The notes below the pieces were generated by a model, which saw only the letters and a list, made by a program, of their open reading frames with translations, ran no database searches and was not told the DNA's origin. From assembly GCF_030816965.1 (NCBI RefSeq), contig NZ_JAUSYQ010000002.1, forward strand, positions 1,178,001-1,242,000: a DNA stretch of 64,000 nucleotides, given 5' to 3'. The position numbers and the translations under genes are program-made. The first letter of the stretch is position 1; every line of letters starts with the position of its first letter. The DNA comes from Streptomyces canus. GTDB taxonomy: Bacteria > Actinomycetota > Actinomycetes > Streptomycetales > Streptomycetaceae. Positions 1 through 64,000 of the stretch are shown piece after piece.

Positions 1-818
1 CCTCCGATCATGGCGCCGATGTTGTAGACGACGGCGATGGCGATGGAGGTGTCCGGGGACAGACCCAGGCCCTTCTTGACGAAGGTCGGATAGATGTCCT
101 GGGTGCCGTGCGACATCCAGTTGAAGGCGGTCATCAGCGCCACGAGGTACACGAAGCGCTTCAGCACGGCCGGGTCCCTGAACACCTGGTACGCGGGGGT
201 GCGGTTGAGCTTGACGCTCTTCTCCCACACCTCGCTCTCCTCCACCCGGCTGCGCACCCACAGGGCTACCAGGGCGGGCACCAGACTGAAGGCGAACAAC
301 CCGCGCCAGCCGAAGACGGGTTCGATGACGAAGAACGCCACGGCGGCGAGCAGATACCCCAGCGAGTAGCCGCTCTGGAGGAGGCCCGACCAGAAGCCGC
401 GCCGCTCGGCGGGGATCTTCTCCATGGCGAGCGCCGCGCCCAGGCCCCACTCGCCGCCCATGCCGATGCCGTACAGCAGACGCAGCACCAGCAGCACGGC
501 GTAGTTGGGCGCGAAGGCACAGGCGAACCCGACGATCGAGTAGAAGACCACGTCGACCATGAGCGGGAGCCGGCGGCCCCTGCGGTCCGCCCACATGCCG
601 AAGACGAAGGCCCCGACCGGCCGCATCACGAGGGTGGCGGTGGTGAGGAAGGCCATGTCGGTGAGGGAGACATCGAAGTCGTCGGCTATCTCGCTGTAGA
701 CGAGGACCACCAGGAAGTAGTCGAACGCGTCCATCGCCCAGCCCAGATAGGCGGCGACGAACGCGTTGCGCTGGTCCTTGGTGAGCCCCTTCGCCTGTTC
801 CCGAACGATATTCAGCAT
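1..818 (-). CDS. MFS transporter, lactate/sialate:H+ symporter type (3' end missing)
   Basis: Proton-coupled permease of the major facilitator superfamily, probably for a carboxylate such as lactate or sialate. About 272 N-terminal residues are visible; the stop lies beyond the left edge. After a short cytoplasmic N-terminus, TM1 carries GWAMDAFDYF (residues 26-35), a motif typical of the Jen1/NanT (SHS) branch. The loop between TM2 and TM3 has the MFS motif-A form GMWADRRGRR (74-83). Several further hydrophobic helices follow, and a second charged loop (RSRVEESEVWEK) lies between the two halves. The ATG at 818 follows a GGAAGG ribosome site. It is transcribed away from the streptogrisin gene. 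Substrate is inferred from the family only. Confidence 0.8.
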   Translation of the reverse strand, partial: MLNIVREQAKGLTKDQRNAFVAAYLGWAMDAFDYFLVVLVYSEIADDFDVSLTDMAFLTTATLVMRPVGAFVFGMWADRRGRRLPLMVDVVFYSIVGFACAFAPNYAVLLVLRLLYGIGMGGEWGLGAALAMEKIPAERRGFWSGLLQSGYSLGYLLAAVAFFVIEPVFGWRGLFAFSLVPALVALWVRSRVEESEVWEKSVKLNRTPAYQVFRDPAVLKRFVYLVALMTAFNWMSHGTQDIYPTFVKKGLGLSPDTSIAIAVVYNIGAMIG

Positions 819-1012
819 GCTGGCCCTTCCCACGGTTCCGCAGGTGAGGGTAGGTCCGGGCGACGACGCGAACAACGCATGACGAGCAAAGCAAGAGCCA
901 CAATTGTGCCAAGCCGAGGGCCAGTTCATCGGCCGAAGGCCGTCTACCCGCGCTGGGCGCGGCCGGGCACACTGAAGCGTCGGCCGCGGCCTTGCACCCT
1001 CGGGAGGCTTCA

Positions 1013-1912
1013 GTGATCAGTGCACGCCGTAACGGCACGAGACGTCCACGGCTGATCGCCTCGGTGGTGAGCCTGCTCGCGGCGACCGCTCTCGCAGTGT
1101 CCGGGACCGGCGCGGCCGCAGCGCCCGAGGCCGACGCCGCATCAGCCTCCGCCTCGTTGTCCGGCGCGGCCTCGGCCGTCGAGTCCCTGGGAATCGCCGG
1201 GACGACCTGGACCGTCGACGAGCGCACCGGGAAGCTGCGGGTACTCGCCGACTCCGCGGTCGCCGACGCGGACCTGGCCAGAATCCGCCGGGCCGCCGGT
1301 CGTTTCGCGGGTGCCGCGACCCTTGAACGGCTCGAGGGTCGGCTGCGCACCCTCCTGTCGGGAGGCGACGGCATCCACGCGGCCGGTTGGCGCTGCTCGG
1401 CGGGGGTCAACGTGCGCAGCGGATCCACGTACTACTTCGTCACGGCCGGTCATTGCACCGACGCCATGCCCACCTGGTACACCAGCTCCGCCAATACCAC
1501 GACGATCGGCCCCACGACCGGAACCAGTTTCCCCGGCGACGACTTCGGTGTCGTCCGGTACTCCAACCCGGCAGTACCGCACCCCGGCACCATCGGAACC
1601 GTCGACGTCACCGGGACCGCGACCGCCTATGTCGGCCAGAGCGTCTGCCGCCGGGGAGCGACCACCGGCGTCCACTGCGGCAGGGTCACCGCGCTGAACG
1701 CGACCGTCAACTACGGGGACGGAACCGTCGTCACGGGGTTGATCCAGACCGACATCTGCGCCGAGCCGGGCGACAGCGGCGGCCCGCTCTACGCCGGCGA
1801 CAAGGTCGTGGGCATCCTCTCCGGCGGCTCCGGGGACTGTGCCACGGGAGGGACCACGTACTACCAGCCGATCCAGGAAGTGCTGAACGCCTACGGGCTG
1901 TCCGTGTACTGA
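1013..1912 (+). CDS. Streptogrisin-type secreted serine protease (S1E, alpha-lytic family) precursor
   Basis: Extracellular chymotrypsin-fold protease made as a pre-pro-enzyme of 299 residues, the size usual for SGPA/SGPB precursors. An N-terminal arginine-rich signal peptide (to about residue 37) is followed by an S1E propeptide. The mature enzyme probably begins near residue 116 at [10 protein letters not shown], the equivalent of ISGGDAI in streptogrisin B. The catalytic triad is visible: His147 in TAGHCTD, Asp177 in PGDDFGV, Ser255 in [10 protein letters not shown]. Cysteines flank His and Ser as in the family. I chose the GTG at 1013 because GGGAGG lies just upstream; a TTG at 992 is in frame but has no ribosome site. 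Which streptogrisin subtype it is cannot be fixed by eye. Confidence 0.93.
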
Positions 1913-1972
1913 CGAGGCGTTGGACATTTCAGCGCGCCGTTCGGCTACCACCGCATGGCACCTGGTCGACCT

Positions 1973-3394
1973 CTACCTCCCTTCCAGGGAGCAGTTGTTC
2001 ACCAGGGTCGCGGTTTCCGTCCCGGTGGGCAGGCCCACGGTCCGGGAGGCGGGCGGTCGCCGACCGGTGCCGAGCCAGCGTTCGAGAGCCGTGAAGGCCG
2101 TGCGGTAGCAGGGCGCGAGGGGACGCAGCCAATCCGGGAACACGTCGGCCAGGGCATCGGTGTGGGTGCCGCCCTCGATGCGGTAGTAGCGGTACAGACC
2201 ACCTCGTCCGGCGTCGCGCACCATACGGGCGTAGACATCGGAGTCCTGGCTGATCGGCAGCAGGACGTCCAGGGTGCCGTGCAGGGTGATCAGCGGCTTG
2301 CCGATCCGTCCGGTCAGCGCGATCCTCGCCACGGCCCGCCTCACCTCGTCGGGACGCGTCGCGTAGTCGTAGTCGGTGTCGCAGGCCGGTGTCCCCGCCG
2401 CGCAGTACGGCGTACCCGCCTCTGTCGCCCCGTCGAAACCGGGGTCGAGTTCCTCACGGTAGATGCGCTGGGTCAGGTCCCAGTAGACCTGGTGGTGATA
2501 CGGCCAGAGGAACTCCGACCCGGCCGGGAACCCCGCGGCGTGCAGGGCCTCCTGCGCCTCCCGGGCGCGTCCGCCCCCGGCGGCGTACACCGGGTAGTGG
2601 CGCAGCGCCTGGGGCAGGAACCCCAGCAGGGTGGGCCCGTCGGGGCGCCACAAGGTGCCTTCCCAGTCGACCCCGCCGTCGTAGAGCTCGGGACGGTTCT
2701 CCAATTGCCAGCGCGCCAGGTATCCGCCGTTGGACATGCCGGTCACCAGGGTGCGCGAAGGCGGACGGTGGTAGCGCCGGGCGACCGTGACCCGGGCGGC
2801 TCGGGTGAGCTGGGTGAGCCGGGCGTTCCACTCGGCGATGGCGTCGCCCGGCGTCTTCCCGTCCCGGTAGAAGGCGAGGCCGGTGTTGCCCTTGTCGGTG
2901 GCGGCGTACGCATAGCCGCGGGACAGCACCGAGTCGGCGATGGCACGGTCGTTGGCGTACTGCTCACGGTTGCCGGGGGTGCCGGCGACCACCAGGCCGC
3001 CGTTCCACCGGTCGGGCAGACGGATGACGAACTGGGAGTCGTGTCTCCAGCCGTGGTTGGTGTTGGTGGTGGAGGTGTCGGGGAAGTAGCCGTCGATCTG
3101 AATGCCGGGGACTCCGCTGGGGACGGTCAGGTCCTTCGGAGTCAGTCCGGCCCAGTCGGCCGGGTCGGTGTGCCCCGATGCCACCGTGCCGGCCGTGGTC
3201 AACTCGCCCAGACAGGCCGACTGTTGATGCTCGGCACCCGGTACGCGCAACTGCGCGCGGTGCGTGCAGTGCCCGCCCGGGCTCCCCGGTGCGGCGGTGG
3301 CGGACGTGGGAGTGAGCACGAGAGCAGCCACGGCGAGGGCCGTGGGCACGCGGTGTTGCCAGGAACCTGACGGAGAGCTGAGGGACAGACGCAT
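1973..3394 (-). CDS. Secreted alpha/beta hydrolase, 3-hydroxybutyrate-oligomer hydrolase / tannase-like
   Basis: Exported esterase of 473 residues. A signal peptide covers about residues 1-35 (hydrophobic VPTALAVAALVLTP). The nucleophile elbow is GMSNGG (Ser about 221); candidate acid and base are in HGTLDVLLP and GGTHTDAL near the C-terminus. The GxSxG, HGTLD and GGTHTD arrangement and the length resemble 3HB-oligomer hydrolase/tannase-type proteins. The start is taken at the ATG at 3394, 8 nt behind GGAGG; an in-frame start 51 bp upstream has no ribosome site. It is divergent from a PHB depolymerase gene, which supports, without proving, a role in degrading PHB oligomers. A feruloyl esterase or other polyphenol ester hydrolase is the main alternative. 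Confidence 0.7.
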   Translation of the reverse strand: MRLSLSSPSGSWQHRVPTALAVAALVLTPTSATAAPGSPGGHCTHRAQLRVPGAEHQQSACLGELTTAGTVASGHTDPADWAGLTPKDLTVPSGVPGIQIDGYFPDTSTTNTNHGWRHDSQFVIRLPDRWNGGLVVAGTPGNREQYANDRAIADSVLSRGYAYAATDKGNTGLAFYRDGKTPGDAIAEWNARLTQLTRAARVTVARRYHRPPSRTLVTGMSNGGYLARWQLENRPELYDGGVDWEGTLWRPDGPTLLGFLPQALRHYPVYAAGGGRAREAQEALHAAGFPAGSEFLWPYHHQVYWDLTQRIYREELDPGFDGATEAGTPYCAAGTPACDTDYDYATRPDEVRRAVARIALTGRIGKPLITLHGTLDVLLPISQDSDVYARMVRDAGRGGLYRYYRIEGGTHTDALADVFPDWLRPLAPCYRTAFTALERWLGTGRRPPASRTVGLPTGTETATLVNNCSLEGR

Positions 3395-3684
3395 CAGAGT
3401 GCCTCCGAGGGCGCTGAGGGATGCGCGGAGACTAGGGCGCCCCACCCCGCCTCAGACATGGGCCGACCAACCACCGTCGACCTGCCGGCGATGGTGCGGG
3501 ACACCACCCCGGACGGGAGGCAAGTCCCCTGCACGGCCGAGCGCGAGAGCGACTATGGGCGGCCGTCACACAGCACTTCCCGCGGTCCTGGCTGTTCAGC
3601 CCATGCCAAGGCCGGTGGGTGCACCCCGATGATGCACGGCACACCGACCAACGGGCCCCGCCCGGACATCAGGAGGCAGTCGTC

Positions 3685-5172
3685 ATGGGACCGTCGCATC
3701 CTCCGTTCCGCTTCACGAAGGGCCGCGGCCTCGTCAGAGGCATCCGCCGCCGGGTCGCCGCCGCCGCGGGCACTCTGGCCCTCACAGCCGGCCTGGTCGC
3801 CATGGGTCCGCAGGCATCCGCCGCGGGCCTGACCCAGGTCACCGGCTTCGGCACCAACCCCGGCAACCTGTCCATGTACGCCTATGCGCCGGACACCCTG
3901 CCGTCCGGCGCCCCGCTCGTGATCGCCCTGCACGGCTGCACACAGAGCGCGAGCGACTACTACGCCCACTCCGGCTGGCCGAAGTTCGCCGACCGCTACG
4001 GCTTCGCGCTCGTCTTCCCCCAGACGAGCAGCGCCAACAACGCCAACTCCTGCTTCAACTGGTTCGATCCGGCGGACAGTTCGCGTGGTCGGGGCGAGGC
4101 ACTGTCGATCAGGCAAATGGTCGACAAGGCCGTCTCGCAGTACGGCAGCGACAGCCGACAGGTCTACGTCACGGGACTGTCCGCCGGCGGCGGCATGACC
4201 GCGAACCTGCTGGCCGCGTACCCCGACGTCTTCGCGGGCGGCGCCATCGACTCCGGTCTGCCCGCGTACTGCGCGACCACCGTGTCCGCGGCGTACACCT
4301 GCATGTACAGCCCACCGGACAGGACCCCCGCCCAGTGGGGCGCGCTGGTGCGCTCCGCCGCTCCCGCCGGCACCACGTCCTGGCCGCGCGTCGCGATCTG
4401 GCAGGGCTCCGCCGACACCACGGTCCGGCCTGCCAACGCCACCGAGCTGCGCGACCAGTGGACCGACGTGTGGGGCATCGGCCAGACGCCTTCGCGCACG
4501 GAAAGCCTGAGCGGGGGCACCACGCTGACCGCCTACGACGACGCCTCCGGCCGGCCCGCAGTCGAGGTCTACTCGGTCGCCGGCATGACACACGGGCTCG
4601 CGGTCGACCCGGGCAGCGGCACCGAGCAGTGCGGCGCCACCGGCACGTACTACCTCGACACCATCTGCTCCAGTTACCACACCGTCCGCTTCTGGGGCCT
4701 CGACGGCCACGACCAGGGCAGCGGCGCCCTGCCCGCGCCCACGGGACTGACGGTCACCGGGACCACCGACAGCACCACGGCCCTGAGGTGGAACGCGGTA
4801 CCCGACGCGGCCTCCTACACCGTCTACCGAGACGGCACGAAGGTGGGCACCACCGGGTCGACCACTTACACCGACACCGGTCTGACGGCAGGCACGACGT
4901 ACGGCTACACCGTGGCGGCGGTGGACGCGGCAGGCGCGGCGGGCGCGGTCTCCGCCGCGGTGACCGCGTCCACGACCGGGTTCACGCCCACGTGTCACAC
5001 GGCGAGCAACTACGACCAGACGGCCGCCGGACGCGCCCATGAGAGCGCCGGTCAGACCTATGCCAACGGCTCCGGCGAGCCCATGGGGCTGTGGAACACC
5101 TTCACCGTGCACACCCTCGAGCAGACCGCGCCCGGCTACTACGTCGTCGCGGACTCCGCCTGTCCGTCCTGA
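3685..5172 (+). CDS. Extracellular poly(3-hydroxybutyrate) depolymerase with fibronectin III linker
   Basis: Secreted esterase that attacks extracellular PHB granules. 495 residues: signal peptide ending near ASAAG (about 48); esterase/LpqC catalytic domain with oxyanion region HGCTQSASDYY, lipase box GLSAGGG (Ser166), Asp in QGSADTTV (about 244) and His in MTHGLAVD (about 303); an FnIII domain about residues 350-430 (PAPTGLTVTGTTDSTTALRW onward); and a C-terminal Cys-containing domain (CHTASNYDQTAAGRAHES) typical of PHB-depolymerase substrate-binding ends. This order is that of type 1 modular PHB depolymerases. The ATG at 3685 follows AGGAGG by about 8 nt. A strong hairpin follows the stop. 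Confidence 0.88.
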   Translation: MGPSHPPFRFTKGRGLVRGIRRRVAAAAGTLALTAGLVAMGPQASAAGLTQVTGFGTNPGNLSMYAYAPDTLPSGAPLVIALHGCTQSASDYYAHSGWPKFADRYGFALVFPQTSSANNANSCFNWFDPADSSRGRGEALSIRQMVDKAVSQYGSDSRQVYVTGLSAGGGMTANLLAAYPDVFAGGAIDSGLPAYCATTVSAAYTCMYSPPDRTPAQWGALVRSAAPAGTTSWPRVAIWQGSADTTVRPANATELRDQWTDVWGIGQTPSRTESLSGGTTLTAYDDASGRPAVEVYSVAGMTHGLAVDPGSGTEQCGATGTYYLDTICSSYHTVRFWGLDGHDQGSGALPAPTGLTVTGTTDSTTALRWNAVPDAASYTVYRDGTKVGTTGSTTYTDTGLTAGTTYGYTVAAVDAAGAAGAVSAAVTASTTGFTPTCHTASNYDQTAAGRAHESAGQTYANGSGEPMGLWNTFTVHTLEQTAPGYYVVADSACPS

Positions 5173-5177
5173 TCCCG

Positions 5178-5208
5178 GTCTCCCGATACATCGGGTGTAT
5201 CGGGAGAC
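5178..5208 (+). terminator. Hairpin terminator after the PHB depolymerase gene
   Basis: A perfect 13-bp stem (GTCTCCCGATACA against TGTATCGGGAGAC) with a 5-nt loop lies 6 bp after the stop codon. There is no U-tract, as is common in Streptomyces. Confidence 0.75.
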
Positions 5209-5341
5209 ACACTCTCTCCTGAATCGCTCCAGAATGACCAGCACGCGCACAGGGTGCGGTCGAAGTCATTGACTCCTCCGATGTATTGGTGTTCCCTCCC
5301 GACCGGATCGACCTCCACTCCCGCAACGGAAAGGACACCCG

Positions 5342-6016
5342 ATGAACAGGAGATCCGTCTTACGGACAGCGGCCGGACTACTGGCCGGCGCGCCCGCACT
5401 CGCCCTCCCCGGGCCCGCGGGCGCGGCGGTGGCCGCCGACCCGACCGACGGCTGGAGGCAGACGTCGTTCACCTACAGCTGGCAGAAGCCCTGGAACCTC
5501 GACCTGAGCAAGCGTCACAGCTACAGCGGCGGAGTCCACCGGATGTGGGTGTACGCCACCGACGAGCCCTTCGAGGAGGGCAGCTCCACCGATCCGCGCA
5601 CCGAGATGCGCTGGAAGGTCGACTACACCACCGGCGATCGCATGTGGGACGCCGACGTCTATCTCCCTTCCGGCTCGGACGGCGCCTCCTTCGTCCAGAT
5701 CCTGCGGAGCGTCCACCCCTCCGGGACTCCGGCCACCGACATCATGCTCAACGTCTACGACACGGGCGGGGGCACCGTCCGCCGCTACGACGGCACGGCC
5801 CTCAAGACCGGGGCCTACGACACCTGGTTCAACGTGAAGATCGCCCACCAGGCGAGCACGGGGACGGGCACGGTCAAGGTCTACTTCGACGACGCCCTCG
5901 TCCTGTCGGTCGCCGACCGGGGCCCGGCCACCCGCTACTTCAAGAACGGCGTCTACAACCACGGCTCGGGGCGAGCGGAGGCCCGGTTCCGCAACATCCG
6001 GTACTGGACGCGGTGA
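5342..6016 (+). CDS. Tat-exported polysaccharide lyase-like jelly-roll protein (PL7/PL20-like)
   Basis: Secreted protein of 224 residues with a twin-arginine type signal (MNRRSVLRTAAGLLAGAPAL, cleavage near AVAA). The mature part is one beta-jelly-roll domain. Three conserved strands resemble alginate/glucuronan lyases of PL7 and PL20: RTEMRWKVDY (like RTELR), FVQILR (like the QIH strand) and RYFKNGVYN (like YFKAGVYNQ). It therefore probably cleaves an acidic polysaccharide by beta-elimination, but family and substrate are inferred from motif resemblance. The ATG is preceded by GGAAAGGA. It is a single gene, followed by a tandem repeat and a strong hairpin. Confidence 0.65.
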   Translation: MNRRSVLRTAAGLLAGAPALALPGPAGAAVAADPTDGWRQTSFTYSWQKPWNLDLSKRHSYSGGVHRMWVYATDEPFEEGSSTDPRTEMRWKVDYTTGDRMWDADVYLPSGSDGASFVQILRSVHPSGTPATDIMLNVYDTGGGTVRRYDGTALKTGAYDTWFNVKIAHQASTGTGTVKVYFDDALVLSVADRGPATRYFKNGVYNHGSGRAEARFRNIRYWTR

Positions 6017-6023
6017 TCGCGAC

Positions 6024-6077
6024 GAGCTGACAGAGCTGACAGAGCTGACAGAGCTGACAGAGCTGACAGAGCTGACC
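6024..6077. repeat. 9-bp tandem repeat, six copies
   Basis: Six consecutive units of GAGCTGACA (the last ends in C instead of A), starting 8 bp after the stop of the lyase-like gene and ending just before the bidirectional hairpin. Non-coding; its length probably varies between strains. Confidence 0.9.
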
Positions 6078-6079
6078 GA

Positions 6080-6115
6080 CAACTGCCCGGTGCGTCACAT
6101 CGCACCGGGCAGTTG
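6080..6115. terminator. Bidirectional hairpin terminator
   Basis: A perfect 15-bp stem (CAACTGCCCGGTGCG paired with CGCACCGGGCAGTTG) and a 6-nt loop, placed between the convergent lyase-like gene (ends 6016) and yjbQ-family gene (ends 6120). It can serve both transcripts. Confidence 0.85.
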
Positions 6116-6119
6116 CGCA

Positions 6120-6548
6120 TCAGGAACCGGCAAGGAAAGTGAGGCGCACCTTGCGTTGAGGATTGTCCCTGTTGGTGTCCACCAGGCACACCGACTGCCA
6201 AGTCCCCAGCTCCAGCTGCCCGTTCACCACCGGCAGCGTCGCATGGGGCGGGACGATCGCCGGGAGGACGTGGTCGCGGCCGTGGCCGGGGCTGCCGTGG
6301 CGGTGCTGCCAGCGGTCGTCGGCGGGGAGAAGGGTATGGAGGGCGGTGAGGAGGTCGTTGTCACTGCCGGCACCGGTCTCGATGAGCGCGACGCCGGCTG
6401 TTGCGTGGGGGATGAAGACGTTGAGGAGGCCGTCACGGCCTGCGGCGACCTCCCTCAGGAAGGCCTCGCAGTCGCCGGTGAGGTCGACGATCCGCTCCGA
6501 CGAACCGGAGGCGACGTTCAGGACTCGGGTGGTGAAAGCGTCTGCCAT
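6120..6548 (-). CDS. YjbQ / UPF0047 family protein (secondary thiamine-phosphate synthase type)
   Basis: Small cytoplasmic protein of 142 residues. The family signature is clear: HATAGVALIETG in the first half, then [20 protein letters not shown] with three conserved histidines, and a C-terminal segment LELGTWQSVCLVDTN. Members carry weak thiamine-phosphate synthase activity in E. coli, but their physiological role is unsettled. The start is set at the ATG at 6548 (MADAFTTRVL), where family homology begins and a G-rich ribosome site (GAGGATGGGGG) precedes; longer in-frame forms upstream lack family similarity. Confidence 0.88.
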   Translation of the reverse strand: MADAFTTRVLNVASGSSERIVDLTGDCEAFLREVAAGRDGLLNVFIPHATAGVALIETGAGSDNDLLTALHTLLPADDRWQHRHGSPGHGRDHVLPAIVPPHATLPVVNGQLELGTWQSVCLVDTNRDNPQRKVRLTFLAGS

Positions 6549-6633
6549 GCCCCCATCCTCACCCCTGAGGCCGGATTCACTCGTCATTCCTGGACCATCC
6601 TGCGATACGGCGGGTCCAGTCCGCGAGACGCCA

Positions 6634-6671
6634 TTGACCGTGGACACGCCGAATGGCTAGCTTCGGCCCCA
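6634..6671 (+). promoter_or_regulatory. Predicted HrdB-type promoter giving a leaderless transcript
   Basis: TTGACC (6634-6639), an 18-bp spacer, then TAGCTT (6658-6663), matching the Streptomyces vegetative consensus TTGACN / TAGNNT. A start 7-8 bp downstream of the -10 falls at 6670-6671, that is, on the A of the leader-peptide ATG, so the mRNA is predicted to have no 5' UTR. Confidence 0.6.
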
Positions 6672-6754
6672 TGTTGCGTTCAGTCCTGCTCACCACGCGC
6701 GGTCACATCGACCTGCTGCGGGTGGCCTCCGCCGCGTGTCGCCGCGGCTGCTGA
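6671..6754 (+). CDS. 27-residue Cys-containing leader peptide of the sulfonate operon
   Basis: Short ORF reading MLRSVLLTTRGHIDLLRVAS then AACRRGC, stop at 6754. It matches the recurrent actinobacterial 'putative leader peptide' pattern (LLTTR-HIDLLRVASAACRR) found ahead of sulphur-assimilation genes. Two Cys codons are at its end, one of them the last sense codon. A TTGACC/TAGCTT promoter places the transcript start at the ATG itself, so it is probably translated leaderless. By analogy with mycobacterial cysteine-responsive leaderless uORFs, slow decoding of the Cys codons would tie ssuCBA expression, 124 bp downstream, to cysteine supply. That mechanism is inferred; no clear antiterminator structure was identified. 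Confidence 0.8.
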   Translation: MLRSVLLTTRGHIDLLRVASAACRRGC

Positions 6755-6878
6755 CGCCCTTCTTCCCACTTTTCCCGCACCCTCGCTCCGCCCACCGGCG
6801 CGCATGCTGATCCGTGCTGTGCTCAGGCGGCGTCGAGGCGTGCTCCTCTCCGGTCGCTCTCCCCCTCCGTGGAGCATC

Positions 6879-7778
6879 ATGAGCATCAGCCACGCCCCGC
6901 CAGGTTCCCCCGAAACCGACATTCCGGAAACCTCCCACCCGGACGCCGCCGAGCCCACTGCCCCCGACCCCGTTCCCGACCTCGAACCCATCGTCCCCGC
7001 CTCCTCCCGCCGCACCCGCGTCCCCCGCTGGCTGCGCCGCACCACCGGTCCGGTACTGCTGCTGGCGCTGTGGCAACTCCTCAGCAGCACCGGCGTGTTG
7101 ACCGCCGACGTCCTGGCCTCCCCCGGCCGTATCGCCCAGGTCGCGGGTGATCTGATCTCCGACGGTTCGCTGACCTCGGCGATGACGACCTCGTTGCAGC
7201 GGGTGGCGGGCGGCCTGCTCCTCGGCGCCCTCATCGGCACCGGGCTCGCCCTTGTCTCAGGTCTGTTCCGGATCGGCGAGGACATCGTGGACGCTCCGGT
7301 GCAGATGCTGCGGACCGTGCCGTTCGTCGGTCTGATCCCGCTGTTCATCATCTGGTTCGGTATCGGCGAGGCCCCGAAGATCGCCATCATCACGCTCGGC
7401 GTGACCTTTCCGCTCTATCTCAACGTCTACGCGGGCATCCGTGGCGTGGACGCCCAGCTGATCGAGGCCGGGGAGTCCCTCGGTCTCTCGCGGTGGGGAC
7501 TCGTACGGCATGTCATCCTGCCCGGCGCGCTGCCCGGCGCCATGACCGGTCTGCGCTACTCGCTCGGCATCTCCTGGCTCGCGCTCGTCTTCGCCGAGCA
7601 GGTCAACGCGGACTCCGGCATCGGCTTCCTGATGGTGCAGGCGCGGGATTTCCTGCGCACCGACGTCATCGTGGTCTGCCTGATCGTCTACGCCTTCCTC
7701 GGCCTGCTGGCCGACTTCATCGTCCGCTCCCTCGAAAGGCTGCTGCTGCAATGGCGACCGACGTTCACCGGCCGGTGA
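6879..7778 (+). CDS. ssuC: Aliphatic sulfonate/nitrate-type ABC transporter permease
   Basis: Membrane subunit of an SsuABC-type importer, 299 residues. A proline- and acid-rich cytoplasmic N-terminus (about 1-50) precedes six hydrophobic segments. The coupling-helix EAA motif is visible as EAGESLGLSRWGLVRHVILP about two thirds along. The ATG at 6879 has GGAG just upstream and lies 124 bp after the leader peptide. Its end overlaps the start of the ATPase gene by 28 bp, so the two are translationally linked. Sulfonate rather than nitrate or taurine is suggested by the leader peptide and the SsuA-like binding protein. Confidence 0.85.
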   Translation: MSISHAPPGSPETDIPETSHPDAAEPTAPDPVPDLEPIVPASSRRTRVPRWLRRTTGPVLLLALWQLLSSTGVLTADVLASPGRIAQVAGDLISDGSLTSAMTTSLQRVAGGLLLGALIGTGLALVSGLFRIGEDIVDAPVQMLRTVPFVGLIPLFIIWFGIGEAPKIAIITLGVTFPLYLNVYAGIRGVDAQLIEAGESLGLSRWGLVRHVILPGALPGAMTGLRYSLGISWLALVFAEQVNADSGIGFLMVQARDFLRTDVIVVCLIVYAFLGLLADFIVRSLERLLLQWRPTFTGR

Positions 7779-8578
7779 ACCACCAGGTGACCGAGGACTC
7801 CACAGCCGAGGGAGCCACGGGCGCAACGGAACCCGAGCCCGAGGCCTCCAAGGCCGAGGCACCCCGCCCCGGGCAGGCCGTGCGCGTCGAAGGGCTGACC
7901 CGCTCCTTCGACGGCCGCGCCGTCATCGACGACCTCCGACTCGACGTCCGCGCAGGCGAGTTCGTGGCCCTGCTGGGCCGCAGCGGCTGCGGCAAGTCCA
8001 CCCTGCTGCGTATCCTCGCCGGACTCGACCGGGACATCGAGGGCACCGTCCTGGTCCCGCGCCGCAAGGCGGTCGCCTTCCAGGCGCCCCGGCTGATGCC
8101 GTGGAAGAAGGTGTGGCGCAACGTCCTGCTCGGCCTGCCGGGCAAACCCGCACGCGCCGTCGCCGACCAGGCCCTGGGGGAGGTCGGCCTGAGCCACCGC
8201 ACGGACGCCTGGCCCAAGACCCTCTCCGGCGGCGAGGCCCAACGCGCCTCGCTGGCAAGGGCGTTGGTGCGCGAGCCCGATCTCCTGCTGCTGGACGAGC
8301 CGTTCGGCGCGCTCGACGCCCTCACCCGGATCAAGGCCCAGCGTCTGGTCGGGGAGTTGTGGCAGCGGCGCGGCTGCGCGGTGCTGCTCGTGACCCACGA
8401 CGTCGAGGAGGCCGTCCTGCTCGCCGACCGTGTCCTCGTGATGGACGAGGGCGTCATCGCGCACGAGCAGGCAATCGACCTCGACCGGCCCCGCGACATC
8501 ACCGATCCCCGGTTCGCGGAGATCCGCGGGCAGCTCCTGGAGCGCCTGGGCGTCGACACCGCAGCCGAAGCCGCCTGA
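7751..8578 (+). CDS. ssuB: Sulfonate ABC transporter ATP-binding protein
   Basis: ATPase that powers the SsuC permease; 275 residues. An acidic 40-residue N-terminal extension precedes the NBD. Walker A is GRSGCGKS (76-83), the Q-loop lies in AFQAPRLMPW (about 109-118), the signature is LSGGEAQR (158-165), Walker B is LLLLDEP (178-184) and the switch His216 is in LVTHDVEEA. The short Q-loop-to-signature distance and the APRLMPW sequence are typical of SsuB/TauB/NrtD ATPases. I chose the ATG at 7751, which overlaps the end of ssuC; an upstream in-frame start would overlap ssuC by far more. Confidence 0.9.
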   Translation: MATDVHRPVNHQVTEDSTAEGATGATEPEPEASKAEAPRPGQAVRVEGLTRSFDGRAVIDDLRLDVRAGEFVALLGRSGCGKSTLLRILAGLDRDIEGTVLVPRRKAVAFQAPRLMPWKKVWRNVLLGLPGKPARAVADQALGEVGLSHRTDAWPKTLSGGEAQRASLARALVREPDLLLLDEPFGALDALTRIKAQRLVGELWQRRGCAVLLVTHDVEEAVLLADRVLVMDEGVIAHEQAIDLDRPRDITDPRFAEIRGQLLERLGVDTAAEAA

Positions 8579-8620
8579 ACTCCCCTACCCACAACCTGAG
8601 TTCCACAGAACGGATCCACC

Positions 8621-9646
8621 ATGCGACGACGTCTCGCTCCCGCCGCACTGCTCCTTCCCTTCGCCCTTCTGCTCACCGCCTGCGGCGGAAACGCGTCCGC
8701 CGGCGCAGGCACCGACACCGACGGCAAGGGCTCCCTCACCCTCAACGTCGGCGACCAGAAGGGTGGTTCGGCGGCGATCCTGCGCGCCGCCGGGGAGCTC
8801 GACAACCTCGACTACAAGATCAAGTGGTCGACCTTCACCTCCGGCCCGCCCCTTCTGGAGGCCGTCAACGCCAAGGCCGTCGACATCGGCGGCGTCGGCA
8901 ACACACCGCCGGTGTTCGCGGCCGGCGCCGACTCGAAGATCACGGTGGTGGCGGCCTGGCACGGTACGTCCAAGGGGGACGCCATCCTCGTACCGAACGA
9001 CTCCGAGCTGACCGGTCCGGCGCAGCTGAAGGGCAAGTCCATCGCCGTGGCGCAGGGCTCGTCCGCCAACTACCAACTCGTCGCCTCCCTCCGGAAGGCC
9101 GGGCTCGGCCTGGGTGATGTGAAGGTCAAGTACCTCCAGCCGGCCGACGCCCTGGCCGCGTTCACCTCCGGCAAGGTCGACGCCTGGGCGGTGTGGGACC
9201 CGTACACCTCGCAGATCCTCCAGGCGAAGCAGGGGCGCGTGCTGACCACCGGGGACGGCATCACCAACGGTCTGACCTTCCAGGTGGCGGCGCCGAGCGC
9301 GTTGAAGGACAAGAAGAAGGTCGCCGCGATCAACGACTACCTGGAGCGGCTGCGACGCGCCTACAAGTGGGTCTACTCACACGAGCCGGAGTGGGCGAAG
9401 GTCTGGGCGAAGGAGACGGGGCTGCCCGAGGACGTGGCGCTGGCCGCGGTGAAGCGCACCTACACCACCCGGGTCGCGGTGGCGGTGGACCAGCGGCTCA
9501 TCGCCTCCGAACAGGAGATCGCGGACACCTTCACCGGCCTGAAGCTCATCCCCCGCAAGGTCGACTTCGGCGACTTCACGGACGGCCGGTTCAATGGCGA
9601 CCTCCCGCCGTCCACCACCACGCCCCGCCCCTCGGAGACGGACTGA
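8621..9646 (+). CDS. ssuA: Sulfonate ABC transporter substrate-binding lipoprotein
   Basis: Solute-binding protein anchored to the outer membrane face, 341 residues. Lipobox LLTAC near residues 17-21 follows a typical hydrophobic signal. The mature protein has the SsuA/NMT1 fold: GDQKGGSAAILRAAGELD at the first domain, GNTPPVFAAGAD, then GKSIAVAQGSSANYQL and VDAWAVWDPYTSQIL, which line the ligand cleft in the family. It is the third gene of the operon, 42 bp after ssuB. Confidence 0.9.
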   Translation: MRRRLAPAALLLPFALLLTACGGNASAGAGTDTDGKGSLTLNVGDQKGGSAAILRAAGELDNLDYKIKWSTFTSGPPLLEAVNAKAVDIGGVGNTPPVFAAGADSKITVVAAWHGTSKGDAILVPNDSELTGPAQLKGKSIAVAQGSSANYQLVASLRKAGLGLGDVKVKYLQPADALAAFTSGKVDAWAVWDPYTSQILQAKQGRVLTTGDGITNGLTFQVAAPSALKDKKKVAAINDYLERLRRAYKWVYSHEPEWAKVWAKETGLPEDVALAAVKRTYTTRVAVAVDQRLIASEQEIADTFTGLKLIPRKVDFGDFTDGRFNGDLPPSTTTPRPSETD

Positions 9647-9719
9647 CACGGCCGGCCGACGTCGCCGGCCCCTGCGGGCGCACGGGAAGATCCAGGGCCT
9701 CCATACCGTTGGTAGAAAG

Positions 9720-10805
9720 GTGAACAACTTCCGCGAGGTCGAGGTAGTCGTCATAGGCGCTGGTCAGGCAGGTCTGTCCAGCGCCTATCACCTGCGCCGC
9801 ACCGGTTTCGAGCCGGACCGCGACTTCGTGGTGCTGGACCACTCCCCCGCCCCTGGCGGCGCCTGGCAGTTCCGGTGGCCCTCGCTGACGTACGGCAAGG
9901 TCCACGGCATGCACGCGCTGCCGGGGATGGAACTCACGGACGCCGATCCGGAGCGGCCGTCGTCGGAGGTGATCGCCGAGTACTTCGCGGCGTACGAGCG
10001 CACTTTCGACCTTCGGGTACGGCGGCCCGTCAACGTGACAGCCGTCCGTGCCGAACGCGAGGGCGACGACGGGCGGCTGCTCGTCGAGACCTCGGACGGG
10101 ACCTGGTCGACACGGGCGCTGATCAACGCCACCGGCACCTGGGACCGGCCGTTCTGGCCGCGTTATCCCGGTCAGGAGACCTTCCGGGGGCGGCAGTTGC
10201 ACACCGCGCAGTACCCGGGGCCCGAGGCGTTCGCGGGGCTGCGGGTGGTCGTGGTGGGTGGCGGTGCCTCCGGTACCCAGCACCTCATGGAGCTCGCCCC
10301 GTACGCGGCCGCCACCACGTGGGTGACCAGGCGTGAGCCCGTCTTCCGCGAGGGCCCCTTCAGCGAGGACGTCGGCCGGGAGGCCGTGGCGCTCGTCGAG
10401 GAGCGGGTACGGCAGGGGCTGCCGCCGAAGAGCGTGGTGTCGGTGACCGGGCTTCCGCTCAACGACGCGATCCGGCAGGCGATCACGGACGGGGTCCTGG
10501 ACCGGCAGCCCATGTTCGACCGGATCACGCCCGAGGGCGTGGAGTGGAACGACGGGCGGCATCTGGAGGCCGATGTGATCCTGTGGGCGACCGGGTTCCG
10601 GGCCGCCATCGATCACCTGGCTCCGCTGAAGCTGCGCGAGCCGGGTGGCGGGATCCGGGTCGAGGGCACGCGCGCGGTCGCCGACCCGCGTGTCCATCTC
10701 GTCGGCTACGGCCCGTCGGCGAGCACCATCGGCGCCAACCGCGCGGGCCGTGCGGCCGTGCGCGACATCAGACGGCTGCTGACGACGGAACTCGTCGCTG
10801 TCTGA
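9720..10805 (+). CDS. Flavin-containing monooxygenase / NAD(P)-binding oxidoreductase
   Basis: Group B type flavoprotein of 361 residues. FAD-binding GAGQAG (13-18), the FMO fingerprint FxGxxxHxxxY seen as FRGRQLHTAQY (155-165), NADPH-binding GGGASG (180-185) and ATGFR (290-294) are all present and in the right order. It starts 73 bp after ssuA on the same strand, so it may be cotranscribed and could oxidise an organosulphur compound, but this is context-based inference; flavoproteins of this group also act on ketones, amines and N-hydroxylation substrates. The GTG at 9720 is chosen because the Rossmann strand begins 9 residues later; the ribosome site GAAAGG is unusually close to it, so the exact start is uncertain. 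Confidence 0.82.
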   Translation: MNNFREVEVVVIGAGQAGLSSAYHLRRTGFEPDRDFVVLDHSPAPGGAWQFRWPSLTYGKVHGMHALPGMELTDADPERPSSEVIAEYFAAYERTFDLRVRRPVNVTAVRAEREGDDGRLLVETSDGTWSTRALINATGTWDRPFWPRYPGQETFRGRQLHTAQYPGPEAFAGLRVVVVGGGASGTQHLMELAPYAAATTWVTRREPVFREGPFSEDVGREAVALVEERVRQGLPPKSVVSVTGLPLNDAIRQAITDGVLDRQPMFDRITPEGVEWNDGRHLEADVILWATGFRAAIDHLAPLKLREPGGGIRVEGTRAVADPRVHLVGYGPSASTIGANRAGRAAVRDIRRLLTTELVAV

Positions 10806-10818
10806 CGTTCCGTCACCG

Positions 10819-11667
10819 TCACCCCGCCTTGGCCGACTTCTGCTGGTTCTTGTTGAACTCGGTCACGTTGCGCCGGTGTTCCTCGAAGCTGTTCGTGAAG
10901 CGGGTGTCCCCCGGCTTCACCGTCACGAAGTACAGCCAGTCCCCCGGGGGTGGGCTGATCGCCGCGCGCATCGCGTCCTCACCCGGGTTGTCGATCGGAG
11001 TCGGCGGCAGACCCATGCGCTGGTACGAGTTGTAGGGGCTGTCGATCCGGAGGTCGGCGCTGGTCGTCCTCAGCGTGGAGCGGTTCAGCGCGTAGTTGAT
11101 GGTGGAGTCCATCTGCAACGGCATCCCGCGCTCCAGGCGGTTGAAGATGACCCTGGCCACCTTCCCCATGTCGGCCTTGGTCGCGGCCTCGGCCTGGATG
11201 ATGCTCGCGATGGTGACGGCCTGGTAGACGTTCACCGCGTTGCGCTGGGCGCCGGCCGCGACGGGGGCACCTTTGAACCTCTGGTTCGCGGTGTCGACCA
11301 TGGACGACAGCAGCGCCTCGGGCGTCGTCTTCTTCCCGTCGCGCTCCAGCGGATACGTCGCCGGGAAGAGGTAGCCCTCAGGATTGCCCTCCGCCTCGTT
11401 GGGCAGCTCGAGGTTCACTTTGGCCAGGGACTTCTTGGCGGTGCCCGGAGGCTGGGCGAGGGCCTTGTCCACGGCGTCGTAGATCTGCCCGGCCCGCCAG
11501 CCCTCCGGGATCACCAGCGTGGTGGGCTCCTTGCCCCCCTCGCTCTCCAGGCTCAGCAGCGGTACCGCCACGGCGGTGCCTGCCACGACGGCTCCGGTCG
11601 CGATGAGGACGAGTCGGCCCCGGCGCGTCAGTCGAATCGCGCTCCGTGGCGGAGTGTTCCTGTGCAT
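10819..11667 (-). CDS. mltG: Endolytic murein transglycosylase MltG-like
   Basis: Membrane-anchored lytic transglycosylase (YceG family), 282 residues. A cationic N-terminus and one TM helix (about 17-38) are followed by a small LysM-like part and the YceG catalytic domain. The catalytic Glu is expected at Glu160 in ASIIQAEA; the family motifs RLERGMPLQMDSTINYAL, DSPYNSYQRMGLPPTPI and the closing GDWLYFVT are intact. Family members cut nascent glycan strands near the membrane. This copy is much shorter than the main Streptomyces MltG next to aroE and is not in that context, so it is probably a paralogue. Confidence 0.88.
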   Translation of the reverse strand: MHRNTPPRSAIRLTRRGRLVLIATGAVVAGTAVAVPLLSLESEGGKEPTTLVIPEGWRAGQIYDAVDKALAQPPGTAKKSLAKVNLELPNEAEGNPEGYLFPATYPLERDGKKTTPEALLSSMVDTANQRFKGAPVAAGAQRNAVNVYQAVTIASIIQAEAATKADMGKVARVIFNRLERGMPLQMDSTINYALNRSTLRTTSADLRIDSPYNSYQRMGLPPTPIDNPGEDAMRAAISPPPGDWLYFVTVKPGDTRFTNSFEEHRRNVTEFNKNQQKSAKAG

Positions 11668-11729
11668 GCGGGCACGGTAACCCGCATATCGTCATAAACC
11701 AGGCATATCTTCGGCTTGTCGGATTCGGT

Positions 11730-13568
11730 TCAGCTGGTCGGTTCCAGCTGCGCGTCTCCGTGGGCGGGGTCCAATCGGGCGTCCCGGCGTACGAGCTCCG
11801 CGTACCGACCGTCCTGTTCCAGCAGTTCCTCGTGCGTACCGCGTTCAGCCACCCGGCCGGAGTCGAGGACCACGATCTGGTCGGCGTCGCGGATGGTGGA
11901 CAGGCGGTGCGCGATGGTGAGCGTGGTGCGGTTGGCCGAGAGCGTGTCGATGGCCTCCTGCACGGCGTGCTCGGTCCGGGTGTCCAGCGCGCTGGTCGCC
12001 TCGTCCAGGATGAGGACGGGCGGGTCTCGCAGAATGGTCCGGGCGATCGCCAGGCGCTGCTTCTCACCGCCGGAGAACCGGTGGCCGCGCTCGCCGACGA
12101 CCGTGTCGTACCCGTCCGGCAGCGAGGCGATGTGCTCGTGGATCTGGGCCGCCCGCGCCGCCTGCTCGATCTCCTCGTCGGTCGCGTCCGGCTTGGCGAA
12201 CCGGAGGTTGTCGGCGACCGAGGCGTGGAAGAGGTACGTCTCCTGGGAGACGACCCCGATGCCGCGCGCGAGGGTGTCGAAGTCGAGGTCGCGGACGTCG
12301 ACCCCGTCGAGGGTGACCCGGCCGCCCGTCACGTCGTAGAGCCGCGGGACGAGATAACCGAGCGTGGACTTGCCGGCGCCGGTCGGGCCGACGACCGCGA
12401 GACTGCTGCCCGCGGGGACGTCGATGTCGATGCCGCCGAGGATGGGGCCGCGCTGGTCGTCGTCGCTGTCGTATCGGAACTCCACGCCCTCCAGGCGGAC
12501 CTCGCCCTTGACGCGGTCGAGGTGGACCGGGTCCTCCCGCTCGGTGATGTCGATCGGCAGGTCGAGGTACTCGAAGATGCGCTGGAAGAGCGCGAGCGAG
12601 GTCTGGATCTGGACACCGGTCGACAGGAGGCTCACGGCCGGACGGAACAGACCCTGCTGGAGCGAGACGAAGGCGACGATGGTGCCGATGGAGATGTCCG
12701 GGCCGCCCGTCTGGAGGGCGAAGCCCGCGGTCCAGTAGATGATGGCGGGCATCGCGGACATGACGATCCCGATGACGGCCATGCGCCAGCGGCCGGCCAT
12801 GTTCGACCGCACTTCGAGGTCGACCAGACCCTCGGACTCGTCGGCGAAGGACCGGGTGAGCGAGTCGGAGCGGCCCATGGTGCGGCCGAGCAGGATGCCG
12901 CTGACGGAGAGCGACTCGGTGACGGTCGCGGCCATCGCGGCCATCTGCTTCTGGCGCTGAGTGACGATCTTCTTGCGTTCCTTGCCGACCCGGCGGCTGA
13001 TCCACACGAACACCGGGAGCAGCAGCAGCGAGACCACGGTCAGGCGCCAGTCGAGGGCGATCATCGCGACGATCGTGGCGATGACGCTGGTCAGGTTGGA
13101 GACCAGGGACGTGGCGGTCGAGGTGACGGTGGCCTGCATGCCGCCGATGTCGTTGGCGATGCGCGACTGCACCTCGCCGGTGCGGGTGCGCGTGAAGAAC
13201 GCGAGCGACATGCGCTGCAGTCGGCCGTAGACCGCGGTGCGCAGGTCGTGCATGACGCGCTGGCCGACCGTCGTGGAGATCAGGGTCTGCAGCACGCCGA
13301 AGATGCCGGTGAGGACGGCGCTGAGGATCATGCCCAGCGCGAGCAGGCTGAGTAGCCCGGTGCGGCCCTCGGGGATGGCCACGTCCAGCGTTTCCTTCAG
13401 CAGGAACGGGGTGGCCACGGTGACGAGGGAGGAGGCGCCGACCAGCAGGCCGACCACGGCGAGCTTGGCGCGGTAGGGCTTGAAGAGCCGGAGGATGCGG
13501 CGCACCTGACGGGGTTGGTCGGTCGAGGTGCCCGGGGTGGGGGTCCAGTCGATGTGATCGCGGGGCAT
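11730..13568 (-). CDS. ABC exporter, fused membrane domain and ATPase (multidrug type)
   Basis: Half-transporter of 612 residues, homodimeric by family. Six hydrophobic segments lie in residues about 30-330. The ATPase follows: Walker A GPTGAGKST (about 394-402), signature FSGGEKQR (about 496), Walker B VLILDEATSALD (about 516) and the H-loop TIAHRLST. All catalytic elements are intact. The coding start is divergent from a marR gene, and the shared 94-bp region contains an inverted repeat over this gene's predicted -35 box, so it is probably repressed by that MarR. Export of a drug or lipid-like compound is inferred from family and regulator. Confidence 0.92.
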   Translation of the reverse strand: MPRDHIDWTPTPGTSTDQPRQVRRILRLFKPYRAKLAVVGLLVGASSLVTVATPFLLKETLDVAIPEGRTGLLSLLALGMILSAVLTGIFGVLQTLISTTVGQRVMHDLRTAVYGRLQRMSLAFFTRTRTGEVQSRIANDIGGMQATVTSTATSLVSNLTSVIATIVAMIALDWRLTVVSLLLLPVFVWISRRVGKERKKIVTQRQKQMAAMAATVTESLSVSGILLGRTMGRSDSLTRSFADESEGLVDLEVRSNMAGRWRMAVIGIVMSAMPAIIYWTAGFALQTGGPDISIGTIVAFVSLQQGLFRPAVSLLSTGVQIQTSLALFQRIFEYLDLPIDITEREDPVHLDRVKGEVRLEGVEFRYDSDDDQRGPILGGIDIDVPAGSSLAVVGPTGAGKSTLGYLVPRLYDVTGGRVTLDGVDVRDLDFDTLARGIGVVSQETYLFHASVADNLRFAKPDATDEEIEQAARAAQIHEHIASLPDGYDTVVGERGHRFSGGEKQRLAIARTILRDPPVLILDEATSALDTRTEHAVQEAIDTLSANRTTLTIAHRLSTIRDADQIVVLDSGRVAERGTHEELLEQDGRYAELVRRDARLDPAHGDAQLEPTS

Positions 13569-13605
13569 GGTCTCCTACGGAGGGTGAGGTGGTGAGGACC
13601 AGCGG

Positions 13606-13638
13606 AGCCTAGCTCATTGTTACCTATGCTCACAATGA
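13606..13638 (-). promoter_or_regulatory. Predicted promoter and MarR operator of the ABC exporter
   Basis: On the minus strand TTGTGA (13635-13630), an 18-bp spacer and TAGGCT (13611-13606) make a vegetative-type promoter. It is overlapped by a perfect inverted repeat, TCATTGT (13614-13620) and ACAATGA (13632-13638), separated by 11 bp. The repeat covers the -35 and much of the spacer, so a bound regulator would block transcription. Confidence 0.6.
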
Positions 13639-13662
13639 ACTTGATCCTGATATTGTTCCCGC

Positions 13663-14100
13663 ATGAACACGCCCGATTCCGACAGCCTGCTCGCCGAGCA
13701 GTTGCTCAGGCTCACGCGCCGGGTGCACCGCATCCAGAAGCGCCAGCTTCATGAGCGCGGTCTCGGCGTGACTCCGGCCCAGTCCCGGCTGCTGCGCACC
13801 CTCGCGCACTGGGAGACGCCACCCCGCATGGCCGATCTCGCGGAGCGGCTGGAGGTGGTGCCGCGCGCGGTGACCACGCTCGTCGACGGGCTGGAAGCGA
13901 GCGGCAAGGTGCGCCGGGTGCCCGATCCGGCCAATCGCCGGGTGATCCGCATCGAGCTGACCGACGACGGGGTGAAGGTTCTTCATGAACTGCACGCCGT
14001 ACGCAGGGCGGCCGCGGAGGAGATCCTCGCCCCTTTGTCGGGCGAACAGCGTGAGGTGCTGGGCCGGTTGCTGGACACATTGGCGGACGGACAGTGCTGA
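13663..14100 (+). CDS. MarR family transcriptional regulator
   Basis: Winged-helix dimeric repressor, 145 residues. The core reads LGVTPAQSRLLRTLA, then the recognition part MADLAERLEVVPRAVTTLVD and the wing VRRVPDPANRRVIRIELTDDG (about residues 85-105), followed by a C-terminal dimerisation helix. It is divergent from the ABC exporter and presumably binds the TCATTGT-N11-ACAATGA element between the two genes, controlling both. The ligand is unknown. Confidence 0.92.
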   Translation: MNTPDSDSLLAEQLLRLTRRVHRIQKRQLHERGLGVTPAQSRLLRTLAHWETPPRMADLAERLEVVPRAVTTLVDGLEASGKVRRVPDPANRRVIRIELTDDGVKVLHELHAVRRAAAEEILAPLSGEQREVLGRLLDTLADGQC

Positions 14101-14149
14101 ACGGGGCGTGGCCACCACTCCGGCAGAGTGGTGGCCACGCCCCGTTCAG
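14097..14149. terminator. Very strong bidirectional hairpin
   Basis: A perfect 24-bp stem with a 5-nt loop (CGGCA, 14121-14125). It starts within the last codons of marR (+) and ends 10 bp before the stop of dctA (-). It serves both convergent genes. Confidence 0.9.
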
Positions 14150-14158
14150 GGACCAGCG

Positions 14159-15517
14159 TCAACCGACCTCGGACACAGGCTCTTTGGGAGAGTCCGCCAG
14201 TACGGGCTCATCCTCCACGGCGGGCACGGTCTCGCCGCCCAGCACCTTCTTCGCCCGGTCGATGTCCAGCGCCCCCTCCCAGCGGGAGACCGCGAAGACG
14301 GCGACGCAGTTGCCGAGCAGGTTCGTCACGACGCGCATCGAGTCCATGATGCGGTCCACGCCGAGGAGCAGGGCGACGGCCCCGGCGGGGATGGCACCCA
14401 GCGAGGACGCCGTGGCGGACAGGGCGAGGAAGGCCGAGCCGGGGATGCCCGCCATGCCCTTGCTGGTCAGCATGAGCACCAGGACCACGGTGATCTGCTG
14501 GCTCAGGCTGAGGTCGACGCCCACCGCCTGGGCGATGAACAGCGTGCCGATGGAGAGGTAGAGCGAGGCACCGTCGAGGTTGAAGGAGTAGCCGGTGGGC
14601 AGCACCAGGCCCACCGCGTCGTCGCGGGCGCCGGCCTTGCGCAGCTTCTGCATCACGCGCGGCATGACGGACTCGGTGGACGCGGTGCCGAGCGCGAGGA
14701 GCATCTCCTCGCGGATGTAGCGCAGGAACTTCCAGAGGCTGAGACCGGTGACCGCCTTGAGCGCGACGGCGAGCAGCACGATGAACAGGGCGGCGGCCGC
14801 GTAACACAGGACGATCAGCTTGGCGTAGGTCTCGATGACGCCGAGGCCGTACTGTCCGATCAGGACGGCCATCGCGCCGAACACCGCGATCGGCGCGAGG
14901 CGCATCACGAAGCCCACGACCGCGAAGATGACCTCCTGGGCCTGCTCGATGGCGGGCAGCACCTGCGGGACCTTGGTGTGGCCGAGGTGCAGCAGCGCGG
15001 CGCCGACCAGACAGGCCAGGATGAGCACCTGGAGCAGGGAGTTCTCGGCGAAGGCGCCGATGAAACTGGTGGGCAGCGCGTTGACGATGAACTCGGTCGT
15101 CGAGGGAAGGTGCCCGCCGCCCGTCTTGGCGTCGACGGCGGCGGTGTTGAGCGTGGCCGGGTCGACGTGCATCCCCGAGCCGGGCTGGACCACATTGGCG
15201 GCGACCAGACCGATGATCAGCGCGAGCGTGCTCGCGACCTCGAACCAGATCAGCGCCTTGAGCCCGATCCGGCCGAACGCCTTCAGATCACCGGCCTTGG
15301 CGATGCCGACCACGACCACGCAGAACACGAGCGGCGAGATGATCGTCTTGATGAGCCGGGTGAAACCGTCGCCGAGCGGCTGGAGGTCCGAGGCGAAGCC
15401 GGGCCACAGCTTTCCGACGAGGATGCCGAGCACGAGCGCGCAGGCGACCTGCGCGAAGAGAGAGGTACGCAGTATGCGTGCGACGCGTCGCGGCAGGGAC
15501 GGGACGGACGGCGGCAC
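14159..15517 (-). CDS. dctA: C4-dicarboxylate:cation symporter (DAACS family)
   Basis: Membrane carrier for succinate, fumarate and malate, about 452 residues. It has the GltPh-type fold: about eight hydrophobic helices, the serine-rich HP1 region (LLALGTASTESVMP), the TM7 motif NLDGASLYLSIG and the HP2 region SKGMAGIPGSAF, followed by TM8 GVDRIMDSMRVVTNLLGN, whose Asp, Arg and Asn residues bind dicarboxylates. The GTG at 15517 sits 5 nt behind AAGGAG; a GTG two codons earlier overlaps that ribosome site. The acidic C-terminal tail is not conserved. The upstream region holds an 18-bp palindromic element. Confidence 0.93.
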   Translation of the reverse strand: MPPSVPSLPRRVARILRTSLFAQVACALVLGILVGKLWPGFASDLQPLGDGFTRLIKTIISPLVFCVVVVGIAKAGDLKAFGRIGLKALIWFEVASTLALIIGLVAANVVQPGSGMHVDPATLNTAAVDAKTGGGHLPSTTEFIVNALPTSFIGAFAENSLLQVLILACLVGAALLHLGHTKVPQVLPAIEQAQEVIFAVVGFVMRLAPIAVFGAMAVLIGQYGLGVIETYAKLIVLCYAAAALFIVLLAVALKAVTGLSLWKFLRYIREEMLLALGTASTESVMPRVMQKLRKAGARDDAVGLVLPTGYSFNLDGASLYLSIGTLFIAQAVGVDLSLSQQITVVLVLMLTSKGMAGIPGSAFLALSATASSLGAIPAGAVALLLGVDRIMDSMRVVTNLLGNCVAVFAVSRWEGALDIDRAKKVLGGETVPAVEDEPVLADSPKEPVSEVG

Positions 15518-15572
15518 GGGCACTCCTTGAGCGACGGGGGACGCGCAGAAGCCCGGGGGAGACTTCTGCGAT

Positions 15573-15590
15573 ACGGAAAGTGGTTTCCGT
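15573..15590. promoter_or_regulatory. Palindromic element upstream of dctA
   Basis: ACGGAAA-GTGG-TTTCCGT, a perfect 7-bp inverted repeat with a 4-bp centre, 56 bp before the dctA start. It may be an operator or catabolite control site; the binding protein is unknown. Confidence 0.45.
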
Positions 15591-15686
15591 GACGATCACT
15601 TTGGAGGGGCCGTTGATCACGCGCAAGACCGTCGCGTTTCAGCCGCGTAAATCACGCCGCCTGTGACGCATCGCACACAACTCGCC

Positions 15687-17306
15687 TCAGCAGCCGCCGC
15701 GTTCCCCGGTCAGCACCCCCTGGACAGTGGTGAGAGAACGGTCGTAGCAGCCGGCCGAACCGCGGATCCGGTAGTGCTCGCTCGTCGTGCCGACCGCGTG
15801 CCGCTGGTCGCGCGGGACGTTGATCGTGTACGTGGCGTCGCCCGCGTAGGTGTCGTCGAGCCGAGACCACGCCGTGCCGTGGCCCGCTCGGGTCACCGTG
15901 ACCTCGGCACGGTCACCGAGGGTCAGCACGGTGCGCAGCCGGTCACCCGCGCCGATGGTGGTCGTGCCGTCCATCGTGTACGTGCGGCGGGCGCGGGTGG
16001 TGCGGGCCGGTCCGCGACCGTCGACGGTGACCCACTCGTCGTCCGTCCAGGTCGCCTTGAGCGCGTCGGGGTTCTCGCCGTCGCCCCAGCGGTGGGTGGA
16101 CGTGTTCGCCAGCGAGCTGCGGACGGTGGTCGTGACGCGGCCGTGCGAGGTGTCGACATATCCGGCGACGGTGAGCCGGTGGTCACCCTCGGTGTCCACG
16201 CGGTGTTCCGAACCGGCTGCGTAGGTCGAGGAGTTGGCGAGGTCGCCGTTCGCATGCGTGGTGAGCTTCCCGGTGACATGCGCGCTCTTGGCGTCCTGCC
16301 AGACGAGGACGTTCACGGGGGTGCTCCAGCCCGGCTGCCCCTCGGGGACGCCGACGACCGCGACCTCCACGCGGTGCGGGCGTCCGTCGTTGAGGATCCC
16401 GGCGAACGGGGTCAGGTCGTATTCGATCGGCTTGATGTCGAAGGCACGGGGGCCCGGGACGACGTACCAGAGGAAGGGATTGGACCAGCCACCCGTCCAC
16501 ACGGTCGGGAACGGAGCGGCGATCCCCGCGAGTCGGCCGTCGACCTTGATCTGCACCTCACGGTAGGGGCCGTTGTCGGCCTGACAGGAGTACGGCGCTT
16601 CGGACGGCACCGTCAGGTACCAGTACTCCTCGCAGCCGCCGCCCGAACCGGTGGCGTAGACCTCGGCGAGGATGCGCTCGCTGTTGCGCGGGGTGGTGAG
16701 GGTGTTGTCGTCGAGGGTCAGCACCCGGTCCGGTGCCGTGTCCTGTCGCCCCTCGTAGAACGTGAGCGTGACCTTCACGTCGATGATCCCGGTGTACGTG
16801 TCGTCGACGACGTTTCCGATGAGCATCTCGACGTCTCGACCGGTGCGAAGGGTGTCGCTGTAGCGCGTGACGTCCTTCTCGACCGCCCACTGGACACCGT
16901 CGGGCGAGGGCTGCGGTGTGGACGTACGGAAGACCTCGACCCCGCCGATGTGCAGATACCCGAGCCGGTCGAACTGCCGTCCCCTGACCCTGCCGTCCAT
17001 GCGCAGCACGACCTTGCTCCAGCGGTCGCCGCAGCCCTCGGGAGGGGTGTAGGTGCCGGTGTACGGGGTGAAATCGCGGAACTGCGCTTCGGCGACCGTG
17101 ACGTGGCAGGACCTGCCCGAAGGTCTGCTGACGGGTGGTGCCGCGGTGATGGGGTCGTGCCAGTCGGTGCCGAACTCGGCGGGGATATCGGCGGATTGGG
17201 CCACCGCGGAAGGAACCTCCACGGGCTGGGCGGGAGTCGCCCCCAGCAGCGTGCTCGCCAGGAGAGTGGCCCCGGCGAGCATGGACATGACGATCCGTCT
17301 CTTCAT
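15687..17306 (-). CDS. Secreted PNGase A-like peptide N-glycosidase
   Basis: Exported protein of 539 residues with a signal peptide (MKRRIVMSMLAGATLLASTL, cleavage near TPAQ). The body resembles the peptide-N4-(N-acetyl-beta-glucosaminyl)asparagine amidase A family: GCGDRWSKVVLRMDGRVRGRQFDRLGYL is split here between family blocks (about 91-118), then IGGVEVFRTSTPQPS, WAVEKDVTRYS, and later IPFPTVWTGGWSNPFLW-type and FDIKPIEYDLTPFAGILNDG segments. Such enzymes release N-glycans from glycoproteins or glycopeptides, so the likely target is plant or fungal glycoprotein outside the cell. Followed at 17363 by an L,D-transpeptidase gene upstream on the same strand. Activity is inferred from family likeness. 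Confidence 0.8.
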   Translation of the reverse strand: MKRRIVMSMLAGATLLASTLLGATPAQPVEVPSAVAQSADIPAEFGTDWHDPITAAPPVSRPSGRSCHVTVAEAQFRDFTPYTGTYTPPEGCGDRWSKVVLRMDGRVRGRQFDRLGYLHIGGVEVFRTSTPQPSPDGVQWAVEKDVTRYSDTLRTGRDVEMLIGNVVDDTYTGIIDVKVTLTFYEGRQDTAPDRVLTLDDNTLTTPRNSERILAEVYATGSGGGCEEYWYLTVPSEAPYSCQADNGPYREVQIKVDGRLAGIAAPFPTVWTGGWSNPFLWYVVPGPRAFDIKPIEYDLTPFAGILNDGRPHRVEVAVVGVPEGQPGWSTPVNVLVWQDAKSAHVTGKLTTHANGDLANSSTYAAGSEHRVDTEGDHRLTVAGYVDTSHGRVTTTVRSSLANTSTHRWGDGENPDALKATWTDDEWVTVDGRGPARTTRARRTYTMDGTTTIGAGDRLRTVLTLGDRAEVTVTRAGHGTAWSRLDDTYAGDATYTINVPRDQRHAVGTTSEHYRIRGSAGCYDRSLTTVQGVLTGERGGC

Positions 17307-17362
17307 GGCCGTGTTCTACGGCGTGTGGGGCATCCCCGGCAATGCCGCCTCCCGCGGCGACC

Positions 17363-18088
17363 TCAGGCCTTCAGGTCCGCCCTGTCCCCCATCACCACCA
17401 CGGGATGCAGATCCGGGTCGAGCGTGCGCAGCAGATACCGCATCGCCGCCCTGGACACGCTGACACAGGCGGACGTACCACTGCCGTGGTCCATGTGCAG
17501 CCAGATGCCGCCGCCCCTGGCGTAACCCTGGGGACGGGCCTGGTTGTTGGGCGGCGTGCCCTCGATCCGGTTGTAGTCGACGGCGATGACGTAGTCGAAG
17601 TCGTGCCAGTAGGACCGGGGCCACCAGCGTGGGGCCGCGATGGCGGCGGATCGCGTGTACGGCAGCCGGGCCCCGGGGTCCGGAAGCGCACCGCCCGCGT
17701 CACTGAGCGTGAACACGCCGACGGGGCTGCGTTTGTCGCCCTCGTGGTGGTCGGTGGTCCAGCCCTTCTTGCCGTTGTGTGCGGGCCGGCCTCGGACGCG
17801 GTCCCAGATGGAACCGTGCTTGGTGTAGAGCACGACGGTGGCATCCGCGGAGTCCTTGCCGTCGCCGTAGACCGCGACGACCTGGCGGGACGCGGCGGGG
17901 ATGCGGCGCTGGAGGCGGTCGCCGACGCCGGGGATGCGGGTCGGTTCGTCCGCGGGCTTGTCGGCGGCCTTGGTGTGCGGGTTGCCGGTGCCTGCCGGGC
18001 CTTGGCCGCCGCACCCTCCCAGGGGGATCAGCAGCGCTCCCAGGAGCGTCGTCGTCACCACGGCACGTCGTGCGTCTCCGCCTCGCAT
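17363..18088 (-). CDS. L,D-transpeptidase (YkuD-like) lipoprotein
   Basis: Membrane-anchored protein of 241 residues. The signal ends at a lipobox-like LGGC (Cys26) within IPLGGCGG. A Thr/Asp/Lys-rich linker leads to a YkuD-like catalytic domain with conserved HEGDKRSPVGVFTLSDA and the nucleophile region HMDHGSGTSACVSVS, in which Cys208 would be the active residue and His the base. YkuD enzymes make 3-3 peptidoglycan cross-links or attach proteins; in Streptomyces many such lipoproteins exist with unassigned roles. The start is the ATG at 18088. Confidence 0.85.
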   Translation of the reverse strand: MRGGDARRAVVTTTLLGALLIPLGGCGGQGPAGTGNPHTKAADKPADEPTRIPGVGDRLQRRIPAASRQVVAVYGDGKDSADATVVLYTKHGSIWDRVRGRPAHNGKKGWTTDHHEGDKRSPVGVFTLSDAGGALPDPGARLPYTRSAAIAAPRWWPRSYWHDFDYVIAVDYNRIEGTPPNNQARPQGYARGGGIWLHMDHGSGTSACVSVSRAAMRYLLRTLDPDLHPVVVMGDRADLKA

Positions 18089-18267
18089 CGCTCCATGGTC
18101 GCACCGCGGGCCGGGGAAAACCGATTCCGCGAGCGCAGCCGGTTCTCTACCGCGCGGCGGAAAACCTGTTGCCTTTGACCACGCTCTGCCGCGACCCTTT
18201 CACGGTTTGCAGCCGCCGTGTGCGGCTCCCTCCCACCCCCTGACACGAGCCACTGGACGTCACCGTC

Positions 18268-20106
18268 ATGCAGATCCAAGACCTTCCGTATCCCGACCCG
18301 GGTGTGCCCGACGCGCGCTCGGGCTCCCGGTTCCTGTGGTGGCTCTTCAGGAACCAACTGGGCGGACAGCTCAAGTCACTTGCCTGGGGACTGCTGCACT
18401 TCCTCTCCATCTCCGTGCTGCCCTTCTGCGTCGGTGTGGCCGTCCAGGCGGTCGTCGACCACTCGGGCCGCCGACTCGCCCTCGCGGGCGGCCTGCTGGT
18501 GCTGTGCTGCGTCGGCAGCGCGCTCGGCGACACCTTCCTGCACCGCAGCGCCGTCACCAACTGGATCACGGCCGCCGCGCGCGTCCAGCAGTTGCTGGCC
18601 CACAAGGCCGCCAACCTGGGCTCGGCGCTGACCCGGCGGGTCGCGGCCGGCGAGGTCGTGGCCGTCTCCACCGGCGACGTCGAGAAGATCGGCTGGTTCG
18701 TGGAGGCCTGGTCACGGTTCACCGCGGCGGCGGTCACCATCGTCGTGGTCTGCGCCGCAATGGTCGTCTACCAGCCGCAACTCGGCGTGGTCGTCGCCGT
18801 GGGCCTGCCGGTCCTGGCCCTCGCGGCGCTGCCGCTGCTGCCCCGCGCGACCCGACGCGCCGACGTCCAGCGCGAGAAGGCCGGCCGCGCCACCGAGCTG
18901 GCCTCCGACACCGTCGCCGGGCTGCGGGTGCTGCGCGGCATCGGCGGCGAGGAACTCTTCCTCGACCGCTACCGCAGGGCCTCCCAGGAGGTCCGCCACG
19001 CGGCCGTGCGCAGCGCCCGGATGTGGTCCCTGATCGCCGCGATCCAGGTACTGCTGCCGGGACTGCTGCTGATCGCGGTCGTCTGGTACGGCGTCCACCT
19101 GGCCCGTCAGGGCCGCGTCGAGATCGGTGAACTGGTCGCCGTCTACAGCTCGGTCATGATCCTGTCCTATCCGCTGCGCCACTTCGAGGAGATCGCCATG
19201 GCGTACTCCTTCTCCCGGCCCTCGGCCACGCGGGCCGCCCGGGTGCTGTCGCTGGAGCGGGCCACGTCCGCCGAAGGCTCGCGGGACAGGAACAGGGACG
19301 GGGACGGGGAGGGGGAGGGGAACGGCCTGCCGGCCGGGGATCTGTACGACCCGGCCACCGGTCTGCTCGCCCCCTCCGGCCGGCTCACCGCGGTGGTGTG
19401 CGGCGACCCGGATGCGGCGGGGCTGCTGGCCGAGCGCCTCGGCGGGCACCCCTCGGAAGAGGGCACGTCGGTGCTGCTGGGCGGGGTGCCGCTGGACGAG
19501 TTGCCGCTCGGTTCGGCGCGCACGGCGGTCCTGGTCCAGGACAAGGACCCGGTCCTGCTCTCGGGTACCCTGCGCGAACTGCTCGACGTGCCCGCCTCGG
19601 GTGCCGTCGGCGCCGGGGAGGCGCTCACGGCAGCGCAGTGCGCGGACGTACTGGCCGCCCTGGTCCAGGGGTCCTTGGGCGCCGAGGACCCGATGGACGC
19701 GCGCATCACCGAGCGCGGGCGGTCCCTGTCGGGCGGCCAGCGCCAGCGGCTCGCCCTGGCCCGGTCCCTGTTCACCGATCCGGAGGTGCTCGTCCTGGAC
19801 GAGCCGACCTCCGCCGTCGACTCGCACACCGAGGCACGGATCGCGCAGGGGGTGCGGGACCTGCGGGCCGGGCGCACGACCGTGGTGTTCACCTCCTCGC
19901 CGCTGCTCCTGGACCACGCCGACCGTGTGGTGCTGGTGCACGAGGGCGAGGTCGCGGCGGTCGGCGTGCACCGCGAACTGGTGCACAAGGAACCGCGGTA
20001 CCGGGCGGTCGTCACCCGCGAGACGGACGAAGAGGCCGCCCTCGACGACGTACTGAACGAAGTCGACGTATTGAACGAACTGGAAGAGATCGAGGAGACA
20101 GCATGA
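18268..20106 (+). CDS. Heterodimeric ABC exporter subunit 1 (degenerate ATPase: no Walker A, no H-loop)
   Basis: Half-transporter of 612 residues with six TM helices (about 30-320) and an NBD. The P-loop position reads CGDPDAAGL (about 378-386) with no Gly-Lys-Ser/Thr, and the switch His is replaced (VVFTSSPLL, about 540). By contrast the signature LSGGQRQR (487-494) and Walker B VLVLDEPTS are perfect. The NBD thus cannot bind ATP normally but can complete the partner's site. A charged Gly/Asp/Glu-rich linker (about 330-350) lies before the NBD. The stop overlaps the next gene's start (ATGA), so the two are translated together as a pair. Substrate unknown. Confidence 0.9.
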   Translation: MQIQDLPYPDPGVPDARSGSRFLWWLFRNQLGGQLKSLAWGLLHFLSISVLPFCVGVAVQAVVDHSGRRLALAGGLLVLCCVGSALGDTFLHRSAVTNWITAAARVQQLLAHKAANLGSALTRRVAAGEVVAVSTGDVEKIGWFVEAWSRFTAAAVTIVVVCAAMVVYQPQLGVVVAVGLPVLALAALPLLPRATRRADVQREKAGRATELASDTVAGLRVLRGIGGEELFLDRYRRASQEVRHAAVRSARMWSLIAAIQVLLPGLLLIAVVWYGVHLARQGRVEIGELVAVYSSVMILSYPLRHFEEIAMAYSFSRPSATRAARVLSLERATSAEGSRDRNRDGDGEGEGNGLPAGDLYDPATGLLAPSGRLTAVVCGDPDAAGLLAERLGGHPSEEGTSVLLGGVPLDELPLGSARTAVLVQDKDPVLLSGTLRELLDVPASGAVGAGEALTAAQCADVLAALVQGSLGAEDPMDARITERGRSLSGGQRQRLALARSLFTDPEVLVLDEPTSAVDSHTEARIAQGVRDLRAGRTTVVFTSSPLLLDHADRVVLVHEGEVAAVGVHRELVHKEPRYRAVVTRETDEEAALDDVLNEVDVLNELEEIEETA

Positions 20107-21884
20107 TCGGCGTGGCGCCACCGGCCTACGACCCGGCGGCACCGACGACGGCGAACACCCTGCCCGTCGGAGCCACCGCGACCGTACGCGCCTACGTGGC
20201 CGAACTGTTCCACCGGCACCGCCGCGCCTTCGCGCTCCTCGTCGGCGTCAACACGGTCTCGGTCGTGGCCTCCATGGTCGGGCCCTGGCTGCTCGGTGAC
20301 CTCGTCGAGCGGGTGTCGGACGGGGCGAAGGAACTCCATCTGGAGCTGACAGCCGGGCTGTTCGTGATCGCGCTGATCATCCAGGCCGTGTTCGTACGGG
20401 AGGTGCGGCTGCGCGGTTCGATGCTCGGCGAGCGCATGCTGGCCGACCTGCGCGAGGATTTCCTCGTACGGTCGGTCGGCCTGCCGCCGGGCGTTCTGGA
20501 GCGGGCCGGGACCGGTGACCTGCTGTCCCGGATCACGACCGACATCGACCGGCTCGGCAACGCGATGCGCGAGGCCGTGCCACAGCTGGCGATCGGCGTG
20601 GTGTGGGCGGCCCTGCTGCTCGGCGGGCTGGTCGTCACCGCGCCGCCGCTGGCCGCCGCCGTGCTGCTCGCCCTGCCGGTGCTGGTGGTCGGCTGCCGCT
20701 GGTACTTCAAGCGGGCGCCGTCCGCCTACCGCTCGGAGGCCGCCGGGTACGCCGCCGTGGCCGCCGCTCTCGCGGAGACCGTGGACGCCGGACGCACCGT
20801 CGAGGCGCACCGGCTGAGCGCGCGCCGCATCGAGCTGTCGGAACAGCGGATCAAGGAGTGGACCGCCTGGGAGCGCTACACCCTGTGGCTGCGGTCGGTG
20901 CTCTTCCCGTGCATCAACGTCAGCCACGTGATGATCCTTTCGTCGGTGCTGATGGTCGGTGGGGTGTTCGTCCTTCAGGGCTGGATCGGGGTCGGCCAGC
21001 TGACGACGGGCGCGCTGATCGCGCAGATGCTCGTCGACCCGGTCGGGCTGATCCTGCGCTGGTACGACGAGCTGCAGGTGGCCCAGGTGTCGCTGGCCCG
21101 GCTGGTCGGGGTCCGGGACATCGAGCCTGCCAGTGGAGACGCCGGGCTCGCTCCCGACGGGCGGGACGTGCACGCGGACCAGGTGCACTTCGGCTACGTG
21201 GAGGGCGTGGACGTCCTGCGCAAGGTGTCCCTGGAGGTCGCCCCCGGCACGAGGCTGGCGCTGGTCGGTCCCTCGGGTGCCGGCAAGTCCACGCTGGGCC
21301 GTCTCCTGGCCGGGATCTATGCGCCCCGGGACGGCCGGATCACCCTCGGCGGCGCCGAACTGTCCCGGATGCCCGCCGAACGCGTCCGCGAGCACGTGGC
21401 CCTCGTCAACCAGGAGCACCATGTCTTCGTGGGCTCCCTGCGCGACAACCTCCTGCTCGCCCGGACGGACGCCACGGACGCAGAGCTCTGGGCGGCCCTC
21501 GGCGCGGTGGACGCGGACGGATGGGCGGCTGCGCTCGACGACGGTCTGGACACCGAGGTCGGCTCGGGCGGACTGACCGTCACCCCGGCCCAGGCCCAGC
21601 AGGTCGCGCTGGCCCGGCTGGTACTGGCCGACCCGCACACCCTGGTCCTGGACGAGGCGACGTCGTTGTTGGACCCCCGGGCCGCACGCCACCTCGAACG
21701 TTCCCTCGCCCGCGTCCTCGACGGCCGCACCGTGGTCGCCATCGCCCACCGCCTGCACACCGCCCACGACGCGGACGTCATCGCCGTCGTCGAGAACGGC
21801 CGCATCACCGAACTGGGCAGCCATGACGAACTCGTCGCGGCGGACGGGGCGTATGCGGCGCTGTGGAGGTCGTGGCACGGGTGA
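20103..21884 (+). CDS. Heterodimeric ABC exporter subunit 2 (intact Walker A/B/His, degenerate signature)
   Basis: Partner half-transporter of 593 residues, six TM helices and an NBD. Walker A GPSGAGKST (389-397), Walker B LVLDEATS (about 513-520) and H-loop AIAHRLH (His549) are intact, but the signature is VTPAQAQQ (493-500) instead of LSGGQ. It supplies exactly the elements its partner lacks. Together they should form one composite catalytic site (this Walker A with the partner's signature) and one dead site. The ATG at 20103 overlaps the upstream stop by 4 bp. No regulator is adjacent; the divergent gene is the L,D-transpeptidase. Confidence 0.92.
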   Translation: MIGVAPPAYDPAAPTTANTLPVGATATVRAYVAELFHRHRRAFALLVGVNTVSVVASMVGPWLLGDLVERVSDGAKELHLELTAGLFVIALIIQAVFVREVRLRGSMLGERMLADLREDFLVRSVGLPPGVLERAGTGDLLSRITTDIDRLGNAMREAVPQLAIGVVWAALLLGGLVVTAPPLAAAVLLALPVLVVGCRWYFKRAPSAYRSEAAGYAAVAAALAETVDAGRTVEAHRLSARRIELSEQRIKEWTAWERYTLWLRSVLFPCINVSHVMILSSVLMVGGVFVLQGWIGVGQLTTGALIAQMLVDPVGLILRWYDELQVAQVSLARLVGVRDIEPASGDAGLAPDGRDVHADQVHFGYVEGVDVLRKVSLEVAPGTRLALVGPSGAGKSTLGRLLAGIYAPRDGRITLGGAELSRMPAERVREHVALVNQEHHVFVGSLRDNLLLARTDATDAELWAALGAVDADGWAAALDDGLDTEVGSGGLTVTPAQAQQVALARLVLADPHTLVLDEATSLLDPRAARHLERSLARVLDGRTVVAIAHRLHTAHDADVIAVVENGRITELGSHDELVAADGAYAALWRSWHG

Positions 21885-22968
21885 GGGGTGAGGGGGGGTG
21901 ACTGGGCGGATGAGCATGGGTGAGGGTTAGGGGGTGGGTGGACTGGGCGGATGAGCACGGGTACGGGGTAGGGGGGCGGACTGGGCGGATGAGCACGGGT
22001 ACGGGGGTGCAGGTGCCTGGCAGTGTGAGTGGCGAGGGTGCCCGGCGTGCCGGGGACGCCGGGATGGCGGGGTTCCGGACGTTCTGGGAGCTGGTGGAGG
22101 TGTCGACTGGGTGGGAGGTCGGCTGGGACGCCGAGCCTCCGGGCCCTTGGGCTCTGAGGCCCAGGACCCCGGCGGCTGGGCGGGGACGGCGGGGACAGCG
22201 AGGTTGGCGGGGAAGCTGAGCCTTGGGGGCCTGGGGCTCTGTGTCCCAGAACCCCAGGGCCCCAGGGACCCTGGCGGCTGGCGGCTGGCGGCTGGCGGCT
22301 GGCGGCTGGCGGCTGGCGGCTGGCGGCTGGCGGCTGGCGGCTGGCGGCTGGCGGCTGGCGGCTGGCGGCTGGCGGCTGGCGCAGTCTTGCGGGCCCGCTG
22401 TGAGGTCGGCAAGGCGGGCGGGCCTGGCCAGTCGTCCTGCGGCCGCACCCAGAACCCTGGCCCCTCCATCGGCCGACCCAGCCCATACCCTCCCACTGCG
22501 CACACCCCCCTGGCCCCACCGCCGACCAGTCCAGCCCGCACCCCGACCCACTCAACCGGCCACCCCAGCGCACACCCCCGGCCCCTCTGACGACCGGTCC
22601 GACCCACACCCCGGCCTCCTCCAACAACTGGCGCAACCCGTACCCCGCCCGCAGCGCACACACCGGCCCCTCCAACGACCGGCCCGACCCACACCCCCTC
22701 TCCGACCACCGGCCCAACCCGGACCCCGCCCCCCTCCGACCACCGGCCCAACCCGGACCCCGCCCCCTCCGACCACCGCTCCAGCCAGCGCAGCACCCCG
22801 TGCCGTTGCGCCGTCCCGAATGGGAGTGGAAGGCTGGACAGCAGCACCGGCTCAGGGAGCGCGCGCGGACGGCATGGTTCGACGGCGGGCGCGGCAAGTG
22901 CCCCGTGAGTCCGTGGTCCGCCCCAGGCCGCGGGAGGACCGGGCCCGTCCCTTCACCTGGAGGTACCC
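21885..22968. other. Repeat-rich intergenic region, no supported gene
   Basis: About 1.1 kb of low-complexity, GC-skewed DNA. The left part has three copies of GACTGGGCGGATGAGCA (21900, 21941, 21979). The centre holds a 7-bp microsatellite (22271-22381). The right part has near-identical direct repeats rich in CCGACCACCGGCCCAACC (about 22705-22780). Open frames cross it on both strands, but they encode only Pro/Arg/Gly-rich repeats without a ribosome site, so I do not call a gene here. Confidence 0.7.
22271..22381. repeat. 7-bp microsatellite, about 15.9 copies of CTGGCGG
   Basis: 111 bp of perfect tandem CTGGCGG (15 full units plus 6 bp). No interruptions are visible, which suggests recent expansion by slippage; the copy number probably differs among isolates. 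Not coding as far as can be judged. Confidence 0.95.
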
Positions 22969-23439
22969 GTGGACAGCTCCGACGGATGGGGAGACGACGT
23001 CTACCAGCCCGACGGCTCCGAGATCCAGGACGACGCGGGTCTGCTCGACGCGGAGGACACCCTGGAGGACGACGGGGTCGGCGATCCCCTTGACCGCGGC
23101 TGGTCCCCGCCGGAGAGACCGTGGGCGGTGGAGCACAGCGGTGTGACGGCCGCGGAGCGCAGGCGGGGCGAGACGCTGGACCAACGGCTCGCGGAGGAGA
23201 CGCCCGACCTCGCACCGGCCGGCGGTGACGGCATCGGTGACTACGACGGCTCCGACGGCGAGCTCCTGGACAACGAGGTCGGCGCGATGCGCTCCGGCCG
23301 CCTCGTGGCCCCCGACGAAGGGGCCCACGAGGACGAGGAGAGCGCGCTGATCGCCACGGACGTGGGCATCGACGGCGCCGCGGCGTCCGCGGAGGAGGCC
23401 GCGATGCACATCGTCGACGAGGAGCCCCTGTCCGGCTGA
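22969..23439 (+). CDS. DUF5709 domain protein
   Basis: Acidic, soluble protein of 156 residues of the actinobacterial DUF5709 family. The N-terminal signature DDVYQPDGSEIQDDAGLLDA and the PLDRGWSPPERPWAVE block are typical; the C-terminal half is acidic (EESALIATDVGIDG...EEAAMHIVDEEP). No known function. The GTG at 22969 follows GGAGG at 6 nt. Lies 78 bp before the L31 gene on the same strand and may share its transcript. Confidence 0.85.
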   Translation: MDSSDGWGDDVYQPDGSEIQDDAGLLDAEDTLEDDGVGDPLDRGWSPPERPWAVEHSGVTAAERRRGETLDQRLAEETPDLAPAGGDGIGDYDGSDGELLDNEVGAMRSGRLVAPDEGAHEDEESALIATDVGIDGAAASAEEAAMHIVDEEPLSG

Positions 23440-23517
23440 CCGCCGTGGCCGACCGACCCGTCCCGCACCGCCCACCGCACCGTCCACGCCCCATCCCGCC
23501 CCGCAGAAGGAGCAGCC

Positions 23518-23778
23518 ATGCAGCAGGACAAGCAGCCCGACTACCACCCGGTCGTCTTCCGTGACCGCTCCGCCGGCTACGCGTTCCTGACCCGGTCCAC
23601 CGCCACCAGCGACCGGACCATCGAGTGGGACGACGGCGAGACCTACCCGGTGGTGGACGTGGAGATCTCCTCCGAGAGCCACCCCTTCTACACCGGCAAG
23701 GCGCGGACGGTGGACTCCGAGGGACGTGTGGCCGCCTTCGAGCGGCGGTACGGAGGCGGGACCGGTCAGGGCAGCTGA
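23518..23778 (+). CDS. rpmE2: 50S ribosomal protein L31 type B
   Basis: Ribosomal protein bL31, the zinc-independent paralogue, 86 residues. Begins [20 protein letters not shown] and contains [20 protein letters not shown] and HPFYTGKAR, typical of type B. The CxxC zinc motif of type A is absent. In Streptomyces this form replaces the zinc-binding L31 under zinc limitation and is usually controlled by Zur; I could not see an obvious Zur palindrome in the 78 bp upstream. The ATG follows AGAAGGAG. Confidence 0.95.
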
Positions 23779-23801
23779 CGGCGGAATCCGGCGCCCCGGC
23801 C

Positions 23802-24596
23802 TCAGATGAAGTTGAGCGCCGCGGCGCAGCCCACTCCCCCGAGGAGCATGAACACCGGCATCAGCACCTTCAGCTCGACCCAGCTGCCCGCCCGGAACCG
23901 CATGACCTTCGGCGGGCCGATCGGGTACCAGCGCTTGCGGCCCACCGGGATCGGCCACAGGACCGGGCAGCCAGAGACCGTCAGCGCGTCCCCGATGTCG
24001 TGCACGAGCGCGCCCAGCACGACCGGCAGCCCCAGCCACAGGTACGCCTGGCCCGGCTGCGTGAACAGCCAGTCCGAGCCGTTGCCCGGCTTGTCCAGAA
24101 CGCCCGCGATGATCCACGCGCTGGTCGCGGCCAGCAGCCAGACCAGGACGTCGGCGCTGGAGCCCCGGGTCGCACGCCACAGCAGGCCCTCGATGGCCAG
24201 CACCATGTGCACGAAAAGGATCGCCAGCACCGCCCAGCGGCCGCCAGTGATCGCCGCCACCGAGCAGCCCGCACCGATCAGCACGGCCCACAGCCAGGTG
24301 TGGGTGAGCGTGCGGTGTCCGCCGGAGCGACGCGGGTCGCCCTGCTTCTTGGTGGCCTTGTAGACGGCGTACGAGAGTTTGTCGACGATCTCGCACAGGG
24401 CCCGCGATACCGGCCCGAAGGCCCGCGAGATGGTGGCCGCCTTGTGGTCGAGGTCGGGAGCGAGCGCGGCGCCCGCGCAGATCAGGGCTCCAGCCAGCAG
24501 TACGGGCCATGGCATGGTGTGCCCCGTGGCGGCGGCCGCCGCTCCTACGCCCAGCCAGGCCGCGGCGCCCGACAGCGAGTGTGCTGGTCCCATCAT
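23802..24596 (-). CDS. Membrane-bound metal-dependent hydrolase (YdjM/DUF457 type)
   Basis: Integral membrane protein of about 264 residues with five to six hydrophobic segments. The family metal residues appear as GPAHSLSG near the start (His), LAPDLDHKAATIS (about 47-59), the cytoplasmic GGHRTLTHTWLW, and ALVHDIGDALT, giving the His/Asp set of the YdjM family. Role unknown; members are often reported as LexA-regulated or phospholipase-like. Two starts are possible, ATG 24614 or 24596; I prefer 24596 because GGGGCGGG lies about 10 nt before it. Confidence 0.82.
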   Translation of the reverse strand: MMGPAHSLSGAAAWLGVGAAAAATGHTMPWPVLLAGALICAGAALAPDLDHKAATISRAFGPVSRALCEIVDKLSYAVYKATKKQGDPRRSGGHRTLTHTWLWAVLIGAGCSVAAITGGRWAVLAILFVHMVLAIEGLLWRATRGSSADVLVWLLAATSAWIIAGVLDKPGNGSDWLFTQPGQAYLWLGLPVVLGALVHDIGDALTVSGCPVLWPIPVGRKRWYPIGPPKVMRFRAGSWVELKVLMPVFMLLGGVGCAAALNFI

Positions 24597-24741
24597 CGGC
24601 GTTGCCCGCCCCATTCCTCGTGTGCCACTGTCCAGTTGACCGGCTGCGCTGACGCCCCGTCGGCGACACAGCGTACTGGTCGTGATCTTCCCCCTCGCAT
24701 CCGATTCCCCCATCGGGCATCCGGGCAGGCAAGATGGGTGG

Positions 24742-27255
24742 GTGACCCTCATCGATCAGCTGCCGCCGACCGCCGACCCCGATGCCCTCTACGAAGCCTT
24801 CGAGTCGTGGGCCGTGGAGCGGGGGCTGACGCTCTACCCCCATCAGGAGGAGGCGCTGATCGAGGTGGTCTCCGGCGCGAACGTGATCGTGTCGACGCCC
24901 ACCGGCTCCGGCAAGAGCATGATCGCGGCGGGTGCGCACTTCGCCGCCCTCGCCCGTGACGAGGTCACCTTCTACACCGCGCCCATCAAGGCGCTCGTGT
25001 CGGAGAAGTTCTTCGAGCTGTGCAAGATGTTCGGCACGGAGAACGTCGGCATGCTGACCGGCGACGCATCCGTGAACGCCGACGCTCCCGTCATCTGCTG
25101 CACCGCCGAGGTGCTCGCCTCGATCGCGCTGCGCGACGGCAAGGGCGCGGACGTCGGCCAGGTCGTCATGGACGAGTTCCACTTCTACGCCGAGGCGGAC
25201 CGCGGCTGGGCATGGCAGATCCCGATCCTGGAGCTGCCCCAGGCGCAGTTCATCCTGATGTCGGCCACGCTCGGCGACGTCTCGATGTTCGAGAAGGACC
25301 TGACCCGGCGCACCAACCGGCCCACGTCGGTGGTCCGCTCGGCGACCCGCCCCGTGCCGCTCTCCTACGAGTACAAGCTCAGCCCGCTCACCGAGACCCT
25401 CACGGAGCTCCTCGAGACCAAGCAGGCACCCGTCTACATCGTGCACTTCACGCAGGCGCAGGCGGTGGAACGGGCACAGGCGCTGATGAGCATCAACATG
25501 TGCTCGCGCGAGGAGAAGGACAAGATCGCCGACCTGATCGGCAACTTCCGCTTCACCACCAAATTCGGCCGCAACCTCTCCCGTTACGTACGGCACGGCA
25601 TCGGGGTCCATCACGCCGGCATGCTGCCCAAGTACCGGCGGCTGGTGGAGAAGCTCGCCCAGGCCGGTCTGCTGAAGGTCATCTGCGGCACGGACACACT
25701 CGGCGTCGGCGTCAACGTGCCCATCCGTACAGTGCTGTTCACGGCGCTGACCAAGTACGACGGCAACCGCGTCCGCACCCTGCGCGCTCGCGAGTTCCAC
25801 CAGATCGCAGGCCGCGCGGGCCGGGCGGGCTTCGACACGGCGGGCTTCGTCGTCGCCCAGGCACCCGAGCACGTCATCGAGAACGAGAAGGCCCTCGCCA
25901 AGGCCGGCGACGACCCGAAGAAGCGCCGCAAGGTCGTCCGCAAGAAGGCACCCGAGGGCTTCGTCGGCTGGACGGACAACACCTTCGAGAAGCTGATCGC
26001 CTCCGAACCGGAGCCGCTGACGTCCCGCTTCCGCGTCACTCACACGATGCTGCTGTCGGTGATCGCCCGTCCCGGCAACGCCTTCGAGGCGATGCGGCAT
26101 CTCCTGGAGGACAACCACGAGCCGCGCAGGCAGCAGCTGAAGCACATCCGGCGGGCGATCGCCATCTACCGCTCGCTGCTGGACGGCGGCATCGTCGAGA
26201 AACTCGACGAGCCCGACGCCAGCGGCCGCATCGTCCGCCTCACCGTGGACCTCCAGCAGGACTTCGCGCTCAACCAGCCGCTGTCCACCTTCGCGCTCGC
26301 CGCGTTCGAGCTGCTCGACCCCGAATCGCCGTCCTACGCCCTGGACATGGTTTCCGTCGTGGAGTCCACTCTGGACGACCCCCGCCAGATCCTCGTCGCC
26401 CAGCTGAACAAGGCGAAGGGCGAGGCCGTGGCCGCGATGAAGGCGGACGGCGTCGAGTACGAGGAGCGCATGGAACGCCTCCAGGACATCACGTACCCGA
26501 AGCCCCTGGAGGAGCTCCTCTTCCACGCGTACGACACCTACCGCAAGAGCCACCCCTGGGTCGGAGACCATCCCCTCTCCCCGAAGTCCGTCATCCGTGA
26601 CATGTACGAACGGGCCATGTCCTTCACGGAGCTGGTGTCCTTCTACGAGCTCGCACGCACCGAGGGCATTGTCCTGCGCTACCTCGCAAGTGCCTACAAG
26701 ACGCTCGACCACAACATCCCGGACGACCTCAAGTCCGAGGACCTGCAGGACCTGATCGAGTGGCTCGGCGAGACGGTCCGCCAGGTCGACTCCAGCCTCC
26801 TGGACGAGTGGGAGCAGCTCGCCAACCCCGAGGAGATGACCGCCGAGGAGGCCCAGGAGAGGGCCGACGAGGTCAAGCCGGTCACCACCAATGCGCGCGC
26901 CTTCCGCGTCCTGGTCCGCAATGCCCTGTTCCGCCGCGTCGAACTCGCCGCCCTCGACCAGGTCGAGGAGCTCGGCGAGATGGACGCCGAGGCCGGCTGG
27001 GACGCCGACGCGTGGGGCGAGGCCATGGACAAGTACTGGGACGAGTACGACGACCTCGGCACCGGACCCGACGCCCGCGGTCCCAAGCTCCTGCAGATCG
27101 CGGAGGAGCCGCAGAACCGGCTGTGGCGCGTACGGCAGACTTTCGCCGACCCGAACGGCGATCATGACTGGGGCATCAGCGCGGAGATCGACCTCGCCGC
27201 CTCCGACGCGGAGGGCCGCGCGGTCGTCCGGGTCACCGATGTCGGCCAGCTGTGA
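24742..27255 (+). CDS. DEAD/DEAH-box superfamily 2 helicase with DUF3516 C-terminal domain
   Basis: ATP-dependent RNA or DNA helicase, 837 residues, related to Ski2/HelY-like proteins. Motif I is STPTGSGKS (about 52-60), motif II DEFH (VVMDEFHFY), motif III SATLGD; the second RecA domain carries HFTQAQAVERAQ, HHAGMLPKYRR, GTDTLGVGVN and the arginine-finger motif QIAGRAGRAGFD. The C-terminal half (from about residue 430) is the DUF3516 region with many acidic and hydrophobic helices. Presumably works in RNA or DNA metabolism; no partner genes are adjacent. The start GTG at 24742 is followed at once by the family's N-terminus. Confidence 0.92.
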   Translation: MTLIDQLPPTADPDALYEAFESWAVERGLTLYPHQEEALIEVVSGANVIVSTPTGSGKSMIAAGAHFAALARDEVTFYTAPIKALVSEKFFELCKMFGTENVGMLTGDASVNADAPVICCTAEVLASIALRDGKGADVGQVVMDEFHFYAEADRGWAWQIPILELPQAQFILMSATLGDVSMFEKDLTRRTNRPTSVVRSATRPVPLSYEYKLSPLTETLTELLETKQAPVYIVHFTQAQAVERAQALMSINMCSREEKDKIADLIGNFRFTTKFGRNLSRYVRHGIGVHHAGMLPKYRRLVEKLAQAGLLKVICGTDTLGVGVNVPIRTVLFTALTKYDGNRVRTLRAREFHQIAGRAGRAGFDTAGFVVAQAPEHVIENEKALAKAGDDPKKRRKVVRKKAPEGFVGWTDNTFEKLIASEPEPLTSRFRVTHTMLLSVIARPGNAFEAMRHLLEDNHEPRRQQLKHIRRAIAIYRSLLDGGIVEKLDEPDASGRIVRLTVDLQQDFALNQPLSTFALAAFELLDPESPSYALDMVSVVESTLDDPRQILVAQLNKAKGEAVAAMKADGVEYEERMERLQDITYPKPLEELLFHAYDTYRKSHPWVGDHPLSPKSVIRDMYERAMSFTELVSFYELARTEGIVLRYLASAYKTLDHNIPDDLKSEDLQDLIEWLGETVRQVDSSLLDEWEQLANPEEMTAEEAQERADEVKPVTTNARAFRVLVRNALFRRVELAALDQVEELGEMDAEAGWDADAWGEAMDKYWDEYDDLGTGPDARGPKLLQIAEEPQNRLWRVRQTFADPNGDHDWGISAEIDLAASDAEGRAVVRVTDVGQL

Positions 27256-27274
27256 GCACAGGAGAATCCCACCC

Positions 27275-28141
27275 ATGACGAACCCGGCCGAGAAGCTCGT
27301 CGACCTGCTCGACCTGGAGCAGATCGAGGTCAACATCTTCCGTGGCCGAAGCCCGCACGAGTCCCTCCAGCGTGTCTTCGGCGGCCAGGTGGCGGGCCAG
27401 GCGCTGGTGGCCGCCGCCCGCACCACGGACGGCGAGCGCCCGGTGCATTCGCTGCACGCGTACTTCCTGCGCCCCGGCCGGCCCGGCGTACCGATCGTGT
27501 ACCAGGTCGAGCGGGTGCGGGACGGACGGTCGTTCACGACACGCCGGGTCACCGGCGTGCAGCAGGGCCGCACGATCTTCAATCTCACCGCCTCCTTTCA
27601 CAAGCCTGAGGAAGGTCCCTTCGAGCACCAGCTGCCGGCCGCTCGCAAGGTCCCGGCCCCGGAGTCCCTGCCGAGGGTCGGCGACGAGATCCGGGAGCAT
27701 CTGGGCGAACTGCCCGAGCAGTTGGAGCGGATGGCGCGTCGCCAGCCCTTCGACATCCGGTATGTGGACCGGCTGAGGTGGAGCGCCGAGGAGGTCAAGG
27801 ACGCCGAGCCGCGCAGCGCGGTGTGGATGCGCGCGGTCGGGCCGCTCGGGGACGACCCGGTCGTGCACACCTGCGCGCTGACCTACGCGAGCGACATGAC
27901 GCTCCTGGACGCCGTCCGCCTCCCGGTGCAGCCCTTGTGGGGTCCGCGGAGCTTCGACATCGCGTCGCTGGATCACGCCATGTGGTTCCACCGGCCGTTC
28001 CGCGCGGACGAGTGGTTCCTGTACGACCAGGAGTCGCCGATCGCGACGGGCGGACGCGGTCTGGCCCGTGGCCGGATCTACGACCTGGAGGGACGTCTGC
28101 TGGTGTCCGTCGTCCAGGAAGGCTTGTTCCGGCCGCTGTAG
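27275..28141 (+). CDS. tesB: Acyl-CoA thioesterase II
   Basis: Double hot-dog thioesterase, 288 residues, hydrolysing acyl-CoA to free acid and CoA. The N-terminal hotdog has RVFGGQVAGQALVAAARTT and HSLHAYFLRPGRPGVPIVY; the second carries SLDHAMWFHRPFRADEWFLY and the closing GRGLARGRIYDLEGRL. The conserved Asp of the catalytic triad is in SLDHAMW. The ATG at 27275 is 7 nt after AGGAG and 19 bp after the helicase gene, so the two probably form an operon. Confidence 0.93.
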   Translation: MTNPAEKLVDLLDLEQIEVNIFRGRSPHESLQRVFGGQVAGQALVAAARTTDGERPVHSLHAYFLRPGRPGVPIVYQVERVRDGRSFTTRRVTGVQQGRTIFNLTASFHKPEEGPFEHQLPAARKVPAPESLPRVGDEIREHLGELPEQLERMARRQPFDIRYVDRLRWSAEEVKDAEPRSAVWMRAVGPLGDDPVVHTCALTYASDMTLLDAVRLPVQPLWGPRSFDIASLDHAMWFHRPFRADEWFLYDQESPIATGGRGLARGRIYDLEGRLLVSVVQEGLFRPL

Positions 28142-28142
28142 G

Positions 28143-28754
28143 TCAGGAGCTTCTGCGGCGGAGCCAGCCCAGCAGGCCGCGAGTCGGCTCCTCCTGGGGC
28201 GTCGACAGGTCCTGCGGCTGAGTGGAGGCTGTCCGCCGGGCCGTGGGGCGCGGCGCGGGCCGGAACCTCCTGGCGTCCTCCAGGGCGCGGGTCAGGTCGG
28301 TCCTGAGCCATGCGATCTCGTCCGGGTGATCCGCCGTCATGATCTTCTCGATGAGGTGCGCGGCCGGCGATCCCTGTGCGCCCTGGGCCGGTGGTCCCGG
28401 CCGGAAGCGGCCCAGATGGGATCGCTCGTACGGGTCGGGGACGAGCTCCGCGATCTGGACGGGGTCGAGGAAGGCGGCGAGGGCTCCGGCGCTCTCCCAG
28501 GGGTCTTCGGCGAGCCGCAGGAGGAATCCGCGGTGCCGCCCCCGCCAGTTGCGGGCCCGCAGGTCCACGCCCGCGTCCAGCATGTCGCGCAGCCCTTCGG
28601 GCATCCGGCGTGCTGTCAGCAGCGGGGTGTTCTCCGCGACTGCCGTGAACTCCTCGAGTTCTTCGGCGAGATACAGCCACACCACGGCTCGGTACCGGTT
28701 GAGATAAAAGCCGTCATGCGCAGGGGTGTACCGGCGGGTTTGTGTTGCACGCAC
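28143..28754 (-). CDS. Hypothetical protein, alpha-helical, 203 residues
   Basis: No family recognised. Begins MRATQTRRYTPAHDGFYLNR; a WLYLAEELEEF helix and RDMLDAGVDLRARNWRGRHR suggest a soluble helical protein; the last 50 residues are basic, Pro/Arg-rich and end RGLLGWLRRRSS. Convergent with tesB (1 bp between the stops). This is the last gene on the host side before the mobile-element style region. Confidence 0.6.
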   Translation of the reverse strand: MRATQTRRYTPAHDGFYLNRYRAVVWLYLAEELEEFTAVAENTPLLTARRMPEGLRDMLDAGVDLRARNWRGRHRGFLLRLAEDPWESAGALAAFLDPVQIAELVPDPYERSHLGRFRPGPPAQGAQGSPAAHLIEKIMTADHPDEIAWLRTDLTRALEDARRFRPAPRPTARRTASTQPQDLSTPQEEPTRGLLGWLRRRSS

Positions 28755-28917
28755 ACTGCCTGACGGGCTGACCTGCTTACTTGGACTTACCGCTCCTGAC
28801 CTAATACTTCACAGCGGGTCGTTCCACCCTGCTCCCTAAGCGCTCCCCACCCAAGATCACTCCCTAGATCCTCCCTACAGGAAGACGCTGAGACGCCCTG
28901 TCACCAGGCTGTCTCGA
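28755..28917. other. AT-richer boundary region of unknown role
   Basis: 163 bp of noticeably lower GC than the flanks. No tRNA, convincing ORF or hairpin was found. Because the gene style changes across it, it is one candidate for the left edge of the mobile region, with no att sequence identified. Confidence 0.3.
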
Positions 28918-29157
28918 CTACCGCAGCGGCCCTCCCGCACGTCCTGGCGCGTACTCATTCCCGGCTCGGGCAGCGGACTCCCGCCTTATGTCCTCCATGA
29001 CGACGATGCAGTCGCGACAGGCCCGCACCTCATGGGGTTCATCCGAGCGGGGGCGGAGTTCCTTCACTAGGGCCGTGGGCACCTCCCCCTTGCCGGGATG
29101 GCGAAAGCAGACCCCTGGTTCCCACTGGTAGAGGTCGAGGATCTGCTGGCGGTCCAT
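28918..29157 (-). CDS. Small protein with Cys motifs, 79 residues
   Basis: Hypothetical protein. Contains CFRHPGKGEVPTALVKELRP and a VRACRDC CxxC-like pair, followed by VVMEDIRRESAARAGNEYA; such a pattern of small, Cys-containing proteins with the CFRHPG motif recurs on actinobacterial mobile elements. The ATG at 29157 has AGGAGACGAA upstream. Divergent from the XRE regulator. Function unknown. Confidence 0.65.
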   Translation of the reverse strand: MDRQQILDLYQWEPGVCFRHPGKGEVPTALVKELRPRSDEPHEVRACRDCIVVMEDIRRESAARAGNEYAPGRAGGPLR

Positions 29158-29351
29158 TTCGTCTCCTGCTGTCGGCCGGCTGGTTGAGGTGGGGGGTGGC
29201 CCTCTGATTTCCCGCGCTGCTTAGCGGGATGCCGTGTGGACTGGTGATTCACCCTTTCGGGCGAACACAGGTTCGATTTCTGCACACTACACAGAACCTC
29301 GCGGCGCGCGCGATGCGGACGCAGGGCGAGGAAGATCCAAGATCACATAAT

Positions 29352-29367
29352 GCCCGGTAAACCGGGC
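29352..29367. promoter_or_regulatory. 16-bp palindrome in front of the XRE gene
   Basis: GCCCGGT-AA-ACCGGGC, perfect 7-bp arms, 36 bp upstream of the XRE start and in the divergent interval. Could be the regulator's own operator or a small hairpin. Confidence 0.4.
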
Positions 29368-29402
29368 TGACTTATGATCATCATCGGCCGAGCGTTTGTC
29401 GA

Positions 29403-29642
29403 GTGCCACACCTGCCCGACGACGACGAATGGCTCCGCCGAGAGCAGCGCGCCATGGGCGACCGCATCCGCGTCACACGCATCCGACAGAACCGCACCCA
29501 AGAGAGCGTCTTCCTCGCCGCACGCATCAGCCGCTCCGCCTACCAAGCGATCGAAGCCGGCACCGCCGATGCGAAAGTGGGAACCCTGCGCCGCATCGCC
29601 CACACGCTTGGGGTGCATGTCACCGACCTCCTGAGCGGATGA
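29403..29642 (+). CDS. XRE-family helix-turn-helix regulator
   Basis: Small DNA-binding protein of 79 residues consisting of one HTH_3 domain: IRVTRIRQNRTQESVFLAAR (helices 1-2), ISRSAYQAIEAGTADAKVGT (recognition helix and turn), LRRIAHTLGVHVTDLLSG (helices 4-5). Possible regulator of the mobile region or of the divergent small Cys gene. The GTG at 29403 lacks a clear ribosome site; an ATG at 29455 is an alternative start retaining the whole HTH. A GCCCGGT-AA-ACCGGGC palindrome is upstream. Confidence 0.8.
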   Translation: MPHLPDDDEWLRREQRAMGDRIRVTRIRQNRTQESVFLAARISRSAYQAIEAGTADAKVGTLRRIAHTLGVHVTDLLSG

Positions 29643-29881
29643 CGCGGCGCTCCGTGTGGGGGGCCGGTGCGCCGGGGACTTCGAGTCAACAGCCCGTCTA
29701 CCCTGGCCGGAACTGTGCCCGCTGCATATATCCGGGCGGATCCTGTGATCGCGTTGTGAAGTTCTCGCCCCGCGCGATTCTCTGGCCATTGCCTGGTATT
29801 GCGCAGGTCAGGCGCTGGCTAAACGTTCCTGCGGGTAACCCGCTGCCGTCCCGATGACATGCCTGCACTGGTGGCTGGGAC

Positions 29882-30160
29882 TCAGAGCGCCCCGTCCACT
29901 ACCTGCTGGCAGGCAGCGGCGCCCACCGCCTGGTACGTGCGCCAGAGCTCCTCGGCAACACAGCAGGATCGGTCGACGTCCCGGCAGTCGGGGCACTGCA
30001 GGGAATGGCGGGCATAGGCGCTGTACGCCTGCTGTACGGGACTCAGCCTGCCGACGCCGGCGGCTAAGGCAGCGGCGGTCGTGGCGGCCCGCACGGTTCC
30101 GTCGTCGGGCTCTGGGTCTCTACGCTCGTCCACGTCGACGTCGCTCCGTTCGTCGGCCAT
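29882..30160 (-). CDS. Small hypothetical protein with Cys-rich motif, 92 residues
   Basis: Acidic N-terminus (MADERSDVDVDERRDPEPDD), a helix SPVQQAYSAYARHSL, then CPDCRDVDRSCCVAEELWRT, which holds four cysteines in a CxxC...CC pattern that may bind metal. Divergent from the GntR regulator across a 113-bp region packed with repeated operator half-sites, so it is probably controlled by it. The ATG at 30160 is preferred over an upstream in-frame start, which would run into the operator region. Function unknown. Confidence 0.7.
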   Translation of the reverse strand: MADERSDVDVDERRDPEPDDGTVRAATTAAALAAGVGRLSPVQQAYSAYARHSLQCPDCRDVDRSCCVAEELWRTYQAVGAAACQQVVDGAL

Positions 30161-30204
30161 GCCCCCGGGCCGTGACCGCGGCCGCGGGGGTCCGTGCAAT
30201 TTCA

Positions 30205-30255
30205 CGGTATACCGCAGTAGACCGCACTGTACTGCGGTCGCGCGGTGTACTGCGG
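30205..30255. promoter_or_regulatory. Operator array between the GntR gene and its divergent neighbour
   Basis: CGGTATACCG (10-bp palindrome, 30205-30214); ACCGCAGTA (30211-30219) and its exact inverse TACTGCGGT (30230-30238) separated by 10 bp; and a further TACTGCGG (30248-30255) 18 bp on from the second. Repeated half-sites of this kind suit a dimeric regulator such as the adjacent GntR protein. Confidence 0.65.
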
Positions 30256-30273
30256 CTATCTACGGTCGACCGT

Positions 30274-30522
30274 GTGAGCGTGGATCTTGACCGGACTCGG
30301 CCGGTATGGCGGCAGGTAGCGGCGATCGTCGCCGAGCGGATTGCCGACGGCACCTACCCGGCCCGCTCGAAGCTGCCCTCTGTCGTGGAACTGTCTGCCG
30401 AGTTCTCGATCGCCGCATCCACGGTGCAGAAGGTGTACCGGCATCTGCAGGAGCAGGGCCTGGCGCGGGGCGAGGTCGGGCTCGGAACGTTCGTCGCCGA
30501 CGAGCCGCCCGCCGAGGGCTGA
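30274..30522 (+). CDS. Stand-alone GntR winged-helix regulator, 82 residues
   Basis: Only the GntR DNA-binding domain is present: RPVWRQVAAIVAERIADGTY, PARSKLPSVVELSAEFSIAA, STVQKVYRHLQEQGLARGEV, then the wing GLGTFVADEPP. There is no effector domain. Such short KorSA-like/YtrA-like regulators occur on actinobacterial integrative elements and phages. The GTG at 30274 is used because the next residues are the family's start. It lies directly after a repeated operator array and is therefore probably autoregulatory. Confidence 0.85.
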   Translation: MSVDLDRTRPVWRQVAAIVAERIADGTYPARSKLPSVVELSAEFSIAASTVQKVYRHLQEQGLARGEVGLGTFVADEPPAEG

Positions 30523-30575
30523 CATCGCCGCCCTCGCCATGAGTCTCTGACAGTGCCCGCCACTAGAATCAGGGC

Positions 30576-30776
30576 GTGCCCCCCACTCCGTCCGAGCGCC
30601 CTCCGACGTGCACGGCCGCCGACCGCGCGGCCGAGCTCAACGCCGCCATCCGCGCCCTGTGGGCTGGGCGCGGGCACCCGGCGCCGCCGCTGTCGGAGGC
30701 TCAGCGGGCCGAGTACCAGCGGCTGCTCGCCGAACTCGACCGGGTCACGCGTGGAGACGTGACCACGGCGGCGTGA
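30576..30776 (+). CDS. Small hypothetical protein, 66 residues
   Basis: Sequence includes TAADRAAELNAAIRALWAGR and SEAQRAEYQRLLAELDRVTR, two amphipathic helices with a PAPPL linker. No recognised family. GTG start; possibly a short helical DNA- or protein-binding accessory protein. Existence is supported by codon usage and by similar small genes on both sides. Confidence 0.55.
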   Translation: MPPTPSERPPTCTAADRAAELNAAIRALWAGRGHPAPPLSEAQRAEYQRLLAELDRVTRGDVTTAA

Positions 30777-30812
30777 CGAAGCCGAGGCAACGCCCCCACG
30801 TAGGATCCCCGG

Positions 30813-31046
30813 GTGGCACACACCTTCGAAGATCTCGTGCAGCTAGAGCAGGCCGCCGTACAGGCCCACCAGCACTACCTCTCCCCCGACGTCGACGACC
30901 CGGACGCGGCCAGGCAAGCCTGGGTTGATGCCGCAGCCGTGTTCCAAGCCGCCGTCACCGAATACGCGGCAGCGGAAGGGAAGAGCCGGGTCGACGTCGA
31001 GATGGCCGCCAAGAAGACCGTCCGGCACCCGGAGACCGAGGGCTAG
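30813..31046 (+). CDS. Small hypothetical protein, 77 residues
   Basis: Acidic helical protein (FEDLVQLEQAAVQAHQHYLS, DDPDAARQAWVDAAAVFQAA). The end RVDVEMAAKKTVRHPETEG is conserved-looking. Stops 4 bp into the convergent DUF6221 gene. Function not recognised. Confidence 0.6.
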   Translation: MAHTFEDLVQLEQAAVQAHQHYLSPDVDDPDAARQAWVDAAAVFQAAVTEYAAAEGKSRVDVEMAAKKTVRHPETEG

Positions 31047-31453
31047 GGTCGCCACTCCTCGCGATAGCCGGGCCGGTCCGCGTATGGGAGCGCGAGAAGG
31101 CGCAGCACCTTGCCGAGCGTCCGCGCACGAGACTGGTCGGCGTTGCTCTGACCCCACGTCGTCCGGCTGTAGCGGTCTGCCTGCTCGAACTCGTCGAGCA
31201 GCTTCCGCTTGGCGTCGATCTCCCGCAGCACCCGCGCCGGATCATGCGCCAGAACATGGGCAACAACCGGCCCCTCAGGCCAGCGTGAAACCCGGCCGTC
31301 CAATGCTCCGCCGACCGAGGAAACCACCCTGCCGCCGTCCGCATCCACGATGCTGCCCGCGTCGGTCACCGCCCACGGGCCACGCGGTGCAGCCTCCGCG
31401 ACCCGCTGCTCCTCGTCGAGCTGGTCGCGCAGGAACTGCACCAGGTCGTTCAC
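31043..31453 (-). CDS. DUF6221 family protein (copy 1)
   Basis: 136 residues. N-terminus LVQFLRDQLDEEQRVAEAAP, a central AHVLAHDPARVLREIDAKR, and a C-terminus LLALPYADRPGYREEWRP. This is the DUF6221 architecture frequent on Streptomyces mobile DNA, function unknown. A second copy is at 42912-43265 in the phage plus-strand operon. A hairpin (31473-31506) precedes it. Confidence 0.85.
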   Translation of the reverse strand: MNDLVQFLRDQLDEEQRVAEAAPRGPWAVTDAGSIVDADGGRVVSSVGGALDGRVSRWPEGPVVAHVLAHDPARVLREIDAKRKLLDEFEQADRYSRTTWGQSNADQSRARTLGKVLRLLALPYADRPGYREEWRP

Positions 31454-31472
31454 GGCCCCTCCAGATGTCGCA

Positions 31473-31506
31473 ACGCCCCGCCCGGTCGCTGTACCAGGCG
31501 GGGCGT
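31473..31506 (-). terminator. Terminator hairpin of the LexA-N operon
   Basis: ACGCCCCGCC pairs perfectly with GGCGGGGCGT around a 14-nt loop. It lies 50 bp downstream of the last gene of the 32222-31556 minus-strand set. Confidence 0.7.
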
Positions 31507-31555
31507 CATTCGAATAGCCAACCGGGCCTTACGAGCACGGATGGATGCCCCCATG

Positions 31556-31786
31556 CTACGACGGGCCACTGACAACGCCGGGACGCGACGACAAGCGGTA
31601 CTCGTCCACCGGCGGGGCCTCCCCAAGCACCACGTCGGGCGCACCCGAGATGGTGTCGATGTCGGCGATCGCGTCCCGGATCTCCTGCGTTTCCGGAGCC
31701 GCGGCCCAAGCTGTGCCGTGGTGGGCGTACAGGATTTCCTCCACGCGCTGGATAGCAGCGAGAGCCGCAGACAGCTGATCGTCCAT
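31556..31786 (-). CDS. Small hypothetical protein, 76 residues
   Basis: Helical, acidic protein: MDDQLSAALAAIQRVEEILY, then AAAPETQEIRDAIADIDTIS. No family recognised. Third gene of a small minus-strand operon after the LexA-N regulator and the 65-residue protein. Confidence 0.6.
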   Translation of the reverse strand: MDDQLSAALAAIQRVEEILYAHHGTAWAAAPETQEIRDAIADIDTISGAPDVVLGEAPPVDEYRLSSRPGVVSGPS

Positions 31787-31806
31787 GCCGCCAGGATGGC
31801 AGACGG

Positions 31807-32004
31807 TCACGTCTCGTCGGGCCACTCCGTCAATACGGCGCCGGTCTCCTCGTCGACGAGGGTGATACGGGCGTCCGGCAGTTCGCCCCAGCTGCCCACC
31901 CACACCGGCAGCATGCCGCGCGCAGTCTCCTCGACGGCCCACCAACCCTGCATGACCGGGCGGCCGGCGGACGTGAGGGTGAGGTGGAAGCGGTCTGGGG
32001 TCAC
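31807..32004 (-). CDS. Small hypothetical protein, 65 residues
   Basis: Beta-rich sequence (RFHLTLTSAGRPVMQGWW, RITLVDEETGAVLTEWPD). The GTG start overlaps the upstream stop codon (GTGA), so it is translationally coupled to the LexA-N regulator. Not recognised; could be a partner or anti-regulator. Confidence 0.6.
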   Translation of the reverse strand: MTPDRFHLTLTSAGRPVMQGWWAVEETARGMLPVWVGSWGELPDARITLVDEETGAVLTEWPDET

Positions 32005-32222
32005 GTGAGCCGGATTCCGCGCGGCTGGCCGGGCTCGCGGGCGATCGCGGCCTTGGCCTCCAGCTCGCCGAGTTGGTAGTGCACCGAGGAGGGGCGCATG
32101 CCGACCTGGCTGGCAATCTCCGCGACGGTGGGTGCGTCGCCGTTCTCCGTGATGGCCTCGCGGATGATCCGGAGGATGCGCTCCTGGGTGGTGGTGAGGT
32201 AGTCGACTTTGTGCTGGGCCAT
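32001..32222 (-). CDS. LexA N-domain-only regulator (winged helix, 73 residues)
   Basis: Contains just the LexA DNA-binding domain: TTTQERILRIIREAITENGD, APTVAEIASQVGMRPSSVHY, QLGELEAKAAIAREPGQPRG. The self-cleaving peptidase half is absent, so it cannot respond to RecA in the normal way. It starts divergently from the DUF6233 gene with only 45 bp between, and is the first gene of a three-gene unit. It may act as a phage or element repressor. Confidence 0.82.
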   Translation of the reverse strand: MAQHKVDYLTTTQERILRIIREAITENGDAPTVAEIASQVGMRPSSVHYQLGELEAKAAIAREPGQPRGIRLT

Positions 32223-32267
32223 GCCCCCAATAGAGCACGTGTTCGAATTTTGGTGCAAGCTGGAGTC

Positions 32268-32606
32268 GTGACCGACCTGCCGCCCGACCTGCCCAGACTC
32301 CGCACCCTGGAGACCTGGCTCGCCCTCACCCTCGACGAAGTACGGGCGGCGATCGCGGCAGCCGAACGGCGGGAAGCCGAACGGCAGCACGGCATCGAGC
32401 GCCGGCCGCCCCCGCCGGACTGGCTCCTCGAGGTCGGCCTCAACCGTGACGCACCGCCCGTCCAAGTCCACGTGGGCGGATGCTGGAACGCAGGCAAGCG
32501 GCACCGCGGCATCGGCCGGGACGAGGCGCTGAGGGCGCTCGCCGACGGGGTGAAAGCCTGCGGAGCCTGCCGGCCAGACAGCGAACTCGGGTTCCTCGAG
32601 GGCTAG
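32268..32606 (+). CDS. DUF6233 family protein
   Basis: 112 residues. Typical opening DLPRLRTLETWLALTLDEVR, then RRPPPPDWLLEVGLN, VHVGGCWNAGKRHRGIGRDEALRALADG and CGACRPDSELG. The family is common on Streptomyces mobile elements and of unknown function; the paired cysteines are conserved and may bind metal. The GTG at 32268 follows GGAG. Convergent with ku and overlapping its stop by 4 bp. Confidence 0.85.
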   Translation: MTDLPPDLPRLRTLETWLALTLDEVRAAIAAAERREAERQHGIERRPPPPDWLLEVGLNRDAPPVQVHVGGCWNAGKRHRGIGRDEALRALADGVKACGACRPDSELGFLEG

Positions 32607-33502
32607 GCGCTCTTCGACTTCCGGGCAGCCGCCTTCTTCGCCGTCTTCTTCGCCGGCTGCTTCTTCGCCGAGTTCTTCGCCGCGGCCTTCTTCGGCATCT
32701 CGTGAACGTCGGCGTCCTCACCGCGGGACGCCTTGGCCTTCTCGACCGACTCGTTGAGGGCGGCCATGAGGTCGAGGATCCGGGCGGGCTTCTCGGGCTC
32801 CGGCGCCTCGGGGAGCTCGCGGTCTTCCCGCTTGGCCTCGATGATTTTCGCGAGGGCGTCGGTGTAGGTGTCCTCGAACTCAGGGCCGTCGAGGTCGTCG
32901 CGCGCCATCGACTCCATCAGGGCGAGCGCTCCCTCGATCTCCTCCTCCGACACCTTCTCGTTCGGCGGGTCGACGGCGGCCGGAGGCCGGATTTCGTCAG
33001 GCCACCGCATCGCGTGCAGGACGATCGCGTCGTCGCGGATCCGCAGCAGGCCCAACCGTTCCCGGCCGGACCATGCGTACTTGGCGACGGCCACCTTCGA
33101 CGACCGGCCGAGCGCCTGCACCAGCAGCTTGTACGGCTTCGCCGCCACGGCCCCGTCCGGGGCGAGGTAGTAGCCCTCCCCGATCTGGATCGGGTCGATG
33201 GAGTCGAGCGGCACGAACGCTTCGATCTCGATGGCCTTCGCCGTCGGCAGCGGCAGCTCCCGCAGCTCCTCATCAGAGATGGCGACGACCTTGTCTTTGG
33301 CGTACTCGTAGCCCTTGCCGATCTCCGACTGGGCGATCTCCCGGTCCTCCAACTCGCACACCTTCTTCACCCGCACCCGCCCCATGTCCTCCAGGTGGTA
33401 CTGGTGGAACTGGATCGAGTGATTCTCGGTAGCACTTTGGACGTGACAAGGCACCGTGACCAGGCCAAACGAGATGGCGCCGCTCCAGATGGTTCGGGGC
33501 AT
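32603..33502 (-). CDS. ku: Ku-like DNA end-binding protein
   Basis: Bacterial Ku of the non-homologous end-joining pathway, 299 residues. Starts MPRTIWSGAISFGLVTVPCH, the canonical N-terminus, and shows the core ring residues in VCELEDREIAQSEIGKGYEY and DDAIVLHAMRWPDEIRP. The C-terminus is a Lys/Ala-rich tail (KKAAAKNSAKKQPAKKTAKK) that usually binds DNA non-specifically. No LigD is adjacent. Its place among mobile-element style genes suggests a transferred or phage-associated paralogue rather than the chromosomal core copy, but that is inference. Confidence 0.93.
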   Translation of the reverse strand: MPRTIWSGAISFGLVTVPCHVQSATENHSIQFHQYHLEDMGRVRVKKVCELEDREIAQSEIGKGYEYAKDKVVAISDEELRELPLPTAKAIEIEAFVPLDSIDPIQIGEGYYLAPDGAVAAKPYKLLVQALGRSSKVAVAKYAWSGRERLGLLRIRDDAIVLHAMRWPDEIRPPAAVDPPNEKVSEEEIEGALALMESMARDDLDGPEFEDTYTDALAKIIEAKREDRELPEAPEPEKPARILDLMAALNESVEKAKASRGEDADVHEMPKKAAAKNSAKKQPAKKTAKKAAARKSKSA

Positions 33503-33592
33503 GGCTGACCTCCGCAATAGCCCCGAGCAGGGCCAGCCTATGAAGGTCACCCGCGTTCCGCATCTGCGAGATGGATGCGCGCCCCTAAGCGA

Positions 33593-33985
33593 TCAGCAGA
33601 AGAAGGGGCGGTCCGGGTCGTTGGCCCAGAAGGACAGGAACGACCAGGACTGGGATCCGACACGCCCGTCCACGGCGATGTCGGCGCATTGCTGGAAATC
33701 CGTCACCGCGTTCCGCGTCCGGCCGCCGAACCGTCCGTCCTCTCGCAGGCCCGCATCTATGGCCTCGTTCAGATAGCACTGGACTTGCCGGACAGCTGAC
33801 CCTGATGAGCCGCGCTGAAGATTCGGCCGCCGATCGGTGTAGTCACACACGTCGACCGGCCCCTGCGCTGGGAGAACCTTGACAGGCTCAGAAGATGGAG
33901 CGCCTTGCGGTGATGCGGCGGCCGGCCCTCCTACAAGGCCGACGGAAAGAAACACGGCTGCGGCGGTGGCGAGTGCTCGTCGCAT
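33593..33985 (-). CDS. Secreted peptidoglycan-binding domain protein
   Basis: 130 residues. Signal peptide (RRALATAAAVFLSVGLVGG, cleavage near AAAS), then a single PG_binding_1 domain: NLQRGSSGSAVRQVQCYLNE, GLREDGRFGGRTRNAVTDFQ, AVDGRVGSQSWSFL. The ends carry cysteines likely to form disulphides. No catalytic domain. ATG 33985 follows GGAGG. It sits between ku and the integrase. Confidence 0.82.
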   Translation of the reverse strand: MRRALATAAAVFLSVGLVGGPAAASPQGAPSSEPVKVLPAQGPVDVCDYTDRRPNLQRGSSGSAVRQVQCYLNEAIDAGLREDGRFGGRTRNAVTDFQQCADIAVDGRVGSQSWSFLSFWANDPDRPFFC

Positions 33986-34093
33986 CCTCAATCACCTCCA
34001 GAGAGTGACCCTTTCCCATCGTGCGCGTGGGCCTCCCCTGTTGCATCTCGGCCGCCCGACGCCTCGGGACCGGGAAACTCGCGGCAGACGAAG

Positions 34094-34123
34094 GCCCCTG
34101 CCGACGGGGGTGGCGACAGGGGC
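34094..34123 (-). terminator. Hairpin downstream of the integrase gene
   Basis: GCCCCTG (34094-34100) and CAGGGGC (34117-34123) pair around a 16-nt G-rich loop, 25 bp after the integrase stop. Probably terminates the int transcript. Confidence 0.55.
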
Positions 34124-34148
34124 TGCGGTCAGTGTGGCACGGGGCGGA

Positions 34149-35189
34149 CTACTCGGCGGCGTCTTGCTGGAGCCGCTCCCCGAGTTTGGCGGCGAGGGCG
34201 TAGGCGGGGTGGTTGTCGAGCTGGCGGCGTCGCCGGTTGTAGCGCTGGGTGGTACGCGGGTCGGAGTGGCTGACGGCGTCCTGGACGTCCTGGAGCGGCA
34301 CGCCGTTGGCGAGGTTGTCAGTGATGAACTGGTGCCGCAGCGTGTGGGGCTTGATGGTGGCGGCTTGCGGGATTTCGGCGCGTCGGGCGAGGACGCGGAG
34401 GTGCTTCCACACTTCGGGCTGGGTCCAGCGGCGGCCGGTCTCGGTGACGAACAGCGGGCCGTTGGCGCGGTCGCCGAGGTGGGCGAGGAGCGCGTCGAGG
34501 GCGAGCGGCGGTACGGGGGCGGGCCGTTTCTTGCCGCCCTTCTGTGTGAGGGGCAGGGTGCGGTGTCCTCGGTCGTAGCCGAGCTGGTCGGCGTTCAACG
34601 AGAGGAGTTCGTCGACGCGGGCGCCGGTGAGGTAGAGCAGCATGACGAGGGCGTAGGAGCGGGGCGCCCAGTTGCGTGCGGTCTCGATGAGCCGGGTGGT
34701 CTCGTCCTCGGTCATCCCCTCCGTCGGCGAGTAATCGGGGTCGACGTAGGGCCGGAGAACGGCGGCGAACGGGTCGCTGTCGACGGCCTGTAGGCGGGCG
34801 GCGTAGGTGTAGAAGCTCCCGGCGGCGGCGAGGGCTTGGGCCTGGGTGGTCTCGGCAGGCGGCTTGCCGTTGCGGGTGGGGGTCTTGGCGAGGTGCTTGG
34901 CGTAGGCGTCGGCGAGCGGCAGCTTCGCCTGCAACGGGTGGATGCCGGTGGAGCGGGCGTACTCCTCCCACGCCTTGAACGTGCGGACGTAGGCCCGCCT
35001 CGTGTGGCGGCTCTTCTGTCGGGCGATCCATCCTCCGGCGATGGTGGGGAGCGGGTCGCGGTCGCCGTAGATGGCGGTGAGGTGGTCGGCGAGTTGGCGG
35101 GCTTCGTCGGGCCAGTCGTCGCGGGGGTCGTGTCGGTCGGTCGACAGTTCCGCCGACGGACGCGGGACGAGGGCGGCGGGATCGGTCAC
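34149..35189 (-). CDS. int: Tyrosine site-specific recombinase (phage integrase)
   Basis: 346 residues with an N-terminal SAM-like core-binding domain (about 30-150) and the C-terminal catalytic domain. Catalytic residues are visible: Arg191 in TGARVDELL, the Lys strand in QKGGKKRP, His282-x-x-Arg285 in PHTLRHQF, His308 in VSHSDP and the nucleophile Tyr317 in TTQRYNRR. It should integrate the prophage into a host att site. The GTG start overlaps the stop of the upstream 71-residue gene (GTGA), giving translational coupling. A HTH excisionase-like gene lies 550 bp upstream on the same strand. Confidence 0.93.
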   Translation of the reverse strand: MTDPAALVPRPSAELSTDRHDPRDDWPDEARQLADHLTAIYGDRDPLPTIAGGWIARQKSRHTRRAYVRTFKAWEEYARSTGIHPLQAKLPLADAYAKHLAKTPTRNGKPPAETTQAQALAAAGSFYTYAARLQAVDSDPFAAVLRPYVDPDYSPTEGMTEDETTRLIETARNWAPRSYALVMLLYLTGARVDELLSLNADQLGYDRGHRTLPLTQKGGKKRPAPVPPLALDALLAHLGDRANGPLFVTETGRRWTQPEVWKHLRVLARRAEIPQAATIKPHTLRHQFITDNLANGVPLQDVQDAVSHSDPRTTQRYNRRRRQLDNHPAYALAAKLGERLQQDAAE

Positions 35190-35401
35190 GATGTTTCCGG
35201 GTCGATGAGATCGGCGACGGCGTAGACCGCCATCTGTGGGTCTGTGAAGCCCTCGGCTTCCGCATCCCAGTTCCGCTGGTTCGCCGCGAGTTCGTGAGCG
35301 TGCTTGGCGAGCGCCGCCAACACGATCTCTTCGTCCTCGGCTGCCGACTGGTTGGGGCGGCGGGTGACCAAGGCGGTCATCAGGTCCTGATAGGCGCTCA
35401 T
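35186..35401 (-). CDS. Small hypothetical protein upstream of int, 71 residues
   Basis: Acidic helical protein (AYQDLMTALVTRRPNQSAAE, AVYAVADLIDPETS). Its last codons overlap the int start, so it is a partner of int. Might be a recombination directionality factor or regulator; no motif proves this. GAGGAGAGG precedes the ATG by about 9 nt. Confidence 0.6.
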   Translation of the reverse strand: MSAYQDLMTALVTRRPNQSAAEDEEIVLAALAKHAHELAANQRNWDAEAEGFTDPQMAVYAVADLIDPETS

Positions 35402-35488
35402 GCTGCGAAGCCTCTCCTCAGTATGGGATAACTGTCATTATCAACCATAGAGTTGAGCCGAGTACGCCGATCCGGGAAGCTTCTCCGC
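35402..35488. promoter_or_regulatory. AT-rich divergent promoter region of the int operon
   Basis: Lower GC than the surroundings. On the minus strand TTGATA followed by TACTGA with about 15 bp between could be promoter boxes for the int operon, and GATAACTGTCATTATC holds an imperfect inverted repeat. The call is tentative. Confidence 0.35.
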
Positions 35489-35668
35489 ATGGCTGAAGAG
35501 ACAGGCAAGGGCGCCTGGATGTGGCAGACGACCATCGGCGGCGACCGCGACGGCAAGTGGGAGAAGTACTGGGATCCCGACGCGACACCGATGAGCGACG
35601 AGGAAGCTCAGGATCGCCGCCGGAGACTGCTGCAGCTCCTCTTCGGGCCACGGCCGGGCGACGCCTGA
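35489..35668 (+). CDS. Small hypothetical protein, 59 residues
   Basis: MAEETGKGAWMWQTTIGGDR then WEKYWDPDATPMSDEEAQDR and a basic RRRRLLQLLFG end. Divergent from the int operon across an AT-rich 87-bp interval. Function unknown; no family recognised. Confidence 0.5.
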   Translation: MAEETGKGAWMWQTTIGGDRDGKWEKYWDPDATPMSDEEAQDRRRRLLQLLFGPRPGDA

Positions 35669-35737
35669 TATGGCATGTTATCGAGAGCGGTCGGGCCCAA
35701 CAGGGCGCGCTTCCATGGCGCTTCGGGCCGGTCGGCC

Positions 35738-35944
35738 TCAGATGCCCTCCAGCAACCGCACGAGCGACGCGGTGATGACTCTCTGGCGGGTGCCGAGCGG
35801 CGCCAGCTTGACCGGTGACTCGCCCCGCTTGATCAGCTCGTACAGATGCCGCTTGGAGACACCGAGCGCGGTCGCGGCCTGCGGGACGCTCACCGTGGCG
35901 GGCCAGGCGCGGATCTCGTCGAGAGTGGGCACTTCTTTGGGCAT
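35738..35944 (-). CDS. Excisionase-like helix-turn-helix protein, 68 residues
   Basis: MerR/AlpA-type small HTH: VSVPQAATALGVSKRHLYEL, IKRGESPVKLAPLGTRQRVI. Phage Xis-like proteins share this layout and are usually near int; here it is upstream of int on the same strand. It probably helps excision. ATG 35944; the TTG one codon earlier is possible. Confidence 0.75.
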   Translation of the reverse strand: MPKEVPTLDEIRAWPATVSVPQAATALGVSKRHLYELIKRGESPVKLAPLGTRQRVITASLVRLLEGI

Positions 35945-36057
35945 CAAGACCTCGCCTCATGGTCAGCAACGCGACGCGCGGGCGGGCGCGAGACTCCGCC
36001 GGCCTTGTCCTCTGCCACGTAACTGAGCGGTCGGCCGCAAAGGCACGCGCGACGAAG

Positions 36058-36100
36058 CGCCCCCGCTCCCCCACCGCTGATGCGGCGAGGAGCGGGGGCG
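36058..36100 (-). terminator. Hairpin between lysis-module genes and xis
   Basis: CGCCCCCGCTCC and GGAGCGGGGGCG pair perfectly over a 19-nt loop, just after the 31-residue proline-rich ORF. Confidence 0.75.
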
Positions 36101-36111
36101 TTGACGTGCGG

Positions 36112-36207
36112 TCAGGTCTCGTCGTCCTCCACCGGCGGCATGGGTGGTGGTTCGAGGAACGGGCGCGGCGACAACCAGAACGGGGGCGGGGATTCATCGT
36201 CGGCCAT
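36112..36207 (-). CDS. Short proline-rich protein, 31 residues
   Basis: MADDESPPPFWLSPRPFLEP then PPPMPPVEDDET, preceded by GGAGACCGC. Last gene of the unit after the collagen-like gene. Small and of uncertain expression, but the ribosome site and position support it. Confidence 0.45.
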   Translation of the reverse strand: MADDESPPPFWLSPRPFLEPPPMPPVEDDET

Positions 36208-36215
36208 GCGGTCTC

Positions 36216-36863
36216 CTATACGTACTGTCGGCGCTGCGGGTCGAGGCTCAGCACCTGCGGGGACGGCGAGTCGGAGTCCCCGGGCTGCGGGGCGCCGTCT
36301 TTGCGGCAGACGAGCGCGTCCGGGTCGTAGGACGGGGCTTGCAGCGAATAGCCGTCGGGGCAGGTCGGTCCTGGGGGGCCAGCGGGCCCTTGCTCGCCGG
36401 TGTCGCCCTTGGCGCCCTGCGGGCCGGGTTCGCCTTGTGGACCGGCCGGGCCTGGCTCGCCCTGGGGTCCTTGGGGGCCGGCGGTCCCGACTGGACCTGT
36501 CGCTCCGACAGGTCCCGGGGTTCCGACCGCGCCCGGTGCTCCGCTGGCTCCGCCCTTACCGTTGGCTCCGGCCGGTCCAGGCGGTCCCGTGGGCCCAGTC
36601 GCTCCCGCCGGACCGGGCGGCCCAGTCACTGACACGCCAGGCTCGCCACGGCTCCCCGGCGGACCCGCGACCGGTGTTCCACCCAAGCCCTGCACCTGCC
36701 GGGCCAGCGCATCCCGGGCGGCGTTCGACGCGCGCAGGTCGTGGGAGAGGGCTTGCATGGTGATGACGACCCATGCCAGGACGGCGAGGACTACGACTGC
36801 GCCCGCCGCGAAGCGAAGGTCGCCGACACGTCTGGCTTTGACTCGGGAGCCGTGATTGCTCAC
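36216..36863 (-). CDS. Membrane-anchored collagen-like protein
   Basis: 215 residues. One TM helix near the N-terminus ([20 protein letters not shown]), a short coiled region, then about 100 residues of Gly-X-Y triplets (from [10 protein letters not shown] to GPAGPPGPT), which should form a trimeric triple helix. The C-terminal cap ([19 protein letters not shown]) has two Cys. Collagen-like proteins occur on phage and bacterial surfaces; here it is in the lysis module, so it may be a phage surface or fibre-type protein. GTG start overlaps the previous stop. Confidence 0.8.
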
Positions 36864-37204
36864 GATCCCGCCCCCTTGGCTGCGAGGTAGGCCTGCAGGA
36901 GGACGATGAGGACGGGCACGACCAGCGCGGAGAAGATGAGGCGCCGGTCCGCGCGGCGGTCGTCTACCGCCTTCTGGCGTGCCGATTCTGCGGCTTGGCG
37001 CTCTTTGTCGCGCGCCGTCTCGATTGCAGTGATCCGCTCCATCATCTGGACGTGGACTTCGTCCCGGTTGCGGCGCTCGATCTCATACCGTTCGACGGAG
37101 ACCTTGGCGTCGAGTCGGCCGACGAGCTCGCGGAAGTCCTCCTTGAGGTCTATGCGCATGGCCTCAATGCGGTGGGCGAGCTCGGCGTTCGACGGGTCGT
37201 CCAC
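36860..37204 (-). CDS. Coiled-coil protein with C-terminal membrane anchor, 114 residues
   Basis: A charged helical/coiled-coil stretch ([20 protein letters not shown], then [20 protein letters not shown]...) precedes a single C-terminal TM helix [20 protein letters not shown]. This layout is like phage XhlA-type lysis accessory proteins. It sits between the presumptive holin and the collagen-like gene. Role is inferred from layout and place. Confidence 0.65.
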
Positions 37205-37216
37205 GTGCCGTCCCGG

Positions 37217-37582
37217 TCAGATGCTTCGCGGCGGCTCGGCGTTCGCCGGCGCGCTCGGGCTGGCCGGCGAGACCTGGCCGCGGGTGATGAACACCAACAG
37301 TGCCAGCACCAGCGCGTTCAGCGAACCGACTGTCTCCGGTGCCACGTTGAAGTGGAACGCGGCGAGCAGCGCCACGACCGCGGCGACCAAGCCGGTGAAC
37401 GCGGACGGGGTGATCGGTCGGGTCATCGCAGCGGTGACCGCGGCGAACACTGCAGAGATGGCGGCGACGAGCGCACCGGCCTGTTCGGAGGAGAGGCCGA
37501 TGCCGAAGGTCACGGCGAGGGACAGCGCCGCTGAGACGATTCCCAGGACGACAGCCGGTTCACGCCCCCAGATCTTGACCAT
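37217..37582 (-). CDS. Probable phage holin / small membrane protein
   Basis: 121 residues with about three to four hydrophobic helices (AVVLGIVSAALSLAVTFGI, AGALVAAISAVFAAVTAAM, FTGLVAAVVALLAAFHF, LNALVLALLVFITRG) and a Pro-rich tail. No enzymatic motifs. Size, TM count and adjacency to the endolysin-type genes suggest a holin. Its start overlaps the endonuclease VII gene's end by 23 bp. Confidence 0.7.
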   Translation of the reverse strand: MVKIWGREPAVVLGIVSAALSLAVTFGIGLSSEQAGALVAAISAVFAAVTAAMTRPITPSAFTGLVAAVVALLAAFHFNVAPETVGSLNALVLALLVFITRGQVSPASPSAPANAEPPRSI

Positions 37583-38201
37583 GAGAGTGCCTTTCGAGAT
37601 AGAGGATTGCAGCCTGAAGGACCGCTCTGTCTTCTTTCACGTGCCCGAGAAGTGCATTGCAGTGAAAGCAGAGCAGTTCTCGAACGGCTCCAGACGAGTG
37701 GTCGTGGTCGACGTGGAACAGTTCAGGTTTGTTCGTTGTGCCGCATATGCCGCAGCGGCCCTGCTGTCGCTCCAGCATGGCATTGGCTTCTTCAATGCCG
37801 ATCCCGTATTTCAAGCGCAGCTTGTTGTCTTTGTTGATGCGCTTCCGTTCGGGAGATGCGTTGCGTGCGCGAGAGTACTCGCTGCGGCATGCCCGGCAGG
37901 CACTGTCTCGCCCGCCGGGTCGACCGGTCCTATTGCCGAAGTCTGCGCGGTCTTTGACCTCGCCGCACTTGCTGCACCGCTTTAGCCCGGCCTCATGCAG
38001 AGCTTCGCAGCTCAGGCATGAGCGGTGGGCCGGTTGGAATTCCGCAACTGGGGCGTCTCGCAGGCAGGTGCGACAACGCTTAACGGCAGAGTCGGCGCGC
38101 CTGCGTGTGTTGCTGGCAATAGAGTTGCACTTCTTCGAGCACCTCTTTTGCCGACTCGTCGCTGGCTCAAATTCTGTAGTACACATATCGCAAATCCTCA
38201 C
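37560..38201 (-). CDS. Endonuclease VII-type HNH nuclease with zinc-ribbon motifs
   Basis: 213 residues. The C-terminal half has the recombination endonuclease VII signature: AMLERQQGRCGICG, then HVDHDHSSGAVRELLC, FHCNALLGHV. The N-terminal half has several CxxC pairs (CDMC, CRTC, CSKCGEVKDRADFGN) like homing/phage nucleases. It may resolve branched DNA during packaging or act as a mobile nuclease. The GTG at 38201 is taken so the first CxxC is retained, although GGGAGG is immediately before it. Confidence 0.85.
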   Translation of the reverse strand: MRICDMCTTEFEPATSRQKRCSKKCNSIASNTRRRADSAVKRCRTCLRDAPVAEFQPAHRSCLSCEALHEAGLKRCSKCGEVKDRADFGNRTGRPGGRDSACRACRSEYSRARNASPERKRINKDNKLRLKYGIGIEEANAMLERQQGRCGICGTTNKPELFHVDHDHSSGAVRELLCFHCNALLGHVKEDRAVLQAAILYLERHSHGQDLGA

Positions 38202-38268
38202 CTCCCAATTTTACGAGACGCCTGGAACAAGTGGCGTCAGTTCTACGTATTTCCGCGTCCGAAGATTC

Positions 38269-38469
38269 TCATTTTTCTGCTTCCTGTTCGGCGCGGCTTG
38301 CCTTCGCCGCGGAGAGATGGGCTGCCACATTCGCGTAGAGCGACATGAAGGCGATCCAGAGGACGGAGTTCTTCCAAAGGATCAGCGTGGGGATGAGCAG
38401 GAGCGTCCAGACGCTGGCCATGCAGTAGTGGAGGACAGCGACCCGCTTCGGGGTCAGGGCGCTACTCAC
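38269..38469 (-). CDS. Small membrane protein, 66 residues
   Basis: Two hydrophobic segments (VLHYCMASVWTLLLIPTLIL, SVLWIAFMSLYANVAAHL) and a charged C-terminus. Overlaps the endolysin stop by 4 bp (GTGA). Probably part of the lysis module; could be an antiholin or pinholin. Confidence 0.6.
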   Translation of the reverse strand: MSSALTPKRVAVLHYCMASVWTLLLIPTLILWKNSVLWIAFMSLYANVAAHLSAAKASRAEQEAEK

Positions 38470-39377
38470 GCCGTCACCGTGAACCCGTGCCGGGCGGCGA
38501 GGCGGCGCAGGGATGCGGCGCCGGGGATGCCGTCGGCGTCGGTGCCGACGTAGCCGCCGCCAGCTGGGGAGCGCTGCCAGCGGGCATACGCCTCCAAAGT
38601 CTTGGTGCCGAAGCTGCCGTCGACGTACTGGGAGGCGAGCAGGCCCTCGGCTTTGAGTGCCTTCTCGACGGTGAGGACCTCGGCCTTGTGCGTGGTGTGG
38701 CCCTGCGCGGCAGCGGGGTCATGCTTCGCCGCGTAGATGACGTGGGCCAGCGACACCTTCGGCTTCGCTGGCGTGCTCGGCTGCGCGGGCGTAGCGGTGA
38801 CGAATGCCGGCCACGAGCCGGGGTCGGTGTGGTTGTTCTCGGGTACGTCGCCGTGCGCGTACCAGCCGGGTTTGGTGGCCCAGACGGATGCGGAGCGGCG
38901 GGATGTGAAGCCGTCGGGCTTCCCCATGGGCCATGCGTTGGGGACGCCCCAGGAGTGCACCCACGCTTGGAGTTCGGCCCAGCCCTTGCAGGGGGTGTCG
39001 GCGAGTTTGGCGTACACGGTGGAGCCGACACGGCAGTAGGGGAAGAACAGGGCCTCGATCTGGATGACGACCGAGCCCGCGCGGTTGGTGCGGGTGCCGC
39101 CTGCCTGGTCGGCGAGGCTCTTGGAGCGGGAGTTCGCGGGCACGAACTGGGTGATGCGGCCGGTGAACGGGTCCCACAGGATGTGCGGTGCGACCGCCTT
39201 GCCGCTGCCTGCGAAGTAGGAGCGGAGCCGCTCGTAGGGCACGAGGTCCTGCGGCTTCGCTGCGGTTGCGTTGACGTCCCAGGTGATGTGGGCGATGGCT
39301 TTGGCGGGGCCGCCGTCGGTCGGGGCGTGGTCGCCGAGGTCGAGGCGGGTTGCGCCTGGCATCCAGAGGTCGGCCAT
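38466..39377 (-). CDS. Phage endolysin: N-acetylmuramoyl-L-alanine amidase with peptidoglycan-binding domain
   Basis: 303 residues. The N-terminal half is an amidase_2-like/PGRP-like domain beginning MADLWMPGATRLDLGDHAPT and containing AHITWDVNAT (first metal His), ILWDPFTGRITQFVPA, and HGDVPENNHTDPGSW (metal His and Asp set). A Pro/Ala linker (TPAQPSTPAKPK) leads to a C-terminal binding domain with VDGSFGTKTLEAYARWQ and DGIPGAASLRRLAARH. Cleaves the sugar-peptide bond for host lysis. No signal peptide, so release depends on the holin. Confidence 0.87.
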   Translation of the reverse strand: MADLWMPGATRLDLGDHAPTDGGPAKAIAHITWDVNATAAKPQDLVPYERLRSYFAGSGKAVAPHILWDPFTGRITQFVPANSRSKSLADQAGGTRTNRAGSVVIQIEALFFPYCRVGSTVYAKLADTPCKGWAELQAWVHSWGVPNAWPMGKPDGFTSRRSASVWATKPGWYAHGDVPENNHTDPGSWPAFVTATPAQPSTPAKPKVSLAHVIYAAKHDPAAAQGHTTHKAEVLTVEKALKAEGLLASQYVDGSFGTKTLEAYARWQRSPAGGGYVGTDADGIPGAASLRRLAARHGFTVTA

Positions 39378-39433
39378 GGGTCCTCCTGTCGCCTGACTCT
39401 TCCTTGGAATCGTAGCCTGTAGGCCCAGGTCTA

Positions 39434-39448
39434 CCTACGATTCGTAGG
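39434..39448. promoter_or_regulatory. 15-bp palindrome in the lysis/glycosylation divergent region
   Basis: CCTACGA-T-TCGTAGG, with perfect 7-bp arms. A second pair of inverted words (GTAGCCT 39412-39418, AGGCTAC 39446-39452) surrounds and overlaps it. Candidate operator controlling the divergent endolysin (-) and glycosylation (+) units. Confidence 0.5.
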
Positions 39449-39497
39449 CTACAGTTCTGGCATCCCTGGCTCGGGGATGGCGGCAGGGGACTTCTTT

Positions 39498-39537
39498 GCG
39501 GGTTGACCCCTGCCGCCTCAACCCGCAATCAACCCGC
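39498..39537 (+). promoter_or_regulatory. Triple TCAACCCGC element over a -35-like box
   Basis: GCGGGTTGA (39498-39506) is the exact inverse of TCAACCCGC (39518-39526), 11 bp apart; a third copy TCAACCCGC (39529-39537) follows 11 bp after the second copy's start, so two are on one helical face. The first covers a TTGACC word (39503-39508) that could be a -35 box; a clear -10 is not seen. The start of the plus-strand operon is at 39550. Confidence 0.5.
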
Positions 39538-39549
39538 ACGGGAGCAGCT

Positions 39550-40122
39550 ATGGCCCGCTTGCAGATCCTCGAACTCCCCGCCGGTCCGCATGATGACCGG
39601 CCGCCGTTCGTGCTCGTCGTGGACGAATGCCAGCCGCAGCGTGTAGCCCTCGGCGATGGCGTCCCGTGGCGCGACTACTGGCAAGACCTCGCCGGACAGA
39701 TCGGCGCGCGCGGCGTGGTCGTCACGCCTGACACCGTGACCATCCCCGCCAACGAAGTCCTGCCCCTGCCCCTCTTGTCGGCGGAGACGGACAGCCCGGA
39801 GCGTGCGGGGACGACGGAGATCGTGTACGCCCACGAGCGGACCCGCCTCGATCTGTGCAGCGCGCTGCTCGTGTCGAGCGGCACCGCGTGGCGACAACTC
39901 GTCGAGCTGGCGGGCGAACGGCAGCGGGAACTGGCGGGGCTCTACAAGGAGCGCGACGCCCTCGCCGCCCGCCTCAAGCGAGTCCGCAACCTCTCCGAGC
40001 AGCCGAAGGTTGTTGACGCGTCGATCAAGGATCCGCAGACCTACCGGCACGCCTACAGCGTGGCCATCAGCAACGCCAAGTTCGTTGCCCGAGGGGGCGA
40101 CGAGAAGGCGAGCGGATTGTGA
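39550..40122 (+). CDS. Hypothetical phage protein, first gene of plus-strand operon, 190 residues
   Basis: Unrecognised. N-terminal half mostly beta (LQILELPAGPHDDRPPFVLV, RVALGDGVPWRDYW), C-terminal half helical (RQLVELAGERQRELAGLYKE). RBS GGAG before ATG 39550. Translationally coupled to the next small ORF by a GTGA overlap. Location at the head of a glycosylation-like operon is the only functional hint. Confidence 0.6.
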   Translation: MARLQILELPAGPHDDRPPFVLVVDECQPQRVALGDGVPWRDYWQDLAGQIGARGVVVTPDTVTIPANEVLPLPLLSAETDSPERAGTTEIVYAHERTRLDLCSALLVSSGTAWRQLVELAGERQRELAGLYKERDALAARLKRVRNLSEQPKVVDASIKDPQTYRHAYSVAISNAKFVARGGDEKASGL

Positions 40123-40232
40123 CGGTCATCTGTCAAGCGCTCGGTCTCCTCTTCGCGTTCGTGGTGCTCGCCCCGTATGCGCCGGTCACCTACGACTACC
40201 CGCCGCCCGCCAACGTTCGGAGCCACCGATGA
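40119..40232 (+). CDS. Tiny membrane protein, 37 residues
   Basis: One hydrophobic helix (VTVICQALGLLFAFVVLAPY) and a Pro-rich tail. Start overlaps the previous stop (GTGA) and its stop overlaps the next start (ATGA), so it is embedded in the operon's chain of coupled genes. No known family. Confidence 0.6.
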   Translation: MTVICQALGLLFAFVVLAPYAPVTYDYPPPANVRSHR

Positions 40233-40438
40233 GCCCAGAACTGCCGCCGTTCTCCGGCGACGAACCCACCTGCCCCAAGTGCGGAAACGAGGGTGCCTGC
40301 ACCTTCTACCGCGCCAAGGGCGAGCCCTCGCCCGGTCAGGTCGCTATGGCGAGCACGCTGCCCGAGCGGCTGGAACGGCGGTGCACACGTTGCGACTACG
40401 GATGGGACGAGGCCACCGTCCAGCAGGAGGCGCCGTGA
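40229..40438 (+). CDS. Zinc-ribbon-like protein, 69 residues
   Basis: CPKCGNEGAC early and RCTRCDYGWDEAT late provide two CxxC pairs about 40 residues apart, a probable zinc ribbon. No further domain. Coupled to its neighbours by overlapping stops and starts. Function unknown. Confidence 0.65.
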   Translation: MSPELPPFSGDEPTCPKCGNEGACTFYRAKGEPSPGQVAMASTLPERLERRCTRCDYGWDEATVQQEAP

Positions 40439-40581
40439 GCACTGCCGTCGCCATCACCGCGATCATCGCCGCGCTCCTCCTCGCCAACAGCATCGTCACC
40501 GCCATCCGCGACGTCGCCAAAGCCAAGCACCAAACCTGCCGCCACTGCGGCCGCGACAAGAACAAGGAGAACAGCGCATGA
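40435..40581 (+). CDS. Small membrane protein with CxxC tail, 48 residues
   Basis: TM helix AVAITAIIAALLLANSIVTA followed by a basic cytoplasmic tail with CRHCGRDKNKE. Overlaps neighbours by 4 bp on both sides. Unknown role. Confidence 0.6.
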   Translation: MSTAVAITAIIAALLLANSIVTAIRDVAKAKHQTCRHCGRDKNKENSA

Positions 40582-41660
40582 AGGTCCTCGTCACAGGCGG
40601 CGCCGGATTCATCGGCACCTGGATCAGGCGCGAACTCACCGCGCGCGGCCACAGCATCCTCATCCTCGACCACCAGGACCGGCGCCAGCACCTCGCCGAC
40701 GGGGAGGAGTTCTTCCTCGGCGACGTCCGCGACGCCACGGCGGTGACGGAGGCCGCCGCGCACGTCGACGGGATCATCCACCTCGCCGCCGTCCTCGGCA
40801 CCCAGGAGACCATCAGCAACCCCCGCCCGAGTGCGGAAACGAACATCCTCGGCTCGCTGAACGTCTTCGAGGCCGCCACCCAGTACGGGCTCCCGGTCGC
40901 CTACGCCGGAGTCGGCAACCACGCCATGCGGCTCATCGGAACCGGCTGCTACACCATCACCAAGTCGGCCGCCGAAGACCTCGCCCGCATGTACAACCTC
41001 TACCGCGACGGCGGGCAGATCACCATCGTCCGCCCCGTCAACGCCTACGGACCCGGACAGTCCGTCGCGCAGCCCTTCGGGACCTCCAAGGTGAGGAAGA
41101 TCCTCCCCGCGCTGAGTTGCCGCGCCCTGACCGGCGCGCCCATCGAGGTGTACGGCGACGGCACCCAGATCAGCGACTGCGTGTACGTCGCTGACGTCGC
41201 CCGCACATTCGTCACCGCACTGGAGCACACCGCAGTCAACGGACCCACCGAACGCCCCGTCGAGGTCGGCCCGCTCACCTCGGTCACCGTCAACGACATC
41301 GCCCGCCTCGTCGCCGAATACGCCGCCAACGTCACAGGCCGGGAACCGGTGGGGATCAAGCACCTGCCGATGCGGCCGGGTGAGGTCCCGAACGCGGTCG
41401 TCTCCTCCGACACGTCCACGCTGGCGCAGATCGGGATGGCGGCCGCCGACTTCGTACCCCTCGACGAAGGCATCCGACGCACCGTTGACTACTACAACAC
41501 CGAGTGGCTGCCTGGGTATCTGGAGCAGAGCGTCCCGTACAGCAGCGGCGGTGTGGTGCAGCCGGGGAACATCTCGATCAACCTCAAGCCGGGCGAACGC
41601 ATCCTGACTGCGGCCGACCTGGCCCGCGTCGTGGCACGCGATCTGCGTCGTCAGGCCTGA
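40578..41660 (+). CDS. NAD-dependent sugar-nucleotide epimerase/dehydratase (SDR)
   Basis: Extended short-chain dehydrogenase, 360 residues. The NAD-binding Rossmann motif is TGGAGFIG (5-12), an HLAAV segment follows, the catalytic YxxxK is YTITK, and VRPVNAYGPGQ plus GDGTQISDCVYVADVA are the C-terminal substrate-side motifs typical of UDP-/dTDP-sugar epimerases. It should modify a nucleotide sugar used by the glycosyltransferases downstream. The C-terminal 60 residues extend past the usual family end (GGVVQPGNISINLKPGERIL). RBS AAGGAGA before the ATG. Confidence 0.88.
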   Translation: MKVLVTGGAGFIGTWIRRELTARGHSILILDHQDRRQHLADGEEFFLGDVRDATAVTEAAAHVDGIIHLAAVLGTQETISNPRPSAETNILGSLNVFEAATQYGLPVAYAGVGNHAMRLIGTGCYTITKSAAEDLARMYNLYRDGGQITIVRPVNAYGPGQSVAQPFGTSKVRKILPALSCRALTGAPIEVYGDGTQISDCVYVADVARTFVTALEHTAVNGPTERPVEVGPLTSVTVNDIARLVAEYAANVTGREPVGIKHLPMRPGEVPNAVVSSDTSTLAQIGMAAADFVPLDEGIRRTVDYYNTEWLPGYLEQSVPYSSGGVVQPGNISINLKPGERILTAADLARVVARDLRRQA

Positions 41661-41669
41661 GGCGGCGTC

Positions 41670-41900
41670 ATGACCGAGTCGATCGCCCGCCCCCCATACG
41701 GCCACGCCCTCGCCGAGATCAACACCACCGCCGAGGCCCTCCGCGGCATCGAAGCCCTCCCCGACGGACGCCCCCGAGACCTCGACGGCCCCACCACCAT
41801 CGGTGCACTCACCGTCCGCTCCAACCTCGCCATCGCTTCCGCGCTACTCGCGGTCGCCGACGCCCTGCGCGACTCAGCCCCGAACGCTCAGGAGCGCTGA
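41670..41900 (+). CDS. Hypothetical protein, 76 residues
   Basis: Includes YGHALAEINTTAEALRGIEA and TVRSNLAIASALLAVADALR, suggesting a helical protein. No family recognised. Sits between the epimerase and a glycosyltransferase in the same tightly packed operon. Confidence 0.6.
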   Translation: MTESIARPPYGHALAEINTTAEALRGIEALPDGRPRDLDGPTTIGALTVRSNLAIASALLAVADALRDSAPNAQER

Positions 41901-41901
41901 C

Positions 41902-42915
41902 GTGCGCGCCCACTTCTGGTCGGCCGACACGGCAGGGTCGTCTCTGTACAGGGCGATCCTGCCCGGGATGAGCCTGCAATGGCTCGGCCACAACGTGTCC
42001 GGCGGGATGCGGCTCCCCCAGGACTGGCCCGCGCTCGACACGGTCGTCGGCTGCCGGGTCGCCAAGCGCGAGCCGTCCCTCATGTGGCACAAGCTGAAGG
42101 AGCAGGGGAAGCGGCTCGTCCTCGACCTCGACGACGACTACTTCCACATCGACCGCAGCAACCAGGAAGCCCGCCGCGTCTGGGACACGGACATGCTCGG
42201 CAGGCTCGTCGCCAACATGCAGGTAGCCGACCTCGTCACCTGCTGCTCCGAACCCCTCGCCGCCGTCCTTCGCGACTACGCCGAGGACGTGCGAGTCGTC
42301 CCGAACGGCCTGCCCGCTCAGTACCTCGGCACGCCCCGCGACTACGAGGCCGCGGACCGACCTCTGTCGGTCGGATGGGCTGGCACGTCGTCCACCGTCG
42401 CCGAGCTCCCCGAAGCCGTCCGCGCCCTGAACCGGATCGCCCAGTACTCGCGGGCGGGTGGCGGGGTGCAGGTGCGGATCGTCGGCATCGGCCCGGAGCG
42501 TGCTATGTCCCTCGGGCTGCGGGGCCGGCGGGTCGGCGCACTGGGCTGGGTGGAACGGTTCGAGCATTACATGCAGGCGGTCGGCGAGTGGGACGTGTGG
42601 GTGGCGCCGTACCGGGACATCCCGTTCAACCAGGCAAAGTTCCCGACGAAGTTCTTGGAGGCGTCCATCCTCGGCATTCCGCTGATCGCCTCCGACATCG
42701 AGCCGTACCGGCGGGTGATCCGGCATGGGGAGAACGGGTTCCTCGTCCGGCATGAGCACGAGTGGGGCCGGTACTTGAAGCGGCTCGCAGACGACCCCGG
42801 GCTGCGGCAGCGGGTCGGGATGACCGCACGCGGAGAAGCCTCCGGCAGCATCATGCAGGCGCTGCACGTGCAGTGGCAGGACGCGCTTGCCGCGCCCGTG
42901 GGGGTGGCGGCGTGA
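41902..42915 (+). CDS. Glycosyltransferase, GT4-like (GT-B fold)
   Basis: 337 residues of the GT-B group. Asp-rich turn LVLDLDDDYFHIDRSN, then the mid-part VRVVPNGLPAQYLG, the second-domain start PLSVGWAGTSSTVAELPEAV, and the C-terminal nucleotide-sugar site KFPTKFLEASILGIPLIASD with IRHGENGFLVRHEHEWGRYL. The E in KFLEA equals the ExxxxxE-type site. It transfers a sugar from an activated donor. Acceptor could be a phage structural protein or a host surface polymer. GTG at 41902 follows GGAGCG. Confidence 0.83.
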   Translation: MRAHFWSADTAGSSLYRAILPGMSLQWLGHNVSGGMRLPQDWPALDTVVGCRVAKREPSLMWHKLKEQGKRLVLDLDDDYFHIDRSNQEARRVWDTDMLGRLVANMQVADLVTCCSEPLAAVLRDYAEDVRVVPNGLPAQYLGTPRDYEAADRPLSVGWAGTSSTVAELPEAVRALNRIAQYSRAGGGVQVRIVGIGPERAMSLGLRGRRVGALGWVERFEHYMQAVGEWDVWVAPYRDIPFNQAKFPTKFLEASILGIPLIASDIEPYRRVIRHGENGFLVRHEHEWGRYLKRLADDPGLRQRVGMTARGEASGSIMQALHVQWQDALAAPVGVAA

Positions 42916-43265
42916 GCGGGCTGGTGGAGTTCCTGCGGGCGCGGCTCGACGAGGATGAGGCGACGGCGCTCGAAGCCCCGAAGGGGCCGTGGCATATCGG
43001 GAACGCTATTGATCCGACGGAGCCGTGCGACCTGCGCACTTTCCCGGATGTCCGCATGGTGGCCGACGGGCTTAACTGGCTGGTCGCCGAGCACATCGCC
43101 CGTCATAACCCGGCCCGCATCCTCGTCGAGGTCGAAGCCAAGCGGCGGATCGTCGACGACGCATGGGGTGGCCCGGACCATCAGGACATGTGGGAGCACC
43201 ACATTCGCTTGCTCGCCCTGCCCTACGCCAGCCACCCCGACTACCGCGAGGAGTGGAAGCCGTGA
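42912..43265 (+). CDS. DUF6221 family protein (copy 2)
   Basis: 117 residues, opening SGLVEFLRARLDEDEATALE and closing LLALPYASHPDYREEWKP, the same ends as the 31043-31453 copy. Function unknown. The start overlaps the glycosyltransferase stop (GTGA). Confidence 0.85.
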   Translation: MSGLVEFLRARLDEDEATALEAPKGPWHIGNAIDPTEPCDLRTFPDVRMVADGLNWLVAEHIARHNPARILVEVEAKRRIVDDAWGGPDHQDMWEHHIRLLALPYASHPDYREEWKP

Positions 43266-43528
43266 CCGATCCCTTCGACGCGCTGGGAGACCTGCTCCGC
43301 CAGCGACAGCAGGAGCGGGGCCTCACCGAGTTCTTCAGGGTAGGTGAGCTCGTCCGCTTCCCGCTCGGCGTGCACTGGAACCGGGAACGGGACTACCGGA
43401 TTAAGACCATCTACAACAACGGCTTCGAGGTCGAGTGCGACGGCCACGTGTACCCGCATACCGATGCAGACGTGCTGCGGCTCGGCATGACCCACTCGCC
43501 CACCTTGCAGGTAAGGCAGCGGCCGTGA
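43262..43528 (+). CDS. Hypothetical protein, 88 residues
   Basis: Contains FFRVGELVRFPLGVHWNRER and a GHVYPHTDADVLRLG segment, a small beta-rich domain possibly SH3-like. Not recognised. Overlaps both neighbours by 4 bp. Confidence 0.6.
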   Translation: MTDPFDALGDLLRQRQQERGLTEFFRVGELVRFPLGVHWNRERDYRIKTIYNNGFEVECDGHVYPHTDADVLRLGMTHSPTLQVRQRP

Positions 43529-43710
43529 CCGGCCCCGAGCACTACCGCGAAGGTGAGCACCTCCTCGGCCGCTGCCTCGAATTCGGGCACGGCGAGCAGC
43601 GGCAAGCCCTCGCCGTCGAAGCGACCGCGCACTTCCTCGCCGCGCTCGCCGCCCTGCACGCGGCCAATACGCAACCCGACAGCATCACTTGGCAGGAGGC
43701 CACACAGTGA
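43525..43710 (+). CDS. Hypothetical protein, 61 residues
   Basis: Helical: EHYREGEHLLGRCLEFGHGE, then QALAVEATAHFLAALAALHA. This pattern is common in small actinophage proteins. Not assigned. Confidence 0.6.
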   Translation: MTGPEHYREGEHLLGRCLEFGHGEQRQALAVEATAHFLAALAALHAANTQPDSITWQEATQ

Positions 43711-44573
43711 TCGACGGCAGAAGAGTGGTCGCCTGGACGCCCTATGGCCGGGTCCGGACCTACAGCATCCTGATCAAGTACCTGCAGCGGGATGTCGAGC
43801 GTGGCCTCGTCGACGAGGTATGGGCGTTCATGAACACCGACCCCACGGGCCAGGAAGACGACATCGCCTACGCGCACGAGCTCGCCGAGGCGTTCCCGTG
43901 GTTCCGGCTCAAGCACCGGCCGGAGGGCGTCAGCCTCGGGCATCTGCCGAAGCAGCGCTACACAGGCCTGGCGTACCGGTACATGACCGACCCAGACACG
44001 ATCTACCTGCGGCTCGACGACGATGTCGTCTACCTGCACGAGGACGCCGTCGAGAACCTGGTGCGCGCCCGGATTGAGATGCCCGCGCCGATCGCCGTGT
44101 TCCCGATCATCATCAACAACGCGATCTGCTCCCACTTCCTCCAGCTGTGCGGGAAGATCCCCATGGAGTGGGGAACAGTCGGCCCCTACTGCATGGACCC
44201 CACCGGCTGGGCCAACGGCCCGTTCGCCGTCAAGCTCCACGAGATGCTCATGGACCACATTGAGGCTGGCACGGTCGAAGACCTGTACCTGTACCAGGAT
44301 TTCCCGCTGCAGCCCGGCACCCAGTTCTCCGTGAGCTGCTTCGCGTCCCGCGGCGAGGACTACGCCGCCCTCCCCCAGCCCGGAGTCCTCGTCCCCGACG
44401 AGGAGGAAAGCTGGCACACGGTCCACCAGCCGCTCGCCACGGGCCGGCCGAACATCCTCCGCGGGAACTCAGTGATCAGCCACTTCAGCTTCTTCCCGCA
44501 ACATCCGTTCCTCAACGGCACGGATCTCCTGGACCGGTACCGGGAACTCGCAGACAAGGCGGTCACAGCATGA
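43707..44573 (+). CDS. Glycosyltransferase-like protein with DxD motif (GT-A type)
   Basis: 288 residues. Begins VIDGRRVVAWTPYGRVRTYS, then a YLRLDDDVVYLHED block in which the DDD serves as the metal/nucleotide-sugar DxD motif, followed by VFPIIINNAICSHFLQ and an aromatic-rich C-terminus (GNSVISHFSFFPQHPFL). This fits a GT-A-like fold, though no exact family is recognised. Last enzyme in the operon, two genes from the GT4-like enzyme. Confidence 0.7.
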   Translation: MIDGRRVVAWTPYGRVRTYSILIKYLQRDVERGLVDEVWAFMNTDPTGQEDDIAYAHELAEAFPWFRLKHRPEGVSLGHLPKQRYTGLAYRYMTDPDTIYLRLDDDVVYLHEDAVENLVRARIEMPAPIAVFPIIINNAICSHFLQLCGKIPMEWGTVGPYCMDPTGWANGPFAVKLHEMLMDHIEAGTVEDLYLYQDFPLQPGTQFSVSCFASRGEDYAALPQPGVLVPDEEESWHTVHQPLATGRPNILRGNSVISHFSFFPQHPFLNGTDLLDRYRELADKAVTA

Positions 44574-44800
44574 GTCAGCAGATCAGCATGGAAGACGCCT
44601 TCCCCACGTTCGAGAAGAAGGCCACCGAACTCTTCCGAGCCAACATGCTGCTCCAAGCCCAACTCGACGTCCAGGAACGCCAGCTCGCCGCGCTCCGTGA
44701 GGAGAATGAACGCCTCAAGCAGGGCGCGCCCGAAACGCAGGCCGGGGGCCAGGACCTCACCGCCGTGCCCCCATACCAGCCGGCCGACGAGCAGGGCTAA
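44570..44800 (+). CDS. Coiled-coil hypothetical protein, 76 residues
   Basis: FEKKATELFRANMLLQAQLD then QERQLAALREENERLKQGAP form a leucine-zipper-like coiled coil; the C-terminus is polar. Last gene of the plus-strand operon. Could be a trimerisation or scaffold element; no proof. Confidence 0.6.
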   Translation: MSQQISMEDAFPTFEKKATELFRANMLLQAQLDVQERQLAALREENERLKQGAPETQAGGQDLTAVPPYQPADEQG

Positions 44801-44877
44801 GGCCTGCGCCAGCCGAGCAGCGACCCGATCGCGATGACGCCGACCTCGATGAGCAGGATGACTTGGAACGTGTCCAT
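44797..44877 (-). CDS. Tiny membrane protein, 26 residues
   Basis: MDTFQVILLIEVGVIAIGSL then LGWRRP, preceded by GGGAGAACAGC. One TM helix. It overlaps the convergent plus-strand stop by 4 bp. Too short to assign. Confidence 0.5.
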   Translation of the reverse strand: MDTFQVILLIEVGVIAIGSLLGWRRP

Positions 44878-44889
44878 GCTGTTCTCCCT

Positions 44890-45933
44890 TCAGGCGACGC
44901 GCTCGCCGGCGAACCCGCGGCACGTGATGGTGTTGGATGCGGATGCTGCGGACCACGTGGCGCACAGCACCATGTCGTTGGCGATGGTGGTGTCCCTTGT
45001 GATCGGCGCCGAGGTGATCGGCCCGACCGGCGTGTAGGTGGTCACTGAGGTGAGGAAGTTGTGCGTGTACCGGGCCATCGGAGACCAGGTTCCCGATGCG
45101 CCCGTTGTCGCGCAGGCGAGGTAGTACTCGGCCTCCCAGGAGCCGTCGGTGGCGCCGGAGCGGACGGTGACCGCTGGGAACGTCACCATCGTCACCCCGG
45201 ACGTCCCGCCGAGCTTGCACACGAATGTGATCGTCGGCGTGCCCGTCACACCCAGCGTCCCCCATGCCCGAATCCGGTACACCGCGCCGGCGATCGCGTC
45301 GGCGGCGGGGATGGTGTAGGTGGCGATCGCGGTCTGCGTGACCGTGTTCGCGACCGTGGCGGCTGCGGACAGGACCGGCCGGGTCGTCGCGGAGCCGATG
45401 GTGAGGGCGGCGTTGGTGCCTGCGAGGGCGAGGCGTCCGGCTGCGGCGCGGCTGAGGGTGGTGTCGGCTGCGGTGGAGCCGCCTGGGCCCCAGGTGTGGG
45501 CGCCGTCGGCTTCGAGGAGGAAGCGGGAGACGGTGTCGCCGGTGACGCGGGTGGAGAGGATGTCGTCGGTGGATGCGGTGGTGAGGACGGCGAAGCTGGC
45601 GGTGGATCCGCTGGCTCCGACGTTGATCTGCTTGCCCTGGGAGATCTTCAGGTTGTTGTTGAAGGTGCCGCTGGAGTTGGGGATTTCGACCCAGGATGCG
45701 CTGGCGGGTGCGGTGCCGTTGGAGAAGTAGGTGCGGTAGCTGGTGTCGGACTCGGCAATCGGCTTGCCCGAGTACGGGGACGACGGCCGCGTCGATGAGG
45801 TGACGACCTGGAAGCCCGCAGCAGCGTCCAGCTTGTCGAGGTTCTGGCCGATGTCTTGGGTGTAGGAGACGAGTTCGGAGCCATCGGACTTGGACTTGTA
45901 CAGGCCCAGCCTGGTGGTGGACGGATCAGGCAC
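44890..45933 (-). CDS. Probable phage tail fibre/tip protein, 347 residues
   Basis: N-terminus VPDPSTTRLGLYKSKSDGSE then VSYTQDIGQNLDKLDAA is typical of actinophage tail-tip proteins. The middle is Ser/Thr/Gly-rich beta structure; the last half (TVANTVTQTAIATYTIPAAD, RIRAWGTLGVTGTPTITF) is like C-terminal receptor-facing domains. GTG at 45933 overlaps the preceding gene. Receptor-binding is inferred from gene order. Confidence 0.7.
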   Translation of the reverse strand: MPDPSTTRLGLYKSKSDGSELVSYTQDIGQNLDKLDAAAGFQVVTSSTRPSSPYSGKPIAESDTSYRTYFSNGTAPASASWVEIPNSSGTFNNNLKISQGKQINVGASGSTASFAVLTTASTDDILSTRVTGDTVSRFLLEADGAHTWGPGGSTAADTTLSRAAAGRLALAGTNAALTIGSATTRPVLSAAATVANTVTQTAIATYTIPAADAIAGAVYRIRAWGTLGVTGTPTITFVCKLGGTSGVTMVTFPAVTVRSGATDGSWEAEYYLACATTGASGTWSPMARYTHNFLTSVTTYTPVGPITSAPITRDTTIANDMVLCATWSAASASNTITCRGFAGERVA

Positions 45934-46468
45934 GGGGGGCCTCCAGGTAGGTGGTAACAGGGACGGGCAGGCCCCCGTACAGGCGGTTCCAGCGGTTGAC
46001 GTCCACGGCCTCACGCTTGGCGCGGACGCGGTCGGGATCCATGCGGTGGTTGCTGTAGACGTGCGGCAGCAGGCCGTCCGGGTCGGTGACCCGCACCCGG
46101 TCCGTCTTCACCGCGGCAATCCGGGAGCGGTGCGCTTCCCGAGCGTCCCTCGTGGACGTGGCCTGCTGCAGGGTCGGCCCGTGCCGATCCTGCGCCTTCG
46201 CGGCCACCACAGCCTTGACGGGGGGCGCCTTCACGGACTGCGGCAGGGCGGGCGCCGCGGTCTCCTGGTAGGGCTCGTGGAGGATGACATCGAGGATCTC
46301 CGCCGGGTCCGTGAGCCCGTACTCGGCGGCCCGCCACTCGAAGGCGACTTGCGGGATGGCGTGCTGATATCGGACGTCGCCGGGGCGCACGGTGACGACA
46401 AGCCACCCTTCGACGCCGGGGCTGATCTCGCCCGCCAACACGTCTGCGATCTTGTATTCGTCTGGCAT
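45926..46468 (-). CDS. Phage minor structural or assembly protein, 180 residues
   Basis: Starts MPDEYKIADVLAGEISPGVE, followed by TVRPGDVRYQHAIPQVAFEW, and a basic, Arg/Lys-rich C-terminal half (RDAREAHRSRIAAVKTDRVR). No fold recognised. GGAGG precedes the ATG. Coupled between the two tail-tip genes. Confidence 0.6.
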   Translation of the reverse strand: MPDEYKIADVLAGEISPGVEGWLVVTVRPGDVRYQHAIPQVAFEWRAAEYGLTDPAEILDVILHEPYQETAAPALPQSVKAPPVKAVVAAKAQDRHGPTLQQATSTRDAREAHRSRIAAVKTDRVRVTDPDGLLPHVYSNHRMDPDRVRAKREAVDVNRWNRLYGGLPVPVTTYLEAPRA

Positions 46469-46469
46469 G

Positions 46470-49343
46470 TCACATCCTCCAGCACCAGAATTGGACGGCC
46501 GATGCGCCGGTGGTACCGATCGCGTAGTCGAGGCCCGCGCTTGTCGTGGTGGGGGTGGCCGACATGTACACGTAGTTGGCGGGGCTGTCGCGGATCGTCG
46601 CCACCGGGTACATGGGGCTGTCCATGGTGGGCCCCCACGTGACGACCGTTCCGGCCACGGCGGAGGCGTTGTTGATGTTGCCGGTGAACAAACCGTCATT
46701 GGAGGCGGCAGCGCTGTAGTTCGCCCACAGGCCAACATGCCGGGTGCGCCCGGTGGTGAAGTCGAAGTACTGGCCGTTGGTAGTGTCGTCCCAGTTCCAT
46801 CCCACCCGCCCCCTGACCGGGTCGGCGTAGAACTTGCCGCCAGCCGTTCCGCCGGTCTCGAAACCAGAGGTGTAGAGGCCATACGTTGCGATGGCGTAGC
46901 CGCCGTGTACGAACTGTCCGGTCGCTGTGACGGCTTCCATGCGGGCGCCGCCGGTGGAGGTGAGGTAGACGCGGGAGACGGTTTGGGTTCCGCTGCCGTC
47001 GTCGTAGGGGGAGCTGTTCATGCCGAGGCTGACGTCGGTGCCGGCGGACAGGGCGTTGATGTAGCCGTAGTCGGTGCCGGTGTTGGCGTACCAGCGGATC
47101 TCGGGCAGGAAGGTGCTGGTTGGGTTGATCTCGATGCGCTTGCCCGAGGTGCCGGACTTCAGTTGGCCGATGATGGATACGGAGCCGTCGGCTGCGGCGA
47201 TGGACACTGTCTGGGTGCCTGCGTCGTTCCAGGCGCCGATGCCGCCGCTGTTGAGCTCGACGCGGGCTCCGGTGTCGGCGGTTTTGATGCGGGCGCCGAC
47301 GATCCAGTCCGCGTTGATCTGCCCTGCGGTGACTTTGGAGACGGTCAGGTCGGAGATGTGCGCGTCGTCGATGAGGAGGGCGGTCGCGGAGGCGGCGTCG
47401 GACGGTCCGGACTTGTTGCCGGTCTTGTCGACGGCGACGACCCGCACGTAGCGGGCCGACAGCTCCTCGATCTGCGCGGTGAACACGACGGGGATCTGCG
47501 CCTGGATCATCCCCGCGTTCGCGACCGCTTTCCCCTTCAAGGTGGTCGTGTCCGGGGTGAAGCCGGGCTCGTAGGAGACGTGAATCTCCAGATGATCCAG
47601 ATCGGATTCGAGATTGAACGTCCCGCCCGAGCTCTTGCCGAGCGTGTGCGTCACCTGCACCGCGATCCGCGACCCGGCCACCGACGGCGCAGCCGGAGTC
47701 GACGGCGGAATGTTGTCGGTGGACGCCACGAACGTCGTCACCGACGACCAGGCGCCGGTGTTGCCGGTCTTGTCGACGGCGCGGATCTGGATGTCGTAGC
47801 CGATACCCGGGGACAGGTCCTGCAGTTGGGCGGTGGTGGAGTCCCATGGGACGACCATGGTTGACCATTTGCCGGTGGGTGCGGCGAACGGCTGCGCCCA
47901 GATCTGAAGATCCTGCCAGCGGACTTGGGCGACGGCCGCCCACGTCGCCGGATAGATCATGTCCGTGTCGACGGCGTACCGGATCTCGTAGTGATCCCCG
48001 TCGAGGATGGTGGAGCCGTCGACGTTGTTCGGGGCGTTCCACGAGATGACGACACGGGCCCGGGTGAAGCCGCGGTTGTCGAGGTACGCGACCCCGGTGA
48101 ACGGCTCAATCAGCGTCGGCTGGCCCGGCACGCTCGTGTCCGCGTTGGGACGCGAGCCCACCGGCTCCAATGACGAGTTCGTGAGCTGCCGGGAGAAGTC
48201 GCCGACCGTGACCGTGCTCGTCGAATCGGTCTCCCACTCGACGTACTGGGTGAGGTCGATCCACGTGCCGGCTGCGGTGCGGTAGGCGACGGTGTACTGG
48301 TCGGTTATCGACCACTGGGTTTCGGTGACCTGGAGTTTGATCGGGTTGATGCGTTGACCGCGGAACGTGATCTCCGTCGACGTGTCGATCAGTCCGGAGT
48401 CCGGGTCGTACACCCACACCCGGTCCCCCACAACGAAGCTGCCGTGCACGTCGTAGTCCGACGTGGACAGCTGGAGTGCGTTCCGCGTTGACGTGAACTG
48501 CGACAGTGCCAGCTGCGCGCGCGTCGCCGCGTTCGTAGTCGCCGTATCCGACTCTGACACGAGCCGGGTGAGCTTCACGGCGTTGCCGTGAATGTCCTTG
48601 TAGCTGGTGGCCGGGGAGATGTCCGCCGCACCGGTGGCGATGCTCGTGCCCTCGCCCTCCGCGAGCAGGACCACGCGCGTGCTGTAGTCCTCGACGTCCC
48701 GGGTGACGTCCACGCTGCCCGGGAGGGCGCGCATCGCCATGTCCTCGCCGGCGTCCTTGGTGGTGATGACGCACGTCGGGTTGGTGACGAACAGGCTGCT
48801 GTCGGGGCCGGCGTCGAGGGTGCCGTTGCCATTGACCCGCCACGACACCGGAACCGAGGTGGTGGACATGGTTTCGCACACGTAGCTGATCGCGGCACGC
48901 GGCGACTCGTACTGGTGCCGTCCGCTGTACGTGCCGGTGACGCTGTAGAGGGTGCCTGCGGTGACGGCTCCGGAGGCGGGGAGGAGCATGGTGATGGCTG
49001 TAGCGAAGCTGGCGGAGGCGGGTTCGACGGCGTTCTCGTACACCGACCCTTTGCCGTCTTCGTCGCCGAGCCAGAACGCCATGCCGACGCCGCCGATGGC
49101 CAGGTCGTCTTGGGGAGCGCTGGTGCGGCCGTCGTCGCCGATCGTTTTGGTGCGGAGGACGCCGACGTAGCGGGCCACGTCGCGGGCGAGCAGGTTGTCG
49201 CCGTACTGGGCGGGGTCCAACCGGCCGGGGATGATCGCGACGTGCCCGAAGTAGTCGAGGGCGTCGAGGACGTCGCGGGGGGTCTGCGGGAGGAGCTTGA
49301 TCTCCCACTGGCCGAGGGCTTTGAGGACCTCCTGAACAGCCAC
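46470..49343 (-). CDS. Large phage tail/tip protein with fibronectin III-like domains
   Basis: 957 residues. N-terminal part resembles siphophage minor-tail/tip proteins (PQTPRDVLDALDYFGHVAII...). A TMDS-like central region leads to two FnIII-like repeats (from about residue 420: RVVISWNAPNNVDGS..., NIPPSTPAAPSVAG...), then a region with VSKVTAGQINADWIVGARIK typical of central-fibre/host-specificity proteins, and a beta-rich C-terminus. The probable central tip fibre. GTG start 7 bp downstream of the preceding stop. Confidence 0.8.
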   Translation of the reverse strand: MAVQEVLKALGQWEIKLLPQTPRDVLDALDYFGHVAIIPGRLDPAQYGDNLLARDVARYVGVLRTKTIGDDGRTSAPQDDLAIGGVGMAFWLGDEDGKGSVYENAVEPASASFATAITMLLPASGAVTAGTLYSVTGTYSGRHQYESPRAAISYVCETMSTTSVPVSWRVNGNGTLDAGPDSSLFVTNPTCVITTKDAGEDMAMRALPGSVDVTRDVEDYSTRVVLLAEGEGTSIATGAADISPATSYKDIHGNAVKLTRLVSESDTATTNAATRAQLALSQFTSTRNALQLSTSDYDVHGSFVVGDRVWVYDPDSGLIDTSTEITFRGQRINPIKLQVTETQWSITDQYTVAYRTAAGTWIDLTQYVEWETDSTSTVTVGDFSRQLTNSSLEPVGSRPNADTSVPGQPTLIEPFTGVAYLDNRGFTRARVVISWNAPNNVDGSTILDGDHYEIRYAVDTDMIYPATWAAVAQVRWQDLQIWAQPFAAPTGKWSTMVVPWDSTTAQLQDLSPGIGYDIQIRAVDKTGNTGAWSSVTTFVASTDNIPPSTPAAPSVAGSRIAVQVTHTLGKSSGGTFNLESDLDHLEIHVSYEPGFTPDTTTLKGKAVANAGMIQAQIPVVFTAQIEELSARYVRVVAVDKTGNKSGPSDAASATALLIDDAHISDLTVSKVTAGQINADWIVGARIKTADTGARVELNSGGIGAWNDAGTQTVSIAAADGSVSIIGQLKSGTSGKRIEINPTSTFLPEIRWYANTGTDYGYINALSAGTDVSLGMNSSPYDDGSGTQTVSRVYLTSTGGARMEAVTATGQFVHGGYAIATYGLYTSGFETGGTAGGKFYADPVRGRVGWNWDDTTNGQYFDFTTGRTRHVGLWANYSAAASNDGLFTGNINNASAVAGTVVTWGPTMDSPMYPVATIRDSPANYVYMSATPTTTSAGLDYAIGTTGASAVQFWCWRM

Positions 49344-49349
49344 AGGCCG

Positions 49350-50996
49350 CTACCTCCTGGTCCCGTAGACGGCTTCCGGCATCGCCGCGAGGTACTGGTT
49401 CCTCAGGTCGGTCGCCGTGTCGCCGGTCGGGGTTGCGGCCCGCAGGCGGATGTCGTCGCCGTACAGCAGAACCCCGGCGCCCGGAGTGCCGTTGATGGCG
49501 TACAAGAGGCCGCCCCAGACGGCGTTCGCGGGCGCAGTGAACGTGGCGTCCATGAACGTCCACACCCCCGATGCCGGGGTCGACGAGTTCGATGACGTCG
49601 ACAGGTAGGCGAGCGAGGCGTCGTACCAGTTCACGTTCAGGCCGAGGCTGGTGCCGACGGTGGCGGGCGAGTACAGCCAGCCGGAGGCGCGGATGCCCTG
49701 TCCCGGTGTGACGGCGGCGCGCGCGTGCTCGGCGCGCGGGGTGGAGCCTGCGGTGGAGGTGAGAAGTCCGGACCAGCCGCCGTATTTCGATTGGGCGTTG
49801 GAGCGGGTGAGGGTGGCGTTGACGGCCGTCCACTGGGAGGTGTCGGTCTCGAAGGTCGGGTTGGTGTTGAGGGTGGGTTGGGAGGCCACGGCGCCAATGA
49901 AAAAGTCCATCGCCGTCGCGGCGGGCTTGATGAGGCCGCCGTTGGCGTGCGCGGTGAACGTGCGGGCGGAGCCGCACACGAAGACGTTGCCGTCGGCGTC
50001 GTCCGCGGTCGCGGTGACGTACCCGGACGCCGCGGCTGAGGTGTTGGTCTCCAGGGTGGCGCGGTATGCGGCGAGGGTGGCGGAGGTGCCGGTCTGGAGG
50101 TAGCCCTCAACGAAGCGGGAGCCGCGGCGCAGCGTGAGGTCGAGGGTCGCACGGCCCGGGTTGAGGCCCTTCACCAAGCGGAGGATGACCATCTCGGGGT
50201 CGTTGCGCAGGAGGGTCGTCCCGTCCCACGAGGAGATGGAGGCCCCGGACCCGGCCACGCTGACGTTCCAGACCTTGGAGTGGTAGGCGCCCCCCGAGTA
50301 GGTCTGAACGTCGAGGGACCCGGACGCCGACGTGGTGATGTTGACGAAGCCGTTCGACAGCGCCCAGCCCGTCGCCGCGAGCGGCACGTCGGTGCCGTAC
50401 ACCTCCTGGCTGCCGGTCGTGGTCGCCTTCGCGCGGCCGGTCAGGTACGAGGTGGGTGGGCAGCCCCACCGTGGGGACACCCCGGAGGCGACGCCGCGGT
50501 AGACGGTCATCGTGCCGTCGGCGCCGGTGCGGGTCATGGTGGTCGGGTTCGTACCGCCGGTGTAGTAGGCGTAGTGGCCGATGGGCGGGGCGTGCCAGCG
50601 TTCGCCCGTGAGGGAGAAGTCGTTGAGGCGGACGGCGCCGGTGAGCCTGCTCTGGAGGTCGGTTTCGGCGTCGGAGCCGACCCGGTCCAGGCTGACTTTC
50701 CAGTCGGAGGTGACGCGCTCGCCGAGGTTCTCCGTGTACGCCGCCCCCGCGGACTTCACCGCGTAGTAGCCGTTGCGTTCCGGCTTGTCCGTGAAGGTGA
50801 CTGCGATGACCTGCCCGGCGATGAGCGCGTTGATCCCGTCATGGCGGGCGATCACCTGGTCGCGGGTGAGTGGCGGATACGACTCCTGCCCTTCAAGGTC
50901 GAGACCGCGACCGTCACCGCCCGACTCCGAAACGGCGAACGTCTCCCGCAGCGGGACCCGGCCGAGCTGGACGTCACCCCAGTTGTACGAGCTCAT
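49350..50996 (-). CDS. Phage minor tail protein, 548 residues
   Basis: Starts MSSYNWGDVQLGRVPLRETF. The middle looks like distal-tail/minor-tail architecture (LDRVGSDAETDLQSRLTGAV). From about residue 375 a carbohydrate-binding-like beta-sandwich (NPTFETDTSQWTAVNATLTR, ...SGWLYSPATVGTSLGLNVNW, ...GVLLYGDDIRLR) is seen, the pattern of a CBM4/9-type domain often found on actinophage tails. ATG overlaps the tape-measure stop (ATGA). Confidence 0.78.
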   Translation of the reverse strand: MSSYNWGDVQLGRVPLRETFAVSESGGDGRGLDLEGQESYPPLTRDQVIARHDGINALIAGQVIAVTFTDKPERNGYYAVKSAGAAYTENLGERVTSDWKVSLDRVGSDAETDLQSRLTGAVRLNDFSLTGERWHAPPIGHYAYYTGGTNPTTMTRTGADGTMTVYRGVASGVSPRWGCPPTSYLTGRAKATTTGSQEVYGTDVPLAATGWALSNGFVNITTSASGSLDVQTYSGGAYHSKVWNVSVAGSGASISSWDGTTLLRNDPEMVILRLVKGLNPGRATLDLTLRRGSRFVEGYLQTGTSATLAAYRATLETNTSAAASGYVTATADDADGNVFVCGSARTFTAHANGGLIKPAATAMDFFIGAVASQPTLNTNPTFETDTSQWTAVNATLTRSNAQSKYGGWSGLLTSTAGSTPRAEHARAAVTPGQGIRASGWLYSPATVGTSLGLNVNWYDASLAYLSTSSNSSTPASGVWTFMDATFTAPANAVWGGLLYAINGTPGAGVLLYGDDIRLRAATPTGDTATDLRNQYLAAMPEAVYGTRR

Positions 50997-53900
50997 CGGG
51001 CACGACCCCTGTCGTAGAGGCGGAGAGCCTCTTTCATCTCGGCGACCATGGCGTTCGCTGCGGCCTTCCTGCTGGACGGGCTGGAGAAGTCGAACGTGCC
51101 GGAGACCGTAATGTTCTCGATCGTCACCCCGCCTGCAGCGCCGCCCCTGGTGACGAGCTGCTCGAACATGGCCGTCTGCTGCGCGTCGAGGACCCGCTCG
51201 GGGCGGCCGGTCGCGTTGACAGCCATCGTCGCGCCGGGCTGCAGCAGGCCGCCGCTGTCGTACTTCGCGGCTGGCGCGAAGCCCCACCGGCTGGTGAACA
51301 TCGAGTTGTTGTAGCCGCGGGCGCTCTTGCCCATGTGGACGCCGGCGCCGCCGCTGGACTCGACGTTCATGCCGGCGAGGGTGCCCGCGGTGTGGCCGAC
51401 GCCAGCGTTCGTGATGCCGATCATGAAGGGGCTGTTGAGGTTGCGGACCCAGCCGGACGGGCCGTTGTTCCCGGCGAAGCTGCCGGTTGCCCAGCGGCGG
51501 TGCGGCTTCTCCCCGCGGATCACGGACTCGATCGCGGACATCAGGCCGCTGCAGTCCCAGCTGGGGTTGCCGTTGCCCGCCCACTGGTACGGGAGCCCGT
51601 TCTGGGTTTTCACCCACGACAGGGCCTTCTGTACGGCCGGCCCGCCGACGGCTTTTTTGTCCTCGTTGCCGAGCCAGCCCATCATTCCGTCGACGGCCTT
51701 GTTGGAGAGGCCCTTCAACAACCCGCCGATGCCTGCGTTGCCGCCGGGGATCTGTGCGATGAGGGGCCGCACGAGCGCGCTGAGGGCCTTCTGCGCGGCT
51801 GCCTTGAGGCCGCCGACGACGACGTCCTTCGCCCACGAGGCGACCGAGCCGACGGCCCCGCCGATCGCGCCCGTCACCTTGCCGACGATGCCGCCAGACG
51901 CGAAGTGGGGGGTGGCCTGGTACCGCTGCTTCTCTTGCTGCCTGCTCGGGTTGCCGCCGGTCTTGGTCGGGTGGTCCTTGCCGAGCATGGCGTCGATGCC
52001 GCGGTGCCCCCCGAGAGCAGTGACCTGCTCGTTGGAGAGGATGCGTTCACCGGGGGTAAGCATGGCGGGGACGGTGTCGCTGTTGCCGGTGCCGGGGACG
52101 ACGCCGCCCTTGTTGAAGCCGAGCGAGATGGTCGGAAGGGTGATCTTGGAGTTGATTTTCCCGGCGATCGAGTTCCACATCTTGCGGAGCCCGTTGTTGT
52201 AGACGTTCCCGATGACCCACTTCACGGGTGCGGAGAACTTCGACTTGATGCCGTTCCACAGGTTCCCTGAGCCGTCACGCAGGGCCTTGACGGTGTTGAG
52301 CATCCACGTTTTGAACTCGCCGAGCTTGCTCTTGAGCGTGGTGATCGTGGACGAGAGGCGGTCGCGGGCGGTGTTCCACATGCCCGTCCAGCTGTTGGTG
52401 AACGAGGTACGCAAGCCGCTGACCCAGCTCAGGGCCCATGTCTTGGCGTTCGACAGATTGGTGCGCAGGCTCGTCCAGAAGGAGTTCCACCGATCGCTCG
52501 CGGCCTTCCACATGGCGTTCCAGCGGTCGATGATGCCCTGCTTCAGCTGGGTGAAGATCTCCTTCGTCTTCGTCCACAGCTGCGTGAACCACGAGATGAT
52601 CGCCTTCACCAAGTCGGGGATGATGGAGTGCCCGACGAGGACGTCGTACAGGTGCTGGAACTGGTCGACGATCCACTTCACCACGCCCGTCACAGCGTCC
52701 GTGAACTTCGTCAGCCACCCGATGACCGTGTTGATGACCGGCACCAGGATCCCGAGCGCTCCCGCCAGTGTTCCCGACATCGCCATCGCCAACTGGGCAA
52801 TCAGCGGGAGCAGCGGGCCGATCACCTGCAGCGCCAAGTTCAGCAGCGACACCGTCAGCTCGGCGATCGCCGGGAGCAGCGGGATCAGCGCAGTCACGAT
52901 CGGTGTGATCGCCGGGGCGAGTTGGGCGATGAACTGGCCCAGCATCTGAACCGCCGGGACCAGTGCGGAAACCACCGGCATCAGGCCCTGCGCGAGCGCC
53001 GCGACCAGCGGCACCAGCGCGGATCCGATCGCCGAGAACACCGGCGCCAGCGCGGTGACGATCGCCGCCAGCAGGGCGCCAATCGGCTGCAGCAGGGGCA
53101 TGACCGCGCGAACGAGGCCGACGAGGATGTCGCCGATGTCGGAGACGATCGGCAGGAGGGCGTCGACGATGGGCATCAGGGCCTGTCCGAGCGCGCCCGC
53201 GAGGTCGGCGAGGACGGGCCCGAACTTGGTTGCGAGTTCCGTGACGACGGGGGCGAGTGCGGCCAGCAGCGGCAGCACCGCCTCGAGTACGGAGCCGAGG
53301 GTGGTCGCGAACAGCTTCGCGATCGAGTTGACCGCCGTAAAGATCGACGTCAGTGCGGCCTGAACCTCCGGCATCGCCGTGATCCTTCGCAGCTCCGCAA
53401 ACACGCTGCCGAGCGTCCCCAGCGCGTCCCCGCCCCCGGCTGCGGCGGCCTTCATGATGTTGCCGAGCGTCCCGAAGGCGTCCGCGAGTAGCTGGCCGAA
53501 CTGGCGGGCGACATCAACGGCGCCCTCGATCGACTCCTGCAATGCCCCCGACTTGAAGGCGTCGCCGAGCTTCTGCGTGATCCGGTCCGCCGCATCGGCC
53601 GCGGCAGCCGTCAGCCTGGCGAATGCCGGGCTCGCGGCGATGCTGATCTGGGCGAGGCCGGTGATGATCTGGCCGGGGATCCTGTTGAGGTTCCCGAATC
53701 CGGCGTTGAGGCCGTCGAACATCTGCCTGAGCTGGCCGGTCTTCGACAGTTCGATGACCGCATCCGCGGCGTTCTTCGCAACCCGATTAAGGTTGTCGGC
53801 CATGCCGCCGAGGCCGGCCCGCAGCGGCGGAATCACCGCGGTCGACAACTCCGTGAACTTGGCGCCGAGTCCGGCCATCAGCCGGTCCTGCACCTCCAGC

Positions 53901-55606
53901 TTCAGCGACCGCCATGCGGCACCCTGCGCGATGACGGCGTTGACGAACTCCCGCGCGTTCGGGGAGAGGCGGGCCATGGCGTCGCCGAGCTTGTTCGCCG
54001 CAACCGCGCCGGCGGTATGAGCTTCGGCGAGCGCCCGAGCAGCATCGGCTACGGCGTCCTGCGCGTCCTTGATGTCCCGCGCCCCGTCGACTGCGGCCTT
54101 ACGGGCGGCTTCGCGGGCGTCGGCGACGTCCCGTTCGGCGAGCATGACCCGCTGCAGGCCGTCCGTGGTCGCCCGAGTCTGCTCCAGCTCCGCATCCCGC
54201 AACGCCTGCGTCTTGTCGGTCACCGACTGGTTGGCGTCGGCGATCTGCTGCTTGGCGTCGACGACGGTCTTCGAGCCCTCGACCCCGGCCTTGTTCGCGT
54301 CCTTCGTCTGCTGCTCGAGGCGGGCCGTCTCGGTCTGCTGCTCCTCCAGCGCCTGCACCGCGCGGTCGTACTGCAACTGCGCCTTGTCGAACGCCTCCTC
54401 CCCCGCCTTGCCGCCCTTCGCCTTGACCGCGGCCAACTCCTGCTCGGCGTCCTGGAGGTCCAAGACTTTCTGCCGCTGGTCCAGCTGGGCATCCTCGAGC
54501 CGGTTGTTCAAATCCTGGAGTTCTTCGGCGGCTTCCTTGCGGGCGTCAGTCAGGTCCCGCTGCGCCTGCCGTTCGGCCCGCTGCGCGTCGGCCAGGTCGC
54601 GTTCGGCGGAGGCGACCTGTTCGGCTGCCCTGCGGTTGGCGTCGGCGACGTCCTGCACCGTGGATTTCAGGGAGCGTTGGGCGTCTTCGATCTGCCGGGC
54701 CGCCGCAACGCGCGCCTCAGCCGCCCGGACCTCAGCGTCCTTCACACCCTGCTGCGCTTTCGCCAGAGAGCGTTGCGCGTTCTCCAACGTGCGGGTGGAC
54801 TTCGTGGCCGCACCCGCCGACGAGGTGGCCGGCGCGAACGCCGCCTTGAAAGCATCCCCAATCCCCGACGTGCCCACCTTGACCGCGGCGAACGCCGTCG
54901 CCAGCGACAGCACCGCGGGCGCGGCCACAGCGGCAGCCGGTCCCATCTGGATGAGTGCCTGGCCGAGGGACGCCATCGTCGGGAGGGCTCCGACGGCGAG
55001 TGCGGCGAGGCTGGACAGGCTCGATGCGAGGCGGCTGACGCCCCCCGCGGAGCTGCCTGCGCTGCCGCCAAGACCTGCCAGGCCGCCGAGACCGCCGATG
55101 GTGCGGGTGCGGATGTTGACGGTGCGGTCGCGGGTGAGGTGGCGGAGGGAGGCGTCAGCGGCCGTCGTGTCTGCGCGGGCCTGGACGGTCATCTGCCGTC
55201 GGCGGGTGAGGTTGGCGATGCTGTCGGCGGCAACGCGGGTGTCGACGTCGACGCCGATGCGGACTTGGCGGCGCTGGACAAGGTTGCGGATCTCGGCCGC
55301 GGCAACGCGGGTGTCCACGCTCGCGCGGATGTTGACGACGCGATCGGCGGTGAGCCGGTCCAGTTTGGCGGTGACGCGGCGCATCGTGGCGTCGTTGATG
55401 TCGGCGTCGATGACGGCTTTGAGGACGGTGCGGGAGTGCTCGTCTGCGAAGCGGCGGAGCTTGGCCAGGGCTGCCGTGTCGTCGATGTCGAGGGTGACCG
55501 TGGCCTTGTTCTTCGACTGCCGCAGCCGCTGCATGGCACGGTCGTAGCCGCTCTCATCAGCGGTTACTTCCACGTAACCCTCTGCGATGCGAAAGGCCCC
55601 GGCCAT
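50993..55606 (-). CDS. Phage tail tape measure protein with NlpC/P60-like domain
   Basis: 1537 residues, by far the longest gene. N-terminal repeats of rule-length motifs (VNIRASVDTRVAAAEIRNLV and relatives) precede a long Ala/Gln-rich coiled coil (about 280-540), a membrane-like stretch (APVVTELATKFGPVLADLAG..., several hydrophobic helices), and a tail-middle. Near the C-terminus (about residues 1375-1470) sits a NlpC/P60-like segment: GLPYQWAGNGNPSWDCSGLM (Cys nucleophile) and GVGHTAGTLAGMN (His). The latter probably cuts peptidoglycan on DNA entry. ATG at 55606. Confidence 0.9.
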   Translation of the reverse strand: MAGAFRIAEGYVEVTADESGYDRAMQRLRQSKNKATVTLDIDDTAALAKLRRFADEHSRTVLKAVIDADINDATMRRVTAKLDRLTADRVVNIRASVDTRVAAAEIRNLVQRRQVRIGVDVDTRVAADSIANLTRRRQMTVQARADTTAADASLRHLTRDRTVNIRTRTIGGLGGLAGLGGSAGSSAGGVSRLASSLSSLAALAVGALPTMASLGQALIQMGPAAAVAAPAVLSLATAFAAVKVGTSGIGDAFKAAFAPATSSAGAATKSTRTLENAQRSLAKAQQGVKDAEVRAAEARVAAARQIEDAQRSLKSTVQDVADANRRAAEQVASAERDLADAQRAERQAQRDLTDARKEAAEELQDLNNRLEDAQLDQRQKVLDLQDAEQELAAVKAKGGKAGEEAFDKAQLQYDRAVQALEEQQTETARLEQQTKDANKAGVEGSKTVVDAKQQIADANQSVTDKTQALRDAELEQTRATTDGLQRVMLAERDVADAREAARKAAVDGARDIKDAQDAVADAARALAEAHTAGAVAANKLGDAMARLSPNAREFVNAVIAQGAAWRSLKLEVQDRLMAGLGAKFTELSTAVIPPLRAGLGGMADNLNRVAKNAADAVIELSKTGQLRQMFDGLNAGFGNLNRIPGQIITGLAQISIAASPAFARLTAAAADAADRITQKLGDAFKSGALQESIEGAVDVARQFGQLLADAFGTLGNIMKAAAAGGGDALGTLGSVFAELRRITAMPEVQAALTSIFTAVNSIAKLFATTLGSVLEAVLPLLAALAPVVTELATKFGPVLADLAGALGQALMPIVDALLPIVSDIGDILVGLVRAVMPLLQPIGALLAAIVTALAPVFSAIGSALVPLVAALAQGLMPVVSALVPAVQMLGQFIAQLAPAITPIVTALIPLLPAIAELTVSLLNLALQVIGPLLPLIAQLAMAMSGTLAGALGILVPVINTVIGWLTKFTDAVTGVVKWIVDQFQHLYDVLVGHSIIPDLVKAIISWFTQLWTKTKEIFTQLKQGIIDRWNAMWKAASDRWNSFWTSLRTNLSNAKTWALSWVSGLRTSFTNSWTGMWNTARDRLSSTITTLKSKLGEFKTWMLNTVKALRDGSGNLWNGIKSKFSAPVKWVIGNVYNNGLRKMWNSIAGKINSKITLPTISLGFNKGGVVPGTGNSDTVPAMLTPGERILSNEQVTALGGHRGIDAMLGKDHPTKTGGNPSRQQEKQRYQATPHFASGGIVGKVTGAIGGAVGSVASWAKDVVVGGLKAAAQKALSALVRPLIAQIPGGNAGIGGLLKGLSNKAVDGMMGWLGNEDKKAVGGPAVQKALSWVKTQNGLPYQWAGNGNPSWDCSGLMSAIESVIRGEKPHRRWATGSFAGNNGPSGWVRNLNSPFMIGITNAGVGHTAGTLAGMNVESSGGAGVHMGKSARGYNNSMFTSRWGFAPAAKYDSGGLLQPGATMAVNATGRPERVLDAQQTAMFEQLVTRGGAAGGVTIENITVSGTFDFSSPSSRKAAANAMVAEMKEALRLYDRGRAR

Positions 55607-56406
55607 CTACCCTCCCTGTGTCACGCTCACGAGCCCCGGGAACTGCGCCCGGAACTGGGTCAGTGAGACCTCGGTGGCCTCACCGGTGCCGCTCCCAGTC
55701 GGGGCGGCTGTGGTGCTGGTGCGGGTTGGGGCAGTGCTGGCTGGGCGGTCTTCGCGTTCCTCTTCGGCGACTGCGGCCATCACGCCCGTGTAGGCGGTCA
55801 GCCGATACGCCAGCGCGAAGTACCGTCGTGCGCTGATCTCGACTTGCTCAAGGTCGATGCCGTAGATCGCGAGGAAATCCGCGTCCAGATCGTCCAAGTG
55901 ATCGAGAACCCAAAGGAGTTCCTCGGCCCGGTCGGCGACCACCTCCGTGCACTCCGGCTCCTTGACGTCGTCGAGGAGCTTCAGCCACGGCTTGCGGTCG
56001 TCTACCTCGCTTTTCCCTCCTTCTTCTTCCTTCCGAGGGCGAGGTCAAGGACCTTGTCGACGATCCACTCCATCTGGTCCTCGGTGAGCGCCTTGGACTG
56101 TTCCAGCGCCGTGTAGGCGTCCTCGCCGAGAACGCGACTGAGGAGGGGGGCGGTGGCGAGGTCGCGGCCGTGTTCGCGGGCTTCGCGGAGGAACTCCAGG
56201 GCGACGCCCGGGGGGATGGACTTGGGGATCGTGTACTCGTCGTCGCCGATGAAGAACAGCGGGACGCGCTCTTCGATGACGTCTTCGTTGGCGGGGATGT
56301 GGATGGGCTCGAAGTCGCCCGTGTCGGCGGTGCCGTTGACGGCCTTGGCGGCCTGCGTGCGGGCGGCGGTCGTCTGGCGGGTGCGGGACTTGGTGGTGGA
56401 TGCCAT
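55607..56406 (-). CDS. Tail assembly chaperone GT fusion made by -1 ribosomal frameshift
   Basis: The G frame (56406 to stop 56002) contains a canonical slippery heptamer just before its end. Shifting by -1 there leaves the G stop unread and continues through a second frame to 55607: SEVDDRKPWLKLLDDVKEPE then CTEVVADRAEELLWVLDHLD and onward to VSVTQGG. The predicted fusion is 266 residues (132 from G, 134 from the -1 frame). The G/GT arrangement immediately upstream of the tape measure is universal in siphophage tails; both products act as TMP chaperones. The -1 frame has no good independent start upstream; a GTG at 55942 is possible but unsupported. Confidence 0.85.
56002..56406 (-). CDS. 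Tail assembly chaperone G (unshifted product)
   Basis: 134 residues: low-complexity basic N-terminus (MASTTKSRTRQTTAARTQAA), then HIPANEDVIEERVPLFFIGD, TIPKSIPPGVALEFLREARE and ALTEDQMEWIVDKVLDLALG, the conserved chaperone core. Ends RKKKEGKAR. It lies between the major tail protein and tape measure, as in most siphophages. Confidence 0.85.
   Translation of the reverse strand: MASTTKSRTRQTTAARTQAAKAVNGTADTGDFEPIHIPANEDVIEERVPLFFIGDDEYTIPKSIPPGVALEFLREAREHGRDLATAPLLSRVLGEDAYTALEQSKALTEDQMEWIVDKVLDLALGRKKKEGKAR
56011..56017 (-). other. Slippery heptamer GGGAAAA for -1 frameshift
   Basis: In the G frame the codons read GAG-GGA-AAA, so the heptamer is in the required X-XXY-YYZ register. It is 7 nt upstream of the G stop codon. 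A purine-rich run (GGAAGGAAGAAGAAGGAGG) just upstream could also act as an internal Shine-Dalgarno stimulator. Confidence 0.85.
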
Positions 56407-56445
56407 GGGTGGTGCTCCTCGCTACGGGCAGGGGTGGGCGACCGA

Positions 56446-57006
56446 CTAGCTGGTCTGATCCACAATGTGGAAGGGGGCGATGACGCTGGACACGTAGTGG
56501 CCGGCGAACTTCACCGGGATGAGCGTCTGCTTGTCCTTGGTGTAGGCCAGCTCGCTGCTGTCGGTGTTGAGCATGCGGCGGCCGATGACGCGGCGAGTGA
56601 ACTGGCTGGGCGCGTAGCCGTCCATCATGAGCGCGAAGTAGCTGGGCTGCGTCGCCGAGCTCGACACGTTCGGGTCGTAGCTCTTCCAGCCCGCGCCGGA
56701 AGCCGAGGTGCCCCCGTTGAGGGATAGCGACAGGTTCTCCAGCGTCGCCTCCGCGAGGGAAGTCTCGATGGTGAAGTCCGCTTTCGTCAGACGGGAGCCG
56801 ACGCGCAGAGTGATCTGGTCGACCTCCAGCTCCGAGTACGTCTGGTCGACGGACAGCTTGACGCCGTCCTGCGTGCCGCCCAGATCCGTCCACGCCGACG
56901 CAGCCGGCGCGGCATTCACCGCAGTGTCAGTGGGCTCGGTCGCACCGAACGCGCCCTTGTAGAGGGTCGCCGGACCCTGGATCAGGTTGGTGGTCGTGAC
57001 GGCCAT
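56446..57006 (-). CDS. Major tail (tube) protein
   Basis: 186 residues. MAVTTTNLIQGPATLYKGAF, then TDLGGTQDGVKLSVDQTYSE, and TLRVGSRLTKADFTIETSLA are the typical start of siphophage tail tube proteins with the gpV/phage-tail-tube-like beta-sandwich fold. Ends NTDSSELAYTKDKQTLIPVK. Located just before the tail chaperones, where this protein always lies. ATG 57006. Confidence 0.85.
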   Translation of the reverse strand: MAVTTTNLIQGPATLYKGAFGATEPTDTAVNAAPAASAWTDLGGTQDGVKLSVDQTYSELEVDQITLRVGSRLTKADFTIETSLAEATLENLSLSLNGGTSASGAGWKSYDPNVSSSATQPSYFALMMDGYAPSQFTRRVIGRRMLNTDSSELAYTKDKQTLIPVKFAGHYVSSVIAPFHIVDQTS

Positions 57007-57009
57007 GGG

Positions 57010-57219
57010 TCAGCTCTCCTTGGTGGTGCCGGGCTTCTTCGGCGCGACGGCCGCGGGCTGCGGTGCGGGCTCTGGAGCGGCCGGGGCTGCGGTCCCGGGT
57101 GGGACGTCCTGGTCGGCGTCCCCCTCGACAAGGAGGCCCTGCCGCTGCAGGTCGAGGTACTCGGCGTCGTCGACCTCGAACTCCAGGTCGGGTCGGAAGG
57201 TCGTGCGGACGGTCGGCAT
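57010..57219 (-). CDS. Small phage protein, 69 residues
   Basis: MPTVRTTFRPDLEFEVDDAE is the folded part; the rest is Pro/Ala-rich (PAAPEPAPQPAAVAPKKP). Possibly a head-tail joining or linker protein. Not recognised. Confidence 0.6.
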   Translation of the reverse strand: MPTVRTTFRPDLEFEVDDAEYLDLQRQGLLVEGDADQDVPPGTAAPAAPEPAPQPAAVAPKKPGTTKES

Positions 57220-57449
57220 CAGGGGTAGTCCTCTCGGCGAAGTGGAAAGTGGTGGTGGGAGAACTGCGGGTGATGCCGCAGCTCGATGGTCTGCTCGGGC
57301 GGAATGGACCGCGGGCAGTCGATGATGCGGATGTCACCGGTGAGGAGGAACTCCAGTTCGCCTCGGGAGTTGTGGACGATGACTCGCCCGTTCCAGGTGA
57401 GGAGGTCCCCGCCGAGCCCGGCGTCTTGGATGGCGTACCGCCCGCTCAT
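57219..57449 (-). CDS. Small phage protein, 76 residues
   Basis: Beta-rich: GLGGDLLTWNGRVIVHNSRG, ELEFLLTGDIRIIDCPRSIP, and a His-rich C-terminus. Overlaps neighbours by 1 and 4 bp. Unassigned. Confidence 0.6.
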   Translation of the reverse strand: MSGRYAIQDAGLGGDLLTWNGRVIVHNSRGELEFLLTGDIRIIDCPRSIPPEQTIELRHHPQFSHHHFPLRREDYP

Positions 57450-57895
57450 GACGGAACCTCCGTCCATGCGATGACCAGGCCGGGGATCGAGTAGTGGGCG
57501 TAGGAGGAGGCGTCGTCGTGGACACGGCGGGCGTCGCCAGTGGTGTATGCGGACAGCACCTGCGCCTGCGGGTAACCGGAGGGGAGGGTGACCCGTTGCG
57601 GGATCGCCGGGTGGTCGTAGCAGGCTGCCTGAATTGCGGCGGCCAGCATCGCGGCCTTGTTCCACGGCGGCTTCTGCGACTGCGGGTTGACGGCCCAGCA
57701 GTCCACGCCCATCACCGGGTCCCGCAGCGGCACGTAGGCGTTGGGGGTGCCGCCGGCCACGGTGAGGGTGCAGAACCCGGATGCGGCCCAGGTGGTGTTG
57801 TCCTTGGGCAGCATGGTCGCGACGCGGTCGCCTATCACGGTCTTCAGCCAGGCGGTGGCGACGAGTTCGGGGGTGGCCCGCAGTTGGAGGCTCAT
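57446..57895 (-). CDS. Tail terminator/head-tail connector-like protein, 149 residues
   Basis: Begins MSLQLRATPELVATAWLKTV then RVATMLPKDNTTWAASGFC, followed by VLSAYTTGDARRVHDDASSY. Position before the gp10-like protein and its size suggest the tail-terminator role; homology not proven by eye. Confidence 0.65.
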   Translation of the reverse strand: MSLQLRATPELVATAWLKTVIGDRVATMLPKDNTTWAASGFCTLTVAGGTPNAYVPLRDPVMGVDCWAVNPQSQKPPWNKAAMLAAAIQAACYDHPAIPQRVTLPSGYPQAQVLSAYTTGDARRVHDDASSYAHYSIPGLVIAWTEVPS

Positions 57896-58263
57896 GCCGT
57901 CCTCCGCTGGAACAGAGCCGGGCGAAGGTACGGCATGGGCGGCGTGCCGGGGTGGTTGACGCGGGCCACCGGGTGATCCGCCCCGGGCCAGTAGAGCGCC
58001 TTCTTGTTCCGCGGCGTGATGACGTGCGGTGCCGTCCCGAGTTCCACGTCTGTCGCGTAGTTGCAGTCGAGGGAGCCGACCCGCAAGACCTTGTCGTGGC
58101 ACTCGGAGCGGAGGGAGTCGTGGAGGCGGCCGGACTGCTTGTGGACGTAGTCGCGGGCGTCGCCGAGGATGGCGTCGCCGATGACGTCCTGCATCCAGTC
58201 GCTGATCGCCGCATCAACGTGTGTGCGTGCTGAGGGGTCGATCCGCACACCGGATCGCGCCAT
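57892..58263 (-). CDS. HK97 gp10-like neck/completion protein
   Basis: 123 residues. Opens MARSGVRIDPSARTHVDAAI, then VHKQSGRLHDSLRSECHDKV, ELGTAPHVITPRNKKALYWP and HPGTPPMPYLRPAL; the GR-L-S and PGTPP-PYLRPAL blocks are typical of HK97 gp10 neck proteins. It joins head and tail. Overlaps the next gene by 4 bp. Confidence 0.82.
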   Translation of the reverse strand: MARSGVRIDPSARTHVDAAISDWMQDVIGDAILGDARDYVHKQSGRLHDSLRSECHDKVLRVGSLDCNYATDVELGTAPHVITPRNKKALYWPGADHPVARVNHPGTPPMPYLRPALFQRRTA

Positions 58264-58342
58264 GGCCGCCTCCTCTCCGAAGGTGGGTTGTGCTCGATGA
58301 CCGCCCGGTCTCCCCGGGCATGTGGCCCTGTTCGGTTGTTGG

Positions 58343-58672
58343 TCAGGTGGTGCGCCGCAGGTCGAGGCGGCGGTCCACCTCGAATGCGGGGTTCGCCATG
58401 CCGGACACGGCGTCGACGATGTAGACGGCGCCAGTCCGCTCGTCACGCACCCGGTCCTGATCGGTGACGTCCGTGCCGGCGGCCACGCGGGCGACGGCGT
58501 AGCGGACGATGCGCGGCGTCGGGTCGTCGCGGGTGGTGACCCGGCGGGACTGCTCGGTCAAGCTCGCGGGGATCCCGGTGAGGTGCGGGGTGTCCGTGTC
58601 GGCCTCGTCGCCGTACCCGTCAGTCGTCGTGCCCCGCAGGATGCTGACAGTGGTCGTCGCGATGGCCTGCAT
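58343..58672 (-). CDS. Head-tail adaptor-like protein, 109 residues
   Basis: MQAIATTTVSILRGTTTDGY, followed by VRYAVARVAAGTDVTDQDRV, GAVYIVDAVSGMANPAFEVD. Reminiscent of head-closure (SPP1 gp16-like/phage H-T joining) proteins, which are of this length and place. The ATG overlaps the preceding stop (TGATG). Confidence 0.68.
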   Translation of the reverse strand: MQAIATTTVSILRGTTTDGYGDEADTDTPHLTGIPASLTEQSRRVTTRDDPTPRIVRYAVARVAAGTDVTDQDRVRDERTGAVYIVDAVSGMANPAFEVDRRLDLRRTT

Positions 58673-59118
58673 CACACACCCCCGTGGTACGGCGCCCACA
58701 CCAGCGAATCGTCCGCGGCATCCGACAGCGCGTTACCGACAAGCGGGCCCGCACCCTCGACCGCCGAGCGGATGTGCACCGTCCTCGACCGCATCCACGA
58801 CACCCGCCGCAGTGCGCGGGCAGCCATGGGTGCGAGGACCAGGCCGTCGCCCTGCAGCGTGGTGGAGACCTGGTCCTGCTGGATCTGCGTGGCATCCAGC
58901 CGCGTCTCCAGCCCGAACTGGCCCGCCAACCACGCGGCTTGACGGGCGACGGCCCGGCCCAGCCAGTAGAGATCCCGAGCCCGGATCCGAGGCGTGTCGT
59001 CCCAGATCCGGTTGGTGAAGATCTCGATGTCCGACTGGGCCTGGGCAAGCTGCTGGTCCGTCACCGTGACGCCCGTGGCGGTGATGACGTCCTGTGCGCT
59101 CGCCCAGGCGTTGACCAT
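58672..59118 (-). CDS. Head-tail connector protein, 148 residues
   Basis: Helical: DVITATGVTVTDQQLAQAQS, then DLYWLGRAVARQAAWLAGQF. Resembles the gp6/gp15-type connector that sits on the portal. Ends VWAPYHGGV. Inference rests mainly on synteny after the capsid genes. Confidence 0.7.
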   Translation of the reverse strand: MVNAWASAQDVITATGVTVTDQQLAQAQSDIEIFTNRIWDDTPRIRARDLYWLGRAVARQAAWLAGQFGLETRLDATQIQQDQVSTTLQGDGLVLAPMAARALRRVSWMRSRTVHIRSAVEGAGPLVGNALSDAADDSLVWAPYHGGV

Positions 59119-59119
59119 G

Positions 59120-59563
59120 TCAGCCCTCGGCCTTGCTGCTGCTGGTGTCCTGGCCGTCGGCTTCGATGACGTCGCGGGGCGTGGTGGTGTCCTCGGCCTT
59201 GTCGTCGATGCTCGACGGGACCGTTTCTACGGAATAGGTCAGCACCAGGGACTTGCCGTCGGGGTGCTCCTCCTGACCGTCGAAGGAGACGTCGCCGCGC
59301 GGGTGCAGGCCGCGCTGGATCGCCTCGCCGACGAGGGCGGCCCGGTTCGCCTCGTGCTGGTAGTCCTCGCCGGTCCAGGTGTCGGCGCGGACGACGAACT
59401 CCTTCACGTGCCGCGTGCCCTTGCTGCCGTCCGGGGAACGCTCGTCGACCTCGACGTCCGGGGCGCCGGCCTTCGCGGGGAACTGCCGCTGCCGCAGCTG
59501 CTCCTCGGTCTGGTTCGGCTTGTCGGCCGTGGTCTTGCTGCTGGTGGTCTTCCTCGCTGTCAT
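59120..59563 (-). CDS. Hypothetical phage structural protein, 147 residues
   Basis: Low-complexity N-terminus (MTARKTTSSKTTADKPNQTE); then a beta-rich part with EFVVRADTWTGEDYQHEANR and GKSLVLTYSVETVPSSIDD. Placed after the capsid gene, it may be a decoration or head-tail protein. Unrecognised. Confidence 0.6.
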   Translation of the reverse strand: MTARKTTSSKTTADKPNQTEEQLRQRQFPAKAGAPDVEVDERSPDGSKGTRHVKEFVVRADTWTGEDYQHEANRAALVGEAIQRGLHPRGDVSFDGQEEHPDGKSLVLTYSVETVPSSIDDKAEDTTTPRDVIEADGQDTSSSKAEG

Positions 59564-59584
59564 GGCTCACCTCCCTGCTGGCCG

Positions 59585-59614
59585 CCGTACCGCCCGGAGC
59601 CACGGGCGGTACGG
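59585..59614 (-). terminator. Hairpin downstream of the major capsid gene
   Basis: CCGTACCGCCCG and CGGGCGGTACGG form a perfect 12-bp stem over a 6-nt loop, 14 bp after the capsid gene ends. Likely a partial terminator that sets the high capsid level relative to downstream genes. Confidence 0.75.
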
Positions 59615-59628
59615 GGTTTGGGGGTGGG

Positions 59629-60543
59629 TCAGCCGACAAGGATGCTGGCGCCGCCCGGGTGGCCGTAGGCCCAGCCGCGGCGGGCGCGCATCTTGAGGAT
59701 CGACTCGTCCGTCAGGGCGCTGAGGCCGTCGCGTCCGTCGATGAACACGGACTCGGGGCCGGAGCGGATACCGAGGAGCATGAGCTCCGGGTTGACGAAC
59801 GCCATGATCGGCCGCCCGGTCGGGGACGGCGTGGCGGTCGCGGAGATCTTCGCGCCGAGGGACCAGCGGACCGGGACGTTGAAGATGGTGTCGGGCGTGC
59901 CCTGACCGTTCTCGTTGAAGATCGGGCGGGACTGGCCGTCGACGACGCCGCGAAGGCTCTTGCGGAACGCGGGGTGCGCGATCGCGACCATGCTGCTCGG
60001 GTCGAAGTAGTCGCCGCCCTCGACGTTGCCCATCGCGGTGGAGAACTCGCCGTAGGTCGGGGCGCCCGAGGCGGCGGCGGTGGTGATGTTCGTGCCGCCG
60101 GTGTAGGAGAGCGTGGCGTCGGTGGTGTTCAGTAGCTGGTAGAGGCTGGTGAAGGGGACCGTGGTGCCGTTGGACGCGGCGGACACGGCGAGGGACGCGT
60201 TGTCGATCATCTTGGCGTAGGACTTGCCCCAGCCGATCATCTTCGCCTCGATGACGTTGGCCACCGAGTCGTCGATGTCTTCCTCGGCGATCCGCGCGGC
60301 CTTGCCGAACTTGATCGCGCTGAGGAGTACTTCGTCGTTGAGGGAGGTGTCCTCGCCATACGCGCCGCCCTTGGCGACGACGTCGACGCCCATCCCGGCT
60401 GTCCTCGGGACGTGCTTGGTGTCGGATCCCATGGGGATGCGGGCCGCGAGGGACTCGACGGCGGACACCTGGAGCATGGACTGGATGACGCGGCTGGAGT
60501 CCCACTCTTCAGGAATCCACGCCTCAAGCGTGTTGCGTGCCAC
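59629..60543 (-). CDS. Major capsid protein, HK97-fold
   Basis: 304 residues. MARNTLEAWIPEEWDSSRVI; early N-arm, then DTKHVPRTAGMGVDVVAKGG, SLNDEVLLSAIKFGKAARIA, EEDIDDSVANVIEAK, MIAIAHP-type (SSMVAIAHPAFRKSLRGVVD) and the C-terminal GRPIMAFVNPELMLLGIRSG. This matches the actinophage HK97-like capsid family. Sits immediately after the scaffold. No protease gene is seen; the N-arm may be uncleaved. Confidence 0.9.
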   Translation of the reverse strand: MARNTLEAWIPEEWDSSRVIQSMLQVSAVESLAARIPMGSDTKHVPRTAGMGVDVVAKGGAYGEDTSLNDEVLLSAIKFGKAARIAEEDIDDSVANVIEAKMIGWGKSYAKMIDNASLAVSAASNGTTVPFTSLYQLLNTTDATLSYTGGTNITTAAASGAPTYGEFSTAMGNVEGGDYFDPSSMVAIAHPAFRKSLRGVVDGQSRPIFNENGQGTPDTIFNVPVRWSLGAKISATATPSPTGRPIMAFVNPELMLLGIRSGPESVFIDGRDGLSALTDESILKMRARRGWAYGHPGGASILVG

Positions 60544-60562
60544 TGGGCCCTCCTGCGGGCGC

Positions 60563-60599
60563 GTGATGGGGAGACGAGTTGGGGCTCGGGCCCCATCAC
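60563..60599. promoter_or_regulatory. Inverted repeat upstream of the capsid gene
   Basis: GTGATGGGG (60563-60571) and CCCCATCAC (60591-60599) form a 9-bp inverted repeat separated by 19 bp, in the 135-bp gap between scaffold and capsid. Probably an RNA hairpin in the leader of the capsid gene or processing site. Confidence 0.45.
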
Positions 60600-60678
60600 G
60601 GGCGCCTTCGCAATCAAGGGCGGTGGGCTGCTCCGATCACCGAAGCAATTCACCTGGTGATGAATATACCTGTGGTCG

Positions 60679-61395
60679 TCAAGCCCTGCCCAGGATCCGG
60701 GCCGCATGCTTCTCCGCAGTGGACTTCGGCTTCTCCACCGCGGCAGGCTTCGGCGCACCCGTCGGCCGCACCTTCGGCTTCGGCTTGTCCTGCGGCAGCA
60801 GCTCCGGGTAGTCGCCCTTGATCCGGTCGACCTCCGCCTCGACACCGAGGAGGTCACCGCCGTCGTCGACCGACACGGCATCCCAGTCGATGAGCTTCAG
60901 CAGCCGGTCCGGGGTCGCGAACCCGGCCTCGGCGAGCGCCGCCCGCACCCCGGCCTTCTTCATCGGCTCCCGGAACCGCTTCTCGCCCTCCTCGCGGGCC
61001 TCACGCAGGGCCTTCTCGTGCTCGGTCTCGTCACCGCGCGCCTTCTCCTCGAGCTCCTTGTTGCGGAGCCGGTGCCGCTTGGCGTCGTCGTTGGCCTTCT
61101 TCAATGCGGCCTGCGTGCGCGCCCACTCGTCCCTCGACGGCGGCTTGAAGTCCTCGGGCTCGTCGGTCTTCTTCGCCGGGGGCTTCGGCTTCGGCGTCTC
61201 GTCGGGCTCCGGCTCGGCGTCCGTGTCCGGCTCCGCCTCGGGCTCCTCGTCGGGGACTTCGACGTCCGGGTCGTCGTCCGTCTCCGCGCCACCGGCGATG
61301 ACGTGGATCGGCCGGCCGTCGGCGCGGTAGCCGAGGATGGTGCCGGGCGGGAGGCTGATGCCTTCGGCCTGCTCGACGTTGGGGTGGATGCCCAT
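60679..61395 (-). CDS. Phage scaffolding protein
   Basis: 238 residues, highly charged. After a short N-terminus (MGIHPNVEQAEGISLPPGTI) an acidic/Pro tract (PEAEPDTDAEPEPDETPKPK) precedes a long coiled coil (AALKKANDDAKRHRLRNKEL) and a C-terminal capsid-binding helix with Pro/Lys-rich ending. Its order before the major capsid gene is the classic one for siphophage scaffold proteins, which are removed or released during maturation. Confidence 0.85.
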   Translation of the reverse strand: MGIHPNVEQAEGISLPPGTILGYRADGRPIHVIAGGAETDDDPDVEVPDEEPEAEPDTDAEPEPDETPKPKPPAKKTDEPEDFKPPSRDEWARTQAALKKANDDAKRHRLRNKELEEKARGDETEHEKALREAREEGEKRFREPMKKAGVRAALAEAGFATPDRLLKLIDWDAVSVDDGGDLLGVEAEVDRIKGDYPELLPQDKPKPKVRPTGAPKPAAVEKPKSTAEKHAARILGRA

Positions 61396-61446
61396 GGTGT
61401 TCTCCCATCACGGGGTTTGGCGGCGGCCCGTCACGGGCGCCGGGGT

Positions 61447-62460
61447 TTATGCGGCCGTCGCGAACTGGCCGGTGCGGAGCGCTGTACGGGCGCGGGCTTC
61501 AACAGCGGGCAGCAGGTCGGGTTCGGTGCGCAGGAGCTCCCGCACGGCACGCAGCCTGGCGGCCCGGGATTCGGAGGGGCGCGCCACGCCGTAGGCGAGA
61601 GACCGGTGCGCCTCCCGCCGCAAAGCGAGAGGGAACGGGACCCCGTCCGCCGTCCACGCCTCGCGCCAGGGGACGGTGCGGCAGCGGCAGTGACCGTGAA
61701 GCGGCGGCCCGTCAACGGCGGGCGCCGAAGTGCGACGCTGCCGGGGGTCCCAGGACAGGCCGCCCGGGAACGGCTCACCGACAGGGGCGGAACGGCCCGT
61801 GTAGGCGAGGCAGCGAACGCACGCGTCCGCCTCGGACACCCACAGCCGCACTCCCCTCACCGCGCGGGTAACTGTGTCCAAGCCCTCGTTGACGGCCGTA
61901 CCCACAACCCAGGCGATGTGTCCGCGGGTCGCGGAGACAGCTGCGCGGCCAGCGGCCAGCCCGGTCAGGAGGTGCGTCCACCGCGTCACACGGTCCGGAT
62001 GCAGGAGAAACAGGGCACGGTCCCGGCGCTGCACGACCACGTCGACGAGGCGGCGAGCCTCACCACGCAGAGCGCGGCCGGGCGTCAGCTTCGGTGCCGG
62101 CCGACGTCGGCCGGATGCGGCGCGCGCGAACTCGATGCCCTGCCGGGCGCCGAGGGTGAGAGCTTCGGCCAGCGCGCCTTCCAGGGCTGCGGTGGCGCGG
62201 GGGGCGAGGGCGTCGAGGATGCGGCGGATCGCGGCACGGGCGGCGGCGATGATGCGGCGCAGCAGGTCACCCGCGGTTGCCGCCTGGTCGGGGCCGCCGA
62301 ATGTGTGCGTCCATGCGGCCAGGGTGCGGCGGATCAGTTCCGCGAACAGGGTGTCGCTGTCACCGACGGCCGCGACCCCGATGCGCTTCTCGAGGTCGAT
62401 GACCTGCCGGGTGTGCTCGTCCTGGACGAGGCGGAACAGGTCGTCGCTGCTGTACGGCAT
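61447..62460 (-). CDS. Mu gpF-like minor head (head morphogenesis) protein
   Basis: 337 residues. Helical N-terminal part (LFRLVQDEHTRQVIDLEKRI), long Arg-rich helical body, then the gpF/SPP1 gp7-like C-terminal motif: DACVRCLAYTGRSAPVGEPF and DGPPLHGHCRCRTVPWREAW, which provide a Cys/His zinc-binding set. Placed directly after the portal; its start ATG overlaps the portal stop (TGATG). It is injected with DNA or helps prohead assembly in relatives. Confidence 0.83.
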   Translation of the reverse strand: MPYSSDDLFRLVQDEHTRQVIDLEKRIGVAAVGDSDTLFAELIRRTLAAWTHTFGGPDQAATAGDLLRRIIAAARAAIRRILDALAPRATAALEGALAEALTLGARQGIEFARAASGRRRPAPKLTPGRALRGEARRLVDVVVQRRDRALFLLHPDRVTRWTHLLTGLAAGRAAVSATRGHIAWVVGTAVNEGLDTVTRAVRGVRLWVSEADACVRCLAYTGRSAPVGEPFPGGLSWDPRQRRTSAPAVDGPPLHGHCRCRTVPWREAWTADGVPFPLALRREAHRSLAYGVARPSESRAARLRAVRELLRTEPDLLPAVEARARTALRTGQFATAA

Positions 62461-63989
62461 CAACTGTCCTCCTGCGCCTGCGCGAGCGCCTCAAGGTCGT
62501 CGATCGCACCGGACATGAGCGCGCTCACCTGATCGCTGGTGATGACGCCGAGGGCCTGGGCTGCGCCGAGCTTCTGCGCACTGTCGGCCAGGGCGGCGAG
62601 GACATCGACGCGGCGCTGAAGTTCCGCATCATCGGTGCCCGTGAGCCAGGCGTCGACCTGCTCGGCCCGATATCCGGCCTCCATCAACGCCTGACGGCGC
62701 GGGACTCCGGCCCTGATTTTCGCTTCGACGGTCTGCCAGCCCTGCGCGTCGGTGACGGATCGGGCGGGCACCCAGTCGACGGTGACGACCGGGTCGTCGA
62801 TGCCGAGGCGGCGCAGGGCGAACACGAATGCGGCGTGGGCTTCGGCGCCGTAGCCGGTCTGCCGGTCTTCGATCTTGCTGATGAAGGGGCTGTCTTCCTC
62901 CTGGAAGGAGACCCCGGATCGCTGGCTGGACGACTGCGGGTCGAACATGCGCAGCGGGGTGTCGGTGATCTGCGCCATCGCACGGACGTTGAAGTTGATG
63001 GGGTTGAGGAACACTTCGGGGTTCGCTGCGTCGAACTGCCCGACGGACTTGTAGCCGCGCAGCAGCCACATCTCACCCGGCCCGGCCTTCAACGAGCTGT
63101 CGTCACCGGTATCAGACGGGCCCGCGCCGTTGTCGTTGCGCGGCCAGTCATCGTCGTCGAAGTCGCCCGGCTCCAGGTCGGACGTGTCCGTGGTGGCGGT
63201 CTCGGTGAGTGCGTACCGCTGGGGGGCGCCCTGGTAGTCGACCGTGCCCATGTGGGTGGCCTGCAGCTTCGTGATGGCGTTCTGCGGGCCGTAGGCCCCG
63301 AAGTGCTCGGGGACGCCGTAAGGCCGGTCGGTGCGGAAGTGGAAGACGGGCTGCTCACCCCAGTCGTGGTCGATCAGCCACGACTCGGGATCGTCTTCGA
63401 CGGCGGGCCAGTGCAGCCAGTCGGCAGCCTTCTCCCCGGTGGAGTTCTGGCTGGTGGTCCAGCGTTCGGTGCGGTCGTCGTAGTACAACTCGGCCCGCAG
63501 GAACGGCCCGTCACGCCACTTCTTGATCGTGAACGCTTTGCGGCGCGGATTCTCCTCGTCGTAGATCACGCGCACGGTCTGCGGCGAGTTGTAGAACATC
63601 TCAACCCGCAGCACATTCCCCTGCTCGTCCTCAACGGGCAGGACCATCAGGTAGGCGTCGCCGTACTCGCCCGCCCGCCGGAACAGGTTCTTCATCTCCA
63701 AATTGAGCTGGTTGTCCTGCCAGATCTGAGAGATGAGGAGGTTCGTCGCCTCGTCGGGGCTGGTGATGGCCGCGATCTTCAGCCGGTTCGTGACCGCGTT
63801 GACCGGGGTTTTCGCAAAGTTGAGGTCGAAGTCGATGTTGTGGGCGGCGAGGGCGCGGCGCAGGCGGACGCTGGTGAAGACCTCGGGGACCTTGCCGTCG
63901 TAGTAGGTCTGCGCCTGGTCGTAGCGGGGGCGAGCGTCGGTGAGTTCCTCGATGCCGTACATGAGGTCGGCGCGGGGGTCGACGTTCAC
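62460..63989 (-). CDS. Phage portal protein (SPP1 gp6-like)
   Basis: 509 residues as seen. Contains DQAQTYYDGKVPEVFTSVRL, DLNFAKTPVNAVTNRLKIAA, AGEYGDAYLMVLPVEDEQGN, YNSPQTVRVIYDEENPRRKA, FHFRTDRPYGVPEHFGAYGP, and PEVFLNPINFNVRAMAQITD, the family signature of SPP1-type portals. It forms the dodecameric vertex through which DNA is packaged. The GTG at 63989 has a GGAAG box 5 nt before it, but the frame is open to the window edge, so a longer start cannot be excluded. Terminase genes should lie just beyond. Confidence 0.87.
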   Translation of the reverse strand: MNVDPRADLMYGIEELTDARPRYDQAQTYYDGKVPEVFTSVRLRRALAAHNIDFDLNFAKTPVNAVTNRLKIAAITSPDEATNLLISQIWQDNQLNLEMKNLFRRAGEYGDAYLMVLPVEDEQGNVLRVEMFYNSPQTVRVIYDEENPRRKAFTIKKWRDGPFLRAELYYDDRTERWTTSQNSTGEKAADWLHWPAVEDDPESWLIDHDWGEQPVFHFRTDRPYGVPEHFGAYGPQNAITKLQATHMGTVDYQGAPQRYALTETATTDTSDLEPGDFDDDDWPRNDNGAGPSDTGDDSSLKAGPGEMWLLRGYKSVGQFDAANPEVFLNPINFNVRAMAQITDTPLRMFDPQSSSQRSGVSFQEEDSPFISKIEDRQTGYGAEAHAAFVFALRRLGIDDPVVTVDWVPARSVTDAQGWQTVEAKIRAGVPRRQALMEAGYRAEQVDAWLTGTDDAELQRRVDVLAALADSAQKLGAAQALGVITSDQVSALMSGAIDDLEALAQAQEDS

Positions 63990-64000
63990 GTCGTCTTCCA

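Follow-up and report, generated by a model that had tools for sequence, protein, structure and literature searches.

The Streptomyces canus DNA analysed here (the window, 64,000 nucleotides) carries a plus-strand cassette of 12 ORFs at 39550-44800. We read it as one version of an exchangeable late-gene cassette in a lineage of Streptomyces temperate phages and, judging from the sequence, it probably glycosylates newly made virions and not the host in its resting, lysogenic state. Taken jointly, a swappable late cassette, virion glycosylation and leader-controlled translation have, in our estimate, an even chance of being right as a whole. The cassette sits within a 73.4-kb prophage with a perfect 76-bp repeat at both ends (28636-28711, no strand assigned, with its partner at window-extended 101966-102041). 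It lies between a divergent endolysin gene (38466-39377, minus strand) and tail-end genes that face it from the minus strand (44890-49343), among which tailC and tailB are named by position and tailA through a match to a minor-tail PHROG. Neighbouring frames overlap by 4 bp at 9 of the 11 junctions, in keeping with the coupled gene unit of the original prediction, which had counted eleven genes. Scans of 39300-45100 for sigma-70 promoters and intrinsic terminators found neither.

EPI (40578-41660, 360 aa) is an SDR NAD-dependent epimerase/dehydratase that scores 134 bits against PF01370 (curated cut-off 20.9); no NCBIfam equivalog gave its exact reaction, the best 25 of 38 matches all falling below their own cut-offs. 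GTB (41902-42915, 337 aa) is a GT-B (GT4-like) glycosyltransferase, with 51.8 bits against PF13692 (cut-off 27) and 40.8 bits against PF00534 (cut-off 26.4), and among solved-structure sequences it had no relative at E 0.01. GTA (43707-44573, 288 aa) has a predicted model with pLDDT 95 and a GT-A fold, in which D104-D105-D106 is unchanged across 45 sequences; the acidic metal-binding motif of GT-A enzymes is of the DxD type. Its matches to solved-structure sequences were at chance level only. In fold comparison, polypeptide transferases reached Z 14.1 and teichoic-acid transferases Z 12.9, so the fold does not name the acceptor. The structures of TarP, RmlT and GalNAc-T are 10-14% identical to GTA among the matches listed, and their acceptor class is not transferable; a comparison aimed at the acceptor-specific domain or residues of a TarP-like teichoic-acid transferase showed a common fold. 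A Foldseek search of viral models placed a pithovirus protein at the top (E 8e-18), followed by mixed GT2-like matches, and was set aside as uninformative about the acceptor.

The remaining proteins are small: p1 (39550-40122, 190 aa, no family found), p2 (40119-40232, 37 aa, a single hydrophobic helix, recurring in relatives), p3 (40229-40438, 69 aa, two CxxC pairs, phrog_15307), p4 (40435-40581, 48 aa, a single hydrophobic helix and a CxxC), p6 (41670-41900, 76 aa, without a named family), a DUF6221 protein (42912-43265, 117 aa), p9 (43262-43528, 88 aa), p10 (43525-43710, 61 aa, phrog_16141, recurrent) and the final p12 (44570-44800, 76 aa, recurrent). Several of these have no assigned function and p9 is a singleton when the genes of the slot are clustered, as might be expected of a decaying island without function. 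Against such decay, which we hold to be very improbable, all 12 frames are open, the DDD motif is invariant, gene order recurs in relatives, and dN/dS medians of 0.23-0.31 for EPI, GTB and GTA indicate purifying selection. GTB has one match across the whole genome, and EPI has four other genomic matches at E 1e-10, none above 38% identity. Together with the intact 76-bp repeats, these values differ from the non-functional or host-like genes of a fragmentary island that the original prediction had named as its counter-case; the cassette appears as a tightly packed, functional-looking glycosylation module that can be exchanged and lies among the late genes of the prophage. An anti-phage defence role was rejected, since PADLOC models matched none of the 10 cassette proteins in the query set (all except p2 and p4).

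The timing of expression is suggested by a motif common to the cassette and the late genes. A 15-bp palindromic copy, CCTACGATTCGTAGG, stands at the cassette start (39434-39448, plus strand), a copy facing the lysin lies at 39402-39416 (minus strand, TACGATTCCAAGG), and the same type of motif occurs at the terminase and portal starts. In the form TWCGAWTCNNAGG it is found at the cassette start and also precedes lysin, portal and terminase. Within the 73.4-kb prophage the 13-base form is confined to these four starts, and no copy lies in the neighbouring 28.6 kb of the host chromosome. Across the 10.66-Mb genome TACGATTCNNAGG has 4 matches, 3 in the prophage and the fourth within a coding frame, and its reversed control has 0; the portal form has a single genome match, at the very site from which the pattern was derived. 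PHROG labels the ORF ahead of the large terminase 'Rnase E', so 'small terminase' and 'terminase-side ORF' are positional names. Of 21 terminase-side ORFs in relatives (duplicates among them), 18 have the motif upstream, and two of the three that lack it have <70 bp of upstream sequence. Under a strict regular expression, 41 of 61 leader elements have the motif directed toward the cassette, L025, L033 and L125 having it as a distal copy only; 7 of the 20 that lack it are of another leader type. Motif direction varies, in that the portal copy of genome G206 faces away from the portal and one L205 copy is also reversed, and across 40 kb of G257 the cassette/lysin pair was the only one found. The genes behind the motif suggest that the cassette is expressed late in lytic growth; instead of a promoter, however, the motif could represent an operator.

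The same motif bears on what is glycosylated. Lysogenic conversion, in which a host cell-wall polymer would be glycosylated in the lysogen, so that the receptors used by other phages are blocked or altered, is exemplified by prophage-encoded TarP and gtr clusters. An orientation reversed relative to the late operon, as here, is often seen in lysogenic morons and counts against the late reading. However, the start motif of the cassette is that of terminase, portal and lysin, which favours virion glycosylation over conversion. In addition, gtrABC serotype-conversion clusters include a polytopic membrane flippase/transferase, whereas hydropathy showed none of the cassette proteins to be polytopic, with one strong hydrophobic segment each in p2 and p4 only, and gtr-type membrane proteins are absent. 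We therefore regard conversion as unlikely. The original prediction, a moron glycosylating tail, capsid or host surface, is retained in outline, with its lysogenic options (superinfection exclusion, receptor change on the lysogen) weakened by the motif. Late receptor masking, in which the host surface would be modified just before lysis so that progeny avoid debris and dying mycelium, is compatible with the motif common to late genes and with the divergence of cassette and lysin from one common control region. The wall acceptor is hypothetical, however, and little time for surface turnover would be left before lysis; we consider masking somewhat less probable still than conversion.

Virion glycosylation by an exchangeable cassette is further addressed by the same slot in related phages. 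Among 35 viral contigs with a GTA gene, 32 encode EPI, GTB and GTA together, on the strand opposite the tail genes; on the cassette strand, EPI (about 50% identity at least) is found in 32 and GTB in 33. The contigs without EPI are L019, L021 and L042, in all of which the locus starts inside the cassette. Elsewhere the slot is occupied by other glycosylation gene sets, and these alternative cassettes bring 2OG oxygenase, methyltransferases and GT2-type enzymes. Phages with a 98% identical tail protein can still carry different cassette types, and in a comparison by the nearest tail proteins the cassette type was the same in 27 of 52 cases for tailA and 26 of 49 for tailC (duplicates included). 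Cassette type thus barely follows tailA or tailC, a point against the idea that the glycan is matched to these two proteins. With a collagen-like protein considered as substrate, Gly-X-Y tracts were seen in the window and 22 other loci, a count that takes in duplicate loci of the same phage and a proline-free tract in L059, and for which the flanks covered differ from locus to locus.

Between the motif and the first cassette gene is a conserved leader with two hairpins and a putative pseudoknot. Hairpin P1 (39461-39479, plus strand, CATCCCT/GGGGATG) occupies the same place in most relatives with a varying stem sequence; with individual shuffle p values of 0.01-0.36 across 29 sequences it is weak alone and is kept as a minor feature. 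Hairpin S1 (39479-39517, plus strand) has 11 perfect pairs and a 17-nt loop. In the putative pseudoknot S2 (39496-39539, plus strand), loop positions 39496-39506 are complementary to two repeats, 39518-39528 and 39529-39539, that adjoin the Shine-Dalgarno sequence GGGAG at 39540-39544. Compensatory changes are seen at 7 of 10 S1 pairs, and four of five pair-count measures were reached by none of 500 shuffles, the other ('further standard pair types') by 107. A pattern scan on loop and repeat alone gave 60 matches, 57 of which also carry the hairpin. The folding energy of the whole leader is not unusual (z-score -1.75, with 13 of 200 shuffles equally good), and the argument for the leader is therefore based on covariation together with the pattern scan. 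The loop-tail duplex is clearly better than with shuffled tails in 4 of 7 tested leaders and weaker in L008 (84 of 500 shuffles as strong), L064 (26) and L018 (19). In L064 and L090 the slot leaders were missed by the covariance model and are unrelated in sequence, yet they keep the loop/tail complementarity. At gathering score Rfam had no match in the window; three sub-threshold matches fell inside the leader.

The leader element marks the start of the slot though the cargo differs, and the same architecture stands ahead of other genes in five further viral contigs. These comparisons make the leader a possible new cis-regulatory RNA of phages. We put at about one in two the stronger proposal that it founds a new class, in which the loop of a long hairpin would base-pair with a single repeat out of the two to four that adjoin the ribosome-binding site, serving as a late-type 'socket' for exchangeable cargo, glycan cassettes included, in Streptomyces temperate phages. 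Alternatively, the leader could be a DNA feature, its repeats and their inverted copy being regulator sites and the hairpin either incidental or a landmark for recombination that aids cassette swaps. The ordinary folding energy and the constant position at the slot start would fit this reading, as would the five of eight S2 pairs that never vary and the repeat core (GTGCGGGT/ACCCGCAC), nearly invariant in most rows. The compensatory changes in S1, the location of the inverted repeat copy in the hairpin loop and the complementarity retained in L064 and L090 speak against it, and we consider a DNA feature possible, though doubtful.

Among cultured relatives, annotated glycosylation genes lie in or beside the late operon and point in the late direction. 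Zuko and KimJongPhill (Zukovirus) encode a glycosyltransferase 31-33% identical to GTB, with major capsid proteins related at 51-53% and, in KimJongPhill, a terminase at 50.5%. Unlike the divergent cassette, their glycosylation genes run in the direction of the terminase and directly before it; the neighbouring gene, annotated as a UDP-glucose dehydrogenase, has no BLASTP match to EPI and only weak ones (24-25%) to EPI2 of other cassettes. GTA was not found in either phage, the start motif is absent from both stretches compared and the leader element from that of KimJongPhill. Gp156 of the 186-kb Streptomyces phage Quantum is 70% identical to EPI over 314 residues, and the following gp157 is hypothetical, without detected similarity to the cassette proteins tested. 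Streptomyces phage Rooney has a glycosyltransferase, a nucleotidyltransferase and a methyltransferase after its lysin. Other Streptomyces phages in culture thus carry partly related sets, and close relatives of the cassette itself turn up frequently among uncultured viral contigs and in Streptomyces genomes. On the earlier statement that no identical system is known, none was found in the characterised phages searched. Of the mycobacteriophages linked to virion glycosylation (Che8, Corndog, Myrna), the comparison covered Che8, whose gp108-110 are likewise actinophage glycosyltransferases in an overlapping gene run, without similarity to EPI, GTB or GTA by BLASTP or phmmer. Glycosylated capsid and tail tube proteins are described for mycobacteriophages in the available part of one report (PMC12363180). 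For the leader, the nearest likeness is SAS/ESAS of cluster K mycobacteriophages, a repeat found at gene starts, preceded by an inverted repeat and suspected of a role in translation, according to the accessible text of PMC3203893. The arrangement is common to both, whereas the sequences differ, SAS/ESAS has 11-19 copies per genome against one leader here, and the loop/repeat complementarity of the leader is not described in those parts of the source. Searching the window for GGGATAGGAGCCC with up to 2 mismatches gave one match, at 11524, which does not exceed chance (mean 2.4). No account of the cassette, motif or leader turned up among the open-licence PMC papers listed, and 'glycosyl' does not occur in the main text, as available, of the Samy prophage paper (PMC11302927).

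In the mechanism that we propose, the late programme would switch the cassette on in lytic growth, EPI would make or alter a nucleotide sugar, and GTB and GTA would assemble a short glycan in the cytoplasm. The acceptor would be a phage protein made at that time, either the capsid, the tail or the collagen-like protein that the prophage itself encodes, and a cassette swap would change the glycan. Translation of the operon is probably controlled by the leader hairpin and by the loop/repeat pairing beside the ribosome-binding site. So read, the cassette would be a defined case of modular variation of a virion (or receptor) glycan in phages of antibiotic producers, where close relatives exchange alternative enzyme sets at a single slot. 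GTA represents a GT-A family that neither Pfam nor NCBIfam has named, and the structured leader is a candidate for a new RNA element of phages. With the common start motif, the late programme in this lineage of prophages would become predictable from sequence.

The glycosylation cassette consists of twelve plus-strand frames from 39550 to 44800, with 4-bp overlaps at 9 of the 11 junctions. EPI (40578..41660) is an extended SDR enzyme of the epimerase/dehydratase kind. Because it scored below cut-off in all 25 NCBIfam models listed of 38, no exact reaction can be assigned to it; comparison with solved sequences at E 1e-20 gave an NAD-dependent epimerase/dehydratase and UDP-glucose 4-epimerases. 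The GT-B transferase GTB (41902..42915) is GT4-like. GTA (43707..44573) matched no Pfam or NCBIfam family, 488 homologues of it were found, and its DDD motif is invariant across 45 aligned sequences; a confident structure model predicts a GT-A fold. Comparing each window gene with relatives more than 60% identical and below saturation, duplicates included, we obtained median dN/dS values of 0.28 for EPI (33 relatives), 0.31 for GTB (37) and 0.23 for GTA (41).

The surrounding genome comprises 10.66 Mb in two contigs. A 76-bp perfect direct repeat, at 28636-28711 in the window and at 101966-102041 when the same coordinates are continued into the genome (window-extended), brackets 73.4 kb that contain capsid, portal, large terminase, tail, lysis and integrase genes, and the first base of the right repeat is the end of an integrase frame. 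We read this repeat-bounded stretch as a complete prophage. It carries two integrase-family genes, at 34149-35189 (minus) and window-extended 100554-101966 (plus), and only the right one abuts the end repeat. Near the left end lies a second DUF6221-type protein (phrog_6326, 31043-31453, minus), and the prophage also has a gene for Ku, of non-homologous end joining (32603-33502, minus; NCBIfam TIGR02772, 274 bits against a cut-off of 150). An FtsK/SpoIIIE-like protein (phrog_12531, window-extended 70640-72910, minus) and a GntR-like regulator at 78483, labelled by eye, recall genes of conjugative elements.

A scan of IMG/VR with GTA returned 35 loci. The cassette strand carries EPI, with an identity of roughly 50% or higher, in 32 of these and GTB in 33, and tail genes occupy the opposite strand in 33. 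GTA occurs in 3 of 392 genomes of the genus sample, the window's own among them, and five named genome records carry it, four from Streptomyces and one from a planctomycete. The latter, Botrimarina colliarenosi, has a homologue 35% identical (L110); Synechococcus phage B23 has one at 23%. Three loci contain an in-frame intein-like insert in the epimerase (L009:6879-8570, L011:6604-8283 and L041); in the L011 insert LAGLIDADG_3 scored above and Intein_splicing below cut-off.

When the neighbouring tail protein served as the query instead, 63 loci were obtained, and GTA is present in 26. Nine others have a GTB homologue of 31-37% identity opposite the tail and lack GTA, and two (L058, L094) have the homologue on the tail strand; in the remaining 26, many of them short or below 50% tail-protein identity, none of the three enzymes was found in the flank examined. 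Clustering of genes in the slot, between the divergent endolysin and the facing tail genes, revealed at least four cassette contents: EPI-GTB-GTA; this set extended by a second epimerase and by a GT2 enzyme; a 2OG-Fe(II) oxygenase with glycosyltransferases and a methyltransferase; and a GT2-like enzyme, a methyltransferase, an epimerase and a glycosyltransferase. Eleven further contigs with the same leader, several of them short, showed no recognised glycosylation gene by comparison with slot proteins; the run of plus-strand genes in L128, L132 and L160 stops inside the examined stretch. Of 87 sequences, 56 could be given a cassette type. The nearest neighbour by tailA or tailC, the minus-strand tail-end proteins facing the cassette, had the same type in 27/52 and 26/49 cases, near-duplicates counted, against about 0.38 expected from type frequencies by arithmetic on label counts, and linkage of tail and cassette is thus weak. 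L021 and L026 have tailA proteins 98% identical and different cassettes, and the oxygenase set is found in L043, whose tailA is the nearest to the window's (86%).

In the intergenic block 39378-39549, the motif is present as CCTACGATTCGTAGG at position 39434 and, in degenerate form and oriented toward the endolysin gene (38466..39377, minus), at 39402. The 13-base form recurs in the prophage at two other places only, upstream of the portal ORF (TTCGATTCAAAGG) and upstream of the ORF that comes ahead of the large terminase (TACGATTCAAAGG), and each copy points at its gene. The pattern TACGATTCNNAGG occurs four times in the genome, at the endolysin, the cassette, the terminase side and once within a coding frame at 9.37 Mb, and a reversed control pattern had zero matches genome-wide. 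This fourth copy is inside a frame resembling D-Ala-D-Lac ligase (L214, genome C2, about 9.37 Mb), where the ligase-like and dehydrogenase-like frames look van-type by eye. Of 21 loci taken around the terminase-side ORF, 18 have the motif upstream, at a distance from the aligned start of no more than 121 bases in 14 and of 291-362 in four; a portal-type copy in the same direction is present in 11 of the 21. The strict motif points toward the cassette at 41 of 61 leader elements examined, with the distal copy alone in three. Every copy in the window points at a gene, whereas direction varies in relatives: genome G206 has copies at the cassette, the endolysin and upstream of the terminase-side ORF, and its copy between large terminase and portal is directed away from the portal; L205 also has one reversed copy. 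In G257 (40 kb) and G070 (20 kb) the motif was found only at the cassette leader. Judged by position, the cassette has in each case a control motif in common with late genes, possibly a promoter, an activator site or an operator.

Behind the motif is a leader hairpin whose stem S1 has 11 pairs (39479-39517) and whose loop contains TTGCGGGTTGA; it is followed by two repeats, TCAACCCGCAA and TCAACCCGCAC, and the Shine-Dalgarno sequence GGGAG. S2 denotes pairing of the loop with these repeats. Across 34 aligned leaders, 97.5% of S1 and S2 structure cells pair, both sides have changed in 7 of 10 stem pairs, and pairing falls to 37-53% when the partner is slid; one of five pairing measures, further pair types, was within the shuffle range (107/500). 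These leaders were selected by a perfect-stem search, which favours S1, and we therefore scanned IMG/VR with a stem-free loop/repeat pattern: stems of 10 or more pairs, counting G-U, accompany 57 of its 60 matches (which fall into 52 distinct flanks, many of them related) but 9 of 1040 shuffled flanks. A covariance model detected the element in 30 of 35 GTA loci, 25 of which had built the model and five of which (L016, L029, L031, L036, L041) had not; of the five loci it missed, three begin within the cassette and two are distantly related. It also matched L044, L054, L106, L144 and L153, none used in building it. In the genus sample, 4 of 295 genomes have the element, one copy each; a second match in the window's own genome was weak (E 0.12), and the leader had no Rfam match at gathering score.

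Because the loop/repeat pairing is mostly invariant, S2 covariation within the main class is thin, with double changes in one of eight pairs. The leaders of L064 and L090 differ in sequence, yet each loop matches its own tail best, which supports the pairing. Geometrically, a pseudoknot with the stem-adjacent repeat would have no space for the connecting strand and the second repeat leaves that space; pairing is therefore predicted beside the Shine-Dalgarno sequence. A hairpin-plus-repeat leader was also seen before other genes, without the late motif, in L140, L145, L148, L156 and L157; in L140 the gene after it precedes a 1145-aa gene.

Beyond the enzymes, the gene run, the slot, the shared motif and the conservation of the leader, which are directly observed, the cassette would be expressed late, with the leader controlling translation; the glycan would be built in the cytoplasm, without a lipid flippase, and the acceptor would be a virion component. 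One of the prophage genes close to the lysis genes (36216-36863, minus) codes for a collagen-like Gly-X-Y protein that has a hydrophobic stretch at its N terminus and fell below cut-off in NCBIfam collagen-like adhesin models. Since collagen-like proteins are often glycosylated, it is a plausible candidate acceptor. Hydroxylation preceding glycosylation would fit the oxygenase of another cassette type. Gly-X-Y tracts also occur in other loci examined.

Virion glycosylation by actinophage glycosyltransferases has been reported for mycobacteriophages (PMC12363180, citing Freeman et al. 2023). Gp108-110 of mycobacteriophage Che8 showed no sequence similarity to EPI, GTB or GTA of this cassette by BLASTP or phmmer. 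The cultured Streptomyces phages Zuko, KimJongPhill, Quantum and Rooney carry partly related or like enzymes. The mode of action of the cassette may resemble mycobacteriophage virion glycosylation in outline. Within the reach of our searches, what is new comprises the GTA family, the exchangeable slot, the start motif that the cassette has in common with late genes, and the structured leader.
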